NCBI RefSeq assembly: GCF_019139675.1
Contig: NZ_CP077077.1
Coordinates: 3,286,001-3,350,000 of the forward strand
Direction: 5' to 3'
DNA: 64,000 nucleotides
Origin: Pseudomonas maumuensis
GTDB taxonomy: Bacteria > Pseudomonadota > Gammaproteobacteria > Pseudomonadales > Pseudomonadaceae
In this document: in pieces, positions 1 through 64,000 of the stretch
Numbering within the stretch: the first letter of the stretch is position 1
Layout: each line of letters begins with the position of its first letter
Program-made: the position numbers and the translations under genes
The notes under the pieces: model-generated
Databases searched by the model: none
Told to the model about the DNA's origin: nothing
What the model saw: only the letters and a program-made list of their open reading frames with translations

Positions 1-573
1 AGCAACATCCGCATCGTCGAGATCGACGCCGCGCGCCCGGTGGACGGCGCCCTGCCCGGTATCGCGGTCAAGGGCGACGAAGCCTTCGCCGCCTACCCCT
101 GGCTCAACCCGACCAACCTGGGGCGCATGGCCGACGTGGTGGCCAATGACCTCGAGCGCCTCTCGCCAGCGGACAAAGCGAAGATCCAGGCCAACCTGGC
201 CGGCATCAAGCGGCAGATGCTGGAACTGACCGCCAACAGCCAGACGCGCCTGGCCGAGGTCGACAACCTGACCGTGGTCAGCCTGTCCGAACGCCTGGGC
301 TACCTGGCCAGCGGGCTGAACCTGGACGTGGTCGAGCAGGCGCTGCCGGCCGACGACAAGTGGGACGAGGCGGCGCTCAAGGCGCTGGGGGACAACCTCA
401 AGGCCCAGGACGTGGCGTTGGTGCTGCACCATCGCCAGCCGGATGCCAAGGTGGCTGAAACAATCGCTGGCTCGGGCGCCAAGCTGCTGGTGCTAGAGAG
501 CGACGCCGACGATACCGTGGCCGGGCTCAAGGCCAGTGTCGAACAGGTGGTCAAGGCGCTCGGCGACAGCTGA
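1..573 (+). CDS. Periplasmic metal-binding protein of an ABC importer (TroA/ZnuA-type), C-terminal part
   Basis: The frame is open from base 1, so this is the 3' part (190 codons visible) of a longer gene. The residues resemble the C-terminal lobe of TroA-superfamily solute-binding proteins for Zn/Mn: a 'YPWLNPTNLGRMADVVANDL' segment, the long linking helix (DKAKIQANLAGIKRQM), then a second alpha/beta lobe ending in a helix (AGLKASVEQVVKAL). By family knowledge it would deliver a divalent metal to an ABC permease in the periplasm. The signal peptide and the first metal ligands lie upstream of the window. The permease and ATPase are not downstream, because the next gene is convergent. The metal cannot be told from this part. 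Confidence 0.75.
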   Translation, partial: SNIRIVEIDAARPVDGALPGIAVKGDEAFAAYPWLNPTNLGRMADVVANDLERLSPADKAKIQANLAGIKRQMLELTANSQTRLAEVDNLTVVSLSERLGYLASGLNLDVVEQALPADDKWDEAALKALGDNLKAQDVALVLHHRQPDAKVAETIAGSGAKLLVLESDADDTVAGLKASVEQVVKALGDS

Positions 574-580
574 AGCTTTT

Positions 581-605
581 GCAGGAGCGGCGCTGCCGCT
601 CCTGC
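581..605. terminator. Bidirectional hairpin between convergent genes
   Basis: Perfect inverted repeat with an 11-bp stem and 3-nt loop (GCAGGAGCGGC / GCCGCTCCTGC) placed 8 bases after one stop codon and 10 bases before the stop of the convergent gene. There is a short T run upstream (577-580) for the minus direction. The arm sequence recurs at 33802-33848, so it is probably a member of a REP-like repeat family used as a terminator. Confidence 0.7.
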
Positions 606-615
606 ATGAACCACG

Positions 616-1698
616 TCAACGCTTCATGCAACGCTGATAACGCTCATCCACCCTGCCGGCAAACCAGGCCGTAGTCAGCTTGCGGGTAATTTTCGGGCTC
701 TTCAGCTCGATCCCCGGCAGCACCGCCCTTGGCAAGGGCTTGCCGGCCTTTGCTTCGGCCAGGGCGAAGACCTTGCGGTAAAGCTCGGTCTCCTCCAGCG
801 CCAGGTCGTTCTCTTTCTCCAACTGCGCCCTGATCTGCGGATTGCGCAGCCCCAGCTTCGCCCCCAGCTTGCGCGCCGCCTGCTCGGTGGTGCCGGGCAT
901 GATCGCGCCGGGGGCGATCAGGTCGCCGTCGAGCGCCAGCGGCGCCCCACTGGCCCGGCTCAGCGCCGCCTGGAACGCGGCGTTGCGGCTGGCGTACCAA
1001 CCGGCGTTGAAGTCGGCGAAGCGATACAGCTGGCGCTGGTAATGGGTGGGGTAGCCCAGCAGATGGGCTATACCGAAGTACATCCCGCCACGGCGGCTGA
1101 ACACCTCCTGGCGAATGCTGCCCGGATGGTCGTAGGGATAGCCCTTGGCGTGCTGCTCGGCGAAATCCACGCTGACCTGCATCGGCCCGCCGGTGCGTAC
1201 CGGATTCAGCCCACCCAGCAGCGAACGCCCCAGCGGCAGGCCGCCGATCACCTCGTCGTACAGGGCGCTGAGTTGCTTTTCACTGCGCACGGCGAGCAGC
1301 CGTTGCTGGTAGGTCTTGCCGTTGGCCGAAGGCGTGCTCAGGGCGCCGTCGACCAGCAGCCGGGGCACATGCAGCCGCGCCGCCCTACGGTCGATCTCTT
1401 CCCGGGCGATGCGCCCCAGGTTTGGCACTTGAGGGTCGGCATTGAAGGTGGACTCCTGCTCGGTCACTGCCAGCACGGCGCACAGGTTGCTCTTGCTCGG
1501 GCTGATGCCCTGGGCCTGGAACGCCACCTGAATATCCTCGGCCCAGCCCTGACGGTCCTTGACCTGGGCCGGTAGCAGGCGCATGAGCTGGGCGCGGACC
1601 TTGGCCGGGTCGGCCTCCGGCGCCTCATCGCGGCGCCCGGCGCAGCCCTGCAGCAGGCCCAGCCCCAGCAGCCCGAAGGCCAACAGCCGCCCGTTCAG
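616..1698 (-). CDS. DUF1615-type lipoprotein
   Basis: About 360 residues. The N-terminus is a short hydrophobic leader with a lipobox (LGLLQGC), so the mature protein is probably lipid-anchored in the envelope. Body segments such as LAVTEQESTFNADPQVPN and RTGGPMQVSVDFAEQHA fit what I recall of the DUF1615 family, which has no assigned function; the 'EQES' segment resembles the catalytic-Glu region of lysozyme-like folds, but that is inference. The start is uncertain: no ATG or GTG lies near the leader, and candidates are CTG at 1698, overlapping the upstream TGA, or TTG at 1683. The gene overlaps or abuts the isochorismatase gene upstream, so translation is probably coupled. Confidence 0.7.
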   Translation of the reverse strand: MNGRLLAFGLLGLGLLQGCAGRRDEAPEADPAKVRAQLMRLLPAQVKDRQGWAEDIQVAFQAQGISPSKSNLCAVLAVTEQESTFNADPQVPNLGRIAREEIDRRAARLHVPRLLVDGALSTPSANGKTYQQRLLAVRSEKQLSALYDEVIGGLPLGRSLLGGLNPVRTGGPMQVSVDFAEQHAKGYPYDHPGSIRQEVFSRRGGMYFGIAHLLGYPTHYQRQLYRFADFNAGWYASRNAAFQAALSRASGAPLALDGDLIAPGAIMPGTTEQAARKLGAKLGLRNPQIRAQLEKENDLALEETELYRKVFALAEAKAGKPLPRAVLPGIELKSPKITRKLTTAWFAGRVDERYQRCMKR

Positions 1699-2246
1699 GG
1701 TTGCTCCCCCACCAGGTAGGTCTTGCTGATCTGGCGGAACAGCGGATGGCTGGAACTGCCCAGCAATTCGAACAGCACCATCTCGCGGGTGACCACCTGC
1801 GCCCCGGCATCGCGCATGCGCGCCAGGCCCGCCGCCTTGCTGGCCGGGGTGCGGCTGTCGCAGGCATCCTCGACCACGAACACCTGCTTGCCCAAGGCCA
1901 GCAGGCCAAGCACGGTCTGCAGCACGCAGACATGGGTTTCCATGCCACAGACGATGACCTGCTCGCGCGCCATCAGGCTGGGCGGCAGGCATTCGGCAGC
2001 GACACAGGAGAAATGCATTTTCTCGACAATCTCGGCGGCTGGCGCCGCGGCCTTGAGGCCGGCCAGCGTGTGGCCCAGACCCTTGGGGTACTGCTCGGAG
2101 ATCACGGTGGGCAACTCGAGTTCGGCGGTTGCCGCCAGCAGCCAGCGGGCGCGGGCCACGGTGCCCTCGGGATCGCTCATGGCGCCGATGAGCTTTTCCT
2201 GGATATCGACGACCAGCAGCGTGGCCTTGCGAGGATCGATCAGCAT
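1695..2246 (-). CDS. Isochorismatase-family cysteine hydrolase (YcaC-like)
   Basis: 183 residues from the ATG at 2246, chosen because a GAGG ribosome-binding site precedes it; an ATG at 2258 in the same frame overlaps that site. The isochorismatase fold is visible: first-strand Asp (TLLVVDIQEKL), then the cis-peptide/nucleophile loop 'VICGMETHVCVLQTVLGLL' with the catalytic Cys, and 'VVEDACDSRTPASKAAGL'. Family members hydrolyse small amides or isochorismate. The substrate cannot be inferred, and no siderophore or pyrazinamidase context is present. It is translationally linked to the downstream lipoprotein gene. Confidence 0.85.
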   Translation of the reverse strand: MLIDPRKATLLVVDIQEKLIGAMSDPEGTVARARWLLAATAELELPTVISEQYPKGLGHTLAGLKAAAPAAEIVEKMHFSCVAAECLPPSLMAREQVIVCGMETHVCVLQTVLGLLALGKQVFVVEDACDSRTPASKAAGLARMRDAGAQVVTREMVLFELLGSSSHPLFRQISKTYLVGEQP

Positions 2247-2403
2247 TGTCAGCCTCATGCCTGGGAAAAGGCTAGCCTTGCCCAGGCGCGGGATGGAGTC
2301 AATCAGAGCAGCGCCTGGGAACGTTGCCGATCATGATTCCGGCCCAGGAGCCGCCCGTACCTTCGCGACTTCAAAGCCAAATCCAACACGACAACGAGAA
2401 CAT

Positions 2404-2781
2404 TCAGCTCAAACCACCCCAACGCCCCGCCAGGAACAGATAGTCAACCCAGAAAAGCTGGTGCGCCAAGACGATCCCCCAACACACCACCTGGTAGGAA
2501 ACCTTGCGGGTCTTGTGCCGAAACAACTGCTGAGCCAGCAAAGCCCCCGGCCAGCCCCCCAGCAGCTCGCTGGCATGCAACACCTTTTCCGGCGTGCGCC
2601 TGGCCTCGCTCCGCGCCTGCTGTTTGTCCTGCCAGTACAACAACAGGCTGACCAGGCTCACCAGCGGATACATCGCCAGTGGCAACCAATTCCCGCCGCT
2701 CAACCCCATTCTCAGGCCACCGAGCACCGGCAACAGGCACAGCACCACCAGCACCAACGCTTTCAGGCGTGCATTGCGCAT
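2404..2781 (-). CDS. DUF1294 small membrane protein
   Basis: 125 residues with three or four hydrophobic segments: about 8-25 (ALVLVVLCLLPVLGGL), 33-50 (LPLAMYPLVSLVSLLLYW) and 97-117. The motif YWQDKQQARSEARRTPEKVLH followed by 'LLGGWPGALLAQQLFRHKT' is the DUF1294 signature. Many Pseudomonas members carry an N-terminal cold-shock domain; this one does not. The start lies 1 base after the end of uppP on the same strand, so the two are co-transcribed. Function is unknown; location is the inner membrane. Confidence 0.85.
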   Translation of the reverse strand: MRNARLKALVLVVLCLLPVLGGLRMGLSGGNWLPLAMYPLVSLVSLLLYWQDKQQARSEARRTPEKVLHASELLGGWPGALLAQQLFRHKTRKVSYQVVCWGIVLAHQLFWVDYLFLAGRWGGLS

Positions 2782-2782
2782 G

Positions 2783-3613
2783 TCAGCCGTGCGCCGTCGA
2801 CCAGTCGACCCAACCGAACTCCCAGGTCGCCAGGATCAGCAGGCCAAAGGCGATCCGGTACCAGGCGAACACCGCATAGCTATGGTTGGCGATGAACTTG
2901 AGCAGACCGCGCACGGCAATCATGGCGAAGATGAACGAGACCACGAAGCCGATGGCGAACACTGGCAGGTCACCCGGCTGGAACAGATCACGGTACTTGT
3001 ACCCCGAATACACCGCCGCACCGACCATGGTAGGCATGGCCAGGAAGAACGAAAACTCGGTCGCCGCCTTGCGCGAGAGGCCGAACAGCAAGCCGCCGAT
3101 AATGGTCGAGCCGGAACGCGAGGTGCCCGGAATCATCGCCAGGCACTGCACCAGGCCGATCTTCAGCGCATGAGTCCAACGCATGTCGTCGACATGGTCG
3201 ACCTCCACCCGGTGCTGGCGACGCTCGGCCCACAGCATGATCACCCCGCCCACCACCAACGCGGCGGCAACGGTGATGGGGTTGAACAGATACTCGTGGA
3301 TCAGGTCGGCGAACAGCACGCCCAGGATCACCGCCGGGATGAAGGCGATCAGCAGGTTGGCAGTGAAGCGTCGTGCCGGTACCTGCGTAGGCAAGCCCAG
3401 TACCACGTCGAAGATCTTGCGCCGGAATTCCCACACCACCGCCAGGATGGCACCCAGCTGAATGATGATGTTGAACGCCATGGCGCGTTCGCCGCCGAAG
3501 TCGATCAGGTCAGCGACGATAATCTGGTGCCCGGTGCTCGAAATGGGCAGGAACTCCGTCAGCCCCTCGATCACGCCCAGGATGATCGCCTGAAAGGCAC
3601 TCCACAAATCCAT
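2783..3613 (-). CDS. uppP: Undecaprenyl-diphosphatase UppP/BacA
   Basis: 276 residues, the family length. It dephosphorylates undecaprenyl diphosphate at the inner membrane to recycle the lipid carrier for peptidoglycan, and its overproduction confers bacitracin resistance in other species. Both signature loops are present: [14 protein letters not shown] near residues 16-29 and [15 protein letters not shown] around residue 160. About eight hydrophobic helices follow. It is the first gene of a two-gene unit with the DUF1294 gene. Many pseudomonads have more than one uppP, so this may be one of two copies. Confidence 0.95.
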
Positions 3614-3913
3614 CTTTCCCCCAAGTGCGACGCTGCGCGTGGCAGGCCGCTTGTTTTGATTGAGCTAATTGATACCGCACGCGGCGCGTGCTTTTTACAG
3701 CGACAGGTGCCCCCAAAGCCAGCTGAAAAGCCCAGCTGCCTAAAGGTTTCATCTGGCGCGGCCGAAATCCTAGCAGAGCCTTTGTTTCAAGGCTTGCGTT
3801 ACCTGCAACTGAGGATGTCAAGAACGACGCATTAGCCGTTGGTCGAGTGGGGGCCTGCGACAAAGCATGCTTGGATGCCCTGGATAAAAAGAACAAGACT
3901 GGAGTAACGCATC
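3614..3913. other. Intergenic region between divergent uppP and the chemoreceptor gene
   Basis: About 300 bases without a credible gene. It should hold the two divergent promoters, but I could not call either with confidence. A perfect 7-1-7 palindrome (GCACGCG G CGCGTGC) sits at 3677-3691 and is followed on the plus strand by TTTTTA. It looks like a terminator, yet no plus-strand gene precedes it, so it may instead be an operator or part of the uppP leader. Confidence 0.4.
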
Positions 3914-5548
3914 ATGAAGACCCTGAGGTCGATGTCGATCAGCCGCCGCCTGTGGCTGATCCTGCTGGTGGCCGTGGCCATGCTGCTGGTGCTGGGCCTG
4001 CTGATGCTGCGCCAGATCCATGACGGCCTGTACCAGGCCAAGGCCGAGAAAACCCGTCACGTGGTGCAGACCGCCGCCGGCGTGCTGGCCCATTACCAAG
4101 GCCTGGAGGCCGCCGGCACGCTGACCCGCGAGGCCGCACAGCAGCAGGCCCTGCAAGTGGTGCGCGGGCTGCGCTACGACCAGAACGACTATTTCTGGAT
4201 TAACGACCTGCAACCGAAGATGATCATGCACCCGGCCAACCCCAAGCTCGATGGCCAGGATCTCTCGGCCATCCGCGACCCGGACGGCTTTGCCGTGTTC
4301 AACGAGATGGTCGCCCTGGCCCGCAGCCAGGGCGCGGGGCCCGTGGACTATCGCTGGCCCAAGCCCGGCGCCAGCGAGCCGGTGGCGAAAACCTCGTACA
4401 TCCAGCTGTTCAAGCCCTGGGGCTGGATCATCGGCTCGGGCGTTTACATCGACGACGTGCAGGCCGAATTCGCCCGACAAGTGCGCGACGCGTCGCTGGT
4501 GGGCCTGGGCATCGCCCTGCTGATGGCCCTGCTGGTGATGCTGATCGCCCGCAGCATCGCCCGGCCACTGCGCGAGGCCGTGCAGGCCATGGGCAACATC
4601 GCCAGCGGCGAAAGTGACCTGACCCGGCGCCTGGACACCCATGGCCGCGACGAGATCACCCAACTGGGTGAACACTTCAACCGCTTCAACGGTAAGTTGC
4701 AAGGCGTGATCGGCCAATTGCAGGGCGCGGCCCATGCCCTGGCCGAGTCAGCCAGCCATGTCGGTGACAACGCTGGCTCCGCCCAAGCCCGCAGCGCCCA
4801 GCAATCACTGCAGATGGACCAGGTAGCCACCGCCATCAACGAGGTCTCCTACGCTGTGCATGACGTGGCCAAGCACGCCGAACAGGCCTCCAGCGAGATG
4901 CACAGCGCCCAGACGCAGGTCGGCCACGGCCAACAGGCGATCCATGGCAGCCTGCAGCAGATCGACCGGCTCTCGGCGACCATCGATCAGGCGGTACAGG
5001 TGATCCGCGAACTGGCCAGCCACAGCACCAAGATCGGCGGCGTGCTCGAGGTCATCCGCTCCATCGCCGAGCAGACCAACCTACTCGCCCTCAACGCCGC
5101 CATCGAGGCCGCCCGAGCCGGCGAACAGGGACGCGGCTTCGCCGTGGTCGCCGACGAAGTGCGCCTGCTGGCCCAGCGCTCCGCGCAGTCGACCGCCGAA
5201 ATCCAGACCATGATCGAGCACCTTCAGGGGCAATCCGAAGCGGCGGTGCGGGCCATCGACACCAGCAGCGAAGCCTCGCGCCAGACCGTCGAGCAGGCCC
5301 GCGAGGCCGGCAGCAGCCTGGACGCCATCAACCAGGCGCTGGGCAACCTGGGAGCGCTGAACGCCTCGATCGCCAGCGCCACCCTGCAGCAGTCGCATGT
5401 GGTCGAGGAAATCAACCGCAATGTCACCGAAACCGCGGACCTGTCGCAGCAGACCGCCGAGGCCGCCCGCCAGTCAAGCGACGCCGGAGTGGCGTTGGCA
5501 CGCTTGAGCGAGGAACTGGAACAACTGCTGCGCCAGTTCAGGGTATAG
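3914..5548 (+). CDS. mcpP: Methyl-accepting chemotaxis protein with sCache sensor domain, McpP-like
   Basis: 544 residues. Order: N-terminal membrane helix (about 11-32), periplasmic single-Cache domain (about 35-185, with [17 protein letters not shown] and [15 protein letters not shown]), second membrane helix (about 192-213), HAMP, then the cytoplasmic signalling coiled coil with the conserved hairpin tip ([20 protein letters not shown]). It relays ligand binding to CheA/CheW. From memory, P. putida McpP is an sCache receptor for acetate, propionate, pyruvate and lactate and lies next to a uppP gene, as here, so I assign the name by architecture and synteny. There is no C-terminal CheR-binding pentapeptide (the end is RQFRV). 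Confidence 0.85.
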
Positions 5549-5555
5549 CCGCGCC

Positions 5556-5589
5556 AAGCGGCGGGCAGGTCCGATGCTGCTCGCCGCTT
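5556..5589 (+). terminator. Hairpin downstream of the chemoreceptor gene
   Basis: A 13-bp stem with one G-T pair (AAGCGGCGGGCAG / CTGCTCGCCGCTT) and an 8-nt loop starting 8 bases after the stop codon. No clear T run follows, so this is a weak or Rho-assisted terminator, or a 3'-end stabiliser. Confidence 0.45.
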
Positions 5590-5646
5590 GAAGCCGGTCG
5601 CTCGAAGCGGTTAGCATCGCGCCCTTTCCCCGCCCAAGGATCGCCG

Positions 5647-6213
5647 ATGTCCGGCCTCGAACTGTTCGCCGCCGCGCTCGGCGTCATCGCCGTCTGGCTC
5701 ACCGTCAAGCAGAACCCCTGGTGCTGGCCGATCGGGTTGGTGATGGTGGTGCTGTACAGCTGGATTTTCTACGAGGTGAAGCTGTACTCGGACATGCTCC
5801 TGCAACTGGTCTACGCCGTGCTGCAGCTGTACGGCTGGTGGCAATGGACCCGCCCGGACCGGGTCGAGGACGCCCGCCAGGTAACCAGCCTGGCCCCCGT
5901 GACGATGCTCAAGGGCCTGGCGATCGGCCTGCTGGGAAGCCTGCTGCTGGGCGCCGCCATGGCCCACTGGACCGACGCCGCCCAGCCCTGGCTCGACGCC
6001 GCGCTTACCGGTTTCAGCCTGGTGGCCCAGCTGTGGATGGCACAGAAGCGCCTGCAATGCTGGGCGCTGTGGGTGGTGCTGGATGTGGTCTTCGTCGGCC
6101 TGTTCCTCTACAAGGGCCTTTACCTCACCGCCGCGTTGTATGCCCTGTTCACCCTGATCGCCGTGCGCGGCTGGCTGGAGTGGCGCCGCGACCCGGCGCT
6201 GGCCGGCGCATGA
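5647..6213 (+). CDS. pnuC: Nicotinamide riboside/mononucleotide transporter PnuC
   Basis: 188 residues with seven hydrophobic segments. The PnuC signature is clear: VWLTVKQNPWCWPIGLVM near the N-terminus and 'YAVLQLYGWWQWTR' (around 60-75). It takes up nicotinamide riboside across the inner membrane, driven by phosphorylation inside the cell. AAGGA lies 6 bases before the ATG. Its stop overlaps the start of the next gene (ATGA), the expected pairing of transporter and trapping kinase. No NAD-related operator was recognised upstream. Confidence 0.93.
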   Translation: MSGLELFAAALGVIAVWLTVKQNPWCWPIGLVMVVLYSWIFYEVKLYSDMLLQLVYAVLQLYGWWQWTRPDRVEDARQVTSLAPVTMLKGLAIGLLGSLLLGAAMAHWTDAAQPWLDAALTGFSLVAQLWMAQKRLQCWALWVVLDVVFVGLFLYKGLYLTAALYALFTLIAVRGWLEWRRDPALAGA

Positions 6214-6761
6214 AAGTCTTGGTGCTGTGCGGCCCGGAGTCCAGCGGCAAGAGCTGGCTGAGCGGCGAGATCCAGGCGCATTTCGGTGGCGTGCTGGTCG
6301 GCGAGTATGTCCGCCACTTCATGGAACGCGAGCAGCGCGATACCTGCTACGCCGATATCCCCACCATCGCTCGTGGCCAGTTGGCCTGGGAGGACCAGGG
6401 CCGGGCGCAGGCACCGGAGTTGCTGATCCTCGACACCCACCTGCTCAGCAACATCCTGTGGAGCCGAGCGCTGTTCGGCGATTGCCCGGCGTGGCTCGAG
6501 CAGGCCATCCAGGCGCGCCATTACGACCTGCACCTGCTGCTGCGCCCCGAGGGCGTCGAATGGATCGGTGACGGGCTGCGCTGCCAGCCCCGGCTGCAAG
6601 AGCGCCAGGTGTTCTTCGATGACAGCCTGGCTTGGTTGCAACGCCACCAACACAACGTGCAGGTGATCGACGGCGATTGGTCACAACGCAGTGCCAAAGT
6701 GTTGAGCGTTGTACAGCGTCTGCTGGACGGAAAATCCCCCACCTGCCCCACCGAATGTTAA
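6210..6761 (+). CDS. NadR-like nicotinamide riboside kinase (P-loop ATPase)
   Basis: 183 residues from the ATG at 6210, overlapping the pnuC stop by four bases. The P-loop is at the N-terminus (CGPESSGKSWLS, residues 7-18), followed by 'VGEYVRHFME' and the Walker-B-like 'LLILDTHLLSNILW', as in the C-terminal ribosylnicotinamide kinase domain of NadR. The nucleotidyltransferase and repressor domains of E. coli NadR are absent. The expected reaction is ATP-dependent phosphorylation of nicotinamide riboside to NMN, trapping the substrate brought in by PnuC. Confidence 0.85.
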   Translation: MKVLVLCGPESSGKSWLSGEIQAHFGGVLVGEYVRHFMEREQRDTCYADIPTIARGQLAWEDQGRAQAPELLILDTHLLSNILWSRALFGDCPAWLEQAIQARHYDLHLLLRPEGVEWIGDGLRCQPRLQERQVFFDDSLAWLQRHQHNVQVIDGDWSQRSAKVLSVVQRLLDGKSPTCPTEC

Positions 6762-7059
6762 GCCGCTGATACACACTGCCGGGCCATGGCCCCCGGATTT
6801 GCGCGTACAACGCCAGATCCGGGGGTAGTGTCACAGCCATGAAACACCCTCGACGAAAACCCGTCAGCGCCCGTCTTCAATGGGCCCGGCACCTCATGGG
6901 TCGAGCCTGTGTCTCAACACTGATACAACAATCCGTTGACGCACCAGCGCTAATGCCACAACTAACTGATTCGAAAGCAATAACAAAAACCGGCACAGCT
7001 TCTGCTCTTCTTCTGGCAACGCGGCCCAGGCCCAACACGCCGAAGAAGGAATTGCCATC
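6762..7059 (+). other. Leader/promoter region of the fap operon
   Basis: About 300 bases. A 9-bp perfect inverted repeat (CCCCCGGAT / ATCCGGGGG, 6790-6798 and 6817-6825, 18-nt loop) lies just after the kinase gene and may terminate it. The rest, 6840-7040, is less GC-rich than the genes and probably holds the fap promoter and binding sites for regulators such as FleQ or AmrZ, which act on fap in other pseudomonads; I could not identify such sites. An 87-codon frame beginning at 6839 overlaps the fapA start and has no recognisable features. Confidence 0.4.
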
Positions 7060-7500
7060 GTGGGGAAACTTGATAAAGGCAACGTCTGTCGTCTCCTGCT
7101 GATCGGATGCGCACTGGGTTCCAGCTTTAGCCTGCCAGCCCAGGCCGATAACGGGCTCGTCATCATTACCCGTGATGTGCAACCGCGCATTGCCACCCGC
7201 GCCCCGATTGTGCCCGATCCCAATCCTGTCACCGTCAATACCAACCCGTCCGCGCACATACTCAAGCAGACCAACGAGCTGAGCGACGGCGACTTCGCCA
7301 ACATCAGCAGCGGCGCAGGCATCAACACGCTGATCACCCAACAGACCAACAACATCGGGGCCAACATCGGCACCCAGACACAACTGCCGAACATTGCCGG
7401 TGGACGAGCCTCGGGCTCGGGCAATGGCATCGCCAACATGGTCAATTCGAACGTCCAGCAAGGTCTGGGCGCCTTGAAGATCCTCAGCGGGGGTCAGTGA
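7060..7500 (+). CDS. fapA: FapA, periplasmic accessory protein of functional amyloid
   Basis: 146 residues. The GTG at 7060 is chosen because AGAAGGA lies 9 bases upstream and because it gives a Sec signal peptide (CRLLLIGCALGSSFSLPAQA). The mature part is Asn/Gln/Thr-rich with FapB/C-like phrases (ANISSGAGINTLITQQTNNIG). FapA is thought to act as a periplasmic chaperone that keeps FapC from polymerising early and influences the fibre composition. It is the first gene of fapABCDEF, with one base between its stop and the fapB start. Confidence 0.85.
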   Translation: MGKLDKGNVCRLLLIGCALGSSFSLPAQADNGLVIITRDVQPRIATRAPIVPDPNPVTVNTNPSAHILKQTNELSDGDFANISSGAGINTLITQQTNNIGANIGTQTQLPNIAGGRASGSGNGIANMVNSNVQQGLGALKILSGGQ

Positions 7501-7501
7501 C

Positions 7502-8074
7502 ATGAAGCATACGCTGCTGATTCTGGCCACGTTGTGCAGTGCATCGGCCTTCGCGCAATCCCCCGTGATCAACAACGCCACCATCGACAGTTCAGGCGCA
7601 CAGTACCAAGGCAACCTGGGCGTCAACCAGGCTGCCGGCGACCAACAGCAGCAGGTCAACGCCCGGGCTATCGCCATCGGCCATGACGCCAACGCCAGCA
7701 CCCAGATCCGCCAACGCTTGCGCACGCATGTCGATCCTTCACTGGATGCTCAGTCCAGCATCCAGGGCAACGCCTTCAGCCATGGCAGCGGCGTTTTAGG
7801 CGTCAACCAGAGCGCCGGCGCCAGCAACCAGCAAGCCAACGCACTGCGCATCAGCGTCAGTACACAACCGCAAAGCATCGACGACAGCGTCCTTCTGCAA
7901 CAGAACGTGGCGCTGATCAACAACTCCGATCCAACCGCCCAGACACCCGGCCATCGCCAGGTCAGCACCAGCGACCAGGCATTCACCGGTAGCCGTGGCG
8001 TGGTGCAGTTGAATCAGAGTGCAGGGGTGGGAAACCGCACGGCCAACACCCTGAGCATCCGGGTCGCAGATTGA
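7502..8074 (+). CDS. fapB: FapB, minor amyloid subunit / nucleator
   Basis: 190 residues with a signal peptide (MKHTLLILATLCSASAFA). Three imperfect amyloid repeats are visible: 'GNLGVNQAAGDQQQQVNARA', 'GVLGVNQSAGASNQQANAL' and 'GVVQLNQSAGVGNRTANTL', separated by polar linkers. This matches FapB, the minor fibre component proposed to nucleate FapC. The C-terminus (TLSIRVAD) carries no cysteine, whereas I recall a CxxC near the end of described FapB/FapC proteins. It is followed by a 52-base gap to fapC. Confidence 0.9.
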   Translation: MKHTLLILATLCSASAFAQSPVINNATIDSSGAQYQGNLGVNQAAGDQQQQVNARAIAIGHDANASTQIRQRLRTHVDPSLDAQSSIQGNAFSHGSGVLGVNQSAGASNQQANALRISVSTQPQSIDDSVLLQQNVALINNSDPTAQTPGHRQVSTSDQAFTGSRGVVQLNQSAGVGNRTANTLSIRVAD

Positions 8075-8126
8075 CCCAAACAGGTAACAACAACACTTAA
8101 CCTAAAACAAAGTACGGAGAACCACC

Positions 8127-9443
8127 ATGAAACCCTCGATGGCACTCAAGCCTCTGGTTTTCGCAATTGCTGCGATCATGGCTGTGGCTGTACAAGCTGG
8201 GCAGAATGATCCACGTGGCGGCCACAACAATGGCCATAACAACGGCCACAACAACGGTCATCACACCCCTCCTCCTACCAAGATCCCGGTATATGCAACC
8301 GCCAATGCCTGGGACAAGCAAAGCAGCACCAACAACCGCATCAACAATGAAGGCACGGTGAACGAAGCCGAAATGAGCAGCTCGGCCTCCGGCACCAGCG
8401 GCAACGTCGGTGTCAACGTCGCGGCCGGCGCCGGCAACCAGCAGGACAACGCCGCCGCCATCGCCAACGCCGGCGCCGATTCGAGCCTGGACAACAGCTT
8501 CGTGTTCGGCTCCGCCTCGGCCACCGCCGACGTACGTCAGTACAGCAACAACAACAAGGTCAACAACTACGGCACCACCAACTCCGGCATCATGAGCGGC
8601 TCGGGCAACAACGGCAGCGGCAACATGGGCATCAACATTGCCGGTGGCGACCTGAACCAACAGAAAAACACCATGGCCATTGCCAACTCCAATGCGCCAC
8701 TGGGTAATGCCACCGCCACCGCCTCTGCCGACCAGAACGGCCCAGGCCTGGTCGTGAACAACAGCGCCGACCGCACCTACCGGGTCGATACGCTGACCTT
8801 CACCACCACGAAAAGTGGCAGTGCTTCGTACGACAAGGACTCCAGCTACAGCAAGGACAGCAGCGCCTCGTCGAGCTGGGACGCCGCCGGCTCCAACAGC
8901 TGGAACGCCAGTGGCTCCAACAGCTCCAGCGCCAGTGGTTCGCGTAGCCATGATTCGAGCTCCTCGGCAAGCGGTTCTCTGAACGCTTCGCTGGATGCCT
9001 CGGCAAGCGGCAGCGTGACCCAGACCCAGGACTTCGGCCGCCACGAGCGCAGCCGCACCGACTCGTTCGATGCATCGCTGACCGCCTCGATCGACGCGTC
9101 GTATGACAAATCGCATGAGAAGTCTTCCAGCTCCTCGTACGAGAAAGCACGCGACTCTGCGTTCGAGAAAGCCTACGACTCCTCCTATGAGAAGTCGGGC
9201 AGCGCCTCCAACGAATCGTCGAAGTCCGGCTCGAAGAGCTACAGCGAGTCCAGCTCGTACGACCTGAGCAACACAGTGTCGTTCCAGGTGCTGACCCCTA
9301 CCGGTTGGGCTAACCCTGTGACCAACACCGCAACCCTCAGTGGCTCGGTGAACGGTGGCAGCGGCAACCTCGGCGTCAACGTCGCAGCCGGTGTGGGCAA
9401 CCAGCAGAGCAACTCGCTGGCCATCTCCAACACCTCGTTCTAA
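8127..9443 (+). CDS. fapC: FapC, major functional-amyloid fibre subunit
   Basis: 438 residues. Signal peptide 1-24, then a His/Asn/Gly repeat (three GHNNG units, about 32-46). Three amyloid repeats follow: R1 (about 66-113, GNVGVNVAAGAGNQQDN), R2 (about 140-187, GNMGINIAGGDLNQQKN) and R3 (about 399-436, GNLGVNVAAGVGNQQSN). Linker 1 is short (about 26 residues). Linker 2 is about 210 residues, and residues 230-380 are dominated by Ser with Asp, Lys, Tyr and Glu. The protein has no cysteine and ends NTSF. CGGAG precedes the ATG. Role by family: the main cross-beta fibre monomer of the biofilm matrix, exported through FapF. Confidence 0.93.
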   Translation: MKPSMALKPLVFAIAAIMAVAVQAGQNDPRGGHNNGHNNGHNNGHHTPPPTKIPVYATANAWDKQSSTNNRINNEGTVNEAEMSSSASGTSGNVGVNVAAGAGNQQDNAAAIANAGADSSLDNSFVFGSASATADVRQYSNNNKVNNYGTTNSGIMSGSGNNGSGNMGINIAGGDLNQQKNTMAIANSNAPLGNATATASADQNGPGLVVNNSADRTYRVDTLTFTTTKSGSASYDKDSSYSKDSSASSSWDAAGSNSWNASGSNSSSASGSRSHDSSSSASGSLNASLDASASGSVTQTQDFGRHERSRTDSFDASLTASIDASYDKSHEKSSSSSYEKARDSAFEKAYDSSYEKSGSASNESSKSGSKSYSESSSYDLSNTVSFQVLTPTGWANPVTNTATLSGSVNGGSGNLGVNVAAGVGNQQSNSLAISNTSF

Positions 9444-9456
9444 GCGCTGTAGCCGT

Positions 9457-9482
9457 AAGGCCCCCTTCGGGGGGCCTTTCTT
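9457..9482 (+). terminator. Strong hairpin between fapC and fapD
   Basis: Nine-bp perfect stem AAGGCCCCC / GGGGGCCTT closed by a UUCG tetraloop and followed by TCTTC, starting 13 bases after the fapC stop. Inside an operon it probably acts as a partial terminator or 3' stabiliser, giving more fapABC than fapDEF transcript, which suits a structural subunit needed in excess of the secretion machinery. Confidence 0.75.
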
Positions 9483-9505
9483 CAACAGGACCAGGGGGCA
9501 AGACC

Positions 9506-10186
9506 ATGCGAATGATCGCCTTGGCGTTTTTGCTGTGCATGGCCAGTTACAGCGAAGCGGCGCAGATGCCGCTTTCGGTTTTGCCGGGGGGCGCGGTGAT
9601 CTACAAGCCCATCCAGAGCATCCGTGAGCGCAAGTTCGCCGACCTGGTGCAACAGAAGACCGATTTCAGTTGCGGCGCCGCGGCGCTGGCAACCATCCTG
9701 CGCCAGGCCTACTGGCTGGACGTGGACGAACAACACATCATCGAAGGCATGCTGGCCCACGCCGACCAGGACCTGGTGCGGGTGCAGGGCTTCTCCATGC
9801 TCGACATGAAACGCTACGTGGAAAGCCTGGGCATGCGTGCCCGCGGCTACCGGGTCGCGGCCGACACCCTCACCAGCGTGCGCATTCCCGTGGTGGTACT
9901 GATGGACATCCGTGGCTACAAGCACTTCGTGGTCATGCAGCGCGTCGACAAGGGCTGGGTGTACATCGGCGATCCAGTGCTCGGCCACAAGCGCTACAAG
10001 GTCGAAGATTTCCTCAAAGGCTGGAACGGCATCATCTTCGCCGTGATCGGCCAGGGTTACGACAAGAACAATGCCTTGCTCGACCCACCTCTGCCGCTGA
10101 GCGCCAAGGGCCGCATAAACAATTTCACCCCGGTCAAAGACGCCGAACTGATGGACTTCGGTTTCATCCGCAGCGACTTCTTCTAA
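9506..10186 (+). CDS. fapD: FapD, C39-like cysteine peptidase
   Basis: 226 residues with a short signal-like N-terminus (MRMIALAFLLCMASYSEA). The C39 peptidase fold is supported by the Cys motif KTDFSCGAAALATILRQAYW (about 51-70), the His segment 'RGYKHFVVMQ' and the Asp segment 'WVYIGDPVLGHKRY'. So the catalytic Cys/His/Asp set appears complete. In the Fap system FapD is periplasmic and is proposed to process or regulate transport of the amyloid subunits. The start is preceded by AGGGGGCAAG. Confidence 0.9.
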   Translation: MRMIALAFLLCMASYSEAAQMPLSVLPGGAVIYKPIQSIRERKFADLVQQKTDFSCGAAALATILRQAYWLDVDEQHIIEGMLAHADQDLVRVQGFSMLDMKRYVESLGMRARGYRVAADTLTSVRIPVVVLMDIRGYKHFVVMQRVDKGWVYIGDPVLGHKRYKVEDFLKGWNGIIFAVIGQGYDKNNALLDPPLPLSAKGRINNFTPVKDAELMDFGFIRSDFF

Positions 10187-10219
10187 TGACAATTGAGCAA
10201 GACGCTCCGGGAGCATCCC

Positions 10220-10960
10220 ATGAAGACCCCAGCATGGCTCACCCTGATCTGCCTCGCCGCCGCACTGCCGGCCCAGGCAGAGACGTTCAAACCCATTGAA
10301 CTGAAGGACCAGGAGTTGGCGAACTTGCGCGGCCGCTATGTGCTGCCGGGGCGGATCATCAGTTTCGGCGTGGTCATGACCAGCACCTGGCAGAACGCCA
10401 ACGGCGATGTGATCGGGGCCAAGACCTCGATGCAGGTCCAGCAGTCGACCATCAAGCCGCAGTTCTATGTCTCCATGATCGACGAGAAAGGCACGGGCTC
10501 GAGCGGCGCCAAAGGTGGGACGGGCAGCGTCACCGGTGGTGGTGGCCTGGACAGCACTGTCGGCGTAACTCAGGTCGTGCGTGCCGCTGGCGACAACAAC
10601 ACGGCCTACAACAACGTCGACATCAACGTCACCAAGGCCAACCAGGCGCCCGACGTGCCGCAACAGGGCCAGGCACTCGCCACAGGCTCGACACTGGTCG
10701 GCAGCAACGCCGCAGGGTCCATGAGCGTCTCCGCGAATGGTACCGGCGTGCAACTGAATGTCATGGCCAACAACAACCAGGGCAGTACCCTGCAGCAGAT
10801 CGCCCAGGGCGGGCTGATGCAGAACGCCACCTTGCTGGGCAACGGCAACCAGGTCAGCAACCTGACCTCCCTCAACGTCGTGCTGCGCGACAACGTGCCT
10901 GCTGCGGCCCTTAACGGCAATCTTGACCAGCTCAAAGGTCTTCGCGCGCTCGGATACTGA
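10220..10960 (+). CDS. fapE: FapE, minor secreted Fap component
   Basis: 246 residues from the ATG at 10220 (GGGAG just upstream), giving a clean signal peptide MKTPAWLTLICLAAALPAQA; an in-frame TTG at 10193 would spoil it. The conserved FapE-type start 'ELKDQELANLRGRYVLPGRI' is followed by an Asn/Thr/Val-rich region. FapE is found in small amounts in purified fibres and is thought to be an extracellular chaperone or tip component. It lies between fapD and fapF, the usual order. Confidence 0.88.
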   Translation: MKTPAWLTLICLAAALPAQAETFKPIELKDQELANLRGRYVLPGRIISFGVVMTSTWQNANGDVIGAKTSMQVQQSTIKPQFYVSMIDEKGTGSSGAKGGTGSVTGGGGLDSTVGVTQVVRAAGDNNTAYNNVDINVTKANQAPDVPQQGQALATGSTLVGSNAAGSMSVSANGTGVQLNVMANNNQGSTLQQIAQGGLMQNATLLGNGNQVSNLTSLNVVLRDNVPAAALNGNLDQLKGLRALGY

Positions 10961-11006
10961 TCTACGCTGACTCTCATCGTATGTAGTCTGAAGGGACGGC
11001 TAACTC

Positions 11007-12287
11007 ATGCAACGATCGTTGACGCTCAAAGCTATAGTCTGTCTGAGTACCTTGACCCCGGCCACAATGCTGTATGCAGCTCCGGACCCTCAGGTCGAGG
11101 CGCTGAAGCAGGAGCTGCGGGAGCTGAAACAACGCTATGAAGCCCAGCAGAACGCCTTGATGGTACTCGAGCAGCGTGTGCGTCAAGTCGAGGAAACCCC
11201 TGCCGCGCCGCCTCCCAAACGGCTGACCAAGTCACCTTCGACACCGGCCAAGGGCGCCCAGACCGTGGCCTCCGGCGCACCGGGCAGCAGCGGCAGCTCC
11301 TACGGCCAGTCGCTCAAGGACGATTCGGAGCCGGCGCAAAGCGTTTCCAACCTGTATGACGAAGCCAGCGGATTCTTCGGTGGCGGCAAGTTCAGCATCG
11401 AGACCGGCCTGACCTATACGCACTACGATACCCGTGCGCTGACCCTCAACGGCTTCCTCGCGCTCGATTCGATCTTCCTCGGCAATATCAACCTGGACCG
11501 TATCAAGGCGGACAACTGGACCTTGGACCTGACCGCCCGTTACAACATGGACCAACGATGGCAGTTCGATATAAACGTGCCAATCGTTTATCGCGAATCG
11601 ACCTATTCTTCCGGTGGTGCGGGCGGTGCCGGGCCGGTCACCTCCGACGCCACCGTCACCCGCGACCCCGCCATTGGCGATGTCAACGTCGGGATCGCCT
11701 ACAAGTTCCTCGACGAATCGGAAAACCTTCCCGACGCCGTGGTCACCCTGCGGGTGAAAGCCCCCACCGGCAAGGATCCGTACGGCATCAAGCTGGTCGA
11801 GGATCCGACGAACAACAACCTTTCGGTACCCGAGAGCCTCCCTACCGGCAACGGTGTCTGGGCGATCACGCCGGGGATCTCGCTGGTCAAGACATTCGAC
11901 CCTGCCGTGCTGTTCGCCAGCCTGTCCTACACCTACAACATGCAGGACTCGTTCAGCGACATCAGCCCGCAGGTCAACTCCAAGGTCAAAGGAGACGTCA
12001 AACTGGGCGACTCTTGGCAGATCGGCGGCGGCATTGCCTTCGCCCTGAACGAACGGATGAGTATGTCGTTCTCGGTCACCGACCAGTTCGCCAGCAAAAG
12101 CAAGATCAAGCCCGACGGCGGCGACTGGCAGTCGATCACCAACAGCGACTACAACGCCGCCAACTTCAACGTCGGCCTGACCTTCGCTGCCACCGACAAC
12201 CTGACCATCGTGCCCAACCTGTCCATCGGTCTCACCGAAGACGCGCCAGACTTCTCGTTCAGCCTGAAATTCCCCTACTACTTCTGA
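11007..12287 (+). CDS. fapF: FapF, outer-membrane export channel for Fap amyloid
   Basis: 426 residues. Signal peptide about 1-24 (ends LYAAP). A periplasmic coiled coil covers about 28-65 ([19 protein letters not shown]), then a Pro/Ser/Thr-rich linker, then a beta-barrel of about 300 residues ending [11 protein letters not shown] with the aromatic C-terminal residue expected for BAM-inserted proteins. FapF forms trimers whose barrels are plugged by the N-terminal helix and secrete FapB, C and E. It is the last gene of the operon. Confidence 0.92.
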
Positions 12288-12292
12288 CCGCA

Positions 12293-12314
12293 CCGGGCCC
12301 GCGCACGGGCCCGG
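12293..12314 (+). terminator. Terminator hairpin after fapF
   Basis: Perfect 9-bp stem CCGGGCCCG / CGGGCCCGG with the 4-nt loop CGCA, 5 bases after the fapF stop, followed by a T-containing stretch (CATTTGGTT). It probably ends the fap transcript. Confidence 0.7.
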
Positions 12315-12413
12315 CATTTGGTTACCGGTTTTGTAGCGCCCGACTTTCCCGGCACCAGCCTGTTATCATCCGGCACAATTTTGTGACGGTTTAATGGCAT
12401 TAAGGAAAGTTTC

Positions 12414-14609
12414 GTGAACAACCTGCTCGGTCACCCTCGCGCCCGCCTTGCCAGCCTGGCAATCCTGGTGCTGGTGATACCACTGACCGCGCGCGCGCTG
12501 CTGGGCTGGTCCAACCCCTTCGGCTACCTGTCCGATCTCGCCATTGGCAGCCTGTTGCTCCTGCTCCTGCAGCGGCGCCCCTGGTGGCTGGCCCTGCCGT
12601 TGCTGTTGGCCTGGGGCGGCCTGTGGGTGGCGTCCGCCGAGCTGGTCAGCGCCGTTGGCCGGCTGCCCACGGTCGACGACCTGACCTACCTGATCGACCC
12701 GCAGTTCATGGAGAACTCCACCGGCGGCGGACTGGCCCACGCCTGGCTCCCCGCCCTGCTGGTCGCCGGCATTGGCGCCTGGCTGACGAGCGTATGGCGA
12801 TCGCCAGCCAGCGAGCCGTTGCCACGGCGACTCTGGGCCGTGCCCCTGGCGCTGTTCGGCCTGCACTGGGGCGGCCAGCAGCTGGCCCCTTCGGACGCAG
12901 ACCAATGGCGCCAATACGGCCTCACCCACCAGGTGCTGTCGACGGCGGTGGGCAAGGTCCAGCATCAGGCCTTGAGCCGTATGGGCCGGGTGCCGGCAGT
13001 CACGGCGCTGTCCAGCGCCGGCCTGACCCAGTCCGACCTCAATGGCGTCAAGCTGCTCGACGCCCCGGGCAAGGCGCGCAACCTGCTGATCATCACCGTC
13101 GAGGGCATCCCCGGCGCTTACCTGCGCCCCAACCGCGAGGCACTGGGCAGCCACTACCAGCAGGACCTGATGCCCCGTCTCAGCCAGTGGGCCGAGCGCG
13201 GCATGAACACCCCCGACTATGTCTTGCACACACATCAGACCATTCGCGGCCTGTACGCGATGCTCTGCGGCGACTACGACAAGCTGGCCAACGGCACCCC
13301 CAAGGGCGTGGAGCTGCTGACCCAGCAGCAACGCAACCAGGCCTGCCTGCCGGCCCAGCTGCGCGAGGCCGGCTTCGCCACCCATTATCTGCAAGGCGCC
13401 GGGCTGCGCTTCATGGCCAAGGACCGGATCATGCCGCACATCGGCTTCGACACGGTGCATGGGCTGGAGTGGTTCGCCAACGACAACTACCTGGAATTCC
13501 CCTGGGGCAAGGACGACCGCGCGTTCTTCGAGGGTGCGCTTGACTATGTCGGTGAGCTGCGCAAGCAGCCGCAACCCTGGATGCTCACCCTGCTCACGGT
13601 CGGCACCCATCAGCCCTATTCGGCGCCAGAGGCCTATCTGCAACGCTTCGATACGCCCAAGCAGGCTGCGGTGGCCTACCTCGACGATGCCCTTGGCAGC
13701 TTCCTCGACGGCCTCGAGCGCCAGGGCGTGCTGCAAGACACCCTGGTGATCATCACCTCCGACGAGTCCCACGGCATCGATGGCGTGCGCCTGGCCTCGG
13801 CCTGGGGCTTCAACCTCACGCTCGCACCGGAGCAGGCCCAACTGCCCAGGCTCAAGCAGGGCACCTACGGCCACGTCGACCTGAGCACCTCCCTGCTCGA
13901 TTATTTCGCCCTGCCAATCCCTGCGGCGTTGGCCGGCCGCTCGCTGTACCGCGACTACGACAGTGGCCGCGAGATGATTTCCTACACCAACGGCATGCTG
14001 CGCTACCACGATGGCCAGGGCACCCTCAGCGAGTGCGATTTCCAGCAACGCTGCCGGCGCTATGCCAGCCCCGGTTTCATTGCCGACCAGGCAAAATTCG
14101 TCGGTCGCGGGGACGACAGCCTTGGGGCGCAGATCGGCCTGCTGGCCACCGGCCTCGACCAGTCGTTGCTGCAGACTCCGCTCAACCTGCGCTACCAGTT
14201 CGGCGGTCCCTCCCCCATCGCCCTGGCTGAGCGCATCAAGGATGACTGGGCCGACAACCTGATCGGAGCGCAATACCTGGAGATGCCCGAAGGCACCCGC
14301 ACCCGGGTACGTCTCAAGATACGAGCGCTGGACCCGCGCCACGCCGCGTACATCCGGCTCAAGGCCAAGGAGCTTGAGCAGGATGTGCAGCTTGGCTTGC
14401 CCGAAGAGATTCGGGTAACGGCCGACGAGCCCCTGGAAATGCAGTTCGACTTCGACAACCCCACCGTGCGCAAGGCGTTTTCTTTCCACTTGCTGGGGTA
14501 CGGCGGCGGCGAGGTAGAGGTCAGCGACTTCAGTGTGATCACCGCGCTGCCCGACGAGCCGGAGACGGTGGAGGAATTGGCAGACGGGCATCTTGCCCAG
14601 TCGAGCTGA
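12414..14609 (+). CDS. LTA-synthase-family membrane sulfatase/phosphotransferase
   Basis: 731 residues from a GTG at 12414 (AAGGAAAG upstream). Four or five hydrophobic helices lie in the first ~160 residues, followed by a periplasmic alkaline-phosphatase-fold domain: LLIITVEGIPG (metal site), 'HTHQTIRGLYAMLCGDY' with the likely nucleophile Thr in HQTIRG, 'LTVGTHQPYS' and 'LVIITSDESHGID' with metal-binding Asp/His. Family members transfer phosphoglycerol or phosphoethanolamine to membrane glycans or lipids. A C-terminal extension of about 180 residues of unknown role follows the sulfatase core. It lies between fapF and a biofilm-type regulator, but a link to Fap is inference. Confidence 0.8.
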   Translation: MNNLLGHPRARLASLAILVLVIPLTARALLGWSNPFGYLSDLAIGSLLLLLLQRRPWWLALPLLLAWGGLWVASAELVSAVGRLPTVDDLTYLIDPQFMENSTGGGLAHAWLPALLVAGIGAWLTSVWRSPASEPLPRRLWAVPLALFGLHWGGQQLAPSDADQWRQYGLTHQVLSTAVGKVQHQALSRMGRVPAVTALSSAGLTQSDLNGVKLLDAPGKARNLLIITVEGIPGAYLRPNREALGSHYQQDLMPRLSQWAERGMNTPDYVLHTHQTIRGLYAMLCGDYDKLANGTPKGVELLTQQQRNQACLPAQLREAGFATHYLQGAGLRFMAKDRIMPHIGFDTVHGLEWFANDNYLEFPWGKDDRAFFEGALDYVGELRKQPQPWMLTLLTVGTHQPYSAPEAYLQRFDTPKQAAVAYLDDALGSFLDGLERQGVLQDTLVIITSDESHGIDGVRLASAWGFNLTLAPEQAQLPRLKQGTYGHVDLSTSLLDYFALPIPAALAGRSLYRDYDSGREMISYTNGMLRYHDGQGTLSECDFQQRCRRYASPGFIADQAKFVGRGDDSLGAQIGLLATGLDQSLLQTPLNLRYQFGGPSPIALAERIKDDWADNLIGAQYLEMPEGTRTRVRLKIRALDPRHAAYIRLKAKELEQDVQLGLPEEIRVTADEPLEMQFDFDNPTVRKAFSFHLLGYGGGEVEVSDFSVITALPDEPETVEELADGHLAQSS

Positions 14610-14631
14610 GGCCCCGTGGGACAGTGGTCGA

Positions 14632-15957
14632 TCAGCGAATCTGGTGCTTGTGCAACAACCGATAGAACGTCGGCCGCGACACTCCCAACACCTTGGCCGC
14701 GATGCTCAGGTTGTCACTGTGCCGGTTGAGCACATCACACAATGCCTGGCGCTCGGCGCGGTGCTTATAGTCCTCGAGCGTCCCCAGCGGCTGGTCCTGC
14801 TCCTGCAGTTCCTGTAGCCCCAGGTCCTGGGCCTCGATCTGCCGCCCTTCGGCCAGCACCAGGCCTCGCCTTACCCGGTTGGCCAGTTCGCGCACATTAC
14901 CCGGCCATTCATGCCGCCCCATGGCCGCCAAGGCACCGTCGCTGAACGACCGCGGCCGCCTGCCCGTCTCCGCGCTGTAGAACTGCGAGAAATGGCTGGC
15001 CAGCATCGACAGGTCGCCATGCCGGTCGCGCAGTGGCGCGGTTACCACTTGCAGAACATTGAGGCGGTAGTACAGGTCTTCGCGAAACCGCGCCAACGCA
15101 ATGGCCTTTTCCAGGTCCACATGGGTCGCCGCCAGAACCCTGACGTCAACCGCAATGGGCTGGTTGCCGCCCACCCGCTCGATATGTTTTTCCTGGAGAA
15201 AGCGCAGCAGATTGGCCTGCAGCTCTAACGGCAGATCGCCGATCTCGTCGAGAAACAGAGTACCGCCGTTGGCCGCTTCGATTCGCCCCACCTTGCGCTG
15301 GTGCGCACCCGTGAAGGCGCCCTTTTCATGGCCGAACAGCTCGGACTGGATCAGGTGTTCCGGGATGGCCCCGCAGTTGATGGCAATGAACGGTTTGTCC
15401 CGGCGCTGCGACTGCCGGTGCAAGGTACGCGCCACCAGCTCCTTGCCGGTGCCACTTTCGCCACGGATCAGCACTGGCGACTCGGTGGGCGCCAGCTTGC
15501 CCAGCAACTTGCGCAGCTCGCGGATCGGTCGGCTTTCGCCCAGGAGTTCGTGTTCGGGCTCATCCACCCGCACCGCACCCTTGCCGCGCAGGCGTGCCAT
15601 GCCAAAGGCACGGCCCAGGGTTACCTGCACCCGCGAGACATCGAACGGCAGCGTATGGAAGTCAAAAAACCACTCGCAGACGAAATCACCGACATTCTGC
15701 AGACGCAGTTCCTCGGCGCTGAGCACGGCGATCCACTCGGTATTGCTGCGTTTGATCAGATCCTTGAGCGCTTCGGGATGCAGCAGGTGCGAGGCTTGCA
15801 AGCGCACCAGGCCAACGTCGCAGGGCTGCTCCAGCGCGGCCTCGAGCGTGCAACTTCGTACATCCCAGCCGACACTGCGCAAGCCTGGCAACAGGCGGTG
15901 GCAATCGTCGCAGGGGTCGACGATCAGCAGGCGGCGGTGGGATGCAGGTTCAAGCAT
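14632..15957 (-). CDS. Sigma-54-dependent activator with VpsR/FleQ-like degenerate receiver domain
   Basis: 441 residues. The N-terminal ~130 residues form a receiver-like domain (RRLLIVDPCDDCHRLLPGL) without an obvious phospho-acceptor. The AAA+ core (about 145-375) has the Walker A GESGTGKE, the sigma-54 contact loop GAFTGA, Walker B 'GGTLFLDEIGDLP' and the R-finger region. The C-terminus is a Fis-type helix-turn-helix (LSIAAKVLGVSRPTFYRLL). It should activate RpoN promoters. VpsR and FleQ relatives bind c-di-GMP and control matrix genes, so the position beside fap and the LTA-synthase-like gene fits a surface or biofilm role. AAGGAAAGG precedes the ATG. Confidence 0.88.
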   Translation of the reverse strand: MLEPASHRRLLIVDPCDDCHRLLPGLRSVGWDVRSCTLEAALEQPCDVGLVRLQASHLLHPEALKDLIKRSNTEWIAVLSAEELRLQNVGDFVCEWFFDFHTLPFDVSRVQVTLGRAFGMARLRGKGAVRVDEPEHELLGESRPIRELRKLLGKLAPTESPVLIRGESGTGKELVARTLHRQSQRRDKPFIAINCGAIPEHLIQSELFGHEKGAFTGAHQRKVGRIEAANGGTLFLDEIGDLPLELQANLLRFLQEKHIERVGGNQPIAVDVRVLAATHVDLEKAIALARFREDLYYRLNVLQVVTAPLRDRHGDLSMLASHFSQFYSAETGRRPRSFSDGALAAMGRHEWPGNVRELANRVRRGLVLAEGRQIEAQDLGLQELQEQDQPLGTLEDYKHRAERQALCDVLNRHSDNLSIAAKVLGVSRPTFYRLLHKHQIR

Positions 15958-16291
15958 GACCTTTCCTTGGCGCCAGTTATTGGTTTTTTACCTATAAACA
16001 GTCAGTTGCGACGCCCGAATTAACAGTAGCAATGAACTTGACGCCCCCCACTACCGTTGGTCAGCCCGCCACTGTCGCTGCTGCCCAGGCCAGGAATTTT
16101 CCCAGTCAAAACTCGTCTTAGGCGCGAAGGGAATGCATAAAAAAATGCCGTCGATTTAAAAAAATTCAACGTCCCTGTGACTTGACCACTGACTTGGAGC
16201 ATCAGTACGGATAACCCCGCGCTGTAACGTATTCGGAAATAACACCGCGGAACATTATTTCGCTGTTTGGGACCATGAGAGAGACCGAACC
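15958..16291. other. Intergenic region with a 7-12-7 palindrome
   Basis: 334 bases between divergent genes, AT-richer than the genes (an A-run-rich stretch at 16136-16168). A pseudo-palindrome at 16236-16261 has perfect outer arms GAAATAA / TTATTTC around a CCGCGG-centred core, 30 bases before the start of the small downstream gene, and is a candidate operator. No convincing gene is present. Confidence 0.35.
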
Positions 16292-16558
16292 ATGAACGCC
16301 CCGCTCCGTGTCAACGAAGCACTGCTGATCGCCGACCACGCCTTCGAACCCTTCCAGTGCGTAGCCTGGGATGCACCCAACGGTACTGGTGAACTGAGCC
16401 TGGCAGTGATCGACCGGACCAGCACTCGTATCGGCAGTAAACAAGTGTCCTCGCGCGTCTATTCCGACCCTGCGCAATGGGCCAGCCTGATCGAGGAAGT
16501 GCGCGCCGAACTGTCCGGCAAAGGTTACGACCTGCAACCCTGGTCGATGCCGAAGTAA
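16292..16558 (+). CDS. Small conserved protein of unknown function
   Basis: 88 residues, soluble, mildly acidic, with no signal peptide or membrane segment. GAGAGA lies before the ATG. The sequence (MNAPLRVNEALLIADHAFEP, then ELSLAVIDRTSTRIG and VYSDPAQWASLIEEVRAEL) reads like a genuine compact alpha/beta protein, and I have a vague memory of similar Pseudomonas-specific hypotheticals. I do not recognise a domain. It is flanked by an activator gene (divergent) and the cobaltochelatase genes (convergent). Confidence 0.65.
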   Translation: MNAPLRVNEALLIADHAFEPFQCVAWDAPNGTGELSLAVIDRTSTRIGSKQVSSRVYSDPAQWASLIEEVRAELSGKGYDLQPWSMPK

Positions 16559-16662
16559 GCGAGATTGCCTATTGCAAGTGCGTGGCCGCCACGCACTTGG
16601 GCAACTTTCCCCGAAGACGGGTAGAACTTTTTCAATTGCGACATCTTGTCGCAGCCACATGC

Positions 16663-18326
16663 TTAATTCGTCACTGCGAACTGCTCGATATGCCGATAAT
16701 CGGCATGCAGTTGTTCGGCAAGTTGCCGTGCGCGGCCCACACGTACCGCTGCCGTTTCCATATCCACCAACAGTGTGCTGCACGGCAATGGCTGCAAGTG
16801 CTCCCTGTGTTGCAGGCGACCATCGGTCAGCACCAGGCAGCGCTGGGTTTCCTGGGGAAAGCGCTTACCCCGCACCAGCAGCCAGTGGCGCGCCTCCTCC
16901 AACGCCGCCAGCAGCGGCGTGCCGCCGCCGGCCCCCAGCGCCTGCAACCAAGGCTGCAACGCCGCCGAGGCCTTCAGGCCATGCCGTTGCCATTGCGGCT
17001 TGTCGCCACTGGCCGTGAGCAAGGCCAGACGTGCGCGCTGCCGGTAGGCCTCATCGAACAATCCAGCCAGCAGGCCCTTGGCCTGGGCCAGCGCCTGGTT
17101 GCGTCGGGTGGACGCCGATGCGTCGACGATCACCAGCCAAAGCTCCGGCGCCTGGGCCTGACGCAATTGCCAGCACAGCTCGCGACGCAGGCGCGGACGC
17201 CCCTTGAGCAAGGTCGGCAGCCAGGCGATACGGCCAGTCTCGGCCGCACGCGGACGACCCCGGATACTACCTGTCAAATTGCCGGCACGGGGTTTGGCAT
17301 CCGCCGCCTGGGCATGGCGCGAGCGGATGCTCAGGGCTTTTTTGCCCAGTTCGGTACCTCGCGGCGTACGCCCGTCGCCACTGGCTGAGGCGGCAACGCG
17401 CCCCAGTCGCCCTGCCCACCTTGCGCTTGCGGCAGTTGAGGTGGCTCACCCGCCGCCGCCTGCGGTTGCGGCGCCTGGGTGCGACGGCGATGGCGCAAGG
17501 CGAACTCGGCGACCGCCTCCACATCCGCCTCTTCGATCACCGCGTTACCGCGCCAAGCGGCGTGGGCCCGCGCCGCACGCAGCCAGACCAGGTCGGCACG
17601 CATACCGTCCACCCCGGCGGCAAAGCAACGCTCGGTGATCCAGGCCAGAGCCTGGTCGTCCAGGGCGATCGACGCCAACTGCTCACGCGCGGCCTGGCAA
17701 CGCTGGCGCAGCGCGGCCTGCTGAGGCGCCCACTGGGTACAGAACGTCTGCGGGTCACTGTCGAACGCCAGCCGGCGGCGGATGATCTGCTGGCGCGCTT
17801 CAGGCGCGGGCAGGCCCTCGAGGGCCACGTTCAGGCCAAAGCGATCGAGCAGTTGCGGACGCAGTTCACCCTCTTCCGGATTCATGGTGCCGATCAGTAC
17901 GAAACGGGCGGCATGGCGATGGGAAATGCCATCGCGCTCGATACGGTTGGTGCCGCTGGCAGCCACGTCCAGCAGCAGGTCCACCAAGGGGTCAGGCAGC
18001 AGGTTGACTTCGTCCACGTACAGTACGCCGCCATCGGCATGGGCCAGCACACCCGGCGAGAACCGCGCCTGGCCCTGGCCCAGAGCGGCATCCAGGTCGA
18101 GGGTGCCGACCAGGCGCTCTTCGGTCGCCCCAAGGGGCAGGGTCACGAATGGACCGCCGCCCAGCAGGTCGGCCAGCCCCCGCGCCAGGGTGCTCTTGGC
18201 CATGCCCCGCGGGCCCTCGATCAGCACGCCGCCGATCTTCGGATCGATTGCCGTCAGGCACAGGGCCAGCTTGAGGTCGTCGGCGCCGACCACGGCAGCC
18301 AGGGGGAATTGTACGGGTTCGCTCAT
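16663..18326 (-). CDS. chlD: ChlID-like cobaltochelatase medium subunit made by -1 frameshift (AAA+ plus VWA)
   Basis: Proposed full product: the 0-frame AAA+ part (18326 to 17337) joined by a -1 shift on A-AAA-AAG (17343-17337) to a second frame that stays open to 16663, giving about 555 residues. The linker after the shift (ALSIRSRHAQAADAKPRA) and the VWA domain follow, with the MIDAS motif LVIVDASASTRRN, 'GGGTPLLAALEEAR' and 'QRCLVLTDGRL'. This is the AAA-linker-VWA layout of ChlD/CobT-type medium subunits, which partner the small AAA+ subunit and CobN to insert Co2+ into hydrogenobyrinate a,c-diamide. The only start near the VWA frame without a frameshift is a weak TTG at 17277, which would drop the conserved linker. 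I infer the shift from sequence only. Confidence 0.75.
17297..17360 (-). promoter_or_regulatory. Programmed -1 ribosomal frameshift signal in chlID
   Basis: Read on the minus strand: GAGG (17360-17357, a Shine-Dalgarno-like stimulator), 13 bases, slippery heptamer A-AAA-AAG in the correct 0-frame phase (17343-17337), a 6-base spacer that completes the CCC TGA stop codon, then a stem-loop with a perfect 8-bp stem GCATCCGC / GCGGATGC (17330-17323 with 17304-17297) and an inner CGCC/GGCG pairing. This has all the elements of the E. coli dnaX signal, in the same order and at similar spacing. Confidence 0.85.
17331..18326 (-). CDS. chlI: ChlI-like AAA+ subunit of cobaltochelatase (0-frame product)
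   Basis: 331 residues from the ATG at 18326, which lies 2 bases after the cobN stop. The magnesium-chelatase-type AAA+ features are: Walker A-like GPRGMAKSTLARGLADLL (about 36-53), 'GATEERLVGTLDL', Walker B 'GGVLYVDEVNLLPD', sensor 'VLIGTMNPEEGELRPQLLDRF'-type segment and the C-terminal helical lid. A Pro/Gln-rich tail ends in WAKKP at the frameshift site. It would act as the motor ring (CobS/ChlI role) for cobalt insertion with CobN. No separate chlI or cobS gene is in the window. Confidence 0.85.
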   Translation of the reverse strand: MSEPVQFPLAAVVGADDLKLALCLTAIDPKIGGVLIEGPRGMAKSTLARGLADLLGGGPFVTLPLGATEERLVGTLDLDAALGQGQARFSPGVLAHADGGVLYVDEVNLLPDPLVDLLLDVAASGTNRIERDGISHRHAARFVLIGTMNPEEGELRPQLLDRFGLNVALEGLPAPEARQQIIRRRLAFDSDPQTFCTQWAPQQAALRQRCQAAREQLASIALDDQALAWITERCFAAGVDGMRADLVWLRAARAHAAWRGNAVIEEADVEAVAEFALRHRRRTQAPQPQAAAGEPPQLPQAQGGQGDWGALPPQPVATGVRREVPNWAKKP

Positions 18327-18328
18327 GT

Positions 18329-21300
18329 TCAGCTGTCTTCCTCGCCGGCGAGCAACTGCTGCTCGAGGCTCTCGCGATAGTCGCCCGGCTCCTGCCACAA
18401 CCCGCGCTGCTGGGCTTCCAGCAAACGCTCGGTAAGGTCGCGCAGGGCTTCGGGGTTGTGCTCGCGCATGAAATCACGGGTGGCCGGGTCGAGCACATAG
18501 GCGTCGGCCAGGCCCTGGTAATGATGGTCGTCGATCAGGTGGGTGGTGGCGTCGAAGGCGAACAGATTGTCGACCGTCGCCGCCAGCTCGAATGCACCTT
18601 TATAGCCATGGCGCTTGGCGCCGTCGATCCATTTCGGATTGAGCGCGCGGGCACGAATCACTCGGTTGAGCTCTTCCTTCAGGGTCCGCACCCGCGGCCG
18701 GTCGGCCTGGCTGTGATCGCCGTGGTAGCTGGCCCGCGCGGTGCCGGCCAGGGTTTCGGCTGCCGCCAGCATGCCGCCCTGGAACTGGTAGTAGTCGTTG
18801 GAGTCGAGCAGGTCGTGCTCGTGGTTGTCCTGGTTCTGCAGCACGGCCTGCACCTGCGCCAGGCGCTGGGCGAACGCGGCGCGGGCCGGCGTGCCTTCGT
18901 CGCTGGCGCCGTAGGCGTAGCCACCGTGGTTGAGGTAGACCTCGGCCAGGTCGTCACGGCTGTGCCACAGGCGCCCGTCGATGGCGTTCTGCACGCCGGC
19001 GCCATACGCCCCCGGCTTGGCCCCGAACACCCGCCAGCCGGCCTGCCGCGCCGCCTGCTCCAGCTCCATGCCGGCGCCGAGCAACGCTTCACGGTCGGCG
19101 CGCACCCGAGCGGCCAGGGGGTTCAGGTCGTCCGGCTCGTCCAGCGCGGCCACCGCCTGCACGGCGGCGTCGAACAGGCGGATCAGGTTGCCGAAGGCGT
19201 CGCGGAAGAAACCCGACACGCGCAGCGTCACATCCACTCGCGGCCGGTCGAGCAGGCTCAATGGCAGGATCTCGAAGTCGTCGACCCGCTGGCTGCCGGT
19301 GGCCCACACCGGGCGCACACCCATCAGCGCCAGGGCCTGGGCGATGTCGTCGCCGCCGGTGCGCATGGTCGCCGTGCCCCACACCGACAGGCCCAGCTGA
19401 CGCAAGTGGTCGCCGTGGTCCTGCAGGTGGCGCTCGAGGATCAGGTTGGCCGAGGCAAACCCCAGGCGCCACGCCGTGGTGGTCGGCAGGTTGCGCACAT
19501 CGACGGTGTAGAAGTTGCGCCCGGTGGGCAGTACGTCCAGGCGGCCACGGCTGGGGGCGCCACTGGGCCCGGCCGGGACGAAATGCCCGGCCAGTGCGGC
19601 CAGCAGGCCGTCGATCTCGGCGGCGCCACAGGCGTCCAGGTCCGGTGCGATCCGTTCGACCAGCGCCTGCAAGACCTCGCGCACCGGTGCCCAGCCGTCT
19701 TCATCCGGCAACGCCGCAGCCCCTTGCAATACCTGCTCGATCAATGTCAGCGCGAGGCACTCCAGACGCTCACGGGTATCACCACAGGTACGCCATGCGC
19801 TGTTGTCGAGCTGCAGCAGCAGGTCCGGTCGCGGCCCGTCCCAGGCCTGCCCCAGGTCGCAGTCCAACGGATCGAAGCCCAACGCCAAGGCCTTGGCCAG
19901 CACGCGAATCAGGCTGGCGTTACCGCCCTTGCCATCTCCCCGCGCCACCCGCACCAGGGCCAGCAGCGTGTCGCTGCGCAGACGCCCCTGGGGCGACTGG
20001 CCGAATACGTGCAAGCCATCACGGATCTGCGACTCCTTGAGGTCGCACAGATAGGTGTCCAGGCGCGGCAACCACACTGCGGCGTCCTCCAACTGCCCCT
20101 CAAGCTGCAGTTCACGGTCGATGTGGTTGGCCTTGACCAGTGCGAGGATGTCGCGCTGCAACTCGTTGGCGCGACGTGGATCGAGCAGCTGCGCTTCGTA
20201 GTACTCGTCGGCCAGCTGTTCCAGGTGGCGCAGCGGGCCGTAGGTCTCGGCGCGGGTCAAGGGCGGCATCAGGTGGTCGATGATCACCGCCTGGGTGCGG
20301 CGCTTGGCCTGGGCGCCCTCGCCCGGATCGTTGACGATGAACGGATAGATGTTGGGCAACGGCCCGAGCAACGCGTCCGGCCAGCATTCGGCGGACAACC
20401 CCACGCCCTTGCCCGGCAGCCATTCCAGGTTGCCGTGCTTGCCGACATGGATCAACGCATCGGCGGCGTAGCCGTTGCGCAACCAGAAGTGAAACGCCAG
20501 GTAGCCGTGCGGCGGCACCAGGTCCGGGTCGTGATACACGGCGCTGTGGTCCACCTGGTAGCCCCGCGCCGGCTGGATGCCGACGAAGGTCAGGCCGTAG
20601 CGCAGGCCAGCGACCATCATGCGCCCACTGCGAAACATCGGATCCTGCTCGGGCGGCCCCCAACGCTCCAGCACGGCGCGCTGGTTGGCCTCGGGCAACG
20701 CGGCGAAGGCGCTGTGGTAGTCGGCCAGAGCCAGGCTCTGGGCGCAAGGGCGCTGGTCAAGGTGATCGAGGTCGTTGGTAACACCGCCGAGCAACTGGTG
20801 GATCAACTCGGTGCCGCTGTCGGGCAGGCCGGCTACCGGGTAACCCTGCGCCTGCAGGGCCTTGAGGATGTTCAACGCCGCGCCTGGGGTGTCGAGGCCG
20901 ACACCATTGCCGATGCGCCCGTCACGGGTCGGGTAGTTGGCCAGCACCAGGGCCACGCGCTTCTCCTGGTTGTCCAGGCGCGCCAGTGTCACCCAGCGCC
21001 GCGCCAGTTCAGCGACGAAATCCATGCGTTCGGGGTGAGCGCGGTAGCAGACCACGTCGGACTGGCTGCGCTCGCTGCGCCAGGCCAGGTCCTTGAAGCT
21101 CACCGGTCGGGTGATGATGCGCCCGTCCAGCTCGGGCAAGGCGATGTGCATCGCCAGGTCGCGGGCGCCGAGGCCCTGCTCGCTCTGCTCCCAGCCGGGC
21201 TGGTTGTCCTGGGCGCAGATCGCCTGCAACACCGGCACGTCGCGACGCAGCGGACGCAGATTGGGCTGTTCGGGGCTGGACAGGGCGAAGCCGGTGGTGT

Positions 21301-22090
21301 TGATCACCACCTCCGCCTGCACTTCGTCGAGCCAAGCCTCGACCTGGTCCAGGCAGGCGCGCTCCTTGAGGCTGGCCACGGCGATCGGTAACGGATTCAA
21401 GCCGCAAGCCTGCAGGCGCTGGCAGAACACATCGATGAACGCGGTGTTGGCTGCCTGCAGGTGGGAGCGGTAGAACAACAGCGGCGCCACCGGATACTCC
21501 GGATGCCACTCGGCGTACCAGTCCTCGAGCCGTGCGCTGGCCTTGGCCGGGTGATAGACCACCGTGCGCGGCAATGGCTGCGGCTCGTCCCAGGGGTAGG
21601 CGCGCCCCAGCCACTGGCTGGCCAGGCAGTTGAACAGGTTCAGTGCATTGGCCTTGCCGCCCTGGCGCAGGTAATGCCAGAGGCGCTCGGCCTGTTCGCC
21701 GCGTACCGTGCCCAGCCCGGTCAGCTCCGGGTCGGGGCGGTCGTCGCCGGGCACCAGGATCAGTTGCACGCCCCGTGCCGCCAGCTCGACCAGTTGTTCG
21801 ACACCGTAGCGCCAATAACCGACGCCGCCATGCAGCGACACCAGGATCACCTTGGCATGGCGCAGCACCTGGTCGACATACAGGTCGACCGAGGCGTGGT
21901 TCTGCACCTGCATCGGGTTGGCCAGGCGTACGCTGGGAAAATCCGCCGGCAACTGCTCGGCGGTTTCGGCGAGCAGCGCCAGGTGTGAATCACCGCTGCA
22001 GAGGATCACCAGCTCGGCAGGAGTCTGGCCGAGGTCGGCGATGCTGTCGTCCGGCACGAAGCCGCCGGGCTGGGTCCGCAGCAGGTGCAT
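18329..22090 (-). CDS. cobN: Cobaltochelatase large subunit CobN
   Basis: 1253 residues, the family size. It contains the CobN/BchH-type order: N-terminal Rossmann-like part (ELVILCSGDSHLALLAE, VILVSLHGGVGYW), the central 'NYPTRDGRIGNGVGLDTP' region, 'HVGKHGNLEWLPGKGVGLS' and the C-terminal 'GVRPVWATGSQRVDDFEILP' and 'DVTLRVSGFFRDAFGN' segments. It binds hydrogenobyrinate a,c-diamide and Co2+ in the cytoplasm and works with the AAA+ subunits encoded immediately downstream. It is the second gene of cobW-cobN-chlID, with 3 bases after cobW. Confidence 0.97.
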   Translation of the reverse strand: MHLLRTQPGGFVPDDSIADLGQTPAELVILCSGDSHLALLAETAEQLPADFPSVRLANPMQVQNHASVDLYVDQVLRHAKVILVSLHGGVGYWRYGVEQLVELAARGVQLILVPGDDRPDPELTGLGTVRGEQAERLWHYLRQGGKANALNLFNCLASQWLGRAYPWDEPQPLPRTVVYHPAKASARLEDWYAEWHPEYPVAPLLFYRSHLQAANTAFIDVFCQRLQACGLNPLPIAVASLKERACLDQVEAWLDEVQAEVVINTTGFALSSPEQPNLRPLRRDVPVLQAICAQDNQPGWEQSEQGLGARDLAMHIALPELDGRIITRPVSFKDLAWRSERSQSDVVCYRAHPERMDFVAELARRWVTLARLDNQEKRVALVLANYPTRDGRIGNGVGLDTPGAALNILKALQAQGYPVAGLPDSGTELIHQLLGGVTNDLDHLDQRPCAQSLALADYHSAFAALPEANQRAVLERWGPPEQDPMFRSGRMMVAGLRYGLTFVGIQPARGYQVDHSAVYHDPDLVPPHGYLAFHFWLRNGYAADALIHVGKHGNLEWLPGKGVGLSAECWPDALLGPLPNIYPFIVNDPGEGAQAKRRTQAVIIDHLMPPLTRAETYGPLRHLEQLADEYYEAQLLDPRRANELQRDILALVKANHIDRELQLEGQLEDAAVWLPRLDTYLCDLKESQIRDGLHVFGQSPQGRLRSDTLLALVRVARGDGKGGNASLIRVLAKALALGFDPLDCDLGQAWDGPRPDLLLQLDNSAWRTCGDTRERLECLALTLIEQVLQGAAALPDEDGWAPVREVLQALVERIAPDLDACGAAEIDGLLAALAGHFVPAGPSGAPSRGRLDVLPTGRNFYTVDVRNLPTTTAWRLGFASANLILERHLQDHGDHLRQLGLSVWGTATMRTGGDDIAQALALMGVRPVWATGSQRVDDFEILPLSLLDRPRVDVTLRVSGFFRDAFGNLIRLFDAAVQAVAALDEPDDLNPLAARVRADREALLGAGMELEQAARQAGWRVFGAKPGAYGAGVQNAIDGRLWHSRDDLAEVYLNHGGYAYGASDEGTPARAAFAQRLAQVQAVLQNQDNHEHDLLDSNDYYQFQGGMLAAAETLAGTARASYHGDHSQADRPRVRTLKEELNRVIRARALNPKWIDGAKRHGYKGAFELAATVDNLFAFDATTHLIDDHHYQGLADAYVLDPATRDFMREHNPEALRDLTERLLEAQQRGLWQEPGDYRESLEQQLLAGEEDS

Positions 22091-22093
22091 GGG

Positions 22094-23161
22094 TCAGGCG
22101 CCCAGGGCCTGGCGCAGGCGCGCCTCCAGCTGGGTCGCGTCCAGGTCCTGGCCGATCAGCACCAGGCGGGTGATCCGTGGCTCCTCGCTGCGCCATGCAC
22201 GGTCGAAATGCTTGTCGAAGCGGGTGCCCACACCCTGGATCAGCAGGCGCATCGGCTTGCCGGGAATAGCGGCGAAGCCCTTGGCGCGCAGGATGCCGAA
22301 CTCGGTGACCAGTTGCGTCAAGGCATCGAGCAGCAGGCTCTCGTCAGCCTCGGGCAGGTCGATGGAGATCGAGTCGAAGGCGTCGTGGTCATGGTCGTCA
22401 TGATCGTCGCCGTCGTGATGGCTGTCGTGGTGGGTGCGGCGACCATCGATATGCGCCTCGGACTCGGCGCCCACGCCCAGCAGCACCTCCAGCGGCAGGC
22501 GACCACTGCTGGCCTCGATCACCTTGACCGCCGGCGGCAGTTCCTCGGCCACTTCGGCACGGACCTTGGCCAGGCCCTCGGCATCGATCAGGTCAGCTTT
22601 GTTCAGTACCACCAGGTCGGCGCTGGCCAACTGGTCGGCGAACAGTTCGTGCAGCGGCGACTCGTGATCGAGGTTGGGATCGAGCTTGCGCTGGGCATCG
22701 ACCTGGTCTGGGTAGGCGGCAAAGGTGCCAGTGGCCACGGCCGGGCTGTCGACCACGGTAATCACCGCGTCGACGGTGCAGGCGTTGCGGATCTCCGGCC
22801 ACTGGAAAGCCTGCACCAAGGGTTTGGGCAGTGCCAGGCCGCTGGTTTCGATAAGGATATGGTCGAGGTCGCCACGGCGGGCCACCAGTTCGCGCATCAC
22901 CGGGAAAAACTCTTCCTGCACGGTGCAGCACAGGCAGCCATTGGCCAGCTCGTAGACGCGACCGTTGGCCTCCTCCTCGGTGCAGCCGATGCTGCACTGC
23001 TTGAGGATTTCGCCATCGATGCCCAGCTCGCCGAATTCGTTGACGATCACCGCGATGCGGCGGCCCTGGGCATTGTCGAGCATATGGCGCAGCAAGGTGG
23101 TCTTGCCCGAGCCGAGGAAGCCGGTAACGATGGTGACGGGAAGCTTGGCCAGTGTTTTCAT
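22094..23161 (-). CDS. cobW: CobW GTPase, cobalt metallochaperone for cobalamin synthesis
   Basis: 355 residues from the ATG at 23161; the frame is open further upstream, but that part lies in the riboswitch leader. The P-loop GFLGSGKTTLLRH is near residue 14, the metal-binding motif in 'NGCLCCTVQ' (CxCC) follows, then 'SGLALPKPL' and the NKAD guanine motif (VVLNKADLI). A His/Asp-rich loop (THHDSHHDGDDHDDHDHD) precedes the C-terminal CobW domain. COG0523 GTPases deliver metal; CobW is known to supply Co2+ for the aerobic pathway. It heads the leftward operon behind a cobalamin riboswitch. Confidence 0.95.
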   Translation of the reverse strand: MKTLAKLPVTIVTGFLGSGKTTLLRHMLDNAQGRRIAVIVNEFGELGIDGEILKQCSIGCTEEEANGRVYELANGCLCCTVQEEFFPVMRELVARRGDLDHILIETSGLALPKPLVQAFQWPEIRNACTVDAVITVVDSPAVATGTFAAYPDQVDAQRKLDPNLDHESPLHELFADQLASADLVVLNKADLIDAEGLAKVRAEVAEELPPAVKVIEASSGRLPLEVLLGVGAESEAHIDGRRTHHDSHHDGDDHDDHDHDAFDSISIDLPEADESLLLDALTQLVTEFGILRAKGFAAIPGKPMRLLIQGVGTRFDKHFDRAWRSEEPRITRLVLIGQDLDATQLEARLRQALGA

Positions 23162-23271
23162 GTCGCGATGCCCTTGGCAGCAATGGCGCGGGCATGCAGG
23201 ACGACAGCCACGGCCCGTGTCGGCCTGGCTGTTTCGCCACCGGATCACCCCGCCCGGTTGAAAGTCGAAAA

Positions 23272-23445
23272 CGTTGCGAGGCAGGTCTCCTGGCTTGCAC
23301 CGCCGGCCATCAAAGCCAGTGGGATGGCGCCTTCCCGCGCGTGCGCAGTGGCTGTGCCGAACCCTTCAGTGCCTACAGTTGCGGGGGCAGCCGCGGCTTG
23401 TACCGCGTTCCCGTCTTAGCCCGGGACAACGCCCGGGAACCTCGA
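23272..23445 (-). ncRNA. Cobalamin riboswitch for cobW-cobN-chlID
   Basis: On the minus strand, in order: CGGGAACGCGGT; GCTGCCCCCGCAACTGTA; GCCACTG; GGGAAGGC; and the B12 box AAGCCAGGAGACCTGCC (about 23298-23281). These are the conserved core pieces of the AdoCbl aptamer. It lies about 110 bases before the cobW ATG, leaving room for the kissing-loop partner and a ribosome-binding-site or terminator platform. High cobalamin should shut off the leftward chelatase operon. Confidence 0.92.
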
Positions 23446-23534
23446 ACCGGCAAGGCTACGCAGTGCCTGCCTGGCGGTCAACCGCCGCGGCGATTGACGC
23501 AGCACCGGCCCCGTGATTTGCTAGCGCATTGCAT

Positions 23535-23732
23535 TCAGGTGCCCCCAATGGGGGTGAAACGGGAAACCGGTGCGTCGCGCCTCCTTCACAGGGCCGACAA
23601 GGCCGGTGCTGCCCCCGCAACGGTAAGCGAGAGAAGCGTCCAGACCACTGTGCCCGTCGTGCGGCATGGGAAGGTGACGTTTGATCGATGGAGCCCCACT
23701 CCACCTCGCCAGCCCGGAGACCGGCCTGACAT
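23535..23732 (+). ncRNA. Cobalamin riboswitch for cbtB-cbtA-cobE-cobM
   Basis: On the plus strand, in order: ACGGGAAACCGGTGC; GCTGCCCCCGCAACGGTAA; CCACTGTGCC; GGGAAGGTGAC; and the B12 box GCCAGCCCGGAGACCGGCC (23708-23726). It precedes the cbtB start by about 110 bases. It is independent of the minus-strand copy; the two aptamers lie back to back with their 5' ends about 90 bases apart. Confidence 0.92.
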
Positions 23733-23842
23733 GCTTGCAGAACACCCCGCGGTGGGCGGGCGCTGTCGTATCACCTGGGTCAGTCGTGCCCGGGACGTCG
23801 CGCCTGCCCGTTGCCACAACAAAAGCAGCAGAGGAACGCGTC

Positions 23843-24028
23843 ATGCCCATCACCCATGCCAAACCCAGTATCGCCACTCCCGTAAGCCTCAGCCAGCGAC
23901 TGATCGTCGCGGTCGGCGCCAGCCTGCTGGGCCTGTGCCTGGTGTACTTCGCCGGTTTCTCGCACATCGAGGCGGTACACAACGCCGCCCACGACACCCG
24001 CCACAGCGCCGCCTTCCCTTGCCACTGA
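23843..24028 (+). CDS. cbtB: CbtB, small subunit of cobalamin-regulated cobalt transporter
   Basis: 61 residues with one membrane helix (about 18-38, VAVGASLLGLCLVYFAGF) and a His-rich C-terminus (HIEAVHNAAHDTRHSAAFPCH region, six His), as in CbtB proteins. GAGG lies 8 bases before the ATG. Known only from comparative genomics as a predicted cobalt importer component paired with CbtA and placed under B12 riboswitches, as here. Confidence 0.92.
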   Translation: MPITHAKPSIATPVSLSQRLIVAVGASLLGLCLVYFAGFSHIEAVHNAAHDTRHSAAFPCH

Positions 24029-24038
24029 GTACCCCCGC

Positions 24039-24728
24039 ATGATCACGCGCATCGCTCGCACCGCTGGCTTCAGCGGCCTGCTCGCCGCTCTGCTGCTGAC
24101 CCTGCTGCAAAGCTTCTGGGTCGCACCGCTGATTCTCCAGGCGGAAACCTATGAAACCGCCGCCCCCGCCGCCGAACACCACGAACATGGCGAGGCCGCC
24201 GCGCCTCATGAACACAGCGCCGAAGCCTGGGCGCCCGAAGATGGCTGGCAACGCATCCTGTCGACCACGGGCGGCAACCTGGTGGTCGCCGTCGGTTTCG
24301 CCTTGATCCTCGCCGCCTTGTACAGCCTGCGCGAACCTGGTCGCGTTAGCACCGGCGCACTGTGGGGCCTGGCGGGCTTCGCCGTGTTCTGCCTGGCGCC
24401 GACCCTGGGCCTGCCCCCGGAACTGCCTGGCACCGCCGCCGCCGACCTCGGCCAGCGCCAGACCTGGTGGATCGGCACCGCCGCCGCCACCGCCACCGGC
24501 CTGGCGCTGCTGGTATTCGCCCAGCACTGGCTGTTCAAGGTGCTGGGTGTCGCCCTGCTGGTGATCCCGCATCTGATCGGCGCACCACAGCCAGCGGTTC
24601 ATGAAAGCCTGGCCCCCGAAGCGCTGGAGACCCAGTTCAAGATCGCTTCGTGGCTGACCAACGCCGCGTTCTGGCTGGCCTTGGGCCTGCTCAGCGCCTG
24701 GTTGTTCCGCCGCTCCAGCCAGCACTGA
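24039..24728 (+). CDS. cbtA: CbtA, membrane subunit of cobalamin-regulated cobalt transporter
   Basis: 229 residues with about five or six membrane helices (first at 10-30, LLAALLLTLLQSFWVAPLIL). A His-rich loop (EHHEHGEAAAPHEHSAEA) lies between helices 1 and 2 and could bind Co2+. 'TLGLPPELPG' and 'RQTWWIGTAAATATG' match CbtA. It follows cbtB by 10 bases, and its stop overlaps the cobE start (TGATG). Expected role: Co2+ entry across the inner membrane for the chelatase. Confidence 0.93.
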   Translation: MITRIARTAGFSGLLAALLLTLLQSFWVAPLILQAETYETAAPAAEHHEHGEAAAPHEHSAEAWAPEDGWQRILSTTGGNLVVAVGFALILAALYSLREPGRVSTGALWGLAGFAVFCLAPTLGLPPELPGTAAADLGQRQTWWIGTAAATATGLALLVFAQHWLFKVLGVALLVIPHLIGAPQPAVHESLAPEALETQFKIASWLTNAAFWLALGLLSAWLFRRSSQH

Positions 24729-25138
24729 TGCGCGACCTCGCTCCCCAGCCGGCGTTGTATGCCGGCTTTGGTTGCCGCCGTGGCTGCCCGGTCGAAACGC
24801 TCGCGGTGCTGCTGCGCCAGACCCTGACCCACCACGCCCTGCCTCTGTCGGCACTGAAGGCCATCGCCAGCATCGAACCCAAGGCGCGCGAACCGGGCCT
24901 GCTAGCGCTGGCCGAGCGGCTCGGGCTGCCATTCATCTGCTTCGACAGCAGCCACTTGTCGAGCTTCGAGGCCCTGCTCAGCCAGCGCTCGGCGACCGTA
25001 TACGCGCAGACGGGCTGCTGGGGCGTCGCCGAAAGCGCGGCCCTGGCCCTGGCCGGGCGCACAGGCGCCACGCCGCGCCTGCATGTACCAAGGCAAGGGC
25101 TCGGCGGCGCTACCCTGGCCCTGGCCATGGGTGGATAA
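24728..25138 (+). CDS. cobE: CobE, CbiG C-terminal-domain protein of the aerobic cobalamin pathway
   Basis: 136 residues. The motif 'YAGFGCRRGCPVETLAVLL' near the N-terminus and 'IASIEPKAREPGLLALAERL' are the CobE/CbiG_C signature. Start ATG at 24728 overlaps the cbtA stop by one base. CobE is required in Pseudomonas for cobalamin synthesis and is linked to handling of precorrin intermediates around CobM, but its exact reaction is not settled. cobM follows by 28 bases. Confidence 0.9.
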   Translation: MRDLAPQPALYAGFGCRRGCPVETLAVLLRQTLTHHALPLSALKAIASIEPKAREPGLLALAERLGLPFICFDSSHLSSFEALLSQRSATVYAQTGCWGVAESAALALAGRTGATPRLHVPRQGLGGATLALAMGG

Positions 25139-25166
25139 TCCGCCCCTTTACCTGCAAGGAACCCCC

Positions 25167-25919
25167 ATGACGGTCTATTTCATCGGTGCCGGCCCCGGCG
25201 ATCCGGAGCTGATCACGGTCAAAGGCCAGCGCCTGATCCACCAATGCCCGGTGATCATCTACGCAGGCTCGCTGGTACCGGCTGCGGTGCTCGAGGGTCA
25301 TCAGGCGCATACCGTGATCAACAGCGCTGAGCTGCACCTGGAGCAGATCATCGAGGCCATGCGCCAGGCCCATGCCAACGGCCAGAACGTCGCCCGTGTA
25401 CACAGCGGCGACCCCAGTCTGTATGGCGCCATCGGCGAACAGATCCGCCATCTGCGTGAGCTGGCCATCGATTACCAGATCATCCCCGGCGTGACCGCCA
25501 CCGCCGCCAGCGCCGCGCTGCTGGGTTGCGAGCTGACACTGCCCGACGTGGCGCAGACAGTGATTCTCACCCGCTACGGTGACAGCTCGCCGATGCCAGC
25601 CGGTGAGCAACTGGCCGACCTGGCCCGCCATGGCAGCACCCTGGCTATCCACCTGGGCGTGCGTCATCTGCCGCGGATTGTCGAGCAGCTGTTGCCGCAT
25701 TATGGCGCCGACTGCCCGGTCGCCGTGGTCCATCGCGCCACCTGGCCAGACCAGGACTGGGTCAAGGGCACCCTGGCGGACATCGCCGAGCGCGCAGCTG
25801 CCAAGGGCTTCCGGCGTACCGCGCTGATCCTCGTCGGCCATGTCCTGGGCGATGCCCCCTTCGCCGATTCGGCCCTGTACCGCGCCGGCCACGCCCACCT
25901 CTATCGCCCCGGCCCATGA
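25167..25919 (+). CDS. cobM: Precorrin-4 C11-methyltransferase CobM
   Basis: 250 residues from the ATG at 25167 (AAGGA upstream). It is a class III SAM methyltransferase of the tetrapyrrole family: glycine-rich start 'VYFIGAGPGDPELITVKG', 'VARVHSGDPSLYGAIGEQ', 'YQIIPGVTATAASAALLG' and 'TLAIHLGVRHL'. It methylates precorrin-4 at C11 to give precorrin-5 in the aerobic pathway. It is the last clear cob gene of the rightward operon. Confidence 0.95.
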   Translation: MTVYFIGAGPGDPELITVKGQRLIHQCPVIIYAGSLVPAAVLEGHQAHTVINSAELHLEQIIEAMRQAHANGQNVARVHSGDPSLYGAIGEQIRHLRELAIDYQIIPGVTATAASAALLGCELTLPDVAQTVILTRYGDSSPMPAGEQLADLARHGSTLAIHLGVRHLPRIVEQLLPHYGADCPVAVVHRATWPDQDWVKGTLADIAERAAAKGFRRTALILVGHVLGDAPFADSALYRAGHAHLYRPGP

Positions 25920-25983
25920 AGCGATTGCCGAGCGGGTGACGGCGGAGCACACTGGGCCTTCCAACTGGATGGAAACCCCGACC

Positions 25984-26226
25984 ATGCTCGACCTGCGCCC
26001 CAACTGCGAATGCTGCGACACCGACCTGCCTCCCGAAAGCACGGACGCGCTGATCTGCTCGTTCGAATGCACCTTCTGCCGTGCCTGCAACGTGCGCCAC
26101 TTTCATGACCGCTGCCCGAACTGCGGCGGTCAACTGGTGACGCGCCCCACTCGCGTCGGCAAGGTGCTGGCGAACAACCCGGCCTCCACGCAGCGGGTAA
26201 TCAAACCCCACGCTCCCTGCGCCTGA
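25984..26226 (+). CDS. DUF1272 small zinc-ribbon-like protein
   Basis: 80 residues from the ATG at 25984; another in-frame ATG is at 25969. Eight or more Cys form likely metal sites: NCECCDTDLP, 'CSFECTFCRACN' and 'DRCPNCGGQL', matching DUF1272. The N-terminus MLDLRPNCECC is the family's usual start. Function is unknown; it is probably a small Zn-binding cytoplasmic protein. It sits 64 bases after cobM and may be read through from that operon. Confidence 0.85.
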   Translation: MLDLRPNCECCDTDLPPESTDALICSFECTFCRACNVRHFHDRCPNCGGQLVTRPTRVGKVLANNPASTQRVIKPHAPCA

Positions 26227-26235
26227 ATCCGACTT

Positions 26236-26250
26236 GTAGGAATTTTCTAC
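26236..26250. promoter_or_regulatory. Candidate BvgA/EvgA-type operator
   Basis: 15-bp pseudo-palindrome GTAGGAATTTTCTAC, perfect except for one G-T position, 150 bases upstream of a BvgA-like response regulator. It resembles two inverted TTTCCTA-type heptamers recognised by BvgA. This would suggest autoregulation. Inference only. Confidence 0.35.
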
Positions 26251-26399
26251 ATATTGGTACTGGATTTTCAACACACCTATACTCGCCTATTACCAAGGAT
26301 CCTGAATGTCCGTAAGGTGCGCGCTGCCCAGCAAGTCCGCAGCCCAGTACCTTGAATGCAAGGCTGAAAACGGGCTGCACTTTGACAGGAGTTACCTGA

Positions 26400-27014
26400 A
26401 TGACATCCGTGCTGTTGGTCGATGACCACCACATTGTGCGACTCGCCGTACGCATGCTGCTCGAACGCGAACGCTTCACCGTCGTAGGGGAAACCGGTAA
26501 AGGCAAAGAGGCCGCCCGCCTGGCCGAGCAGACCAAGGCAGACGTAGTCATCCTCGACATCGGCCTGCCTGACCTCGACGGCATGGAGGTGATCAAGCGC
26601 CTCAAACTGATCGAGCCTCCTCCGCGGATCATGGCCCTCACCGGGCAGCCCGCCGACCTTTACGTGCGCCGCTGCATGGACGCCGGCATCTCGGCGTTCG
26701 TCAACAAGGACGAAGACCTCGATGCCCTGCTCTTCGCCCTCAAGGCACTGGTCAAAGGCTACTCGACGTTTCCGCAGATGGCAGTCAACAGCAACACCCT
26801 GGAAAGCGAGACCGAACGCCTGGCACTGCTGTCCAACCGCGAAATGGAAGTGCTGCGCCGGCTCAGTGCCGGCCAGAGCAACAAGCTGATCGGTGAGCAG
26901 ATGAACCTCAGTGCCAAGACCATCAGCACCTATCGCGGCCGGATCATGGAAAAGCTCAAGGTCGAGTCGTTGGTGGAAATGGTCGACCTGGCCAAACGCA
27001 ACCACGTGGCATGA
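26400..27014 (+). CDS. NarL/FixJ-family response regulator, BvgA/EvgA-like
   Basis: 204 residues. Receiver domain 1-120 with the acidic pocket (LLVDDHH), phospho-acceptor Asp in 'VVILDIGLPDLDG' (about residue 52) and Lys in 'FVNKDEDLD'. The C-terminal LuxR-type helix-turn-helix (145-200) has 'LSNREMEVLRRLSAGQSNKL' and 'LSAKTISTYRGRIMEKL'. ACAGGAG precedes the ATG. It is followed after 3 bases by its hybrid sensor kinase, so the two form one two-component operon. Confidence 0.9.
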   Translation: MTSVLLVDDHHIVRLAVRMLLERERFTVVGETGKGKEAARLAEQTKADVVILDIGLPDLDGMEVIKRLKLIEPPPRIMALTGQPADLYVRRCMDAGISAFVNKDEDLDALLFALKALVKGYSTFPQMAVNSNTLESETERLALLSNREMEVLRRLSAGQSNKLIGEQMNLSAKTISTYRGRIMEKLKVESLVEMVDLAKRNHVA

Positions 27015-27017
27015 ATC

Positions 27018-30000
27018 ATGATCAAAGGCACCCTGCTGTGCATGCTGCTGGCCATGCTGCCGGCATTGCCCGCGCAGGGTGGAATGCCCAGCGAGCATCG
27101 CCACCTGCTGGCCCGCGCGCTGAGCGCGGCGCCACCCCTGACGCTGGCCGCGACCGACCGACAGTGGCTCGATGAACGCAAGCACCTGGTATTGGGCAGC
27201 TCGCGCCCCGACTATCCCCCCTTCGACATCAACAACAGCCAGTCCGACTACGAAGGCCTGAGCGCGGACTACGCCGGCCTGATCGGCGAGCAGTTGGGCG
27301 TGCCGGTCGAGGTGCGCCGCTATGCAAGCCGCGAGCAGGCCCTGAATGCGCTGCGCGCTGGCGAAGTCGACCTGCTGGGCAGCTCCAATGCCTTCGAGGC
27401 CAACGATGCACAACTGGCCCTCAGCCTGCCCTATGCCGACGACCTGCCGGTGATCGTCTCGCGCAAGGACCAGGCCTTGCGCGACGGTGACGACCTGGCA
27501 GAGCTGCGCCTGGCCATGGTCGATCACTACCTGCCCCTGCAGGCGGTGCAACACCTCTACCCGCATGCCCAACTGAGCCTTTATCGCTCGACTCTCGCCG
27601 GAGTCGCCGCAGTGGCCCTGGGGCAGGCCGATGCCTACCTGGGTGACGCCATCAGTACCGACTATGCGATCGCCAAAGGCTTTCAGGAAACTGTCAAGGT
27701 CGATCACTTCGTCAAGACCCCGGCCAGCAGCTTCGCCTTCGCCCTGACCCAGAACAACCAACGCCTGCTGCAGTTGGTCGACCTGGCCCTGGGGCGCATC
27801 GCCGACAGCGAGCGGTTGAACATCCTGCGGCGCTGGGCTGGCGGCGGCACCAGCCTGTTGCTCGATCGCCGCCTCGATGCCTTGACCCAGGAGGAACGCG
27901 ACTGGATCGCGCAACACCGGCAGGTCAGCGTAATGATCAACACCACGCTGGCGCCGCTGAGCTTCACCGATGCCCAGCAGCAAACGCGAGGCATCGCCCT
28001 GAATCTGCTGGAGCGAATCGGGCTGCGCACCGGCTTGCGCTTCGAGGTGGTCCAGTCGGAGTCGTTCGAGGACATGGTCGAGCAGGTCGCCCAGGGCAAG
28101 GCCGACATGATCGGCGCCATCGGCTACGGCGAGCACCGCGCCCAACGCCTGCGTTACACCCGCCCCTACATGATCAGCCCGCGGGTAATGGTCACCCGCC
28201 GGGATGCGGCGGCCCTCGATCCGAAGCATCCGCTAAAAGGACTGCGCGTGGCGTTGCTGAGGGGATCGCCCCTGCGCGAAGGCCTTGAACGGCAATATGG
28301 CGACCTGCAGACCGTCGAGGTGGAAAACCCCCTGCAACTGATGGAAGCGGTGGCCAACCGTGATGCCGATGTCGCCCTCGGCTCGCACATCAACGCCAGC
28401 TACTTCATCAATCAGGTCTTCAAGGACCGTCTGCGCATCGCCGGCCTGCACGGTGACGAGCCGGCGCTGGCGACCTTCGCCGTGGGCCCCGCGCAGCCGC
28501 AACTGCAGGCGATCCTGGACAAGGCCCTACTGAGCATTGCCCCGGACGAGCTGGAACAACTGGTCAATCAGTGGCGGACCAATACCGCGGTCAGCGACAG
28601 CCCCTGGCGCAACTACCGCACGCTGGCGCTGCAGGTACTGGTGCTGGCCGCCCTGCTGCTGGCTGGCGTGGTGTTCTGGAACACCTACCTGCGCAAGCTG
28701 ATCCACCAGCGCAGCGAAGCACAGCGCGCGCTGCAGGAACAACTGGCGCTCAGCCGCGGATTGCTCGAACAGCTGCGCCAGGCCAAGGACGATGCCGAAC
28801 GGGCCAGCCGGGCGAAAAGCACCTTCCTGGCGGTCATGAGCCACGAGATCCGCACACCGATGAACGCCGTGATCGGCCTACTCGAGATGGCGCTGGAGGA
28901 AAGCCATCACGGCCATAGCGACAGCCAGGCGCTGGAGGCGGCGCATGGCTCGGCGATCGGCCTGCTCGATTTGATTGGCGATGTGCTCGACATCTCGCGT
29001 ATCGAGTCCGGTCACATGACGCTGCAACCGGTGGCCTGCAACCTCGTCGAGCTGGTCCGCGCGACCCTGCGGGTCTTCGAAGGCAGCGCACGCCTCAAAG
29101 GGCTCGCATTGGCTGCGTTGCTGCCCGCCTCGCCCACTTGGCTGCTGGTCGACCCGCTGCGCTTCAAGCAGGTGCTGTCGAACCTGCTGAGCAACGCGAT
29201 CAAGTTCACCGATCAAGGTCAGGTCGACGTGTCGCTGGCAATCGCCCCGATCGATGCCAGCCTGTTTCGGGTCACCCTGCAAATCAAGGACAGCGGCGTG
29301 GGTATCAGCAGTATTGACCAGACACGCCTGTTCACCACCTTTTCCCAAGTCGATGGCCGACAGGCACGCCAGGGCGCAGGCCTGGGCCTGGTAATCAGCC
29401 GCGAGCTATGCGAGCTGATGGGAGGTGAGTTGAACCTCAACAGCATCGAGGGCCTGGGAACCCAGGTCGAAGTGCATCTGAGCCTGCCCGGCGCCGCCCC
29501 TCCCGCCAGCGAGACCGTCGACAAGGCCCTGATCGATACCGTCGCAGGCCCCCTGCAGATCCTGGTGGTCGATGACTACCCTGCCAATCTGTTGTTGCTC
29601 GACAAGCAACTGCGTTCTCTGGGCCACCAAGTGACGCTTGCCGACCAGGGCGAGGCCGCGCTGACGCTCTGGCTGGACGGTCATTTCGACGTGGTCATCA
29701 CCGACTGCAGCATGCCGGTCATGGATGGCCACGAGTTGGCCCGCCAGATTCGTATACGGGAGCGCGATGACGATCTGCCCGTGGTTCGTATCATCGGCGT
29801 GACCGCCAATGCCCAGGCTGAGGAGCGCCAACGCTGCCTGGACAGCGGCATGGACGAATGCCTGTTCAAACCGATCGGTCTGCAGGCACTCAAGGCCTGC
29901 CTGCCGCTAGCCGCCGAAACGCAACGCAGCAGCGGCTTCGACCTGATGCAACTGCGCCACCTCACCCAAGACGACAACCGTCTGGTCAAACGCCTGCTGG

Positions 30001-30275
30001 AGCAGCTGGCGCAAAGCAGTGCCGAGGACCTGCAGGCACTGCACGCGCTCGGTGCTAATCCACCAGCCAAGGCCCTTGCCCCGGTGGTCCACCGGGTCAA
30101 AGGCGGGGCCCGGATGCTCAAGGTCAGGGGGGTGAGGCACGATTGCGAGGCTCTGGAGCAGGCCATCGCCCAGGGGCAGCCAATTGAGCAGTTGCTCGCC
30201 CAGCTGCGGGCGAGCCTGCATACCCTGGAGCTCGAGTTACGCCAGAGCCTCAGTGCAATTGAAGGGTCGAATTGA
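27018..30275 (+). CDS. BvgS/EvgS-like unorthodox hybrid sensor kinase
   Basis: 1085 residues. Order: signal peptide (about 1-22); two tandem periplasmic solute-binding-type Venus-flytrap domains (about 50-275 and 295-530); membrane helix (about 537-560); short coiled linker; HisKA with the phospho-His in '[14 protein letters not shown]'; HATPase ([24 protein letters not shown]); receiver ([13 protein letters not shown]; Asp in '[13 protein letters not shown]'); Hpt with the His in '[12 protein letters not shown]'. Phosphorelay to the upstream response regulator is expected. There is no PAS domain between the membrane helix and HisKA, unlike B. pertussis BvgS. The 3' end overlaps the convergent gene by 26 bases. 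Confidence 0.92.
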
Positions 30276-31569
30276 TCTGGCTGATGGCGTCCACCACATG
30301 CCGCGAGCCTTGCTGGATCTCCATGATCACCGTGCCGGCTTCGTTGGCCAGCTCGACGCCCAGACCGGTACGGGTCAGGCTCGACTGCATGCTCGCCACC
30401 GCGGTCAGCGACAGGTCATGGTTTTGCCGCACCACTTCGACGATCTCCAGGGTCGCCTTGCTGGTCCGCGCCGCCAGATTGCGCACCTCGTCGGCGACCA
30501 CGGCGAAACCACGGCCATGCTCGCCGGCCCGGGCCGCCTCGATGGCCGCGTTCAGCGCCAACAGGTTGGTCTGATCGGCGATACCGCGTATGGTCAGGAC
30601 GATCTGCCCGATCACCTCGGACTGCTTGCTCACCGCGTCGATGGTGCGGGCGGCGTCATTGAGTTCGCAGGAGATCTGCTCGATCACCTCGACCGCCTGC
30701 TGCACCACCTGGGTACCCTTGCGCGCGCAGGCATCGGTCTGCATCGAGCTGGCATGGGCGGCGTCGGCGGCGGTCTGCTGGGTGCTGACCTGATGGGTGA
30801 TGTCACTGGCGAACTTCACCACCTTGTACAGGCGCCCCTTGTTGTCGAAGATCGGGTTGTACGACGCCTCTAGGTAGACGGTCTGGCCCTGTTTATTGAC
30901 CCGCTCGAAGCGATGCGAGTGGTACTCGCCGCGGTTGAGTGACGCCCAGAAATCGCGGTATTGGGCAGACTCGCGCTCGTGGGGCAGACAGAACAGCCCA
31001 TGGTGACGCCCCACCACCTCCTCGAGGCGATAGCCCATGGTGTCGAGGAAATTCTGGTTGGCCTTGATCACCCGCCCGGCCGGGGTGAACTCGATTACCG
31101 CCATCGAACGGCCGATCGCTTTGAGCAAGCTTTCGCTCTCGTGCTCCTCGATCACATGGCGGGTGATGTCGGAGGCCACCTTGATCACGCTGGTCACCTG
31201 CTGGCGCTCGTCGATTACTGGCATGTAGCTGGCCTCCAGCCACACTTCGCGCCCCGCTTTGTCCAGGCGCTCGAACGTACCGCTGATGGCCTTGCCCTGG
31301 CCGAGTTCGCGCCAGAGCTGCTGGTACTCGGCGCTCTTGGCATAGGTGGGGTCGCAGAACAGCCGATGGTGCTTGCCACGGATCTCGTCGGCGCTGTAGC
31401 CCATGGTCTTGCAGAAGTTCTCGTTCACCTCGAGGATCGTGCCATCCGGCGCGAACTCGATCATCGCCATGGAACGGCTGATCGCCGCCAGCTTCGCCTC
31501 CATGCCCGCCAACGCCTGCCGGCTGCGCTGTATCTCGATCAAGTCGGACTTGCGATGGTACTCGAACAT
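30250..31569 (-). CDS. Soluble double-PAS chemoreceptor, BdlA-like
   Basis: 439 residues with no membrane segment. Two PAS/PAC units (about 25-140 and 147-262: [20 protein letters not shown] and [20 protein letters not shown], clearly duplicated) are followed by a short methyl-accepting signalling domain with the conserved tip [20 protein letters not shown]. This is the layout of P. aeruginosa BdlA, a soluble receptor-like protein controlling biofilm dispersal. A strong AGGAGG lies 8 bases before the ATG. It converges on and overlaps the hybrid kinase gene. An Aer-like redox or energy-taxis role is an alternative. Confidence 0.82.
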
Positions 31570-31830
31570 GGACCGGGCCTCCTGTGCTCACGGAATGTCC
31601 TGAGCATAGATCGGCGTCACCACCGTGCAAGCGTTCTGATATCACTTTCGCATTAGGCATTTGTGCCGTCTGTCCGGTCGTGGCATTGCTTCGAAACATA
31701 ACGCGCCATTGCCGGTACGCATGACAGCCGCCAATGCCACCCGTGCATCCAGAACGGTATGTCGTGGGGCAGCATGACAACCTGTAGAATCCTCAGCACC
31801 TCAAGCTACAAGCCATTCAACAGGTATCGC

Positions 31831-32642
31831 ATGGTCTTCAACGAGTGCTCTCTCATCGAATCGGTGATCAACACCCTTGATCAAGCAAGAAAAGCAGAGA
31901 ATGCCTGCGACAGGGCCATCCGGCAGCCACTAACCGACGCCATTGGGCTGAATGAATCGTACTTTGCCGCCTCTCAGGAGCTGCAAACTCATTTGCAGGC
32001 TGCATTCAGAGAGATCTGCCTGCTGGCCGAGAAGCTTGGAGTACCACAGGGCCTATCTACATTCCAACGCGACTTTGAAAAGGCTTTCGGAACGAGCGAG
32101 CTCGAGCCTTGCCTGGAGGAGGGACGTGCTTTCTCACCAGCACTCACGGTGCTCGAAGTATTTTTCAACTCGCTCCAGCTAATCTCCGGGCACACGCACA
32201 CTACCGCGAACCAGGCGTTTGAACACATTCTGCGCAGTACGCCGAAGATGTTCGAAGACCTCTTCGAGCCTCCCACCAACGAGGCTGAAGTTCGAAACGC
32301 CGTATTGAAGGTCGCCCAGTTCGCCTTTCCCGATATCCAACGGGAAGCCGTGATCCCGGTTCATTGAAACTGCATCGTACCGACCTTGCCGTGCCCTCCT
32401 TGCGAACCGTGGTCGAATTCAAGTTTGCCCGAACCCTGACAACCGCCAAGTCCTGTGTCGACGAGTTCTACTCCGATATGAAGGCGTATACGCAGACCCA
32501 TCAATGGGCGCATTTCTATGCAGTGCTCTATATCCGCGGAAACTTCATGACCCAAGTCAATTTGGACCAGGCCTTCAAGGAAAAGAACGCAGATCGTAAC
32601 TGGACACCGATCCTGCTCACGGGCCCAGTAAAAGGGAACTGA
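31831..32642 (+). pseudogene. PD-(D/E)XK nuclease-like protein broken by a -1 frameshift
   Basis: Two adjoining frames look like one protein: 31831-32367 (178 codons, helical, ending QREAVIPVH then TGA) and 32364-32642 (92 codons in the -1 frame). The second has a nuclease-like catalytic core: Asp in RTDLAVPSLRT, then ExK in VVEFKFARTL, followed by 'FYSDMKAYTQTHQWAHFYAV'. The catalytic Asp lies only a few codons after the break, so neither half alone would be active. There is no slippery heptamer at the junction; the second frame could only start at a TTG overlapping the stop. GC and codon choice are lower and less biased than in the neighbours, which suggests transfer. It may be a true pseudogene, a sequencing error or a coupled gene pair. 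Confidence 0.6.
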
Positions 32643-32754
32643 TGCCGTGCCTGGAGCCCGGCAACCTGCCACATTCAAGGCAAGGCCTCGCAAAACGTTC
32701 TCCTATACTCAGGAGGCGCCGACATAGCGACGGCGCCTTACCGGAGGGGTACGC

Positions 32755-33141
32755 ATGAAGATCGTAGTCACCAGCATCCTCGTTGACGATCAGGCCAAGG
32801 CCCATGCCTTCTACCACCATGTCCTGGGCTTCGAGCCCAGGCACGATATCCCCATGGGCAAGTATCGCTGGCTCACCCTCACCTCCCCCAACGATCCCAA
32901 TGGCGTCGAGTTGTTGCTCGAGCCCGATGCCCATCCAGCGGCGAAGACCTACAAGGCCGCGCTCAAGCAGGACGGCATTCCCGCCACCTCGTTCGGCGTT
33001 CGCGATATCCAGGCCGAGTATGAACGACTGTGCAAGGCCGGCGTGCAGTTCACCCAAGCGCCCACGGCCATGGGCCCTGTCACCGTGGCTGTGTTCGACG
33101 ACACCTGCGGCAACCTGATCCAGATCGCCCAGCGGCATTAG
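32755..33141 (+). CDS. VOC-superfamily (glyoxalase/dioxygenase-like) protein
   Basis: 128 residues making one pair of beta-alpha-beta-beta-beta modules: MKIVVTSILVDDQAKAHAFY, 'GFEPRHDIPMGKYRWLTL' and the C-terminal 'VAVFDDTCGNLIQI'. GGAGGGG lies just before the ATG. Metal ligand positions of the family are only partly clear (the C-terminal acidic ligand region is 'FDDTCGN'). Substrate is unknown; family members include glyoxalase I, fosfomycin-resistance proteins and bleomycin-binding proteins. Confidence 0.85.
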   Translation: MKIVVTSILVDDQAKAHAFYHHVLGFEPRHDIPMGKYRWLTLTSPNDPNGVELLLEPDAHPAAKTYKAALKQDGIPATSFGVRDIQAEYERLCKAGVQFTQAPTAMGPVTVAVFDDTCGNLIQIAQRH

Positions 33142-33225
33142 CCGCCTTCGCGCAGCCCGCGAGGTTTTCCCCGCAGGCTGCTACATTGCTGACTTCCCAC
33201 AGCGCAGCCAGAACAAGGACACCCC

Positions 33226-33795
33226 ATGCGCTACGAATTCAGCGAAGTGCTCAACGACCTGGTCGACTATTTCCTGCTGGGCGATATCCAGTTGCTCGAA
33301 CAGTTCAAGGAAGACCAAGACCTGCCCGACGACCTGGCGCGGGCCTTCACCCGCGGCGACAGTGGCGACCTGGCAGTGCAGCAAGGCGTAATCCTGCCGC
33401 TGGCCGGCATCGACAACCTGCCCTACCGCATCCTGTTCACCCTCGACGAACGCACCCCGGCACTGCTCGAGCCCGGCAGCCGCCTCAAGCACCGCCGCCC
33501 GGGCCATGTGCTACGGGTCGAACACGGCGCCGTGATGCTCTTCACCTGGCGCATCCTGCAGCACTTCACCAACAAGACCCTGGGTGATCTGCTGGCGCGC
33601 TACCAGGAGCCGGGGCGGCCAATCATCGAGCTGGACAACGGCTGGTATTCGGTTGAAGTACTCGCGGGCGCCGTGGTGCGCGACGGTTTGTACGAACCGG
33701 CGTTCGAATTCGTCATGAAAAAGGCCTATGCGCGACCACAGGCCTCGGAGGTGGATGTCGGCTACCGATACACGTTGCGCGGCTACTTCGACTGA
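33226..33795 (+). CDS. Conserved protein of unknown function
   Basis: 189 residues, soluble, acidic, no signal or membrane segment. It starts MRYEFSEVLNDLVDYFLLG and ends with a beta-rich part (ASEVDVGYRYTLRGYFD). Codon use matches the chromosome, so it is a resident gene. I do not recognise the family; it could be an immunity- or Imm-like two-lobed protein, but nothing shows that. The hairpin at 33802 follows 6 bases after its stop. Confidence 0.7.
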   Translation: MRYEFSEVLNDLVDYFLLGDIQLLEQFKEDQDLPDDLARAFTRGDSGDLAVQQGVILPLAGIDNLPYRILFTLDERTPALLEPGSRLKHRRPGHVLRVEHGAVMLFTWRILQHFTNKTLGDLLARYQEPGRPIIELDNGWYSVEVLAGAVVRDGLYEPAFEFVMKKAYARPQASEVDVGYRYTLRGYFD

Positions 33796-33801
33796 CCGGG
33801 G

Positions 33802-33848
33802 CCGCTCCTGCAGTGCCGGCATGAACCGAGCCATTGCTGCAGGAGCGG
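33802..33848. terminator. Bidirectional long-stem hairpin
   Basis: Perfect 12-bp inverted repeat CCGCTCCTGCAG / CTGCAGGAGCGG with a 23-base loop, exactly between two convergent stop codons. Same arm sequence as 581-605, again between convergent genes. Confidence 0.65.
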
Positions 33849-33859
33849 ACCTTCATCCT

Positions 33860-35539
<1,680 letters not shown>

Positions 35540-35743
35540 GGGTCGCCTCCGTCTGGTTGTGGTAGACCGGAGTGCTCCATCAGGTAGCCAAAGCACGCAC
35601 CCAGGCCCAAAGGCATTGCAGGCTGCGCGAAGCACGACGAGGCACGGCCTCGAATCGCGGCAAGTCACTTCAAGCATAATCGGCCTTTGCACGATAGCCA
35701 CTCGCCTGAGTGATCGAGCGCCGAAACGGATAGGGAACCCGCA

Positions 35744-36427
35744 ATGAGCGAAGCACAGCACAGCGCCTGGCGAGGTCGGCTCTCGCTGGCCGATGATCAC
35801 GGCCTGCTGCTCGGCACGGCGGGCCACACCGGTGTCCATGCCCACTATGCCCACCAGGTAGTGCTCGCCCTCGAGGGCCAAGCCTGCCTGCAGGTCAATG
35901 GCGAAGAGCACCGCGGCGACATGCTGGCCATCGCCTCGTTGCAGCCCCACGCCATTCTCGCGCCCGGCGCCACCTGCATCACCCTGTTCGCCGAGCCCCT
36001 GGCGTTTTCCCTGGAGACCTTGCTCGACGTCTGCCGGCAAGCCCCCCGCGATATCTCAAGCCTCGCCCAGGCGTTGCGCCAGGCACCACGCCGCCCGTTG
36101 GATCCGCGCCTGGCGCGGGTCCTGGCACGGATTCGCGCGGTGGACGAGCAGCGCCTGCCGGCCACGGAGCTGGCACAGGCAGCGGCGCTGTCGGTCAGCC
36201 AGCTCGAGCGCCTGTTCAGTGGCCGCCTGGGCCTGTCAGTGCGGCGCATGGTGCTGTGGCAACGCCTGCGCGTGGCCCTGGGCGAGGCGCTGTCCGGTGC
36301 CAGCCTGACCGAGGCGGCCATGACCGCCGGCTTCGCCGACTCGGCGCACCTGAGCCGCAGCCTGCGCCAGCAATTCGGCATCCGTGCCAGCGAAGCCCTG
36401 CGCCATCTGCGCTCAGACGTGCTCTAG
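35744..36427 (+). CDS. AraC-family transcriptional regulator
   Basis: 227 residues. N-terminal cupin-like effector domain (HAHYAHQVVLALEGQACLQV) and a C-terminal double helix-turn-helix (about 130-225: 'AAALSVSQLERLFSGRLGLS' and 'LTEAAMTAGFADSAHLSRSL'). It is divergent from the MHS transporter, 204 bases apart, and so may control it. Its 3' end overlaps the convergent sterol-desaturase-like gene by 15 bases. Confidence 0.9.
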   Translation: MSEAQHSAWRGRLSLADDHGLLLGTAGHTGVHAHYAHQVVLALEGQACLQVNGEEHRGDMLAIASLQPHAILAPGATCITLFAEPLAFSLETLLDVCRQAPRDISSLAQALRQAPRRPLDPRLARVLARIRAVDEQRLPATELAQAAALSVSQLERLFSGRLGLSVRRMVLWQRLRVALGEALSGASLTEAAMTAGFADSAHLSRSLRQQFGIRASEALRHLRSDVL

Positions 36428-37303
36428 CGCCTGACGCAGGCTGTCCGGCACGGCTGCCGGCGGCTGCGCCTTGGCCGCTGGACGAAACGGCTCACGCAGT
36501 TGCGCAAGGTACGTTTGCGGGTAGTCCGGACGGTCGCCGATGCCCATGTCCTCATCGCCCACCCCATAGCCCGGCAGGTGAAGGGCAGTGCCGAGCAAGC
36601 GATCCCAGACCGGGAAGAACAGCGCAAAATTGACGTCGCCCAGGGTGCCGTACTTCAGGTGGTGCAGCCGGTGTACGGGGGCCCAGGCAAAGAGATGGCG
36701 CAGAACGCCGATGCGCATGTCGACATTGCTGTGCTGCAACAGCAGCTGGACGGCGATGCAGAACGCCAGCAACGCCGCCACATCCTGCGGCAAACCCAGT
36801 AGCAGCAAAGGCAGCACGCCGCCCAACCCCTCGGCCATCTGGTGCAGCGGGTGCTTCATCAAGCCATTGAAACCGTACAGCCGGGTCACGCTGTGATGCA
36901 CCGCGTGCAGGCGCCAGAGCAACGCGCTGCGATGGCTGGCGTAATGCACCAGGGTGATGCCCAGGTCGGCCAGGGGCAGCGCCAGCAACAGTTGCCCGAG
37001 CACGGGCCAGTGGCTGGGCCACAGGCTTGTGGCCGGCAGCCAGCCGGCGAACAGCGGGATGGCGGCGATGCTGGCGATATTGAGGATTTCGTTGACCAGC
37101 GCGTGCAGACCATCGCGCCCGCCCTCGCCTGCTGCCTCGCTCCAGGCAGGTTTGTAGGGGTACAGCGCTTCGCAGGTGAACGACAGCAGGATCGCCACGC
37201 CGAGCAGAGGCAGCAGCCAGAGGATGTCGGCGCCAAGATCGATCAGCCACACGGCGGTGGCGATGAATCCGAAGAAGAAACACGGTGCGTAGAGGATGCG
37301 CAT
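36413..37303 (-). CDS. Sterol desaturase / fatty acid hydroxylase family membrane di-iron enzyme
   Basis: 296 residues with about five membrane helices. The histidine clusters of the superfamily are present: HYASHRS, RLHAVHHSVT and HRLHHLKYGTLGD, plus 'QHSNVD'. These bind the two irons. Family members hydroxylate or desaturate lipids at the membrane. GGAG lies 6 bases before the ATG. It is monocistronic, converging on the AraC gene. The lipid substrate is unknown. Confidence 0.88.
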   Translation of the reverse strand: MRILYAPCFFFGFIATAVWLIDLGADILWLLPLLGVAILLSFTCEALYPYKPAWSEAAGEGGRDGLHALVNEILNIASIAAIPLFAGWLPATSLWPSHWPVLGQLLLALPLADLGITLVHYASHRSALLWRLHAVHHSVTRLYGFNGLMKHPLHQMAEGLGGVLPLLLLGLPQDVAALLAFCIAVQLLLQHSNVDMRIGVLRHLFAWAPVHRLHHLKYGTLGDVNFALFFPVWDRLLGTALHLPGYGVGDEDMGIGDRPDYPQTYLAQLREPFRPAAKAQPPAAVPDSLRQALEHV

Positions 37304-37394
37304 GGAAGGCTCCAGTCATGGTTGGAGCCACCAGTGTTGCCCGGTGCTTGCCCTGCACGATTGAACGAACGGCGCATGCGGCGCAGCGCTGTAC

Positions 37395-38216
37395 CTACAG
37401 GGTCGGTGAGTCTGCGGCCCGGGCAGCCAACTGCCGACGCATCTCGTCGTTGGCGCCCTGGGCCTGGGCCAGGATGGCGCGAAGCCCCTGCACCTGCGCG
37501 TCTCGTTGCTGCAGCTGCTCGTCCAGCAGCTTACCTTGGGCCGTGGCCTGGCGATGCTCGGCGAGCAGGCGCTCGTTGTCGCGATGCAGTCGGGTCAGCT
37601 CGTCCTGACGCGCCAGCGTACCCTGCTGCAAGGTCTGCAGTTGGCCTTGCAACTGGCGCACCTGAGTCTCGTTGCGGCGTTGATCCTGCTGGCGCTGCTC
37701 GAGGCTGGCGCGCAGTTGCCCATCCTTGTCGGCCAGGCGCGCCTGCAGTTCGCCCTGTGCCTGGCTGAGACTGGCACTGCGCAACTGTTCGGTCTGCAGG
37801 CTGGCCTGGGCTGTCGTGAATCGTTGGGTTTCGGCGTGCAACGCGGCGGTCAGGGCCTCGACCTGGCGCAACGCGCCGGCCAGGTCGCGCTGGCTCAGTT
37901 GCAGCTCGGCCTGCATAGCCGCACAACGTGCCTGCGCCGCCTGCTCGGCGGCGGCGATCCGGGCCTGCCCTTCCTCGTGCAGCTGGCTGGCCAGTTGCTC
38001 GACCAATCGCGCCAACGGTTCACTCAAGGCGCCTTGGCTACCGAGCAACTCCAGCGGTTGTCGGTCGAGCTCCTTGAGATAGCGATGGATGGTGGTCTTC
38101 GAGCCGGTGTTGCCCAATTCGATACGTACCGCATCGATACTGGGGTTTTCCCCCCGGGCCATCAGCGCCTGCCGTGCCTGCTGTACTGAAGCCTTGTCGA
38201 TACCATTGCGGGCCAT
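37395..38216 (-). CDS. KfrA-like DNA-binding protein with long coiled coil
   Basis: 273 residues. The N-terminal ~75 residues (GIDKASVQQARQALMARGEN, then 'GNTGSKTTIHRYLKEL') match the KfrA_N helix-turn-helix domain first known from plasmid partition/regulatory proteins. Residues 80-260 form an almost unbroken Gln/Ala/Leu coiled coil. Chromosomal copies occur in pseudomonads. KfrA represses its own promoter; direct repeats lie just upstream here. No par genes or plasmid replication genes are nearby. Confidence 0.85.
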   Translation of the reverse strand: MARNGIDKASVQQARQALMARGENPSIDAVRIELGNTGSKTTIHRYLKELDRQPLELLGSQGALSEPLARLVEQLASQLHEEGQARIAAAEQAAQARCAAMQAELQLSQRDLAGALRQVEALTAALHAETQRFTTAQASLQTEQLRSASLSQAQGELQARLADKDGQLRASLEQRQQDQRRNETQVRQLQGQLQTLQQGTLARQDELTRLHRDNERLLAEHRQATAQGKLLDEQLQQRDAQVQGLRAILAQAQGANDEMRRQLAARAADSPTL

Positions 38217-38236
38217 TGCTCACTCCACCTATTCGT

Positions 38237-38256
38237 ACCATGGCATGTACCATGTA
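38237..38256. promoter_or_regulatory. Direct repeat upstream of the kfrA-like gene (candidate operator)
   Basis: GTACCATG occurs twice (38237-38244 and 38249-38256) with a 12-base period, 20 bases before the start codon. The position suits autorepression by the KfrA-like protein. Confidence 0.4.
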
Positions 38257-38626
38257 ATTCGACGCAATACTGCACGGCCCTGACCCTCGATTCAAGCGTG
38301 CGAGTGAAATGTCATTCACCGCACAGCGGCCACAGGCTGCTCGCCCGGATTGAGCGTGGCCACCAGAAACATCGCGCTACGGGTAGTCGGTCTGTCGACA
38401 GCCTACGACTCGATCTCGGCGCGGCTGAACAACTGCATCTCATAGATGCGCTCTATCAACTCATCCAGCCTATCGATTTGACCGCGTCAAATTGCCTCAG
38501 ATAACGTGCCGCCCGCTTCGAAGTTGCCTGTTCCCTCCACCACGAGCCGAACCGCGCTGGCCTCGTCCCATCGTTACCAGATCCGCCCAATGGTACCGCC
38601 GTTATCCTTGCGTTCGAGTTGTTGAA
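38257..38626. other. Intergenic region with a perfect 17-bp palindrome
   Basis: About 370 bases between divergent kfrA-like and formate/nitrite-channel genes, without a full gene. It contains the perfect palindrome ATTTGACCGCGTCAAAT (38476-38492), 134 bases upstream of the channel gene and a likely operator. A short minus-strand stretch ending at 38403 (IERIYEMQLFSRAEIES then stop) reads like protein but has no start codon and may be a gene remnant. Confidence 0.4.
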
Positions 38627-39415
38627 ATGTCTGTGAATACCCCCTCCCGGATCACCGAGCTGGTCATCGAAGCCGGCACCCGCAAAGCCCACCTGCCCAC
38701 CCGCGCCACCTTGATCCTCGGCTTCCTGGCCGGCGCGTTCATTTCCCTGGGCTTTCTGCTGGCGATCCACGTCAGCACCATGATTCCCCCGCAGTGGGCC
38801 TCGTTCGGCACGCTGCTCGGCGCCGCGGTGTTTCCCATCGGCCTGATCCTGGTGATCCTGGCCGGTGGCGAACTGCTCACCGGCAACATGATGAGCCTAC
38901 CCTTGGCAATGTTCGCCGGGCGCATCCGCCTGCGGGCGGTGGCGCGCAACTGGACCCTGGTGACCCTCGCCAACCTGCTGGGCGCGCTGTTCGTCGCCTA
39001 CTGCTTCGGCCATCTGCTGGGGCTGACCGAAGGCGCGTATCTGGGCAAGACCCTGGCTGGCGCCACCAGCAAGGTCAGCGCCGATTTCCTGCACGCGTTC
39101 GTCTCCGGTATCGGCTGCAACTGGCTGGTATGCCTGGCGGTATGGCTGTCCTACGCCAGCCGCGAGATGAGCGGCAAGATCCTCGGCATCTGGTTCCCGA
39201 TCATGGCCTTCGTCGCCATCGGCTTCCAGCACGTGGTGGCCAACATGTTCCTGATCCCGGCGGCGATCTTCGCCGGCTACCTGAGCTGGGGGCAGTTGGC
39301 GGAGAACCTGGTGGCGGTGTTCCTGGGCAACGCCGTGGGTGGGGCGATCTTTGTCGGCCTGGCCTACTACGTGTCGTTCGGCGTGCCTGCGCAGGAACAA
39401 GGCGCATTGCACTGA
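38627..39415 (+). CDS. Formate/nitrite transporter family channel (FocA/NirC/YfdC-like)
   Basis: 262 residues from the ATG at 38627. Six membrane helices with FNT motifs: 'LILGFLAGAFISLGFLLAI', 'GGELLTGNMMSLPLAMFAGR', 'GIGCNWLVCLAVWLSYAS' and 'GFQHVVANMFLIPAAIF' with the central His. FNT channels carry formate, nitrite or other small anions across the inner membrane. No partner enzyme is adjacent. A terminator follows directly. Confidence 0.92.
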   Translation: MSVNTPSRITELVIEAGTRKAHLPTRATLILGFLAGAFISLGFLLAIHVSTMIPPQWASFGTLLGAAVFPIGLILVILAGGELLTGNMMSLPLAMFAGRIRLRAVARNWTLVTLANLLGALFVAYCFGHLLGLTEGAYLGKTLAGATSKVSADFLHAFVSGIGCNWLVCLAVWLSYASREMSGKILGIWFPIMAFVAIGFQHVVANMFLIPAAIFAGYLSWGQLAENLVAVFLGNAVGGAIFVGLAYYVSFGVPAQEQGALH

Positions 39416-39419
39416 TACC

Positions 39420-39445
39420 ACCCCACCGAAGCGGTGGGGTATTTT
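39420..39445 (+). terminator. Rho-independent terminator after the FNT gene
   Basis: Stem ACCCCACC / GGTGGGGT (8 bp) with a 5-base loop GAAGC, followed by ATTTTT. It lies 5 bases after the stop codon. Confidence 0.88.
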
Positions 39446-39472
39446 TCGGCGATGTCCTGGTTGCGTGCGAAC

Positions 39473-39769
39473 TCAGCTGTCCTTGCCCAGCACATAGCGG
39501 TCGAAGTGCTGGATATGCTCGTCGAGGTTGTCCTCAAGCATCATTCGGTACTGCTCGCTGAAATACTTCAACAACTCCTCGCGCGCCGCGGCCATTTCCG
39601 CCGCGGACTTGAAACTGCGCGCCGCCATCCAGGCATTGAAGCGGCTGGCGGCGAAGGTCATCGAAGCGCTGACCTTGCCGAGGTCTTCGAGCTTTTCGAT
39701 CTGCTGGTTGGCCAGTTCCACATGCGCATCGGCGCGGTCGTAGAAGGCTTGGTCGGTGGCTTGTGCCAT
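39473..39769 (-). CDS. DUF3144 protein
   Basis: 98 residues, soluble and helical. The sequence 'DRADAHVELANQQIEKLEDL' and 'MTFAASRFNAWMAARSFKS' fits DUF3144, a short family of unknown function common in Pseudomonas. No signal peptide. It lies 27 bases downstream of the LysE exporter gene on the same strand and may share its transcript. Confidence 0.82.
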   Translation of the reverse strand: MAQATDQAFYDRADAHVELANQQIEKLEDLGKVSASMTFAASRFNAWMAARSFKSAAEMAAAREELLKYFSEQYRMMLEDNLDEHIQHFDRYVLGKDS

Positions 39770-39796
39770 GGGAGTCTACCTATCGGAAACGTTGGT

Positions 39797-40432
39797 TCAG
39801 GCGGTCTTGGCCTGAACGGTGAACAGGCTGGCCCCCAGCGTCATGAACGACACGCCGAACAGGCGATTCATCAGGCGAGCGCGGCTCGGTGCCGCCAGCT
39901 TGCACTTCAGGACCTGGGCCAGGGTGACATAGAAGGCATGGGACAGGACCGAGCACAGGGCGAAGGTGCCTACCAGCAGGCCGAGCTGGCCATGGGCACC
40001 GCTGCCCGTGCCCATGAACTGCGGCAGGAAAGCGGCGAAGAACAGGATGGCTTTCGGGTTGGTCAACGCCACCGTCACGCCGTTGAGCATCAGCCGGCGG
40101 TTGCTGACCAGGGCCTTGACCGGTTGCTCTAGCTGGTCAAAGGCGCTGCTGCGGCTTTTCCACTGTTTGACGCCGAGGTAGATCAGGTAGCTCGCGCCCA
40201 CCACCTTGAGCAGCAGGAAAGCGCTGGCCGAAGTCTGCAGCAATACCCCGAGGCCCGCACTGGTGGCGGTGGACACCACCAGCAGCCCGAGCGCGTTGCC
40301 CAGCGAGCCGAGCATCGCCCGCCGCGGCCCGTGCGACAGCGAGTTGGACAACGCCATGATGACACCCGGGCCTGGCGACAAGGTCACCACCATCGAGACA
40401 ACGACAAATCCGAACCAATCGTGCAGCGACAT
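39797..40432 (-). CDS. LysE/RhtB-family amino acid exporter
   Basis: 211 residues with six hydrophobic helices. The signature TLSPGPGVIMALSNSLSHGPRRA follows helix 1, and 'GASYLIYLGVKQWKSR' and 'ALTNPKAILFFAAFLPQFM' match the RhtB branch. Exports amino acids such as homoserine, threonine or others across the inner membrane; the substrate is not clear. GAGG lies about 10 bases before the ATG. Confidence 0.9.
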   Translation of the reverse strand: MSLHDWFGFVVVSMVVTLSPGPGVIMALSNSLSHGPRRAMLGSLGNALGLLVVSTATSAGLGVLLQTSASAFLLLKVVGASYLIYLGVKQWKSRSSAFDQLEQPVKALVSNRRLMLNGVTVALTNPKAILFFAAFLPQFMGTGSGAHGQLGLLVGTFALCSVLSHAFYVTLAQVLKCKLAAPSRARLMNRLFGVSFMTLGASLFTVQAKTA

Positions 40433-40530
40433 CCTTGTACATCCTCGGGCCGATTACATGAGGCGGCGACTGTAACAGAATGCCGCCCCGCTCCGGAATT
40501 GGCGCTGCGCCTGATAGCCCCCCTGCTACA

Positions 40531-41868
40531 TCACGCCTGAGAATCCGCCAGCGCCGTCCCCACCGGCCGTTCTTGCGTCGGTGCATGGTTGCAGGCCACG
40601 AAATCCTCCTGGCGCAGCACCACCAGCGCCACCAGTGACGCCACGCCGGTGCCCACGTAGAAGTACCAAGGCGCGGTGATATCCCCGGTCACCTTGATCA
40701 GCCAGGTGGAGATCAGCGGCGCGCTGCCGCCGAATACCGCCACCGGAATGTTGTAGGCCATGGCGATGCCGGTGGAGCGGATGCGCGTCGGCAGCAGCTC
40801 GCTCATCAGCGCGTAGGTCGACGACGCATACAACCCGAACAGGATCGCCACCGCCATCAGCGGCCAGAACAGGGTGGCCGGTGTGGCGCCCGGCGCGGTC
40901 TTGAAGAACCAGTACATGGCCAGGGTCGCCAACGTGCCGATCACCATCAGGAACGGCTTGCGCCCGTAGCGATCGGTGAAGGCGCCGCCAAACGGCATCA
41001 CCAGCGCCGCCGACAGGCTGGCGACGAACACATAGAGCAAGGTGGTGCCGCTGTCGAACTTCAGCGTGTTGGACATGTAGGTCGAGGCGAAGGTCAGCAC
41101 CAGGTAGAAGATCGAGCTGTGCAGGGTGATGATGAAGAACACCAGGGCGATCGAACGCTTCCACTGCCACACCTCGCGCAGCGGCGCCTTGGAGGTCTGC
41201 CCGGCTTCCACCAGGGCGAGGAACTCCGGGCTGTCCTCGAGCTTCAGGCGAATGTACAGCGAGATGAAGCCCAGAGGGCCGGCAATCAGGAACGGAATCC
41301 GCCAGCCCCAGTCCTGCATCAGCTCGGCGCCCAGGGCCCAGGTCATGCCATTGGCCACCGCGCCGCCCAACAGCAGCCCGAGCACCGCCGTGACCATCAG
41401 CCAGCAGGTGGCGAAGCCTCGGCGGCCGGGGCCGGCGTATTCGGAGATGAAGCTGGTGATGGTGCCGATCTCGCCCCCGGCGGAGAAACCCTGCACACAG
41501 CGGATCAGCACCAGCAGCACCGGCGCGGCGATGCCGATGCTGGCGTAGGTCGGCAGCAGGCCGAGCAGAAAGGTGGAGCCGGCCATCATCACCAGCACCG
41601 TGATCAGCGTGCGGCGGCGGCCGATCTTGTCCGCCAGCGGGCCGAAGAACAGCCCGCCCAGGGGGCGGATGAAGAAGCTCAGGGCAAAGGCCGCGAAGCT
41701 CGCCAGCAGGCTGCTGGTAGGGTCGTCAGAGACAAAGAAGGCCTTGCCGATATACAAGGCCAGGAAGCCGTAGACGCCGTAGTCGTACCACTCGATCAGG
41801 TGACCAGTGGTGGCGCCGATGAAAGCCCGGCGCCGTTGGCGCTGGGTGTTGGCGGGTGACATGCCCAT
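40531..41868 (-). CDS. MHS-family MFS transporter in thiolase/acyl-CoA ligase operon
   Basis: 445 residues from the ATG at 41868 (AGGAG 8 bases upstream); an in-frame ATG at 41898 lacks one. MHS signatures: 'HLIEWYDYGVYGFLALYIG', 'GPLADKIGRRRTLITVL', 'QGFSAGGEIGTITSFISE' and 'LEDSPEF'. Twelve helices. As the third gene of an operon with a thiolase and an acyl-CoA ligase, it probably imports a carboxylic acid that the ligase activates; this is inference from context. Confidence 0.9.
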   Translation of the reverse strand: MGMSPANTQRQRRRAFIGATTGHLIEWYDYGVYGFLALYIGKAFFVSDDPTSSLLASFAAFALSFFIRPLGGLFFGPLADKIGRRRTLITVLVMMAGSTFLLGLLPTYASIGIAAPVLLVLIRCVQGFSAGGEIGTITSFISEYAGPGRRGFATCWLMVTAVLGLLLGGAVANGMTWALGAELMQDWGWRIPFLIAGPLGFISLYIRLKLEDSPEFLALVEAGQTSKAPLREVWQWKRSIALVFFIITLHSSIFYLVLTFASTYMSNTLKFDSGTTLLYVFVASLSAALVMPFGGAFTDRYGRKPFLMVIGTLATLAMYWFFKTAPGATPATLFWPLMAVAILFGLYASSTYALMSELLPTRIRSTGIAMAYNIPVAVFGGSAPLISTWLIKVTGDITAPWYFYVGTGVASLVALVVLRQEDFVACNHAPTQERPVGTALADSQA

Positions 41869-41911
41869 GCGGGTAACTCCTGTCGTGTCGCTTTCCATGA
41901 AATGTCGCGGC

Positions 41912-43453
41912 TCAAGCGCTGCCGAGCGACCCGTCCGGGTCTTGCAGCCATTGGCGCAACTGGGTCTTGAGAATCTTGCCATAGCTGTTTTTCGGCAGCT
42001 CGGCGCAGAACAGGTACTTCTTCGGTTTTTTGAACGAGGCCATGCGCGCCAGGAACCACTGATTGAGTGCCTGGGAGTCGAGGCTGCCTGCCGTGCGCGG
42101 CACGACGAAGGCCACCACCGACTCGCCCCACTCGGCGTCGGCTTCACCCACCACGCAGGCTTCGAACACTTCGGGGTGCTGGATCAGCACTTCCTCGACC
42201 TCGCGGGGGTAGATGTTGCTGCCCCCGGAAATGATCACGTCCTTGCTGCGGTCGGTCAGCGACAAGTAGCCCTGGCCGTCGAGAAAGCCGATATCGCCGG
42301 TGTGCAGCCAGCCATCCACCAGGGCCGCCGCGGTGGCCTGGGGATTGTCCCAGTAACCCTGCATCACCACTGGGCCGCGCACGACGATCTCTCCTGCCTC
42401 GCCGGTCGCCGTCTCCCGGCCCGTGCCATCGACCACGCGCACCTCCACGCAGGCCTGGGCCCGGCCAACGGAAGCGGCGATGGCCGGCCAGCCAGGGTTG
42501 CCACGGTCGGCGATGGCCTCGCGGGACAATGCACTGATGGTCATCGGGCATTCGCCCTGGCCATAGATCTGCACCAGGCGCGGGCCGAAGGTATCCAAGG
42601 CATCCACCAGGTCCGCCAGGTACATCGGGCCGCCGCCATAGACGATGGTCTTGATGCCTTCGCCGGCATAGCCCTGCTGACGCGCATGCTCGACCATGCG
42701 CTTGACCATGGTCGGCGCGGCGAACAGGCTGACCTGCCCCAGCGATCGCGCCAGGGTGAACAGCTCCGCCGCCTGGAAACCACGGGACAGGGGCATCACG
42801 TGCCGGGCGCCGCAGCGCACGTGGATGAAGTTGTACAGCCCCGCGCCGTGGGACATCGGCGCGGCATAGACCACGGCGTCATCGGCGGCTACCGGGTCGA
42901 CGTCCAGCGGATAGCACAGCGACATGGCAATCAGGTTGCCATGGGACAGCATCACGCCCTTGGAACGCCCGGTGGTGCCGGAGGTGTAGAACAGCCAGGC
43001 CAGGTCGCTGTCCAGGCGTGGGTGCGGCGCCTGCAGCTCATCGCTGGCCGGCAACCCCGGCATGCGCTGGACAGGCGTGGCCAGCTCGCGACAACCGTTC
43101 GGCAATGCCAGGTCGGCGAACAGCTGGCCCTCGTCGGTGAAGATCAGCCGCGCCCCGGCATTGCCGGCGATCCACGCGGCTTCCAGGGCGTGTAGTTTGT
43201 GGTTGATCGGCACCGCCACCGCACCGCACCACCAGATCGCATAGAGCAGTTGCAGGTAGTCGCAGCTGTTCTTCATCAACAGCGCCACCCGCTCACCCGG
43301 CTCGATGCCATGCACGTGACGCAGCTCCAGCGCCCGTGCCCGCACCTGGGTGGCAAACATCCGGTAGTCGGCGATCTGCCGCATCCCCTCGAACAACGCC
43401 GGCCGCCCAGGCCAACGCTGGGCCGCATCCTGCAACCAATGGGCGATGTTCAT
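41912..43453 (-). CDS. Acyl-CoA synthetase (AMP-dependent ligase)
   Basis: 513 residues of the ANL superfamily. The P-loop 'LFYTSGTTGRSKGVMLSH' (about 155-172), 'VYGGGPMYLADL', 'IYGQGECPMTIS', 'GWLHTGDIGFLDGQGYL' and the C-terminal catalytic Lys segment 'LPKNSYGKILKTQL' are all present. It activates an organic acid to its CoA ester via an acyl-AMP. The thiolase gene overlaps at 3-base spacing upstream and the transporter follows 43 bases downstream. Confidence 0.92.
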   Translation of the reverse strand: MNIAHWLQDAAQRWPGRPALFEGMRQIADYRMFATQVRARALELRHVHGIEPGERVALLMKNSCDYLQLLYAIWWCGAVAVPINHKLHALEAAWIAGNAGARLIFTDEGQLFADLALPNGCRELATPVQRMPGLPASDELQAPHPRLDSDLAWLFYTSGTTGRSKGVMLSHGNLIAMSLCYPLDVDPVAADDAVVYAAPMSHGAGLYNFIHVRCGARHVMPLSRGFQAAELFTLARSLGQVSLFAAPTMVKRMVEHARQQGYAGEGIKTIVYGGGPMYLADLVDALDTFGPRLVQIYGQGECPMTISALSREAIADRGNPGWPAIAASVGRAQACVEVRVVDGTGRETATGEAGEIVVRGPVVMQGYWDNPQATAAALVDGWLHTGDIGFLDGQGYLSLTDRSKDVIISGGSNIYPREVEEVLIQHPEVFEACVVGEADAEWGESVVAFVVPRTAGSLDSQALNQWFLARMASFKKPKKYLFCAELPKNSYGKILKTQLRQWLQDPDGSLGSA

Positions 43454-43456
43454 GGC

Positions 43457-44635
43457 TCAGACCCTGACGGCTTGCAGCACGCTGGCGTAGTTGGCCACCG
43501 CCATCCCGCCCATGTTGAACAACAGGCCGAACTCGGCGTTGGGCACGCCTAGGCCGATGGGCTTGCCGGTCAGCTGGGCGAAGCCCAGGGCATGCATCGA
43601 CACCCCGGTTGCCCCCACCGGATGCCCCTTGGCCTTGAGCCCGCCGGACAGGTTCACCGGCAAGCGCCCACCCTGGCGCACGATGCCGTCGTCCAGGGCG
43701 CGGTGCCCCTCGCCACGCGGCGCCAGGCCCATGGCTTCGTAGATCAGCAGTTCGGCGATGGTGAAGCAGTCGTGCACCTCGGCGAAACTCAGGTCGTTGA
43801 GGGTCACCCCCGCCTCGCGCAGCGCCCCGTGGATGGCCCGCTGCGGCCCCTCGAAGGCCAGCATGTCGCGACGCGACAGCGGCAGGAAGTCATTGACCTG
43901 GACCATCGAGCGGATCGCCACCTGGCGCCGCATCGAACGGGCGCGGGCGGGCGAAGCCAGGATGATCGCCGCAGCACCGTCGCTGATCAGCGAGCAGTCG
44001 GTCAGGCGCAGGGGCGCCGCGATCAGCGGGTTGCTCGGCGACACCTGGTTGCAGTGCTCGAAGTCCATCACCCGGTGCATCTGCGCCAGCGGGTTGGCCA
44101 TGGCGTTGGCGTGGTTCTTCACCGCGATCGCCGCCATCGATGCCAGTGGGCTGTGGTAGCGCTCGGTGTATTGCTGGGCAACCTGGCCGAACAGCTGGGC
44201 AAAACTCAGGCCGGCCTCCTGCAAGGCGTTCTGGTAACCGGCACCGGCCAGTGCCCGGGTGACCTCGACCGTGCTGTTGCCAGTCATCTTCTCCGCGCCG
44301 ACTACCAGCACCAGCTCGGCGGCGCCGCTGCGGATCGCGTTGATCCCGGCCTGGATCGCCGCCGAGCCCGAGGCGCAGGCGTTCTCGCAGCGGGTGGCGG
44401 GCTTGAAGCGCAGTTGCGGGTCGGCCTGCAGCATCAGCGAGGCGGGGAAGCCGTCGGCCACCAGGCCCGAGTTGAAATGGCCGAGAAACAGCGCGTCGAT
44501 CTCGGCGGCGTCGATGCCTGCATCCTGCAAGGCATCACGGGTAACCTGGACGATCAGGTCTTCGAGGTTCAGGCCATCCAAACGACCGAAAGGGCTGTGC
44601 GCGGCGGCGACGATGGCGACGGAATCGTGGAACAT
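43457..44635 (-). CDS. Thiolase-family acetyl-CoA acetyltransferase (SCPx/lipid-transfer type)
   Basis: 392 residues from the ATG at 44635. The nucleophile Cys is in 'RCENACASGSAAIQAGINAI' (about 80-99). The C-terminal part has 'SFAEVHDCFTIAELLIYEAM' and 'NLSGGLKAKGHPVGATGVSM'. The HDCF rather than NEAF motif places it with the SCPx-like thiolases used in side-chain or branched acyl-CoA cleavage. First gene of the leftward operon thiolase-ligase-MHS transporter, divergent from a PAS-LuxR regulator. Confidence 0.9.
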   Translation of the reverse strand: MFHDSVAIVAAAHSPFGRLDGLNLEDLIVQVTRDALQDAGIDAAEIDALFLGHFNSGLVADGFPASLMLQADPQLRFKPATRCENACASGSAAIQAGINAIRSGAAELVLVVGAEKMTGNSTVEVTRALAGAGYQNALQEAGLSFAQLFGQVAQQYTERYHSPLASMAAIAVKNHANAMANPLAQMHRVMDFEHCNQVSPSNPLIAAPLRLTDCSLISDGAAAIILASPARARSMRRQVAIRSMVQVNDFLPLSRRDMLAFEGPQRAIHGALREAGVTLNDLSFAEVHDCFTIAELLIYEAMGLAPRGEGHRALDDGIVRQGGRLPVNLSGGLKAKGHPVGATGVSMHALGFAQLTGKPIGLGVPNAEFGLLFNMGGMAVANYASVLQAVRV

Positions 44636-44698
44636 GGTGTTTTCTTCTGTCCTTGAAGCGGGTATTGCATACAATGTGTCAGCACCCGAATCCCACGC

Positions 44699-44730
44699 TA
44701 GTTGGGGCAACTACGTACACGAGTAAGTAG
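44699..44730. promoter_or_regulatory. Candidate operators between thiolase operon and PAS-LuxR gene
   Basis: Two overlapping symmetric elements in the 110-base divergent gap: a perfect 6-3-6 repeat TAGTTG GGG CAACTA (44699-44713) and an imperfect 20-bp palindrome CTACGTACACGAGTAAGTAG (44711-44730, 16 of 20 symmetric). A LuxR-type dimer could bind here to control both directions. Confidence 0.45.
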
Positions 44731-44745
44731 TGAGCCTTACGGGGC

Positions 44746-45348
44746 ATGACCATAAGCACCGAGGCAGGAAGCCTGATGACCGTACCCACCCACGCCTCCC
44801 CGGACCTCGAGCGCCTGGCGTTCCAGGTGTCACCCGCACCCCAATTGATCACCGGGCATCGGCGCATGCTCGACTGCAACGAGGCCTTTGCCCGGCTGTT
44901 CGGCTACACCCGCGAGGAACTGCGCGGGCACCTGACCTTGCTGCTCTACCCTTCCCAGGCCGACTACCAGAGCATCGGCGAGCGCAGCGAGCACTGTTTG
45001 CGCAACGGGCTGGGCGCCTTCTACTCAGACGAGCGCTTCATGCAGCACCGCAATGGCGAGGTGTTCTGGGCCCGGGCCCAGGGCTTCACGCTGACCACGG
45101 ACGATCCGTTCAAGCTGATGGTCTGGCATTTCGAACGGCTCGACCGGCAGCCGGCGCCCGCGGTGCAACTGACGCCGCGGGAGCGGCAGATTTCATCGCA
45201 TATCGTCAACGGGCTGACCTGCAAGGAAGTGGCGCGGCAGCTGGGGATATCGCACCGGACGGTGGAGGTGCATCGGGCGCGGCTGATGAAGAAGTTGCAG
45301 GCCAAGAACAGCGCGGAGCTGGTATCGAGGATAATTTTCATCAGTTGA
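44746..45348 (+). CDS. PAS-LuxR transcriptional regulator
   Basis: 200 residues from the ATG at 44746; an internal ATG at 44776 has a better ribosome-binding site (GGAAG) and may be the true start (190 residues). PAS domain about 25-125 ('ITGHRRMLDCNEAFARLFGY') and a C-terminal LuxR helix-turn-helix ('LTPRERQISSHIVNGLTCKE', 'LGISHRTVEVHRARLMKKL'). There is no receiver domain, so the PAS probably senses a ligand directly. Divergent from the thiolase operon and its likely regulator. Confidence 0.88.
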   Translation: MTISTEAGSLMTVPTHASPDLERLAFQVSPAPQLITGHRRMLDCNEAFARLFGYTREELRGHLTLLLYPSQADYQSIGERSEHCLRNGLGAFYSDERFMQHRNGEVFWARAQGFTLTTDDPFKLMVWHFERLDRQPAPAVQLTPRERQISSHIVNGLTCKEVARQLGISHRTVEVHRARLMKKLQAKNSAELVSRIIFIS

Positions 45349-45400
45349 GCTGGGTGCGACAGACCAGCCGGACCTTGCAATCCCCCCGCCACCCCGAGAC

Positions 45401-45419
45401 AATGCGAGCAATTACCATT
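45401..45419 (+). promoter_or_regulatory. Candidate Fur box upstream of the ECF sigma gene
   Basis: AATGCGAGCAATTACCATT matches about 13 of 18 informative positions of the 19-bp Fur palindrome AATGAGAATnATTCTCATT as I recall it, ending 20 bases before the sigma factor start. Iron repression of such sigma genes is the usual arrangement. Confidence 0.45.
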
Positions 45420-45439
45420 TACATCCTGGATCCCGCTCT

Positions 45440-45940
45440 ATGTCGACGCTCGACCGCTCGGCGCTTCACCAGCTGTACTGCGAAAACAACAGCTGGCTGA
45501 AAAGCTGGCTGCGCGCACGCCTGGGCAATGCCGCCGATGCGTCCGACCTGGCCCACGACACCTTCCTGCGGGTGATGACTGCCCGCAACCCGGGCCCCAT
45601 TCGCGAGGCGCGCAGCTACCTCAGCGCCATTGCCCGCGCACTGTTGATCGACAAAGTCAGGCGCCGCGCCATCGAGCAGGCCTACCTGCAGGCCCTGGCC
45701 TTGCGCCCGGAGCCGGTCGAAGTGTCGCCGGAGACGCGCCTGTCGATCATCGAAATGCTGGTAGCGGTCGATGCACTGCTCGACGAGCTGGGCCCCAGGA
45801 CCCGTGACATCTTCCTTGCGGTGCAACTGGAAGGCCTGACCTACGCGGCGGTCGCCGAACGCTTCGATGTATCGATCACTACAGTGAAGAACCACCTGAT
45901 CCGGGCCATGACCCGCTGCCTGCTGGTGGTCGACAATTGA
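45440..45940 (+). CDS. FecI-like ECF sigma factor (iron starvation type)
   Basis: 166 residues. Region 2 (LRARLGNAADASDLAHDTFLR, about 23-43, then REARSYLSAIARALLIDKVRR) and region 4 (about 110-160: 'TYAAVAERFDVSITTVKNHL') are both present, the standard FecI/PvdS-like size. It should direct RNA polymerase to the receptor gene when the FecR-like protein signals. The FecR-like gene begins 10 bases after its stop. Confidence 0.93.
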   Translation: MSTLDRSALHQLYCENNSWLKSWLRARLGNAADASDLAHDTFLRVMTARNPGPIREARSYLSAIARALLIDKVRRRAIEQAYLQALALRPEPVEVSPETRLSIIEMLVAVDALLDELGPRTRDIFLAVQLEGLTYAAVAERFDVSITTVKNHLIRAMTRCLLVVDN

Positions 45941-45950
45941 GGGCCGGCCA

Positions 45951-46886
45951 GTGGACCTGAAGACCCTCGAGGCAGCCGCCACCTGGTACGTGCAACTCAA
46001 TGACGGTGATGCCGACACAGCACGGACCCAGGCCTGGCGCGATTGGCTGGCCGCGAGCCCCGCGCATGCCGAAGCCTGGGCGCGGGTGGAGAAACTTCAA
46101 CGCCAGTGGTCAGCTCTGCCGCGCCAAGCCGCGCTGTCGGGCCTGGGCGCGGCCCAAGCGCAGCGCCGCGAGGTGCTCAAGGTGCTGGGCCTGCTACTGG
46201 CAGTCGGTGGCGGTACCTGGTTGGCCAGCGAGCAGGTGCCCTATCGCGCCCTGCTCGCCCAGCAGCGCACCGGCAGCGGTGAACGGCGCTCGCTGCACCT
46301 GGACGACGGTTCACAGCTGGAGCTGAACGTCGACACCGCACTCGACGTACGCTTCGACGCCCAGGTGCGGGCGATCCAGTTGTATCGCGGCGAGATCCTG
46401 ATCAGCACCGCCAGCGATGCCACCCACCGCCCGTTCATCGTGCATACCGACAACGGCAGCGTGCGTGCGCTGGGCACGCGGTTCAGTGTGCGCCAAACAA
46501 CGCAGCAGACGCAGGCCGGCGTGTTGCAGTCAGCCGTCGAGATACGCCCGCTACGCCACCTCGACCAGGTGTTGCGCCTGGACGCCGGCCAGCAGGCCGG
46601 CTTTGACCGCGACGCGATCGGCCACGCCCAGGCCCTGCCTGCCGATTCCGCGGCCTGGGTCCAGGGCATGCTCAGCGTGAACGACTGGCGCCTGGGGGAT
46701 TTCATCGCCGAACTGGGCCGCTACCGCCCCGGCGTACTGCGTTGCGCGCCTTCCATCCAGGGCATGCGCATTTCCGGCTCATTCGCCATCGATGACACCG
46801 ATATCGCCCTGGCGAACCTGCCGAAATCCCTGCCAGTGAAGGTGTACTACCTGAGCCGCTACTGGGTGAGCGTCGAGCCTGCCTGA
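45951..46886 (+). CDS. FecR-like anti-sigma regulator
   Basis: 311 residues from a GTG at 45951. The N-terminal cytoplasmic DUF4880-type domain (AATWYVQLNDGDADTARTQA) binds the sigma factor. One membrane helix at about 78-95 (VLKVLGLLLAVGGGTW). The periplasmic FecR domain follows ('RRSLHLDDGSQLELNVDTAL', 'RPFIVHTDNGSVRALGTRFS'). It passes the signal from the TonB receptor's signalling domain to the sigma factor. Confidence 0.93.
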   Translation: MDLKTLEAAATWYVQLNDGDADTARTQAWRDWLAASPAHAEAWARVEKLQRQWSALPRQAALSGLGAAQAQRREVLKVLGLLLAVGGGTWLASEQVPYRALLAQQRTGSGERRSLHLDDGSQLELNVDTALDVRFDAQVRAIQLYRGEILISTASDATHRPFIVHTDNGSVRALGTRFSVRQTTQQTQAGVLQSAVEIRPLRHLDQVLRLDAGQQAGFDRDAIGHAQALPADSAAWVQGMLSVNDWRLGDFIAELGRYRPGVLRCAPSIQGMRISGSFAIDDTDIALANLPKSLPVKVYYLSRYWVSVEPA

Positions 46887-46996
46887 ACCCGATGCAAAAA
46901 AAGTTTTTCGCAATCTTGCTGATTTCGATTCTCGTCCGTCCATGACACAAGCCGCGACGACAGCGACTTTCCGCCATGACACGCAAGGATCACCCA

Positions 46997-49480
46997 ATGC
47001 CCCTGCTCCAGCCCAGCACCCGCCTGCGCCACGCCATCCACCGGTTCACCCTCGGCCTGTCCCTCGCCACCGCGCCTGGCCTGATGTTCGCGCCGATCGA
47101 CGCCCTGGCCATCAGCCAGACCGCCTACCACATCGCAGCCGGCCCCCTGGGCAACGCCATCACCCAGTTCGGCGTGCAGGCGGGGGTGACCATTTCGTTC
47201 GACACCGAGCAGACCCGCCATCTCTCCACCCCTGGGCTCGACGGCAGCTACAGCGTTGAGGAAGGCCTGCTGCGCCTGCTCGGCAGCAGCGGGCTGCAAG
47301 CCCAGCGCCAGGGCAATGGCGGCTATGTGCTGGTCCCGGCTGACAATGGCCCCGCGATGGAGCTGGGGCCGTTGACCATCGACGCCAACCGCCTCGATGC
47401 CACCAGCGAGGGCACCCAGTCCTATGCAGCGCGGGCGGTGACCATCGGCAAAGGCGTGCATACGCTCAAGGAGACACCGCAGTCGGTCACGGTCATGACC
47501 CGCAAGATGCTCGACGACCAGAACCTCAACACCCTGGAGCAGGTGCTCGACAAGACCCCCGGCATCACCGTCTACGACTCGCCCATGGGCGGCAAGTACT
47601 TCTACTCCCGTGGCTTCAACCTCGACGGCCAGTACCAGTACGACGGCGTGCCGCTGGACGTGGGCGGCAACTACGTGCAGGCCAACAGCTTCTCCAGCGA
47701 CATGGCCTTCTACGACCGGGTCGAGATCCTCAAGGGCGCGGCCGGCATGATGAAAGGTTCCGGCTCATCGGCAGGTGGCGTCAACTTCGTGCGCAAGCGC
47801 GGCCAGGACAAAGCCCAGACCACGCTGACCCTTTCCGCCGGCACCTGGGACAATTACCGTGGCCAGGTCGACGTGGGCGGCCCGCTGAACGAGTCGGGCA
47901 CCGTGCGCGGCCGCGCCGTGGCTACCCTGCAGGACCGCCAGTACTTCTACGACAATGCCAAGCGCCAGGATCAGGTGCTGTACGGCGCCCTCGACTGGGA
48001 TGTTACGCCCGACACCACCCTGGGCGTCGGCCTGGCCTATGAGGACGTCGATGCCTCGCCCTGCTACCACGGCCTGCCCCGCTACGCCGACGGCAGCGAC
48101 CTGAAGTTGTCGCGTTCCACCTGCCTGGGCGCCAGCTGGAACGACCAGCAAAGCCAGCGCACCACCGGTTTCGCCGACCTCAAGCACCGCTTCAACGACG
48201 ACTGGAGTCTGAACTTCGCCTCGGTCTATACCCACAACAACCAGAACATCGAGTACGGCTACGCCGAGGGCGCGGTGCCGGTCGGTGCCGGCAGCGCCGC
48301 TATCCGCCGCTACGCCGGGCGGTTCGACTATGACCAGGACGACTACGGCTTCGATAGCTACCTCGACGGCAAGTTCGAGGCGTTCGGTCTGCAGCACGAA
48401 CTGATCGTCGGCGCCAACGCCAGCCGCCAGCAGACCCACGACTACTTCGCGCTGATGGGCCTGAGCGGCACCCAGAATCCGTTCGACCCGTCGCCGGCCT
48501 TCCCGCACCCGTCCAAGGACGCATTCCTGACCGCCCCCAGCCGCGGCGGCAGCGTTCCCACCGACTCCACCACCACCCAGTACGGCACCTACGCCACCCT
48601 GCGCCTGAAGCTGGCCGAGCCGCTGACCCTGGTGCTCGGCTCACGAGTGAGCTGGTACCGCAACAAAAGCGATTCCTATACCCAGGCCTGGGACTACTGG
48701 GTGCATAACCGCAGCCAGGAAAACGGCCAGGTCACGCCCTTCGCCGCGGTGCTCTATGACCTCAACGATGAATGGACCGCCTACGCCAGCTACGCCGATA
48801 TCTTCCAGCCGCAGAGCAACCTGGTGAATGCCCAGGGCCAGGCCCTGCAACCGAAAACCGGCGCCAACTACGAGCTGGGCATCAAGGGTGAACTGTTCGG
48901 CGGCGCGCTCAACACCGCCTTCAACCTGTTCCGCACCATCGAGGAGCACCGCGCCGAAACCGACTTCGTCGACACCTGCAAGGGCTCGGGCGACCAGTAC
49001 TGCTACACCGACAGCGGCAAGGTGCGCGCCCAGGGCTTCGAGGCCGAGGTCAGCGGCTCGCCCATCGAGCGCCTGCAACTGCTGGCAGGCTACACCTACA
49101 CCCAGACCAAGTACCTGAACACCATCAACCAGACCGACCCGACCGAGCTCACCTTCACCTCCAGCTTCATCCCGCGGCACATGCTCAAAGTCTGGGGCGA
49201 CTACCAGCTTGCCGGCGCGCTCGAGCGCTGGACCGTAGGGGCCGGGGTATCCAGCCAGAGCGAGAACTTCCGCCGCCAGGGCAACCTGAGCATCGAGCAA
49301 GCGGGCTACACGCTGTGGAGCGGTCGCGTACAGTACCGCCTGGACGAACACTGGAGCCTGGCACTGAACGGCAACAACCTGCTGGACAAGCGCTATTACT
49401 CGACCGTGGGGGCCACTGGCTGGGGTAACTACTACGGCGAGCCGCGCAACTTCATGCTGACGCTCAAAGGCAGTTTCTGA
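46997..49480 (+). CDS. TonB-dependent siderophore receptor with N-terminal signalling domain
   Basis: 827 residues from the ATG at 46997 (AAGGA 7 bases upstream); an in-frame ATG lies at 46976. Order: signal peptide (ends around DALA), STN signalling domain (about 45-115, YHIAAGPLGNAITQFGVQAG), plug domain (KETPQSVTVMTRKMLDDQNL ... 'VEILKGAAGMMKGSG') and a 22-strand barrel ending 'NFMLTLKGSF' with terminal Phe. The STN domain plus the sigma/anti-sigma pair upstream make a full cell-surface signalling set. The ligand is an Fe(III)-siderophore by family; hydroxamate and catecholate cannot be separated from sequence alone. Confidence 0.93.
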   Translation: MPLLQPSTRLRHAIHRFTLGLSLATAPGLMFAPIDALAISQTAYHIAAGPLGNAITQFGVQAGVTISFDTEQTRHLSTPGLDGSYSVEEGLLRLLGSSGLQAQRQGNGGYVLVPADNGPAMELGPLTIDANRLDATSEGTQSYAARAVTIGKGVHTLKETPQSVTVMTRKMLDDQNLNTLEQVLDKTPGITVYDSPMGGKYFYSRGFNLDGQYQYDGVPLDVGGNYVQANSFSSDMAFYDRVEILKGAAGMMKGSGSSAGGVNFVRKRGQDKAQTTLTLSAGTWDNYRGQVDVGGPLNESGTVRGRAVATLQDRQYFYDNAKRQDQVLYGALDWDVTPDTTLGVGLAYEDVDASPCYHGLPRYADGSDLKLSRSTCLGASWNDQQSQRTTGFADLKHRFNDDWSLNFASVYTHNNQNIEYGYAEGAVPVGAGSAAIRRYAGRFDYDQDDYGFDSYLDGKFEAFGLQHELIVGANASRQQTHDYFALMGLSGTQNPFDPSPAFPHPSKDAFLTAPSRGGSVPTDSTTTQYGTYATLRLKLAEPLTLVLGSRVSWYRNKSDSYTQAWDYWVHNRSQENGQVTPFAAVLYDLNDEWTAYASYADIFQPQSNLVNAQGQALQPKTGANYELGIKGELFGGALNTAFNLFRTIEEHRAETDFVDTCKGSGDQYCYTDSGKVRAQGFEAEVSGSPIERLQLLAGYTYTQTKYLNTINQTDPTELTFTSSFIPRHMLKVWGDYQLAGALERWTVGAGVSSQSENFRRQGNLSIEQAGYTLWSGRVQYRLDEHWSLALNGNNLLDKRYYSTVGATGWGNYYGEPRNFMLTLKGSF

Positions 49481-49492
49481 CCGGTGCAAGAC

Positions 49493-49517
49493 GGGGCGGC
49501 CCTGCGCGCGCCGCCCC
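49493..49517 (+). terminator. Terminator hairpin after the TonB receptor gene
   Basis: Eight-bp stem GGGGCGGC / GCCGCCCC with a 9-base loop, 12 bases after the stop, followed within 5 bases by GTTTT. Confidence 0.7.
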
Positions 49518-49530
49518 TGGCGTTTTCACA

Positions 49531-50174
49531 CCTTCTTCTGAGCTTGCGCCGCCTGATCAGGCAGCGTTCCTATGCTCGCGAGAAAGTCCCCGCAAGCAGT
49601 TGCTAGTAAGTAGCGGAAAGCCAAAGTGAGCTCAACAGCGCAGCTTACCTACTGATGTTGTTGGCTTAGTGAACAGTCCGCCAGCAAGTGCTGGTTGGCA
49701 GCGTACTTAAGCTAAATCAGTGTGTTGCGCACTAGGCCGAATGGCAAGTTCATGGGGTCTGCCGCCGTCGAAACAGGGCATGATAACAGGCCGAGTTACG
49801 CACCTTGCACACGCCGCGGTCGCGCTCTAACCATCCAGCAATTTACTCCGGCGCCCCTGCAGTTCAAGGTTGCAAGCACGGCCTGCGCTGCTGTTAGGTT
49901 ACTTGCCATTTTGGTTCATCGTATTTGACATCGCTCCTGTCTCTGCCATCCTATTGGCATAGTGCCACCATGACAGGGGTTTTTATGCAATCTCTCCTGC
50001 AGGTCGAACCCCACAAAGTCATTCTCTGAAAGCTTTCGTGGATTGTAACAACCTGATTAAGCATGACCATGCTTACATTAATCCTTCATCGCCTGGTGTT
50101 TCACTGCCATATCGTCAAGTTATATAACTTTGCCCGGATCCTGATATTGATCGACTTTATAGGAGTAGGGACAT
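49531..50174. other. AT-enriched intergenic region at the left edge of a probable insertion
   Basis: About 640 bases with no gene I can support. GC falls steadily towards 50174. It includes a perfect 12-bp palindrome GCCTGATCAGGC (49551-49562) and a small hairpin CCAGCAAGTGCTGG (49681-49694). A 68-codon open frame at 49722-49928 has no features of a real protein. The promoter of the next gene must lie near 50100-50160, an AT-rich stretch. No tRNA, integrase or direct-repeat boundary was found. Confidence 0.4.
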
Positions 50175-51632
50175 ATGAAAGCCATTGCGGCAAGTGTCAT
50201 GTCACTGCTTTTCGCGGCAGGATGCGCGACGAATAAAAACGACTCCGCGATTGATGATGTGAACTCGCAAACAAACACTATCTATATAGATAAAAATGGA
50301 GAGTTGCTAAATCCTGAAACCGGAAAAAAAGTGTCAGAATCAAAAGATTTTCTGGAAGTTGATAGAGCCGAAAGGAAATATATCTCAGGGATAATTAGTG
50401 GATTTAAGTCAGCAAACGAAAAGGCGAAAGGCCAATCAAAAACACTGCGCCTCACTTTATTTGTGCATGGTGGCTTGAATGTTTTTGATGGCGCTACTGA
50501 GCGAGCGAGAAAATTTTCCAGGGATATGATCAAAGACGGGCAGTATCCGGTATTCATATGCTGGGATAGTGGCCCATTCACCAATTACTTCGATCATCTA
50601 TTCAGGATAAGAAAGGGGCTTAGCCGTCCTGTTTTAGGCGGAGTGAGCTCTCCTTTTGTATTTGTGGAAGACGCCGCTCGGTCTGTATCTAGAATTCCGG
50701 CAGCAACATACAAAGAAATTGCTGACACTGTAATTGTCGCCAAGGGCGTGGAAACAGTCGATGAAAGAAATTACAAATTGCGAGCAGCGGAACTTGATCA
50801 TCAGCACTTTTCAGTACACAGCAGGGAGCCTTACACCGGTGTTGGAAACGCATACTGGACTGTTTGGAACCCGGTGAAATTTTTAACTGCCCCTTTCCTA
50901 GATGGCCTGGGAACAGGAGCATGGGATTCGATGTTACGTCGCGCCGACCTTGTTCTTACAAAAAAACAGGCATATGAAGGTGAGCTTCCAGCATCTAAGT
51001 CTTCCGACGGCGACGATAAGCAGGATGTGCCTCGGTATGCGGATACTGCAGCCACCAAGTTGCTAGCGGAATGGGCTCGAGATAGCAGCCTAAAAGACGT
51101 AAAAATAAATATTATTGGCCACAGCATGGGCGCTATAGTTTCTACCGACATTCTTGTGAGGCACCCTAGACTAAATGTAGATAATATTGTTTTCATGGGC
51201 GCAGCGGCGCGAATCAAAGATGTTGAGAATGTAATTGTTCCATGGATGCAGAGCGCAAATCATAAAGAAGCCAGGTTTTATAACTTGAGCCTGGACCCTT
51301 ATCGCGAAATTGGAGAAAATGTATACTATGATTTTTTACCAAGGGGGAGCTTGCTAAACTGGATAGATTTTATATTCGGCTCTGTCAATTCGTACAAAGA
51401 CCGTACAGCAGGCTCTTGGTGGAATATAGTTAGGACTGCAGAGGATATTTTTCCTGGCGGCGACCCTCAACTTAGACAGCGCGTCCATTTGACTAGATTC
51501 CCCATCGGGGGGCCGGAGATGGGCCCGCAAACACATGGCGGGTTTGGGGAGTATTGCTTCTGGCGGTCTAGCTTCTGGAAAAACACTGGTCGCCAACTCA
51601 AGCATCCACAGTGTGCAGGCCGCCCAGAATAA
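50175..51632 (+). CDS. Lipoprotein with alpha/beta-hydrolase (lipase-like) domain, probably acquired
   Basis: 485 residues; AGGAG precedes the ATG. Lipobox LLFAAGC with Cys17 and Ala at +2, which favours outer-membrane sorting. 'LFVHGGLNVF' (about 96-105) looks like an oxyanion-hole HGG, and 'INIIGHSMGAIVSTDIL' carries the nucleophile elbow GHSMG (Ser317). Candidate Asp and His partners lie further on (for example 'NLSLDPYREIG' and 'TRFPIGGPEMGPQTHGGFGE'). An esterase or lipase acting at the cell surface or periplasm is likely; substrate unknown. The gene is strikingly AT-rich compared with all neighbours (many ATA, AAA, TTA-type codons), a sign of horizontal transfer. No adjacent immunity or secretion gene is evident. 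Confidence 0.75.
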   Translation: MKAIAASVMSLLFAAGCATNKNDSAIDDVNSQTNTIYIDKNGELLNPETGKKVSESKDFLEVDRAERKYISGIISGFKSANEKAKGQSKTLRLTLFVHGGLNVFDGATERARKFSRDMIKDGQYPVFICWDSGPFTNYFDHLFRIRKGLSRPVLGGVSSPFVFVEDAARSVSRIPAATYKEIADTVIVAKGVETVDERNYKLRAAELDHQHFSVHSREPYTGVGNAYWTVWNPVKFLTAPFLDGLGTGAWDSMLRRADLVLTKKQAYEGELPASKSSDGDDKQDVPRYADTAATKLLAEWARDSSLKDVKINIIGHSMGAIVSTDILVRHPRLNVDNIVFMGAAARIKDVENVIVPWMQSANHKEARFYNLSLDPYREIGENVYYDFLPRGSLLNWIDFIFGSVNSYKDRTAGSWWNIVRTAEDIFPGGDPQLRQRVHLTRFPIGGPEMGPQTHGGFGEYCFWRSSFWKNTGRQLKHPQCAGRPE

Positions 51633-51713
51633 AGGGCTGAACATTCCTCAGGAGGCCTCCGTGCTGAATTTTCAGGCAGCAAAGCCGTACCAGCAAAGGT
51701 GCGGTGGATAGCC

Positions 51714-51733
51714 GCAGGCATCTGCATGCCTGC
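51714..51733. terminator. Small hairpin after the lipoprotein-hydrolase gene
   Basis: Eight-bp stem GCAGGCAT / ATGCCTGC with the 4-base loop CTGC, 80 bases after the stop codon and without a T run. It may terminate the AT-rich unit. The stretch 51633-51874 otherwise holds no gene. Confidence 0.4.
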
Positions 51734-51874
51734 ACTCCACGCCCCGAAATACAAGGCCTCAACAAACCAACCCATCATCTGATATGGTTTTTATCTCGAT
51801 ACCTGGACCTGTGCTGAAAACAGATCGCGGGCCATAGTGCCCTGGCCTGATCGAGGCCTGATGAGCGACGAACC

Positions 51875-53281
51875 ATGAGCGACAGAATCCCCTTCCGAGT
51901 CATCGAGATTGCCCCCACCACCCACAAGAGCAAAAGCCAGGTGGCCGGTGGCATTCATACACGCAGCTTCACCGGCTTCTACCGCAACCTGCGGATCGCC
52001 TTCGCCGGCTTGCTGTTCGTGCTGTTCTTCGGCACCGCCTGGTTGCAATGGGGCGACCGCCAGGCCGTGCTCTGGGATCTGGCCGACAGCAAGTTCCATA
52101 TCTTCGGCGCGACCTTCTGGCCGCAGGACTTCATTCTGCTGTCGGCGCTGCTGATCATCTGCGCCTTCGGCCTGTTCGCCATCACCGTGTTCGCCGGACG
52201 CGTCTGGTGCGGCTACAGCTGCCCGCAAAGCACCTGGACCTGGCTGTTCATGTGGTGCGAGAAAATCGCCGAGGGCGACCGCAACCAGCGCATTAAGCTG
52301 GCCGCCGCACCGTGGGGCGTGGAGAAGATCGCCCGGCGTAGCCTCAAGCATGGTCTGTGGCTGGCCATTGGCGTGCTCACCGGGCTGACCTTCGTCGGCT
52401 ACTTCACGCCGATCCGCCCGCTGGCCGCCGAACTGCTCACCTTCGAGCTGGGTGGCGTGGCCTTGTTCTGGGTGCTGTTCTTCACCGCCGCCACCTACCT
52501 CAACGCCGGCTGGCTGCGCGAGGCGGTGTGCATGCATATGTGCCCCTATGCACGGTTCCAGAGCGTGATGTTCGACAAGGACACCCTGGCGGTGGCCTAC
52601 GACCCCAGCCGCGGCGAAGCCCGTGGCCCGCGCAAGAAAGGCAGCGATGCGCGCAGCCAGGGCCTGGGCGACTGCATCGACTGCACCCTGTGCGTGCAGG
52701 TATGCCCCACCGGCATCGATATCCGCGAAGGCCTGCAGATGGCCTGCATCGGCTGCGCCGCCTGCATCGACGCCTGCGACGGGGTGATGGACAAGATGGG
52801 CTATGCCCGTGGCCTGATCGGCTACAAGTCCGAACACAATCTGCAAGGCGGCAAGACCCACTGGCTGCGCCCTCGCCTGCTCGGCTACGCCGCCGCGCTG
52901 ACGGTGATGATCGGCGCCCTGGTGCTCGCCCTGCAGATGCGCCCGATGGTGTCGATGGACGTGATCAAGGACCGTGGCCTGTTCCGCGAGAACGCCTTGG
53001 GGCAGATCGAGAACATTTACCTGCTCAAGATCATCAACAAGACTCAGGAACCGCAGCACTATCGCCTGCGCCTGGTGGACGCCGACGGTTTCGAGCTGCA
53101 TGGCCGTACCGAGTTCACCCTCGCCTCGGGCGAGATGAGCGAATTGCCGGTGTCGGTGGCGATGCTTGCCGACCGGCCGACCAGCAGTTCCCAGGAGCTG
53201 ACCTTCGAAATCCAGGACAGCGACCAGCCGGGGATCCGCAGCACCGCACGCAGCCGTTTCGTCGCGCCGATGAATCGCTGA
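51875..53281 (+). CDS. ccoG: CcoG/RdxA/FixG-type cytochrome c oxidase accessory ferredoxin
   Basis: 468 residues. Five or so membrane helices; 'VWCGYSCPQSTWTWLF', 'AVCMHMCPYARFQSVMF' and two 4Fe-4S clusters in 'DCIDCTLCVQVCPTGIDIR' and 'CIGCAACIDACDGVMDKMG'. C-terminal Ig-like domain (about 350-465). CcoG is a cupric reductase needed for cbb3 oxidase assembly. In most pseudomonads it follows ccoNOQP and precedes ccoHIS; here none of those genes is adjacent, so this may be a second copy or a rearranged one. Confidence 0.92.
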   Translation: MSDRIPFRVIEIAPTTHKSKSQVAGGIHTRSFTGFYRNLRIAFAGLLFVLFFGTAWLQWGDRQAVLWDLADSKFHIFGATFWPQDFILLSALLIICAFGLFAITVFAGRVWCGYSCPQSTWTWLFMWCEKIAEGDRNQRIKLAAAPWGVEKIARRSLKHGLWLAIGVLTGLTFVGYFTPIRPLAAELLTFELGGVALFWVLFFTAATYLNAGWLREAVCMHMCPYARFQSVMFDKDTLAVAYDPSRGEARGPRKKGSDARSQGLGDCIDCTLCVQVCPTGIDIREGLQMACIGCAACIDACDGVMDKMGYARGLIGYKSEHNLQGGKTHWLRPRLLGYAAALTVMIGALVLALQMRPMVSMDVIKDRGLFRENALGQIENIYLLKIINKTQEPQHYRLRLVDADGFELHGRTEFTLASGEMSELPVSVAMLADRPTSSSQELTFEIQDSDQPGIRSTARSRFVAPMNR

Positions 53282-53320
53282 TCCCTTACACTGACCTTCA
53301 CCTTGCCTGCCAAAACCATA

Positions 53321-54730
53321 ATGAAACGCTACGAACGATTCGCCGACGACATTGCCGAACTGATCCGCTCCGGGGTGCTAGGCCCCGGCCAGCGGGTGCC
53401 TTCGGTACGCTACGCCAGCCAGACCCACGGGGTCAGCCCGTCCACCGTGTTCCAGGCCTACTACCTGCTGGAACGCCGCGGCCTGATTCGCGCCCGGCCA
53501 CGCTCGGGCTACTTCGTCAACGCCCACGCACCGCGGCCGTTCTGTGAGCCGCAGCCCCAGGCGCCGGCCAGCGAGTCCACCGATGTCGATGTGAGCGGCC
53601 TGGTGTTCTCGATCCTCGACTCGATCAAAGACCCACACACCGTGCCGTTCGGCTCGGCCTTCCCCAGCCCGACCCTGTTCCCGCTGCAGCGCCTGTCACG
53701 CTCGCTGGCCAGCGCCAGCCGGGCCATGGACCCGCGCATGGTGGTCACCGACCTGTCGCCGGGCAACCCGCAACTGCGCCGGCAGATCGCCCTGCGCTAC
53801 ATGGTGGGTGGGCTGATGCTGCCGATGGAGGAGCTGCTGATCACCAACGGCGCGCTGGAAGCGTTGAACCTGTGCCTGCAGGCAGTGACCCAACCCGGCG
53901 ACCTGGTAGCCATCGAAGCGCCGGCCTTCTACGCCTGCCTGCAGGTGCTCGAGCGCCTCAAGCTCAAGGCGGTGGAAATCCCGGTGCATCCGCGCGAGGG
54001 CATGGACCTCGGCGTGCTGGCCCAGACCCTGGACAAACACCCGGTCAAGGCCGTGTGGTGCATGACCAACTTCCAGAACCCGGTGGGCGCGAGCATGCCG
54101 GAGGCCAAGAAGCAGGAACTGGTCGAGCTGTTGCGCCGCCACCAGGTGCCACTGATCGAGGACGATGTCTACGCCGAGCTGTATTACTCGCAGCAGGCGC
54201 CGAAACCGGCCAAGGCCTTCGACACCGAAGGGCTGGTGATGCATTGCGGCTCGTTCGCCAAGAGCCTGGCCCCCGGCTACCGCATCGGCTGGGTCGCCGC
54301 CGGGCGCTTCGCGCAGAAGATCGAGCGGCTCAAGCTGATGACCTCGCTGTGCGCCTCGATGCCGGCCCAGGCGGCGATCGCCGACTACCTGCAGCACGGC
54401 GGTTACGATCGCCACCTGCGCAAGCTGCGCTACGCGCTGGAAGGCCAGCAAGCCAACATGCTCGCCGCCATCGCCCGTCACTTCCCGGCGCAGACCCGGG
54501 TCAGCCAGCCTTCCGGCGGCTACTTCCTGTGGCTGGAGCTGCCCGAGCAGATGGACGCGCTGAAGCTGTTCCACATGGCGCTGGCCCAGGGCATCAGCAT
54601 CGCCCCGGGGCCGATCTTCTCGCCCACCCGGCGCTTCGGCAACTGCATCCGCCTCAACTACGGCAGCCCTTGGGGCGACGGCGCGGAGCAAGCCATGGAA
54701 ACCCTGGGGCGCATCGTGCGCTCGTTCTGA
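53321..54730 (+). CDS. MocR-type regulator (GntR DNA-binding plus aminotransferase-like domain)
   Basis: 469 residues from the ATG at 53321. Winged-helix GntR domain 1-70 ('GVLGPGQRVPSVRYASQTHG', 'SPSTVFQAYYLLERRGLIRA'), linker, then a fold-type I PLP domain (about 105-465) with 'NGALEALNLCLQAV', 'NFQNPVGASM', 'LIEDDVYAELYY' and the PLP-Lys segment 'CGSFAKSLAPGYRIGWV'. MocR proteins usually control PLP, GABA, taurine or transporter genes. Its target is not obvious. The first hybrid kinase follows 60 bases downstream. Confidence 0.92.
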   Translation: MKRYERFADDIAELIRSGVLGPGQRVPSVRYASQTHGVSPSTVFQAYYLLERRGLIRARPRSGYFVNAHAPRPFCEPQPQAPASESTDVDVSGLVFSILDSIKDPHTVPFGSAFPSPTLFPLQRLSRSLASASRAMDPRMVVTDLSPGNPQLRRQIALRYMVGGLMLPMEELLITNGALEALNLCLQAVTQPGDLVAIEAPAFYACLQVLERLKLKAVEIPVHPREGMDLGVLAQTLDKHPVKAVWCMTNFQNPVGASMPEAKKQELVELLRRHQVPLIEDDVYAELYYSQQAPKPAKAFDTEGLVMHCGSFAKSLAPGYRIGWVAAGRFAQKIERLKLMTSLCASMPAQAAIADYLQHGGYDRHLRKLRYALEGQQANMLAAIARHFPAQTRVSQPSGGYFLWLELPEQMDALKLFHMALAQGISIAPGPIFSPTRRFGNCIRLNYGSPWGDGAEQAMETLGRIVRSF

Positions 54731-54790
54731 CCTTTGGCAGGCACCGCCCAGGCGGCTATAGTGGCACCACTTCCCGACGGGTGCCTGTCC

Positions 54791-56851
54791 ATGTCCGATG
54801 CCCCTTCCCGCGAACACTTGCTTGCGCGCATCGCCGAACTCGAAGCCCAAGTTGCCCAGCATCAGTTCGAGCGCGCCTGTTTCGCCTTGCTGCGCAGCCA
54901 CATGACCGAGGGCTTTTGCGTCCTGGAAATGCTCGACGGTCCCGAGGGTGCCCTCAGTGACTACCGCTACATTCTGAACAATGCTGCCTGCGTGCATCAC
55001 ACCGCGCACCCCAAACACATGGGGCAGACCGTCCGCGAACTCATCCCGGACGAAGCCGATTCCTGGGTGCTGCGCTTCGCCGAGGTGGTGCGTACCGGGC
55101 AGCCGGCCCACTTCGAACAACGACTGGTCGCCACCGACCGGCATCTTTCCATTGCCGCCTACCCCCTTGGCCCACCCTGTGATCGACGGGTGGCGGTACT
55201 GTTCACCGGCATCCCAGCCAGCGACCAGATCACCAACACCCTGCTCGCAAGCGCGAGAAAACGCGCTGACGAAGCCACGACCAACAACAAGCTGCTGGGC
55301 GAGCTCGTCGACCATAGCCTGGCCAACGTGTTCGCCGCCGATCGCGACCTGCGTCTGATCGCCATCAACCGAACGGCCCGCGAGACGTTCGAGCGGCTGC
55401 ACGACTTCACGCCCAAGGTAGGCGATCACATTCCCAAGATCATGGCCATGCAGCCGGAAATCATGCGCAGCCTCGAGCCGGTTTGGCCGCGCGTACTGGC
55501 AGGCGAGGCCTTCGCCCAGACCATCAGCGTCGGTACTCCCGGGACTCAGCGCCATTACGACATGCGCTACAACCCATTGATCGACGCAGAAGGACAGATC
55601 CAGGGCGGTTACCTGTTCGCCTACGACATCACGGCCCGGATCCAAGAGCAGGAACAACTGCGCCAGACCGAGGAAGCCTTGCGCCAATCGCAAAAGATGG
55701 AAGCGATCGGCCAGCTGACAGGCGGGATCGCCCATGACTTCAACAACCTTCTGGGCGGCATTCTGGGCGCGCTGGAACTGGCGGAGAAACGCCTGAATGA
55801 AGGTCGCGCCGAGGCCTGCAGACACATGCTGGGCATTGTCCAGCAGAACGCCTCGCGTGCAAGCTCGCTGGTCCAGCGCCTGCTGGCGTTCGCCCGCCAG
55901 CAGGCGCTGATGCCGCAGGCGGTGGACGTACACCACCTGGTGGCCGGCATGCATGACCTGATCCACAGTTCGATCGACAGCAACATCCTCTTCGTCGATG
56001 CGACGCTGCCCGGGCAATGGCTGGTGCGCGTCGATCCCCCGCAGCTGGAAAGCGCCCTGCTCAACCTGTGCATCAACGCCCGTGATGCCATGCTCAAAGG
56101 CGGCATGCTGCGCATTGGCTGCCAGAATTGCGCACTCGATGCGATCCAGGCCGCCAGCTTGCAGCTCGAGCCCGGCGACTACTTGAAGATCGTGGTGGAG
56201 GACACCGGCTGCGGCATGCCCGAGAACATCACCACCCGGGCCATCGAGCCGTTCTTCACCACCAAGCCGCTAGGCCAGGGCACCGGCCTGGGTCTGTCCA
56301 TGGCCTATGGGCTGATACGCCAGTCCGGCGGACACCTGGATATCGACAGCACGCCGCAAGGCGGCACGCGCATCAACCTCTACCTGCCACGCAACGACAG
56401 CGCGGAACTGCTGGGTGCTTCCAGCGCTTACCCGACCGTCTCCCCAAGCCCATCCAACACCAACCGCTGCATCGTTTTGGTCGAAGACCAGCCGACGCTA
56501 CGCATGGTCATCCGCGAAGTCCTCGAGGAGCGCGGGTATCGTGTGCAAACCTATGCCGAGGGTACCCGTGCCGTACAGGCGCTCAGCCAGGGGCTGCGTC
56601 CGGCCTTGATAATTGCCGATATAGGGCTGCCGGGCGCTGTCGATGGCTACCAAGTGGCCAATGCTTATCGGGAGTACGACGATGAACTGCCGGTGTTGTT
56701 CATTACCGGTTACGGCAATGACCTGGAGATCGACAGGCTCAATACCGCCACGCGGACCGCCCTGCTGCACAAGCCTTTCGAGCTGACACTCCTGACCTCA
56801 CAAGTAGATCAGCTGCTCAGCGCAGCTCGCCATGGACCTGCCACGGTTTGA
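54791..56851 (+). CDS. PAS-containing hybrid histidine kinase (copy 1 of a tandem pair)
   Basis: 686 residues from the ATG at 54791. Coiled N-terminus, two PAS-like domains (about 30-160 and 180-295), HisKA with '[20 protein letters not shown]' (phospho-His in the AHDFNN box), HATPase ('[12 protein letters not shown]', 'DTGCGMPEN', '[12 protein letters not shown]') and a C-terminal receiver ('VLVEDQPTLRMVI', Asp in 'LIIADIGLPG'). No membrane segment, so a cytoplasmic sensor. No Hpt and no separate output response regulator nearby. Shares its whole layout with the next gene. Confidence 0.9.
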   Translation: MSDAPSREHLLARIAELEAQVAQHQFERACFALLRSHMTEGFCVLEMLDGPEGALSDYRYILNNAACVHHTAHPKHMGQTVRELIPDEADSWVLRFAEVVRTGQPAHFEQRLVATDRHLSIAAYPLGPPCDRRVAVLFTGIPASDQITNTLLASARKRADEATTNNKLLGELVDHSLANVFAADRDLRLIAINRTARETFERLHDFTPKVGDHIPKIMAMQPEIMRSLEPVWPRVLAGEAFAQTISVGTPGTQRHYDMRYNPLIDAEGQIQGGYLFAYDITARIQEQEQLRQTEEALRQSQKMEAIGQLTGGIAHDFNNLLGGILGALELAEKRLNEGRAEACRHMLGIVQQNASRASSLVQRLLAFARQQALMPQAVDVHHLVAGMHDLIHSSIDSNILFVDATLPGQWLVRVDPPQLESALLNLCINARDAMLKGGMLRIGCQNCALDAIQAASLQLEPGDYLKIVVEDTGCGMPENITTRAIEPFFTTKPLGQGTGLGLSMAYGLIRQSGGHLDIDSTPQGGTRINLYLPRNDSAELLGASSAYPTVSPSPSNTNRCIVLVEDQPTLRMVIREVLEERGYRVQTYAEGTRAVQALSQGLRPALIIADIGLPGAVDGYQVANAYREYDDELPVLFITGYGNDLEIDRLNTATRTALLHKPFELTLLTSQVDQLLSAARHGPATV

Positions 56852-57018
56852 CGCTAAACACCAGCCCGCCACTCGATCGCCACGGGGCCAGTCGAGCGAT
56901 GGCAAACGAAGTTTTGCGCCAGGAGAGGAATGCAGTACCGGGGGTGCTGCCCAAACCTTTCGCGTTCGAGCAATACTCGAACACATGAAGCAACTCACAC
57001 TGACAAGGAGTCCCGTCG

Positions 57019-59112
57019 ATGTCGCTTCGCTCCCACAGCGAGAGCCATGACCAGCTGCATACCCTGCGTGAGGCGCTCGATCAGGAACGCGACCGCAATG
57101 CCTGCCTTACGCGCGAGCTTGGGCAACTACGCGAGCAAGTTCGCGAGGCCGAGCGCTATCGTTTCCTGTTCGAGACCATGGAAGAAGGCTTCTGCATCAT
57201 TCAGTTCATCGCCGGCGCGGATGGCCGATGGGTCGACTACCACCACCTGATGGCCAACCCTGCCTATTGCCGTCATGCCGGCCTGCCCGATGTGGTCGGA
57301 CGCACACTGCGCGAAGTCATTCCCGATGAAGCCGACATCTGGCTGGAACGCTTCGGCCATGTGGCGCGCACCGGTGAGCCGATCTACTTCGAGCACGAAC
57401 TGTATGCCACCAACCGCTACCTAGGGCTGGCGGCGATTCGTGTCGAACCCGCCGAGCATCATCAGGTAGCGGTCATCTTTCGCGACGTGACTGCGCGCAA
57501 GCGCGCCGAAATGGCCTTACAAGTGCTCAATACGCAACTGGAACAACGCATCGAACAGGCGCTGGCCGAACGCAAGGTATTCGCCGACCTGATCGACGCC
57601 AGTGTCGCGTGTGTGCAGGTGGTGGACAGGCAGATGCGCTGGCAGGCCATCAATGCCGCCACCCGCGTCGAGTTCCAGCGCATCTTCGCCTTTCAGCCCG
57701 AAATCGTCGCACCATTGTCGGTTGAGTTCGCTGCCGCCACGGACGATTGCCAACGCTCATTGGCGCTGTGGCGCAGGGCACTGGCCGGGGAAGCCTTCAT
57801 GACCATCGAAGCGTTCGGTCAAGGCGATGGACGGCGACACTACGAAATGCGCTTCGCCCCCTTGCTCGGTAGCGGCGACGATCCCCTTGGCGCCTATCTG
57901 TTCGCCTACGACGTCACGGAACGAATCGAGGAGCAACAACGTCTGGCGCACGCCGAGCACGCCTTGCGCCAAGCGCAGAAGATGGAAGCCGTGGGGCAGC
58001 TCACCGGCGGTGTCGCCCATGACTTCAACAACCTGCTCGGCGGCATACTCGGCGCGCTTGACCTGGCCGGGCAACGCCTGCAGCAGCAACGTCACGACGC
58101 TGTGCCCCCGCTGCTGGGCAATGCCCAGGACGCGGCGCAACGTGCCGCCTCGCTGGTACATCGTCTGCTGGCATTTTCCCGGCAACAGACCTTGCTGCCC
58201 GAGCCAACGGCGGTAACTGCGCTGGTCGACGGCATGCGTGATCTGATTGCCCGTAGTGTCGGGCCGCATATCGAGGTGTATTGCCAAAGCGACGATGACC
58301 TCTGGACGGTGCGCATCGACCCACCGCAGCTGGAAAGCGCGCTGCTCAATCTATGCATCAACGCCCGCGACGCCATCGTCGCCAGTGGCACGGTCAGCAT
58401 CACCTGCCACAATGTGGCGCTCGACGAACACCAGGCCGCGCCCCTGGACCTGAGCCCCGGGCAGTACGTGCGAATCAGTGTGAGCGACACTGGGCGCGGT
58501 ATGGACCCTCAGGTGCTGGCCAGGGCGGTGGATCCGTTCTTCACCACCAAACCGCTTGGCCAGGGGACCGGTCTTGGTCTCTCGATGATCTTCGGTTTCG
58601 TGCGCCAGTCCGGGGGGCAGATAAAGATCGATTCGATACTTGGGCAAGGCACATGCGTGAACCTCTACCTGCCACGTCATCACAGCGCGGCGCCGCGCAT
58701 GCCTGCGCCGATTGACGCGGCTATACCCGTGCCGAGCGCTCAGGCCGCACGGCACGTTGTGGTGGTCGAGGACGAGGTGGCCATGCGGGTGGTGATCGGG
58801 GAGGTCCTGGAGGACCTGGGTCATCAGGCACAGATGTACGAAAACGGCCCCCAGGTGCTGGCGGCGCTCCAGGCGAGCACCGCACCAGACCTGCTGATCA
58901 GTGACGTTGGCTTGCCGGGCGGCCTCAATGGCCGGCAAGTGGCCGGTGCATTGCGCCTGCGCTACCCAGGTTTGAAGGTGCTGTTCGTCACCGGCTACGA
59001 CGAAACGGCCGCCCTGCGCGATGGCGCCCTCGAGGAAGGCATGAGCGTGCTCACCAAACCGTTTTCCTTGAAGCAACTGGCGACGCGGGTTAACCGGATG
59101 CTGCAGGACTGA
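57019..59112 (+). CDS. PAS-containing hybrid histidine kinase (copy 2 of a tandem pair)
   Basis: 697 residues; AAGGAG lies 9 bases before the ATG. Long N-terminal coiled coil (about 8-50), PAS 1 (about 50-165: [20 protein letters not shown]), linking coil, PAS 2 (about 190-300), HisKA ('[20 protein letters not shown]'), HATPase ('DTGRGMDPQ', '[12 protein letters not shown]') and receiver ('[13 protein letters not shown]', Asp in '[10 protein letters not shown]'). Blocks shared almost letter for letter with copy 1 ([35 protein letters not shown]) show a duplication. Soluble; signal and target unknown. Confidence 0.9.
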
Positions 59113-59212
59113 GGCATGCGAGTGTCCTGTCTCGGTACTACGTGTTCTTCTGGCGAGCGGTGTTCGGCCAAGGCGCCGCCAAAAGTGAGCAGCTTAGTTG
59201 CGAGACAGACCC

Positions 59213-59959
59213 CTAGCGGCCGCCACCCAGGTCGATGAAGCTGCCGGTCGAGTAGGATGCTTTGTCCGAAAGCAGCCATAGGATCGCTTCGGCCACTTCC
59301 TCAGGCTGGCCGCCACGCCCCATCGGCAGGCCAGGCTCGAGCTTGCCGACCCGATCCGGATCGCCGCTCAGGGCGTGGAACCCGGTGTGGATGTACCCAG
59401 GCCGCACGCCATTGACACGTACCCCCTCGCCCGCCACTTCCTTGGCCAGGCCGAGGGTGAAGGTATCCAGCGCGCCCTTGGACGCGGCGTAGTCGACATA
59501 CTCGTTGGGCGAACCCAAACGCGCGGCCACCGACGACACATTGACGATCGCCCCGCCCTGCCCGCCATGCCGTCGGGCCATGCGCAGCAAGGCATGCTTG
59601 GCGCACAGCATCGGCCCGACCACGTTGGTCTTCATCACCTTGAGCAGGCGAAACTCGGACATCTCCTCGACCCGGCTCTGCTGGCCGATGGTGCCGGCAT
59701 TGTTGACCAGCGCGGTGACTGGCCCGAGCTCCTGGTCGACGCACTGGAACAGCCGCACCACTTCGTCCTCGACGCTGGCGTCGGCGCGCACCGCGATGGC
59801 CTCGGCCCCCAGCGCGCGGACCTGCGCCAGCATCGCCTCGGCGGCCTGGTCATCAGCGTGGTAGTTGATGCAGATGCGGTAACCCTGTTGCGCCGCCAGC
59901 AACGCGGTGGCGGCGCCGATGCCCCGGCTGGCGCCGGTAATGACGATGACCTTGTCCAT
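59213..59959 (-). CDS. Short-chain dehydrogenase/reductase (SDR)
   Basis: 248 residues from the ATG at 59959. Classical SDR: cofactor motif TGASRGIG (about 8-15), 'NNAGTIGQ', catalytic Ser in 'IVNVSSVAARLG', Tyr/Lys in 'YVDYAASKGAL' (YxxxK), and 'RPGYIHTGFH'. The residue after beta-2 region (NYHADD) has no clear acidic cofactor selector, so NADP(H) is likely. Substrate unknown; similar proteins are annotated as sugar or 3-oxoacyl reductases. Confidence 0.92.
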   Translation of the reverse strand: MDKVIVITGASRGIGAATALLAAQQGYRICINYHADDQAAEAMLAQVRALGAEAIAVRADASVEDEVVRLFQCVDQELGPVTALVNNAGTIGQQSRVEEMSEFRLLKVMKTNVVGPMLCAKHALLRMARRHGGQGGAIVNVSSVAARLGSPNEYVDYAASKGALDTFTLGLAKEVAGEGVRVNGVRPGYIHTGFHALSGDPDRVGKLEPGLPMGRGGQPEEVAEAILWLLSDKASYSTGSFIDLGGGR

Positions 59960-60033
59960 GAGCCTGCCAAGTAGTCTGGAAAAGACCTTCAAGACTAGGG
60001 GAAATACCATCATTTGAAAACCTGGCTTGGCCT

Positions 60034-60109
60034 CATCGCTGGCAAGCCAGCTCCCACAGAAAAGCAGCAGGCATGCACAATCGCTGTGGGAGCCGGCTTG
60101 CCGGCGATG
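60034..60109. repeat. REP doublet (inverted pair)
   Basis: Two 26-base arms in inverted orientation (60034-60059, CATCGCTGGCAAGCCAGCTC start; 60084-60109, end GGCTTGCCGGCGATG), differing at a few bases, with a 24-base spacer. This is the 'ggcaagccagctcccacag' REP type widespread in fluorescent pseudomonads. It lies between the SDR start and the efflux-pump stop and may stabilise or terminate the pump transcript. Confidence 0.85.
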
Positions 60110-60127
60110 CGCTGACTAGCGCCGGGA

Positions 60128-61663
60128 TCAATGCCCCGCCGACGCCGGCCCAGCCTTGGCCGTGAACGGTGGTTTGGCCAGCCACACCAACAGGATCAAC
60201 CCGGCGAACACCCAGGTCAGCAAGGTGAAGTAGTCCACCGTCGACATCATGTACGCCTGGCTGTTGAGGATCTGCTCCAGCTTCGCGTAGTTCTGCGGGC
60301 TGGCTCCGCCCAGTTGTTCCAGGGTCTGGCGGGTGGCCGGCTCGAAGGTGCTGATGTGCTCGCTCAGATAAGCATGGTGCTGGTCGGCCCGACGGATCCA
60401 GATCCAGGTGGTCAGCGACGCGGCGAAACTGCCACCCAGGGTGCGCAGGAACGTCGCCAGCCCCGAGCCGTCGGCGATCTGGTGCGGTGGCAGGTCCGAC
60501 AGCAGGATGCTCAGGGTCGGCATGAAGAACAGCGCCACGCCGATGCCCATGAACAGCTGCACCAAAGCGATATGCAGGAAGTCCACCTCGTTGGTGAAAC
60601 CGGCGCGCATGTAGCAGCTGGTGCCGATTGCCAGAAAGGCGATACCGGCCAGCAGGCGCAGGTCGAAACGGTGCGCGTACTTGCCCACGAACGGCGACAT
60701 CAGCACCGGCAACAGGCCGATCGGCGCCACCGCCAGGCCCGCCCAGGTGGCGGTGTAGCCCATCTGGGTCTGCAGCCATTGCGGCAGGATCAGGTTGATG
60801 CCGAAGAACCCCGCGTAGCCGCCCACCAGCACCAGGGTGCCGATGCGGAAGTTGCGGTGCACGAACAGGCGCAGGTTGACCACCGGGTGGCGGTCGGTCA
60901 GCTCCCAGATGACGAACACCGCCAGGAACACCACCGAGATCAGCGTGCCGATGACGATGAACGACGACTCGAACCAGTCCAGGTCGTTGCCCTTGTCGAG
61001 CACCACCTGCAAGGCGCCGACACCGACGATCAGGGTCAGCAGGCCGATGTAGTCCATGGGCTGGCGGCTGGTGACCACCGGTCGCGTGCGCATCTGCTGG
61101 CGCACCACGGCGGCGGCGAACAGGCCGATCGGCACGTTGATGAAGAAGATCCACGGCCAACTGTAGCTGTCGGTGATCCAGCCGCCGAGGATCGGCCCGG
61201 CAATCGGCGCGACCACCGTGACCATCGCCAGCAACGCCAGGGCCATCCCCCGTTTCGCTGGAGGGTACACGGCAATCAGCAGGGTCTGGGTCATCGGGTA
61301 CAACGGGCCGGCTACTACGCCCTGGAGCACACGGAAGAACACCAGCTCGGGCATCGACTGGGCGATACCGCAGAGGAACGACGCCAGTACGAACAGCAGC
61401 GTGGCCCAGATGAACAGCTTCACTTCGCCGAAGCGCCGGCTCAGCCAGCCGGTCAGTGGCAGGGCGATGGCGTTGCTCACCGCGAACGAGGTGATCACCC
61501 AGGTGCCCTGCTCCGAGCTCACCCCGAGGTTGCCGGAAATGGTCGGCAACGCCACGTTGGCGATGGTGGTGTCGAGCACCTGCATGAACGTCGCCAGGGA
61601 CAGCCCGATCGTGGTCAGCAGCAGGCTCGGCGGGGTGAACTGCGCGGGGGCCGCCTGGCTCAT
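60128..61663 (-). CDS. DHA2-family multidrug efflux MFS permease (EmrB/QacA-like)
   Basis: 511 residues with 14 membrane helices. 'FMQVLDTTIANVALPTISGN' (motif D1) near the N-terminus, 'WVITSFAVSNAIALPLTGWL', 'LQGVVAGPLYPMTQTL' and the motif C region 'VTVVAPIAGPILGGWITDSY' are typical of EmrB. It works as a proton-driven drug pump together with the EmrA-like adaptor, whose gene overlaps it by 4 bases (ATGA). No outer-membrane TolC-like gene is in the operon. Confidence 0.93.
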   Translation of the reverse strand: MSQAAPAQFTPPSLLLTTIGLSLATFMQVLDTTIANVALPTISGNLGVSSEQGTWVITSFAVSNAIALPLTGWLSRRFGEVKLFIWATLLFVLASFLCGIAQSMPELVFFRVLQGVVAGPLYPMTQTLLIAVYPPAKRGMALALLAMVTVVAPIAGPILGGWITDSYSWPWIFFINVPIGLFAAAVVRQQMRTRPVVTSRQPMDYIGLLTLIVGVGALQVVLDKGNDLDWFESSFIVIGTLISVVFLAVFVIWELTDRHPVVNLRLFVHRNFRIGTLVLVGGYAGFFGINLILPQWLQTQMGYTATWAGLAVAPIGLLPVLMSPFVGKYAHRFDLRLLAGIAFLAIGTSCYMRAGFTNEVDFLHIALVQLFMGIGVALFFMPTLSILLSDLPPHQIADGSGLATFLRTLGGSFAASLTTWIWIRRADQHHAYLSEHISTFEPATRQTLEQLGGASPQNYAKLEQILNSQAYMMSTVDYFTLLTWVFAGLILLVWLAKPPFTAKAGPASAGH

Positions 61664-62853
61664 CGCTGGGCCGTCTTGCCGGTGGCGCTGTTCTCGTGGA
61701 TCAGCCGGGCGATCAGGTCATCGGCCTCGACCAGCTGGCGGTCGTACACCTCGGTGGTATAGCTGGCCTGCTGCGGCGGTTGCTGGGCCAGCGCCGGACC
61801 GCTCTGGTCGTGCAGGTCGACTTCGGCGACGGTGGACAGGCCGATGCGCAGCGGGTGGGTCTTCAACTGTTCGGGGGCCAGATGGATACGTACCGGTACT
61901 CGCTGGACGATCTTGATCCAGTTGCCGGTGGCGTTCTGCGCCGGCAACAGGGCAAAGGCGCTGCCGGTGCCGGCGCCGAGGCTGTCGACGGTGCCGGAGT
62001 AGGTCACTTCGCTGCCGTACAGGTCGGCGGTGATTTCCACCGGCTGGCCGATGCGCATGTCGCGCAGCTGGGTTTCCTTGAAGTTGGCGTCGACCCACAC
62101 CTCGTCCAGCGGAATCACCGCCATGGTCGCGGTGCCCGGCTGCAGGCGCTGGCCCAGTTGCACGGTGCGCTTGGCGACATAGCCGGTGACCGGCGCCACC
62201 AGCGTGGTGCGGGCATGGTCCAGGTAGGCCTGGCGCAGGTCGGCGGCGGCGGCCATCACTTCCGGGTGCGACGAGACCACCGTGTCGTCGACCAGCGCGG
62301 TGCTGGTGTTGAGTTGCTGGCGGGCACTGTTGACGGCGGCCTGGGCCACGGTCAGGTCATCGCGGGAGTGGGCGACTTCCTCGGCGGCGATGGCACCGCT
62401 GTCGGCCAACACCTTGCGTCGGTTGTAGTCCTGCTGGGCCTTCTGCAGCTCGGCCTGGCGGGTCTGCAATTGCGCCTTGAGCGAATCGACATTGCTGTAC
62501 AGCCCGCGCACCTGGCGCACGGTACGCGCCAGCTTGGCCTCGGCGGCCTGCAGGGCAACTTCGCTGTCGGCTGGATCGAAACGCAGCAGCACCTGGCCGG
62601 CATGCACCAGGTCGCCGTCGTCGGCGCCGATGCTGGTGACGGTGCCAGTGACCAGCGGGGTGATTTCCACGACGTTGCCATTGACGTAGGCGTCATCGGT
62701 GCTTTCGTGCCAGCGCCCGACCAGGCTGTACCAGGCCCAGGTGCCGGCACCGGCGAGGATCAGGATCAGCAACAGGGCCAGCAGCCAGGCCTTGCGCTTG
62801 CCCGAGTTGTCAGGCTCAGGGGCCGGGGTGGAGGTGTCAGCGGGAGTGGCCAT
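61660..62853 (-). CDS. EmrA-like HlyD-family membrane-fusion protein
   Basis: 397 residues. Short cytoplasmic N-terminus, one membrane helix (about 24-44, LLALLLILILAGAGTWAWY), lipoyl-like half motif 'ESTDDAYVNGNVVEITPLVT', a coiled-coil hairpin (about 95-205) and the beta-barrel 'VAPVTGYVAKRTVQLGQRLQ'. It links the EmrB-like pump to an outer-membrane channel across the periplasm. It lies between the MarR gene (30-base gap) and the pump gene. Confidence 0.93.
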   Translation of the reverse strand: MATPADTSTPAPEPDNSGKRKAWLLALLLILILAGAGTWAWYSLVGRWHESTDDAYVNGNVVEITPLVTGTVTSIGADDGDLVHAGQVLLRFDPADSEVALQAAEAKLARTVRQVRGLYSNVDSLKAQLQTRQAELQKAQQDYNRRKVLADSGAIAAEEVAHSRDDLTVAQAAVNSARQQLNTSTALVDDTVVSSHPEVMAAAADLRQAYLDHARTTLVAPVTGYVAKRTVQLGQRLQPGTATMAVIPLDEVWVDANFKETQLRDMRIGQPVEITADLYGSEVTYSGTVDSLGAGTGSAFALLPAQNATGNWIKIVQRVPVRIHLAPEQLKTHPLRIGLSTVAEVDLHDQSGPALAQQPPQQASYTTEVYDRQLVEADDLIARLIHENSATGKTAQR

Positions 62854-62883
62854 GACAATACCTTGGAAAATACGTGACTGGGA

Positions 62884-63357
62884 TCAACGGTCGCCGAAAC
62901 GGCGGATCGTCAGGGGGTCGCCGGCGCTGAGCAGGACTTTGGCGAGCAGTTGCTCGAGGGTCTTGAGTTCCTCGGGCTGCAGCACGCCGACCAATTCGTT
63001 CATTGCCGCCGCGCCGACCTGGGGCAGGCGGTCGGCCAGGCGCTGGCCGTCGGCGGTCAGCGCCAGGCGCACCTGGCGGCGGTCGTCGGGGCAGCGGTTG
63101 CGCAGGATCAAGCCCTTCTGCTCGAGGCGGTCGAGCATGCGGGTCATCGAACCGCTGTCCAGGCCCAGGTAACGGCACAGTTCGGCCGGGGTATCGACCT
63201 GGTACTGGGTGACGATGATCAGCACCTTGAACTGGGCGGCCGTGACGCCATCGGCTTCGAGGTGCCAGTCGAGGATGCGGTCCTTGAGCAGCGCGGCGCG
63301 GCCAAGCAGCATGCCGATGGCACAGGTCTGGAAATTTTCCGGGGTGAAATGGGACAT
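62884..63357 (-). CDS. MarR-family repressor of the emrAB-like operon
   Basis: 157 residues. Winged helix-turn-helix (about 40-115): 'TAAQFKVLIIVTQYQVDTPA', 'LCRYLGLDSGSMTRMLDRLE' and wing 'RNRCPDDRRQVRLALTADG'. It has the DxRxxR-type wing typical of MarR. First gene of the operon and the probable ligand-responsive repressor of its own promoter, whose elements can be read just upstream. Confidence 0.93.
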   Translation of the reverse strand: MSHFTPENFQTCAIGMLLGRAALLKDRILDWHLEADGVTAAQFKVLIIVTQYQVDTPAELCRYLGLDSGSMTRMLDRLEQKGLILRNRCPDDRRQVRLALTADGQRLADRLPQVGAAAMNELVGVLQPEELKTLEQLLAKVLLSAGDPLTIRRFGDR

Positions 63358-63386
63358 CGGCGGCCTGCTCGGGTAATTGTGTGGAA

Positions 63387-63414
63387 ATATTACTGCTTAG
63401 GCAGTGAATGTCAA
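63387..63414 (-). promoter_or_regulatory. Sigma-70 promoter with embedded palindrome for the marR-emrAB operon
   Basis: On the minus strand: -35 TTGACA (63414-63409), 16-base spacer, -10 TAATAT (63392-63387). The spacer contains ACTGC CTAA GCAGT (63392-63405), a symmetric site suited to a MarR dimer that would block RNA polymerase. The expected leader before the MarR start (63357) is about 20-25 bases. Confidence 0.75.
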
Positions 63415-63544
63415 AGCCTTGATTAGGAGGCTAAATAAATATTTATCGGGAGGGGGTGGAAGCGTCAGCGCTTGCTGTGTGGAGTCGGGCTGTTGCGTAT
63501 TCATGAAAGGAGCGCCGCCTGAGGCGGGATGCTCGACGTTAGAG

Positions 63545-63823
63545 TTGCAGTGCCTGTCAGATCGAGCGCCGCCCGCGCGGCGCATCGCGGATGAATCCGC
63601 TCCTACACTTGTTGCAACGTACCGAACCTGTCAGGCCATGGTTGCCAGCCTTGGCGCAAGGCTTGAGACAGGTGGGGCAGCAGCAATGCCCACCGAAAAA
63701 TCGCGTCGAGCAACAAGGCTATCAACCATGGCCTATCAGGCATGGCCACGTTGCAAAAGATGTAGGAGCGGATTCATCCGCGATGCGCCGCGCGGGCGGC
63801 GCTCGATCTGACAGGCGCTGCAA
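63545..63823. repeat. REPIN/MITE-like element with 56-bp perfect inverted arms
   Basis: Left arm 63552-63607 and right arm 63761-63816 are exact reverse complements (56 bases, starting GCCTGTCAGATCGAGC). Past one mismatch the match extends outward to 63545 and 63823, and an inner TTGCAACGT / ACGTTGCAA pair lies at 63612-63620 and 63748-63756. Each arm contains its own REP palindrome GCGCCGCCCGCGCGGCGC. The 153-base centre carries no gene. This fits a REP doublet mobilised as a unit. Confidence 0.85.
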
Positions 63824-63848
63824 GCGTTGAGACGAACACCCGAAGCCG

Positions 63849-64000
63849 TCAGCCTTGGCGCGCCAATTGCCACAACCGCGCCACATCCGCGGCCCGCGCC
63901 TTGAGCAACGCCCCCGCCTCGGCACAGGCCTGCTCCAAACTCATCGGCCCGCTGGCCAGAGCGAAGGCCGCATCGATGCCCTGCCCATACAGTTGCTCGT
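63849..64000 (-). CDS. C-terminal end of an unidentified gene
   Basis: Fifty codons of an open minus-strand frame running off the window and ending in TGA at 63849. The visible residues (EQLYGQGIDAAFALASGP, then SLEQACAEAGALLKARAADV, ending WQLARQG) are helical and use the local codon bias, so it is probably a real resident gene. I do not recognise the family from this fragment. Confidence 0.55.
   Translation of the reverse strand, partial: EQLYGQGIDAAFALASGPMSLEQACAEAGALLKARAADVARLWQLARQG

Follow-up and report, generated by a model that had tools for sequence, protein, structure and literature searches.

A 64,000-nucleotide stretch of the Pseudomonas maumuensis genome, hereafter the window, carries a gene of the aerobic cobalamin pathway that is, judging from its sequence, very probably a frameshifted chlD (fs-chlD), in which a programmed -1 frameshift would yield both the small and the medium subunit of cobaltochelatase. 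The AAA+ and VWA frames, in that order, stand in a -1 relation. The original prediction that one locus gives both subunits in this way gains support from a heptamer, a phase, a nearby stop codon and a hairpin that have been kept, and this conserved signal very probably directs a working programmed frameshift. Frameshifting in this gene has already been described for Pseudomonas, since 2013, and the locus is not new. The weight of the case lies in conservation across the genus; the heptamer alone is not rare, and the stem in the window is only modestly unusual.

Results

Organization of the locus

The features of the locus, in the order in which they are transcribed, are as follows.

23263..23459, minus strand: cobalamin riboswitch, 5' of cobW-cobN-chlD (Rfam RF00174, 111.8 bits)
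22094..23161, minus strand: cobW-type gene, 5' of cobN (Pfam cobW and CobW_C)
18329..22090, minus strand: cobN, cobaltochelatase large subunit, immediately 5' of the AAA+ frame (TIGR02257, 1731.6 bits, above cut-off)
17331..18326, minus strand: AAA+ ATPase (ChlI-like small subunit), unshifted frame of 331 aa, from ATG 18326 to TGA 17333-17331
17357..17360, minus strand: SD-like GAGG, 13 nt 5' of the heptamer, not conserved in the genus
17337..17343, minus strand: slippery heptamer A-AAA-AAG, in frame, with the phase GCA AAA AAG CCC TGA
17297..17330, minus strand: downstream hairpin with an 8-bp outer stem, beginning 6 nt 3' of the heptamer
16663..17337, minus strand: -1 frame after the slip, linker and VWA domain, 224 codons and a stop

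The coordinates of the cobW-type gene are counted from an ATG, a start codon of our choosing, and Pfam was run on a translation two codons longer. That cobN lies directly upstream of the AAA+ frame had been predicted and is correct. A second cobalamin riboswitch (23521-23743, plus strand) stands back to back with the one at 23263-23459 and precedes a divergent set of genes for cobalt transport (CbtB and CbtA) and cobalamin synthesis (CbiG_C and a tetrapyrrole methylase). Besides these two riboswitches, an Rfam scan of 14000-30000 returned nothing at gathering score; two weak matches in 17200-17450 fell under their gathering scores and were taken as chance. No tandem repeats were found around the frameshift site.

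The TGA was predicted to lie two codons past the heptamer, which is accurate only if the stop itself is counted, as one codon (CCC) intervenes. After the slip, the -1 frame reads GCC CTG AGC ATC and so on, and it stays open through the linker and VWA domain until the stop ending at 16663, as had been claimed.

The unshifted product matches Pfam AAA_lid_2, AAA_5 and Mg_chelatase, and its closest solved structures by sequence are the ChlI/BchI chains 8osf, 6l8d and 1g8p (E 4e-81 to 9e-78). Its score against the BchI-ChlI equivalog TIGR02030 is 325.5 bits, under the cut-off of 466.95, and by this model it is a ChlI-like relative, not a member. It also scores under the cut-offs of the NCBIfam cobaltochelatase models. 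The product of the -1 frame contains Pfam VWA_2 and carries the letters DASAS, which we take to be a MIDAS-type motif. The shifted fusion of AAA+, linker and VWA would be a ChlD-like medium subunit of 554 aa, for which the top model is TIGR02442, putative cobaltochelatase (466.5 bits, under the cut-off of 779.45). Because these scores fall under the cut-offs, curated models do not certify the ChlI-like and ChlD-like products beside cobN.

It had been anticipated that the locus would be annotated as two ordinary genes, and the best database entries indeed list separate AAA+ and vWA proteins. Among the best 120 matches listed for the AAA+ part, in a search whose scoring was limited to the 7997 candidates with the most words in common, 113 are AAA+ only (328-344 aa) and 7 have 488-559 aa. 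For the VWA part, the 120 best entries are all separate proteins of 182-253 aa, in a search admitting only entries 0.55-1.75 times the query length. Four of the long entries (P0123, P0146, P0160 and P0168), read by eye, reach the -1 frame via a change of frame 5' of the site; P0122 combines such an upstream change with an A run that looks shorter, and in P0124 and P0125 the third frame is read across the site. Judging from the protein letters alone, we did not accept these seven as natural in-frame fusions at the site. Since the halves are listed as two proteins, the medium subunit stands without its AAA+ half in the best-matching database entries.

Conservation of the slippery site across the genus

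The heptamer by itself is common, occurring four times on both strands of the 64-kb window versus 1.8 expected. We detected the AAA+ protein in 374 of 398 genus genomes (E 1e-60). Four of the genomes without the protein were taken to be G332, G336, G378 and G405, the sole ones missing from the search result. The site pattern AAAAAAGCNNNRRGCATYC is present in 347 of the 398 genomes, and a reversed control pattern in 4 (counted by eye in the table). Apart from the sites that were read, these counts are per genome, taken from the table, and a match may fall elsewhere than in the gene; this happened once, in G407, which has another match near its cobN.

In all 24 of the same-genus loci that were read first (23 relatives and the window), A6G has the phase needed for the shift and the VWA frame stands at -1. 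The stop of the AAA+ frame lies 3 nt past the heptamer in 23 of them and 21 nt past it in one. This last locus (L017, genome G006) has lost the stop adjacent to the heptamer (CCC CAG), and its frame ends 21 nt later, within the hairpin; a further genome (G083) shows these letters too where it matches the pattern.

A total of 73 distinct sites were read base by base. A6G in the -1 phase was used to locate them and was present at all 75 candidate sites tried, genomes known to be without A6G having already been excluded. The stop lies 3 nt past the heptamer in 70 sites, 0 nt in 2 and 21 nt in 1. Left out of this set were a pattern match outside the gene (L050), altered heptamers (L076, L081, L094 and L095), loci at contig ends (L089 and L097), loci with the AAA+ part cut or broken (L090 and L096, the genome of the latter being represented by L052), sites identical to L007 and L016 (L053 and L057, respectively), other families of the order (L025 and L026) and other matches (L027-L037).

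We fetched the 27 genomes in which the AAA+ protein was found and the pattern was not, together with three others. Of these 27, 21 retain A6G and the -1 phase with altered flanks or an altered stem, including two with TAA directly after the heptamer and three divergent loci at ~60% identity. Another two stop at contig edges (G089 and G296), and in four the heptamer is altered and the -1 relation broken. Among the last four, the AAA+ protein is matched in two pieces in G093 and three in G047, and in neither does the VWA part stand at -1. G065 lacks one A, and the matches to its VWA part are spread over two frames. In G228, one A fewer than in the near relative L015 is the only visible change, and the VWA part is then at +1. 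We suspect homopolymer assembly errors or decay in these four genomes, and G228 could be a true loss of the site. Alignment across Pseudomonas, which had been proposed as a check, shows the heptamer, stem and phase to be kept, and loss of the heptamer or stem while the frames still need a shift occurs at most in G228.

Elsewhere in the genes of the 73 sites, AAG accounts for 467 of 702 Lys codons and AAA for the other 235, CCA is used for 260 of 2202 Pro codons, and 9.2% of all codons end in A. The codon preceding AAA AAG ends in A at every one of the 73 sites, which were chosen for A6G. Because AAG dominates among Lys codons and so few codons end in A, NNA-AAA-AAG is an unusual codon choice.

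A conserved hairpin downstream of the heptamer

A perfect 8-bp stem starting 6 nt past the heptamer had been predicted and is confirmed: GCATCCGC (17330-17323) pairs with GCGGATGC (17304-17297). Relative to dinucleotide shuffles of 91 nt its z-score is -1.72, and relative to synonymous recodings, 11 of 300 of which fold as well, it is -1.91. By itself, the hairpin in the window is modestly unusual and makes a moderate case.

Across the 73 sites, the first helix of at least four pairs begins 5 nt past the heptamer in 44, 6 nt past it in 21 and elsewhere in 8, such that 65 of 73 have a hairpin at 5-6 nt. When stability was compared with recodings that keep the amino acids of the -1 frame, the mean z-score was -2.28 and 45 of the 73 sites fell below -2, while seven control offsets gave means of -0.13 to 0.43. 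In an alignment of the stem (73 rows, 70 distinct), 81.1% of cells are paired versus 35-50% with the partner slid by 1-3 columns. The covariation score is 0.164, whereas slid alignments give 0.079-0.116 and none of 500 shuffles reaches the observed value. Two-sided changes occur in 43 cells; shuffles give 17 (0 of 500 reach 43) and slid alignments 15-32. They affect 11 of 13 pairs, versus 6 in shuffles (0 of 500) and 6-10 when slid, a weak measure because it barely exceeds the slid controls. The number of stem pair types is reached by 6 of 500 shuffles. All of these covariation measures are inflated by related rows. The clearest covarying pair is formed by columns 24/49, with 31 C-G, 20 U-A, 6 U-G and 13 other combinations. 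At 17 of the 73 sites, which have stems of different length or sequence, at most 6 of the 8 outer pairs form; folded singly, these 17 still form hairpins around the site.

The original prediction also included a GAGG stimulator, which is present 13 nt upstream of the heptamer in the window (duplex of -7.3 kcal/mol) but is not conserved. GAGG, GGAG or AGGA occurs in only 14 of the 73 sites, and a duplex at or below -6 in 17. We therefore rejected an SD-like stimulator as a conserved part of the signal. Because the SD-like element is not general, the stem is the conserved candidate stimulator across the genus.

Alternatives to a ribosomal frameshift

We considered whether the locus could be two ordinary overlapping genes without any fusion, the VWA protein being started on its own or by re-initiation after the AAA+ stop. 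A TTG is available at 17277, the first ATG/GTG/TTG candidate start of the -1 frame, and the separate VWA proteins of the database agree with such an arrangement. A possible start also lies 5' of the slip, within the open stretch of the -1 frame, at 39 of the 73 sites, and only 3 of 73 have no ATG, GTG or TTG at all from the upstream -1 stop to codon 60. However, at 50 of 73 sites none of these codons appears among the first 32 post-slip codons of the -1 frame, a stretch in which only 4 sites have a start with an SD-like duplex. Nine sites have an ATG between 10 codons ahead of the slip and 60 codons past it. The positions of starts vary, and in three loci (L003, L014 and L041) no start follows the slip until codon 66-68, where the VWA domain begins. 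A separate gene would also leave the kept heptamer, hairpin and phase unexplained. The case against a separate start is one of non-conservation and not impossibility, because 39 sites have an upstream start and only 3 have none, and we consider this explanation very unlikely.

Transcriptional slippage at the A6 run would produce a mixed mRNA population encoding the fusion without a ribosomal shift. All 73 sites have the run of at least six A that this would use, although six A is short for polymerase slippage. Moreover, G follows the run at every site, in the single phase that gives a tandem-slip heptamer (the sites having been picked for A6G). Slippage would need neither that exact phase nor the hairpin, whereas a ribosomal shift would make use of a hairpin at 5-6 nt. 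We consider transcriptional slippage very unlikely as the source of the fusion. The chance that a sequencing error or a decaying gene accounts for the frame break is negligible, for although four genus genomes have damaged sites and a few fused Pseudomonas entries stem from frame changes near the site, the identical break, phase and place recur in the 73 genomes read and the 347 with the pattern, and the domains are intact in both frames.

Subunit genes accompanying the frameshift gene

All 374 genomes in which the AAA+ protein was detected have a CobN match (E 1e-60), and all 16 genomes without a CobN match are also without the AAA+ protein. CobN is above the model cut-off in 371 of the 398 genomes. 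Eight genomes have a CobN match and no AAA+ match; seven of these matches are weak (E 1e-63 to 1e-86), and one is full-length at a contig edge (G285).

The claim that the window has no separate small-subunit gene extends to the organism's own genome, where no CobS match was found and no second ChlI-like gene beyond weak matches (the next at 27.6 bits). A CobS-like match at E 1e-40 is absent from 364 of the 374 genomes bearing the AAA+ protein and present in 10. Overall, 17 of the 398 genomes have a CobS-like gene, none above the model cut-off. Ten of the 17 carry the frameshift gene and all 10 retain the site pattern, which indicates that a missing alternative small subunit is not what maintains the site. 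The other seven (G054, G055, G073, G198, G234, G254 and G272) are without the frameshift gene and have a CobS-like gene at 487-503 bits, under the cut-off. At E 1e-60, CobN is unmatched in three of them (G054, G055 and G234), and the remaining four have weak CobN matches only. Since CobN is absent or weak there, the CobS-like protein of these seven genomes may do something else.

In another family of the order, one genome (G030; L026, about 1207-3016) has an in-frame ChlD of ~600 aa without the A6G site. It has a full CobN, only weak ChlI matches elsewhere and a CobS-like match of 114 bits, and it counts against a simple need-based account of the two products. In a second genome of the same order (G025, L025), the VWA part is at -1 following a run of nine A and G. 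One further locus (L071; G189:C1:2217545-2222287) has cobN and the AAA+ part both in one open frame of 1582 aa, which suggests that CobN is fused to ChlI there, with a normal frameshift site following.

Discussion

The frames, heptamer, hairpin, conservation and synteny are observed at the locus, as is the lack of another clear small-subunit gene in the genome. From these we infer that the slip occurs in this strain with some efficiency and that the subunits assemble. Part of the ribosomes would stay in the AAA+ frame and end at the TGA just past A-AAA-AAG, giving the small ChlI-like subunit. The hairpin 5-6 nt downstream would hold up the P- and A-site tRNA-Lys(UUU) at the heptamer, where the pair would re-pair one base back and continue in the -1 frame to give the 554-aa AAA+/linker/VWA medium subunit. 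Together with CobN, the small and medium subunits would form the cobaltochelatase that inserts cobalt, and a single gene would fix the small:medium ratio. All 51 tRNA-Lys matches in 26 genomes carry the anticodon UUU, in a pattern search that allowed CUU, had one match confirmed by ARAGORN and would miss a tRNA-Lys(CUU) of another backbone. Tandem slippage is favoured because both Lys codons would be read by tRNA-Lys(UUU).

Frameshifting in chlD genes had been presented in the original prediction as a known principle, which is right but understated, as Pseudomonas itself was named in 2013 and 2016 and P. aeruginosa in 2022. Passages of Antonov 2013 (PMC3711429) describe a magnesium-chelatase cluster of 23 genes with -1 frameshifts, name Pseudomonas among six genera and state that such genes are annotated as two genes. 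Three cassettes of the family shift 63, 40 and 10% in E. coli; those passages describe them by runs of 11, 9 and 7 A and leave a Pseudomonas origin unstated. Excerpts of Atkins 2016 (PMC5009743) name Pseudomonas, place A_AAA_AAR under purifying selection, suggest a triplex and print a P. protegens stem with the same outer letters, GCATCCGC/GCGGATGC. According to portions of Kuznetsov 2022 (PMC9227772), frameshifting lets fs-chlD produce the small and medium subunits, and a table lists P. aeruginosa. A review on archaea (PMC8211752) repeats the 2013 result.

Our locus shares with the fs-chlD or "magnesium chelatase" cluster its gene, genus, A_AAA_AAR, -1 direction, AAA+/VWA split and role with cobN, and it differs in nothing essential. 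With A6G, it may shift less than the published cassettes with longer runs. Antonov reportedly gave a further account of frameshifted chlD in 2020. The genus-wide count, covariation test and SD survey appear in none of the passages drawn from the 2013, 2016 and 2022 papers, and the 2020 account may hold some of them.

Pairs of chlI and chlD or of cobS and cobT supply the same two kinds of subunit in the same enzyme class, but from two genes and with no shift; the genome studied here is without CobS or a clear second ChlI-like gene. E. coli dnaX resembles our locus in its A-AAA-AAG, in a hairpin a few nt downstream and in encoding two components of a single complex in one gene. A dnaX-type signal has three parts, with the SD-like element about 10-14 nt upstream, and dnaX uses tandem slippage. 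In contrast to dnaX with its upstream SD-like stimulator, the chlD sites of the genus are mostly without one, and the shift gives a shorter product in dnaX whereas it gives the longer product in chlD.

It is quite unlikely that the shift rate is regulated, with the hairpin or a triplex on it responding to cobalt, magnesium or corrin. If true, the small:medium ratio would follow metal or B12 supply, atop the riboswitch of the operon. The genus-wide counts show that a B12 enzyme gene of Pseudomonas retains its frameshift signal while the best-matching database entries split it in two. The natural variants of the stem offer a large set for gauging the effects of structure, spacing and SD-like elements on -1 shifting within one genus.
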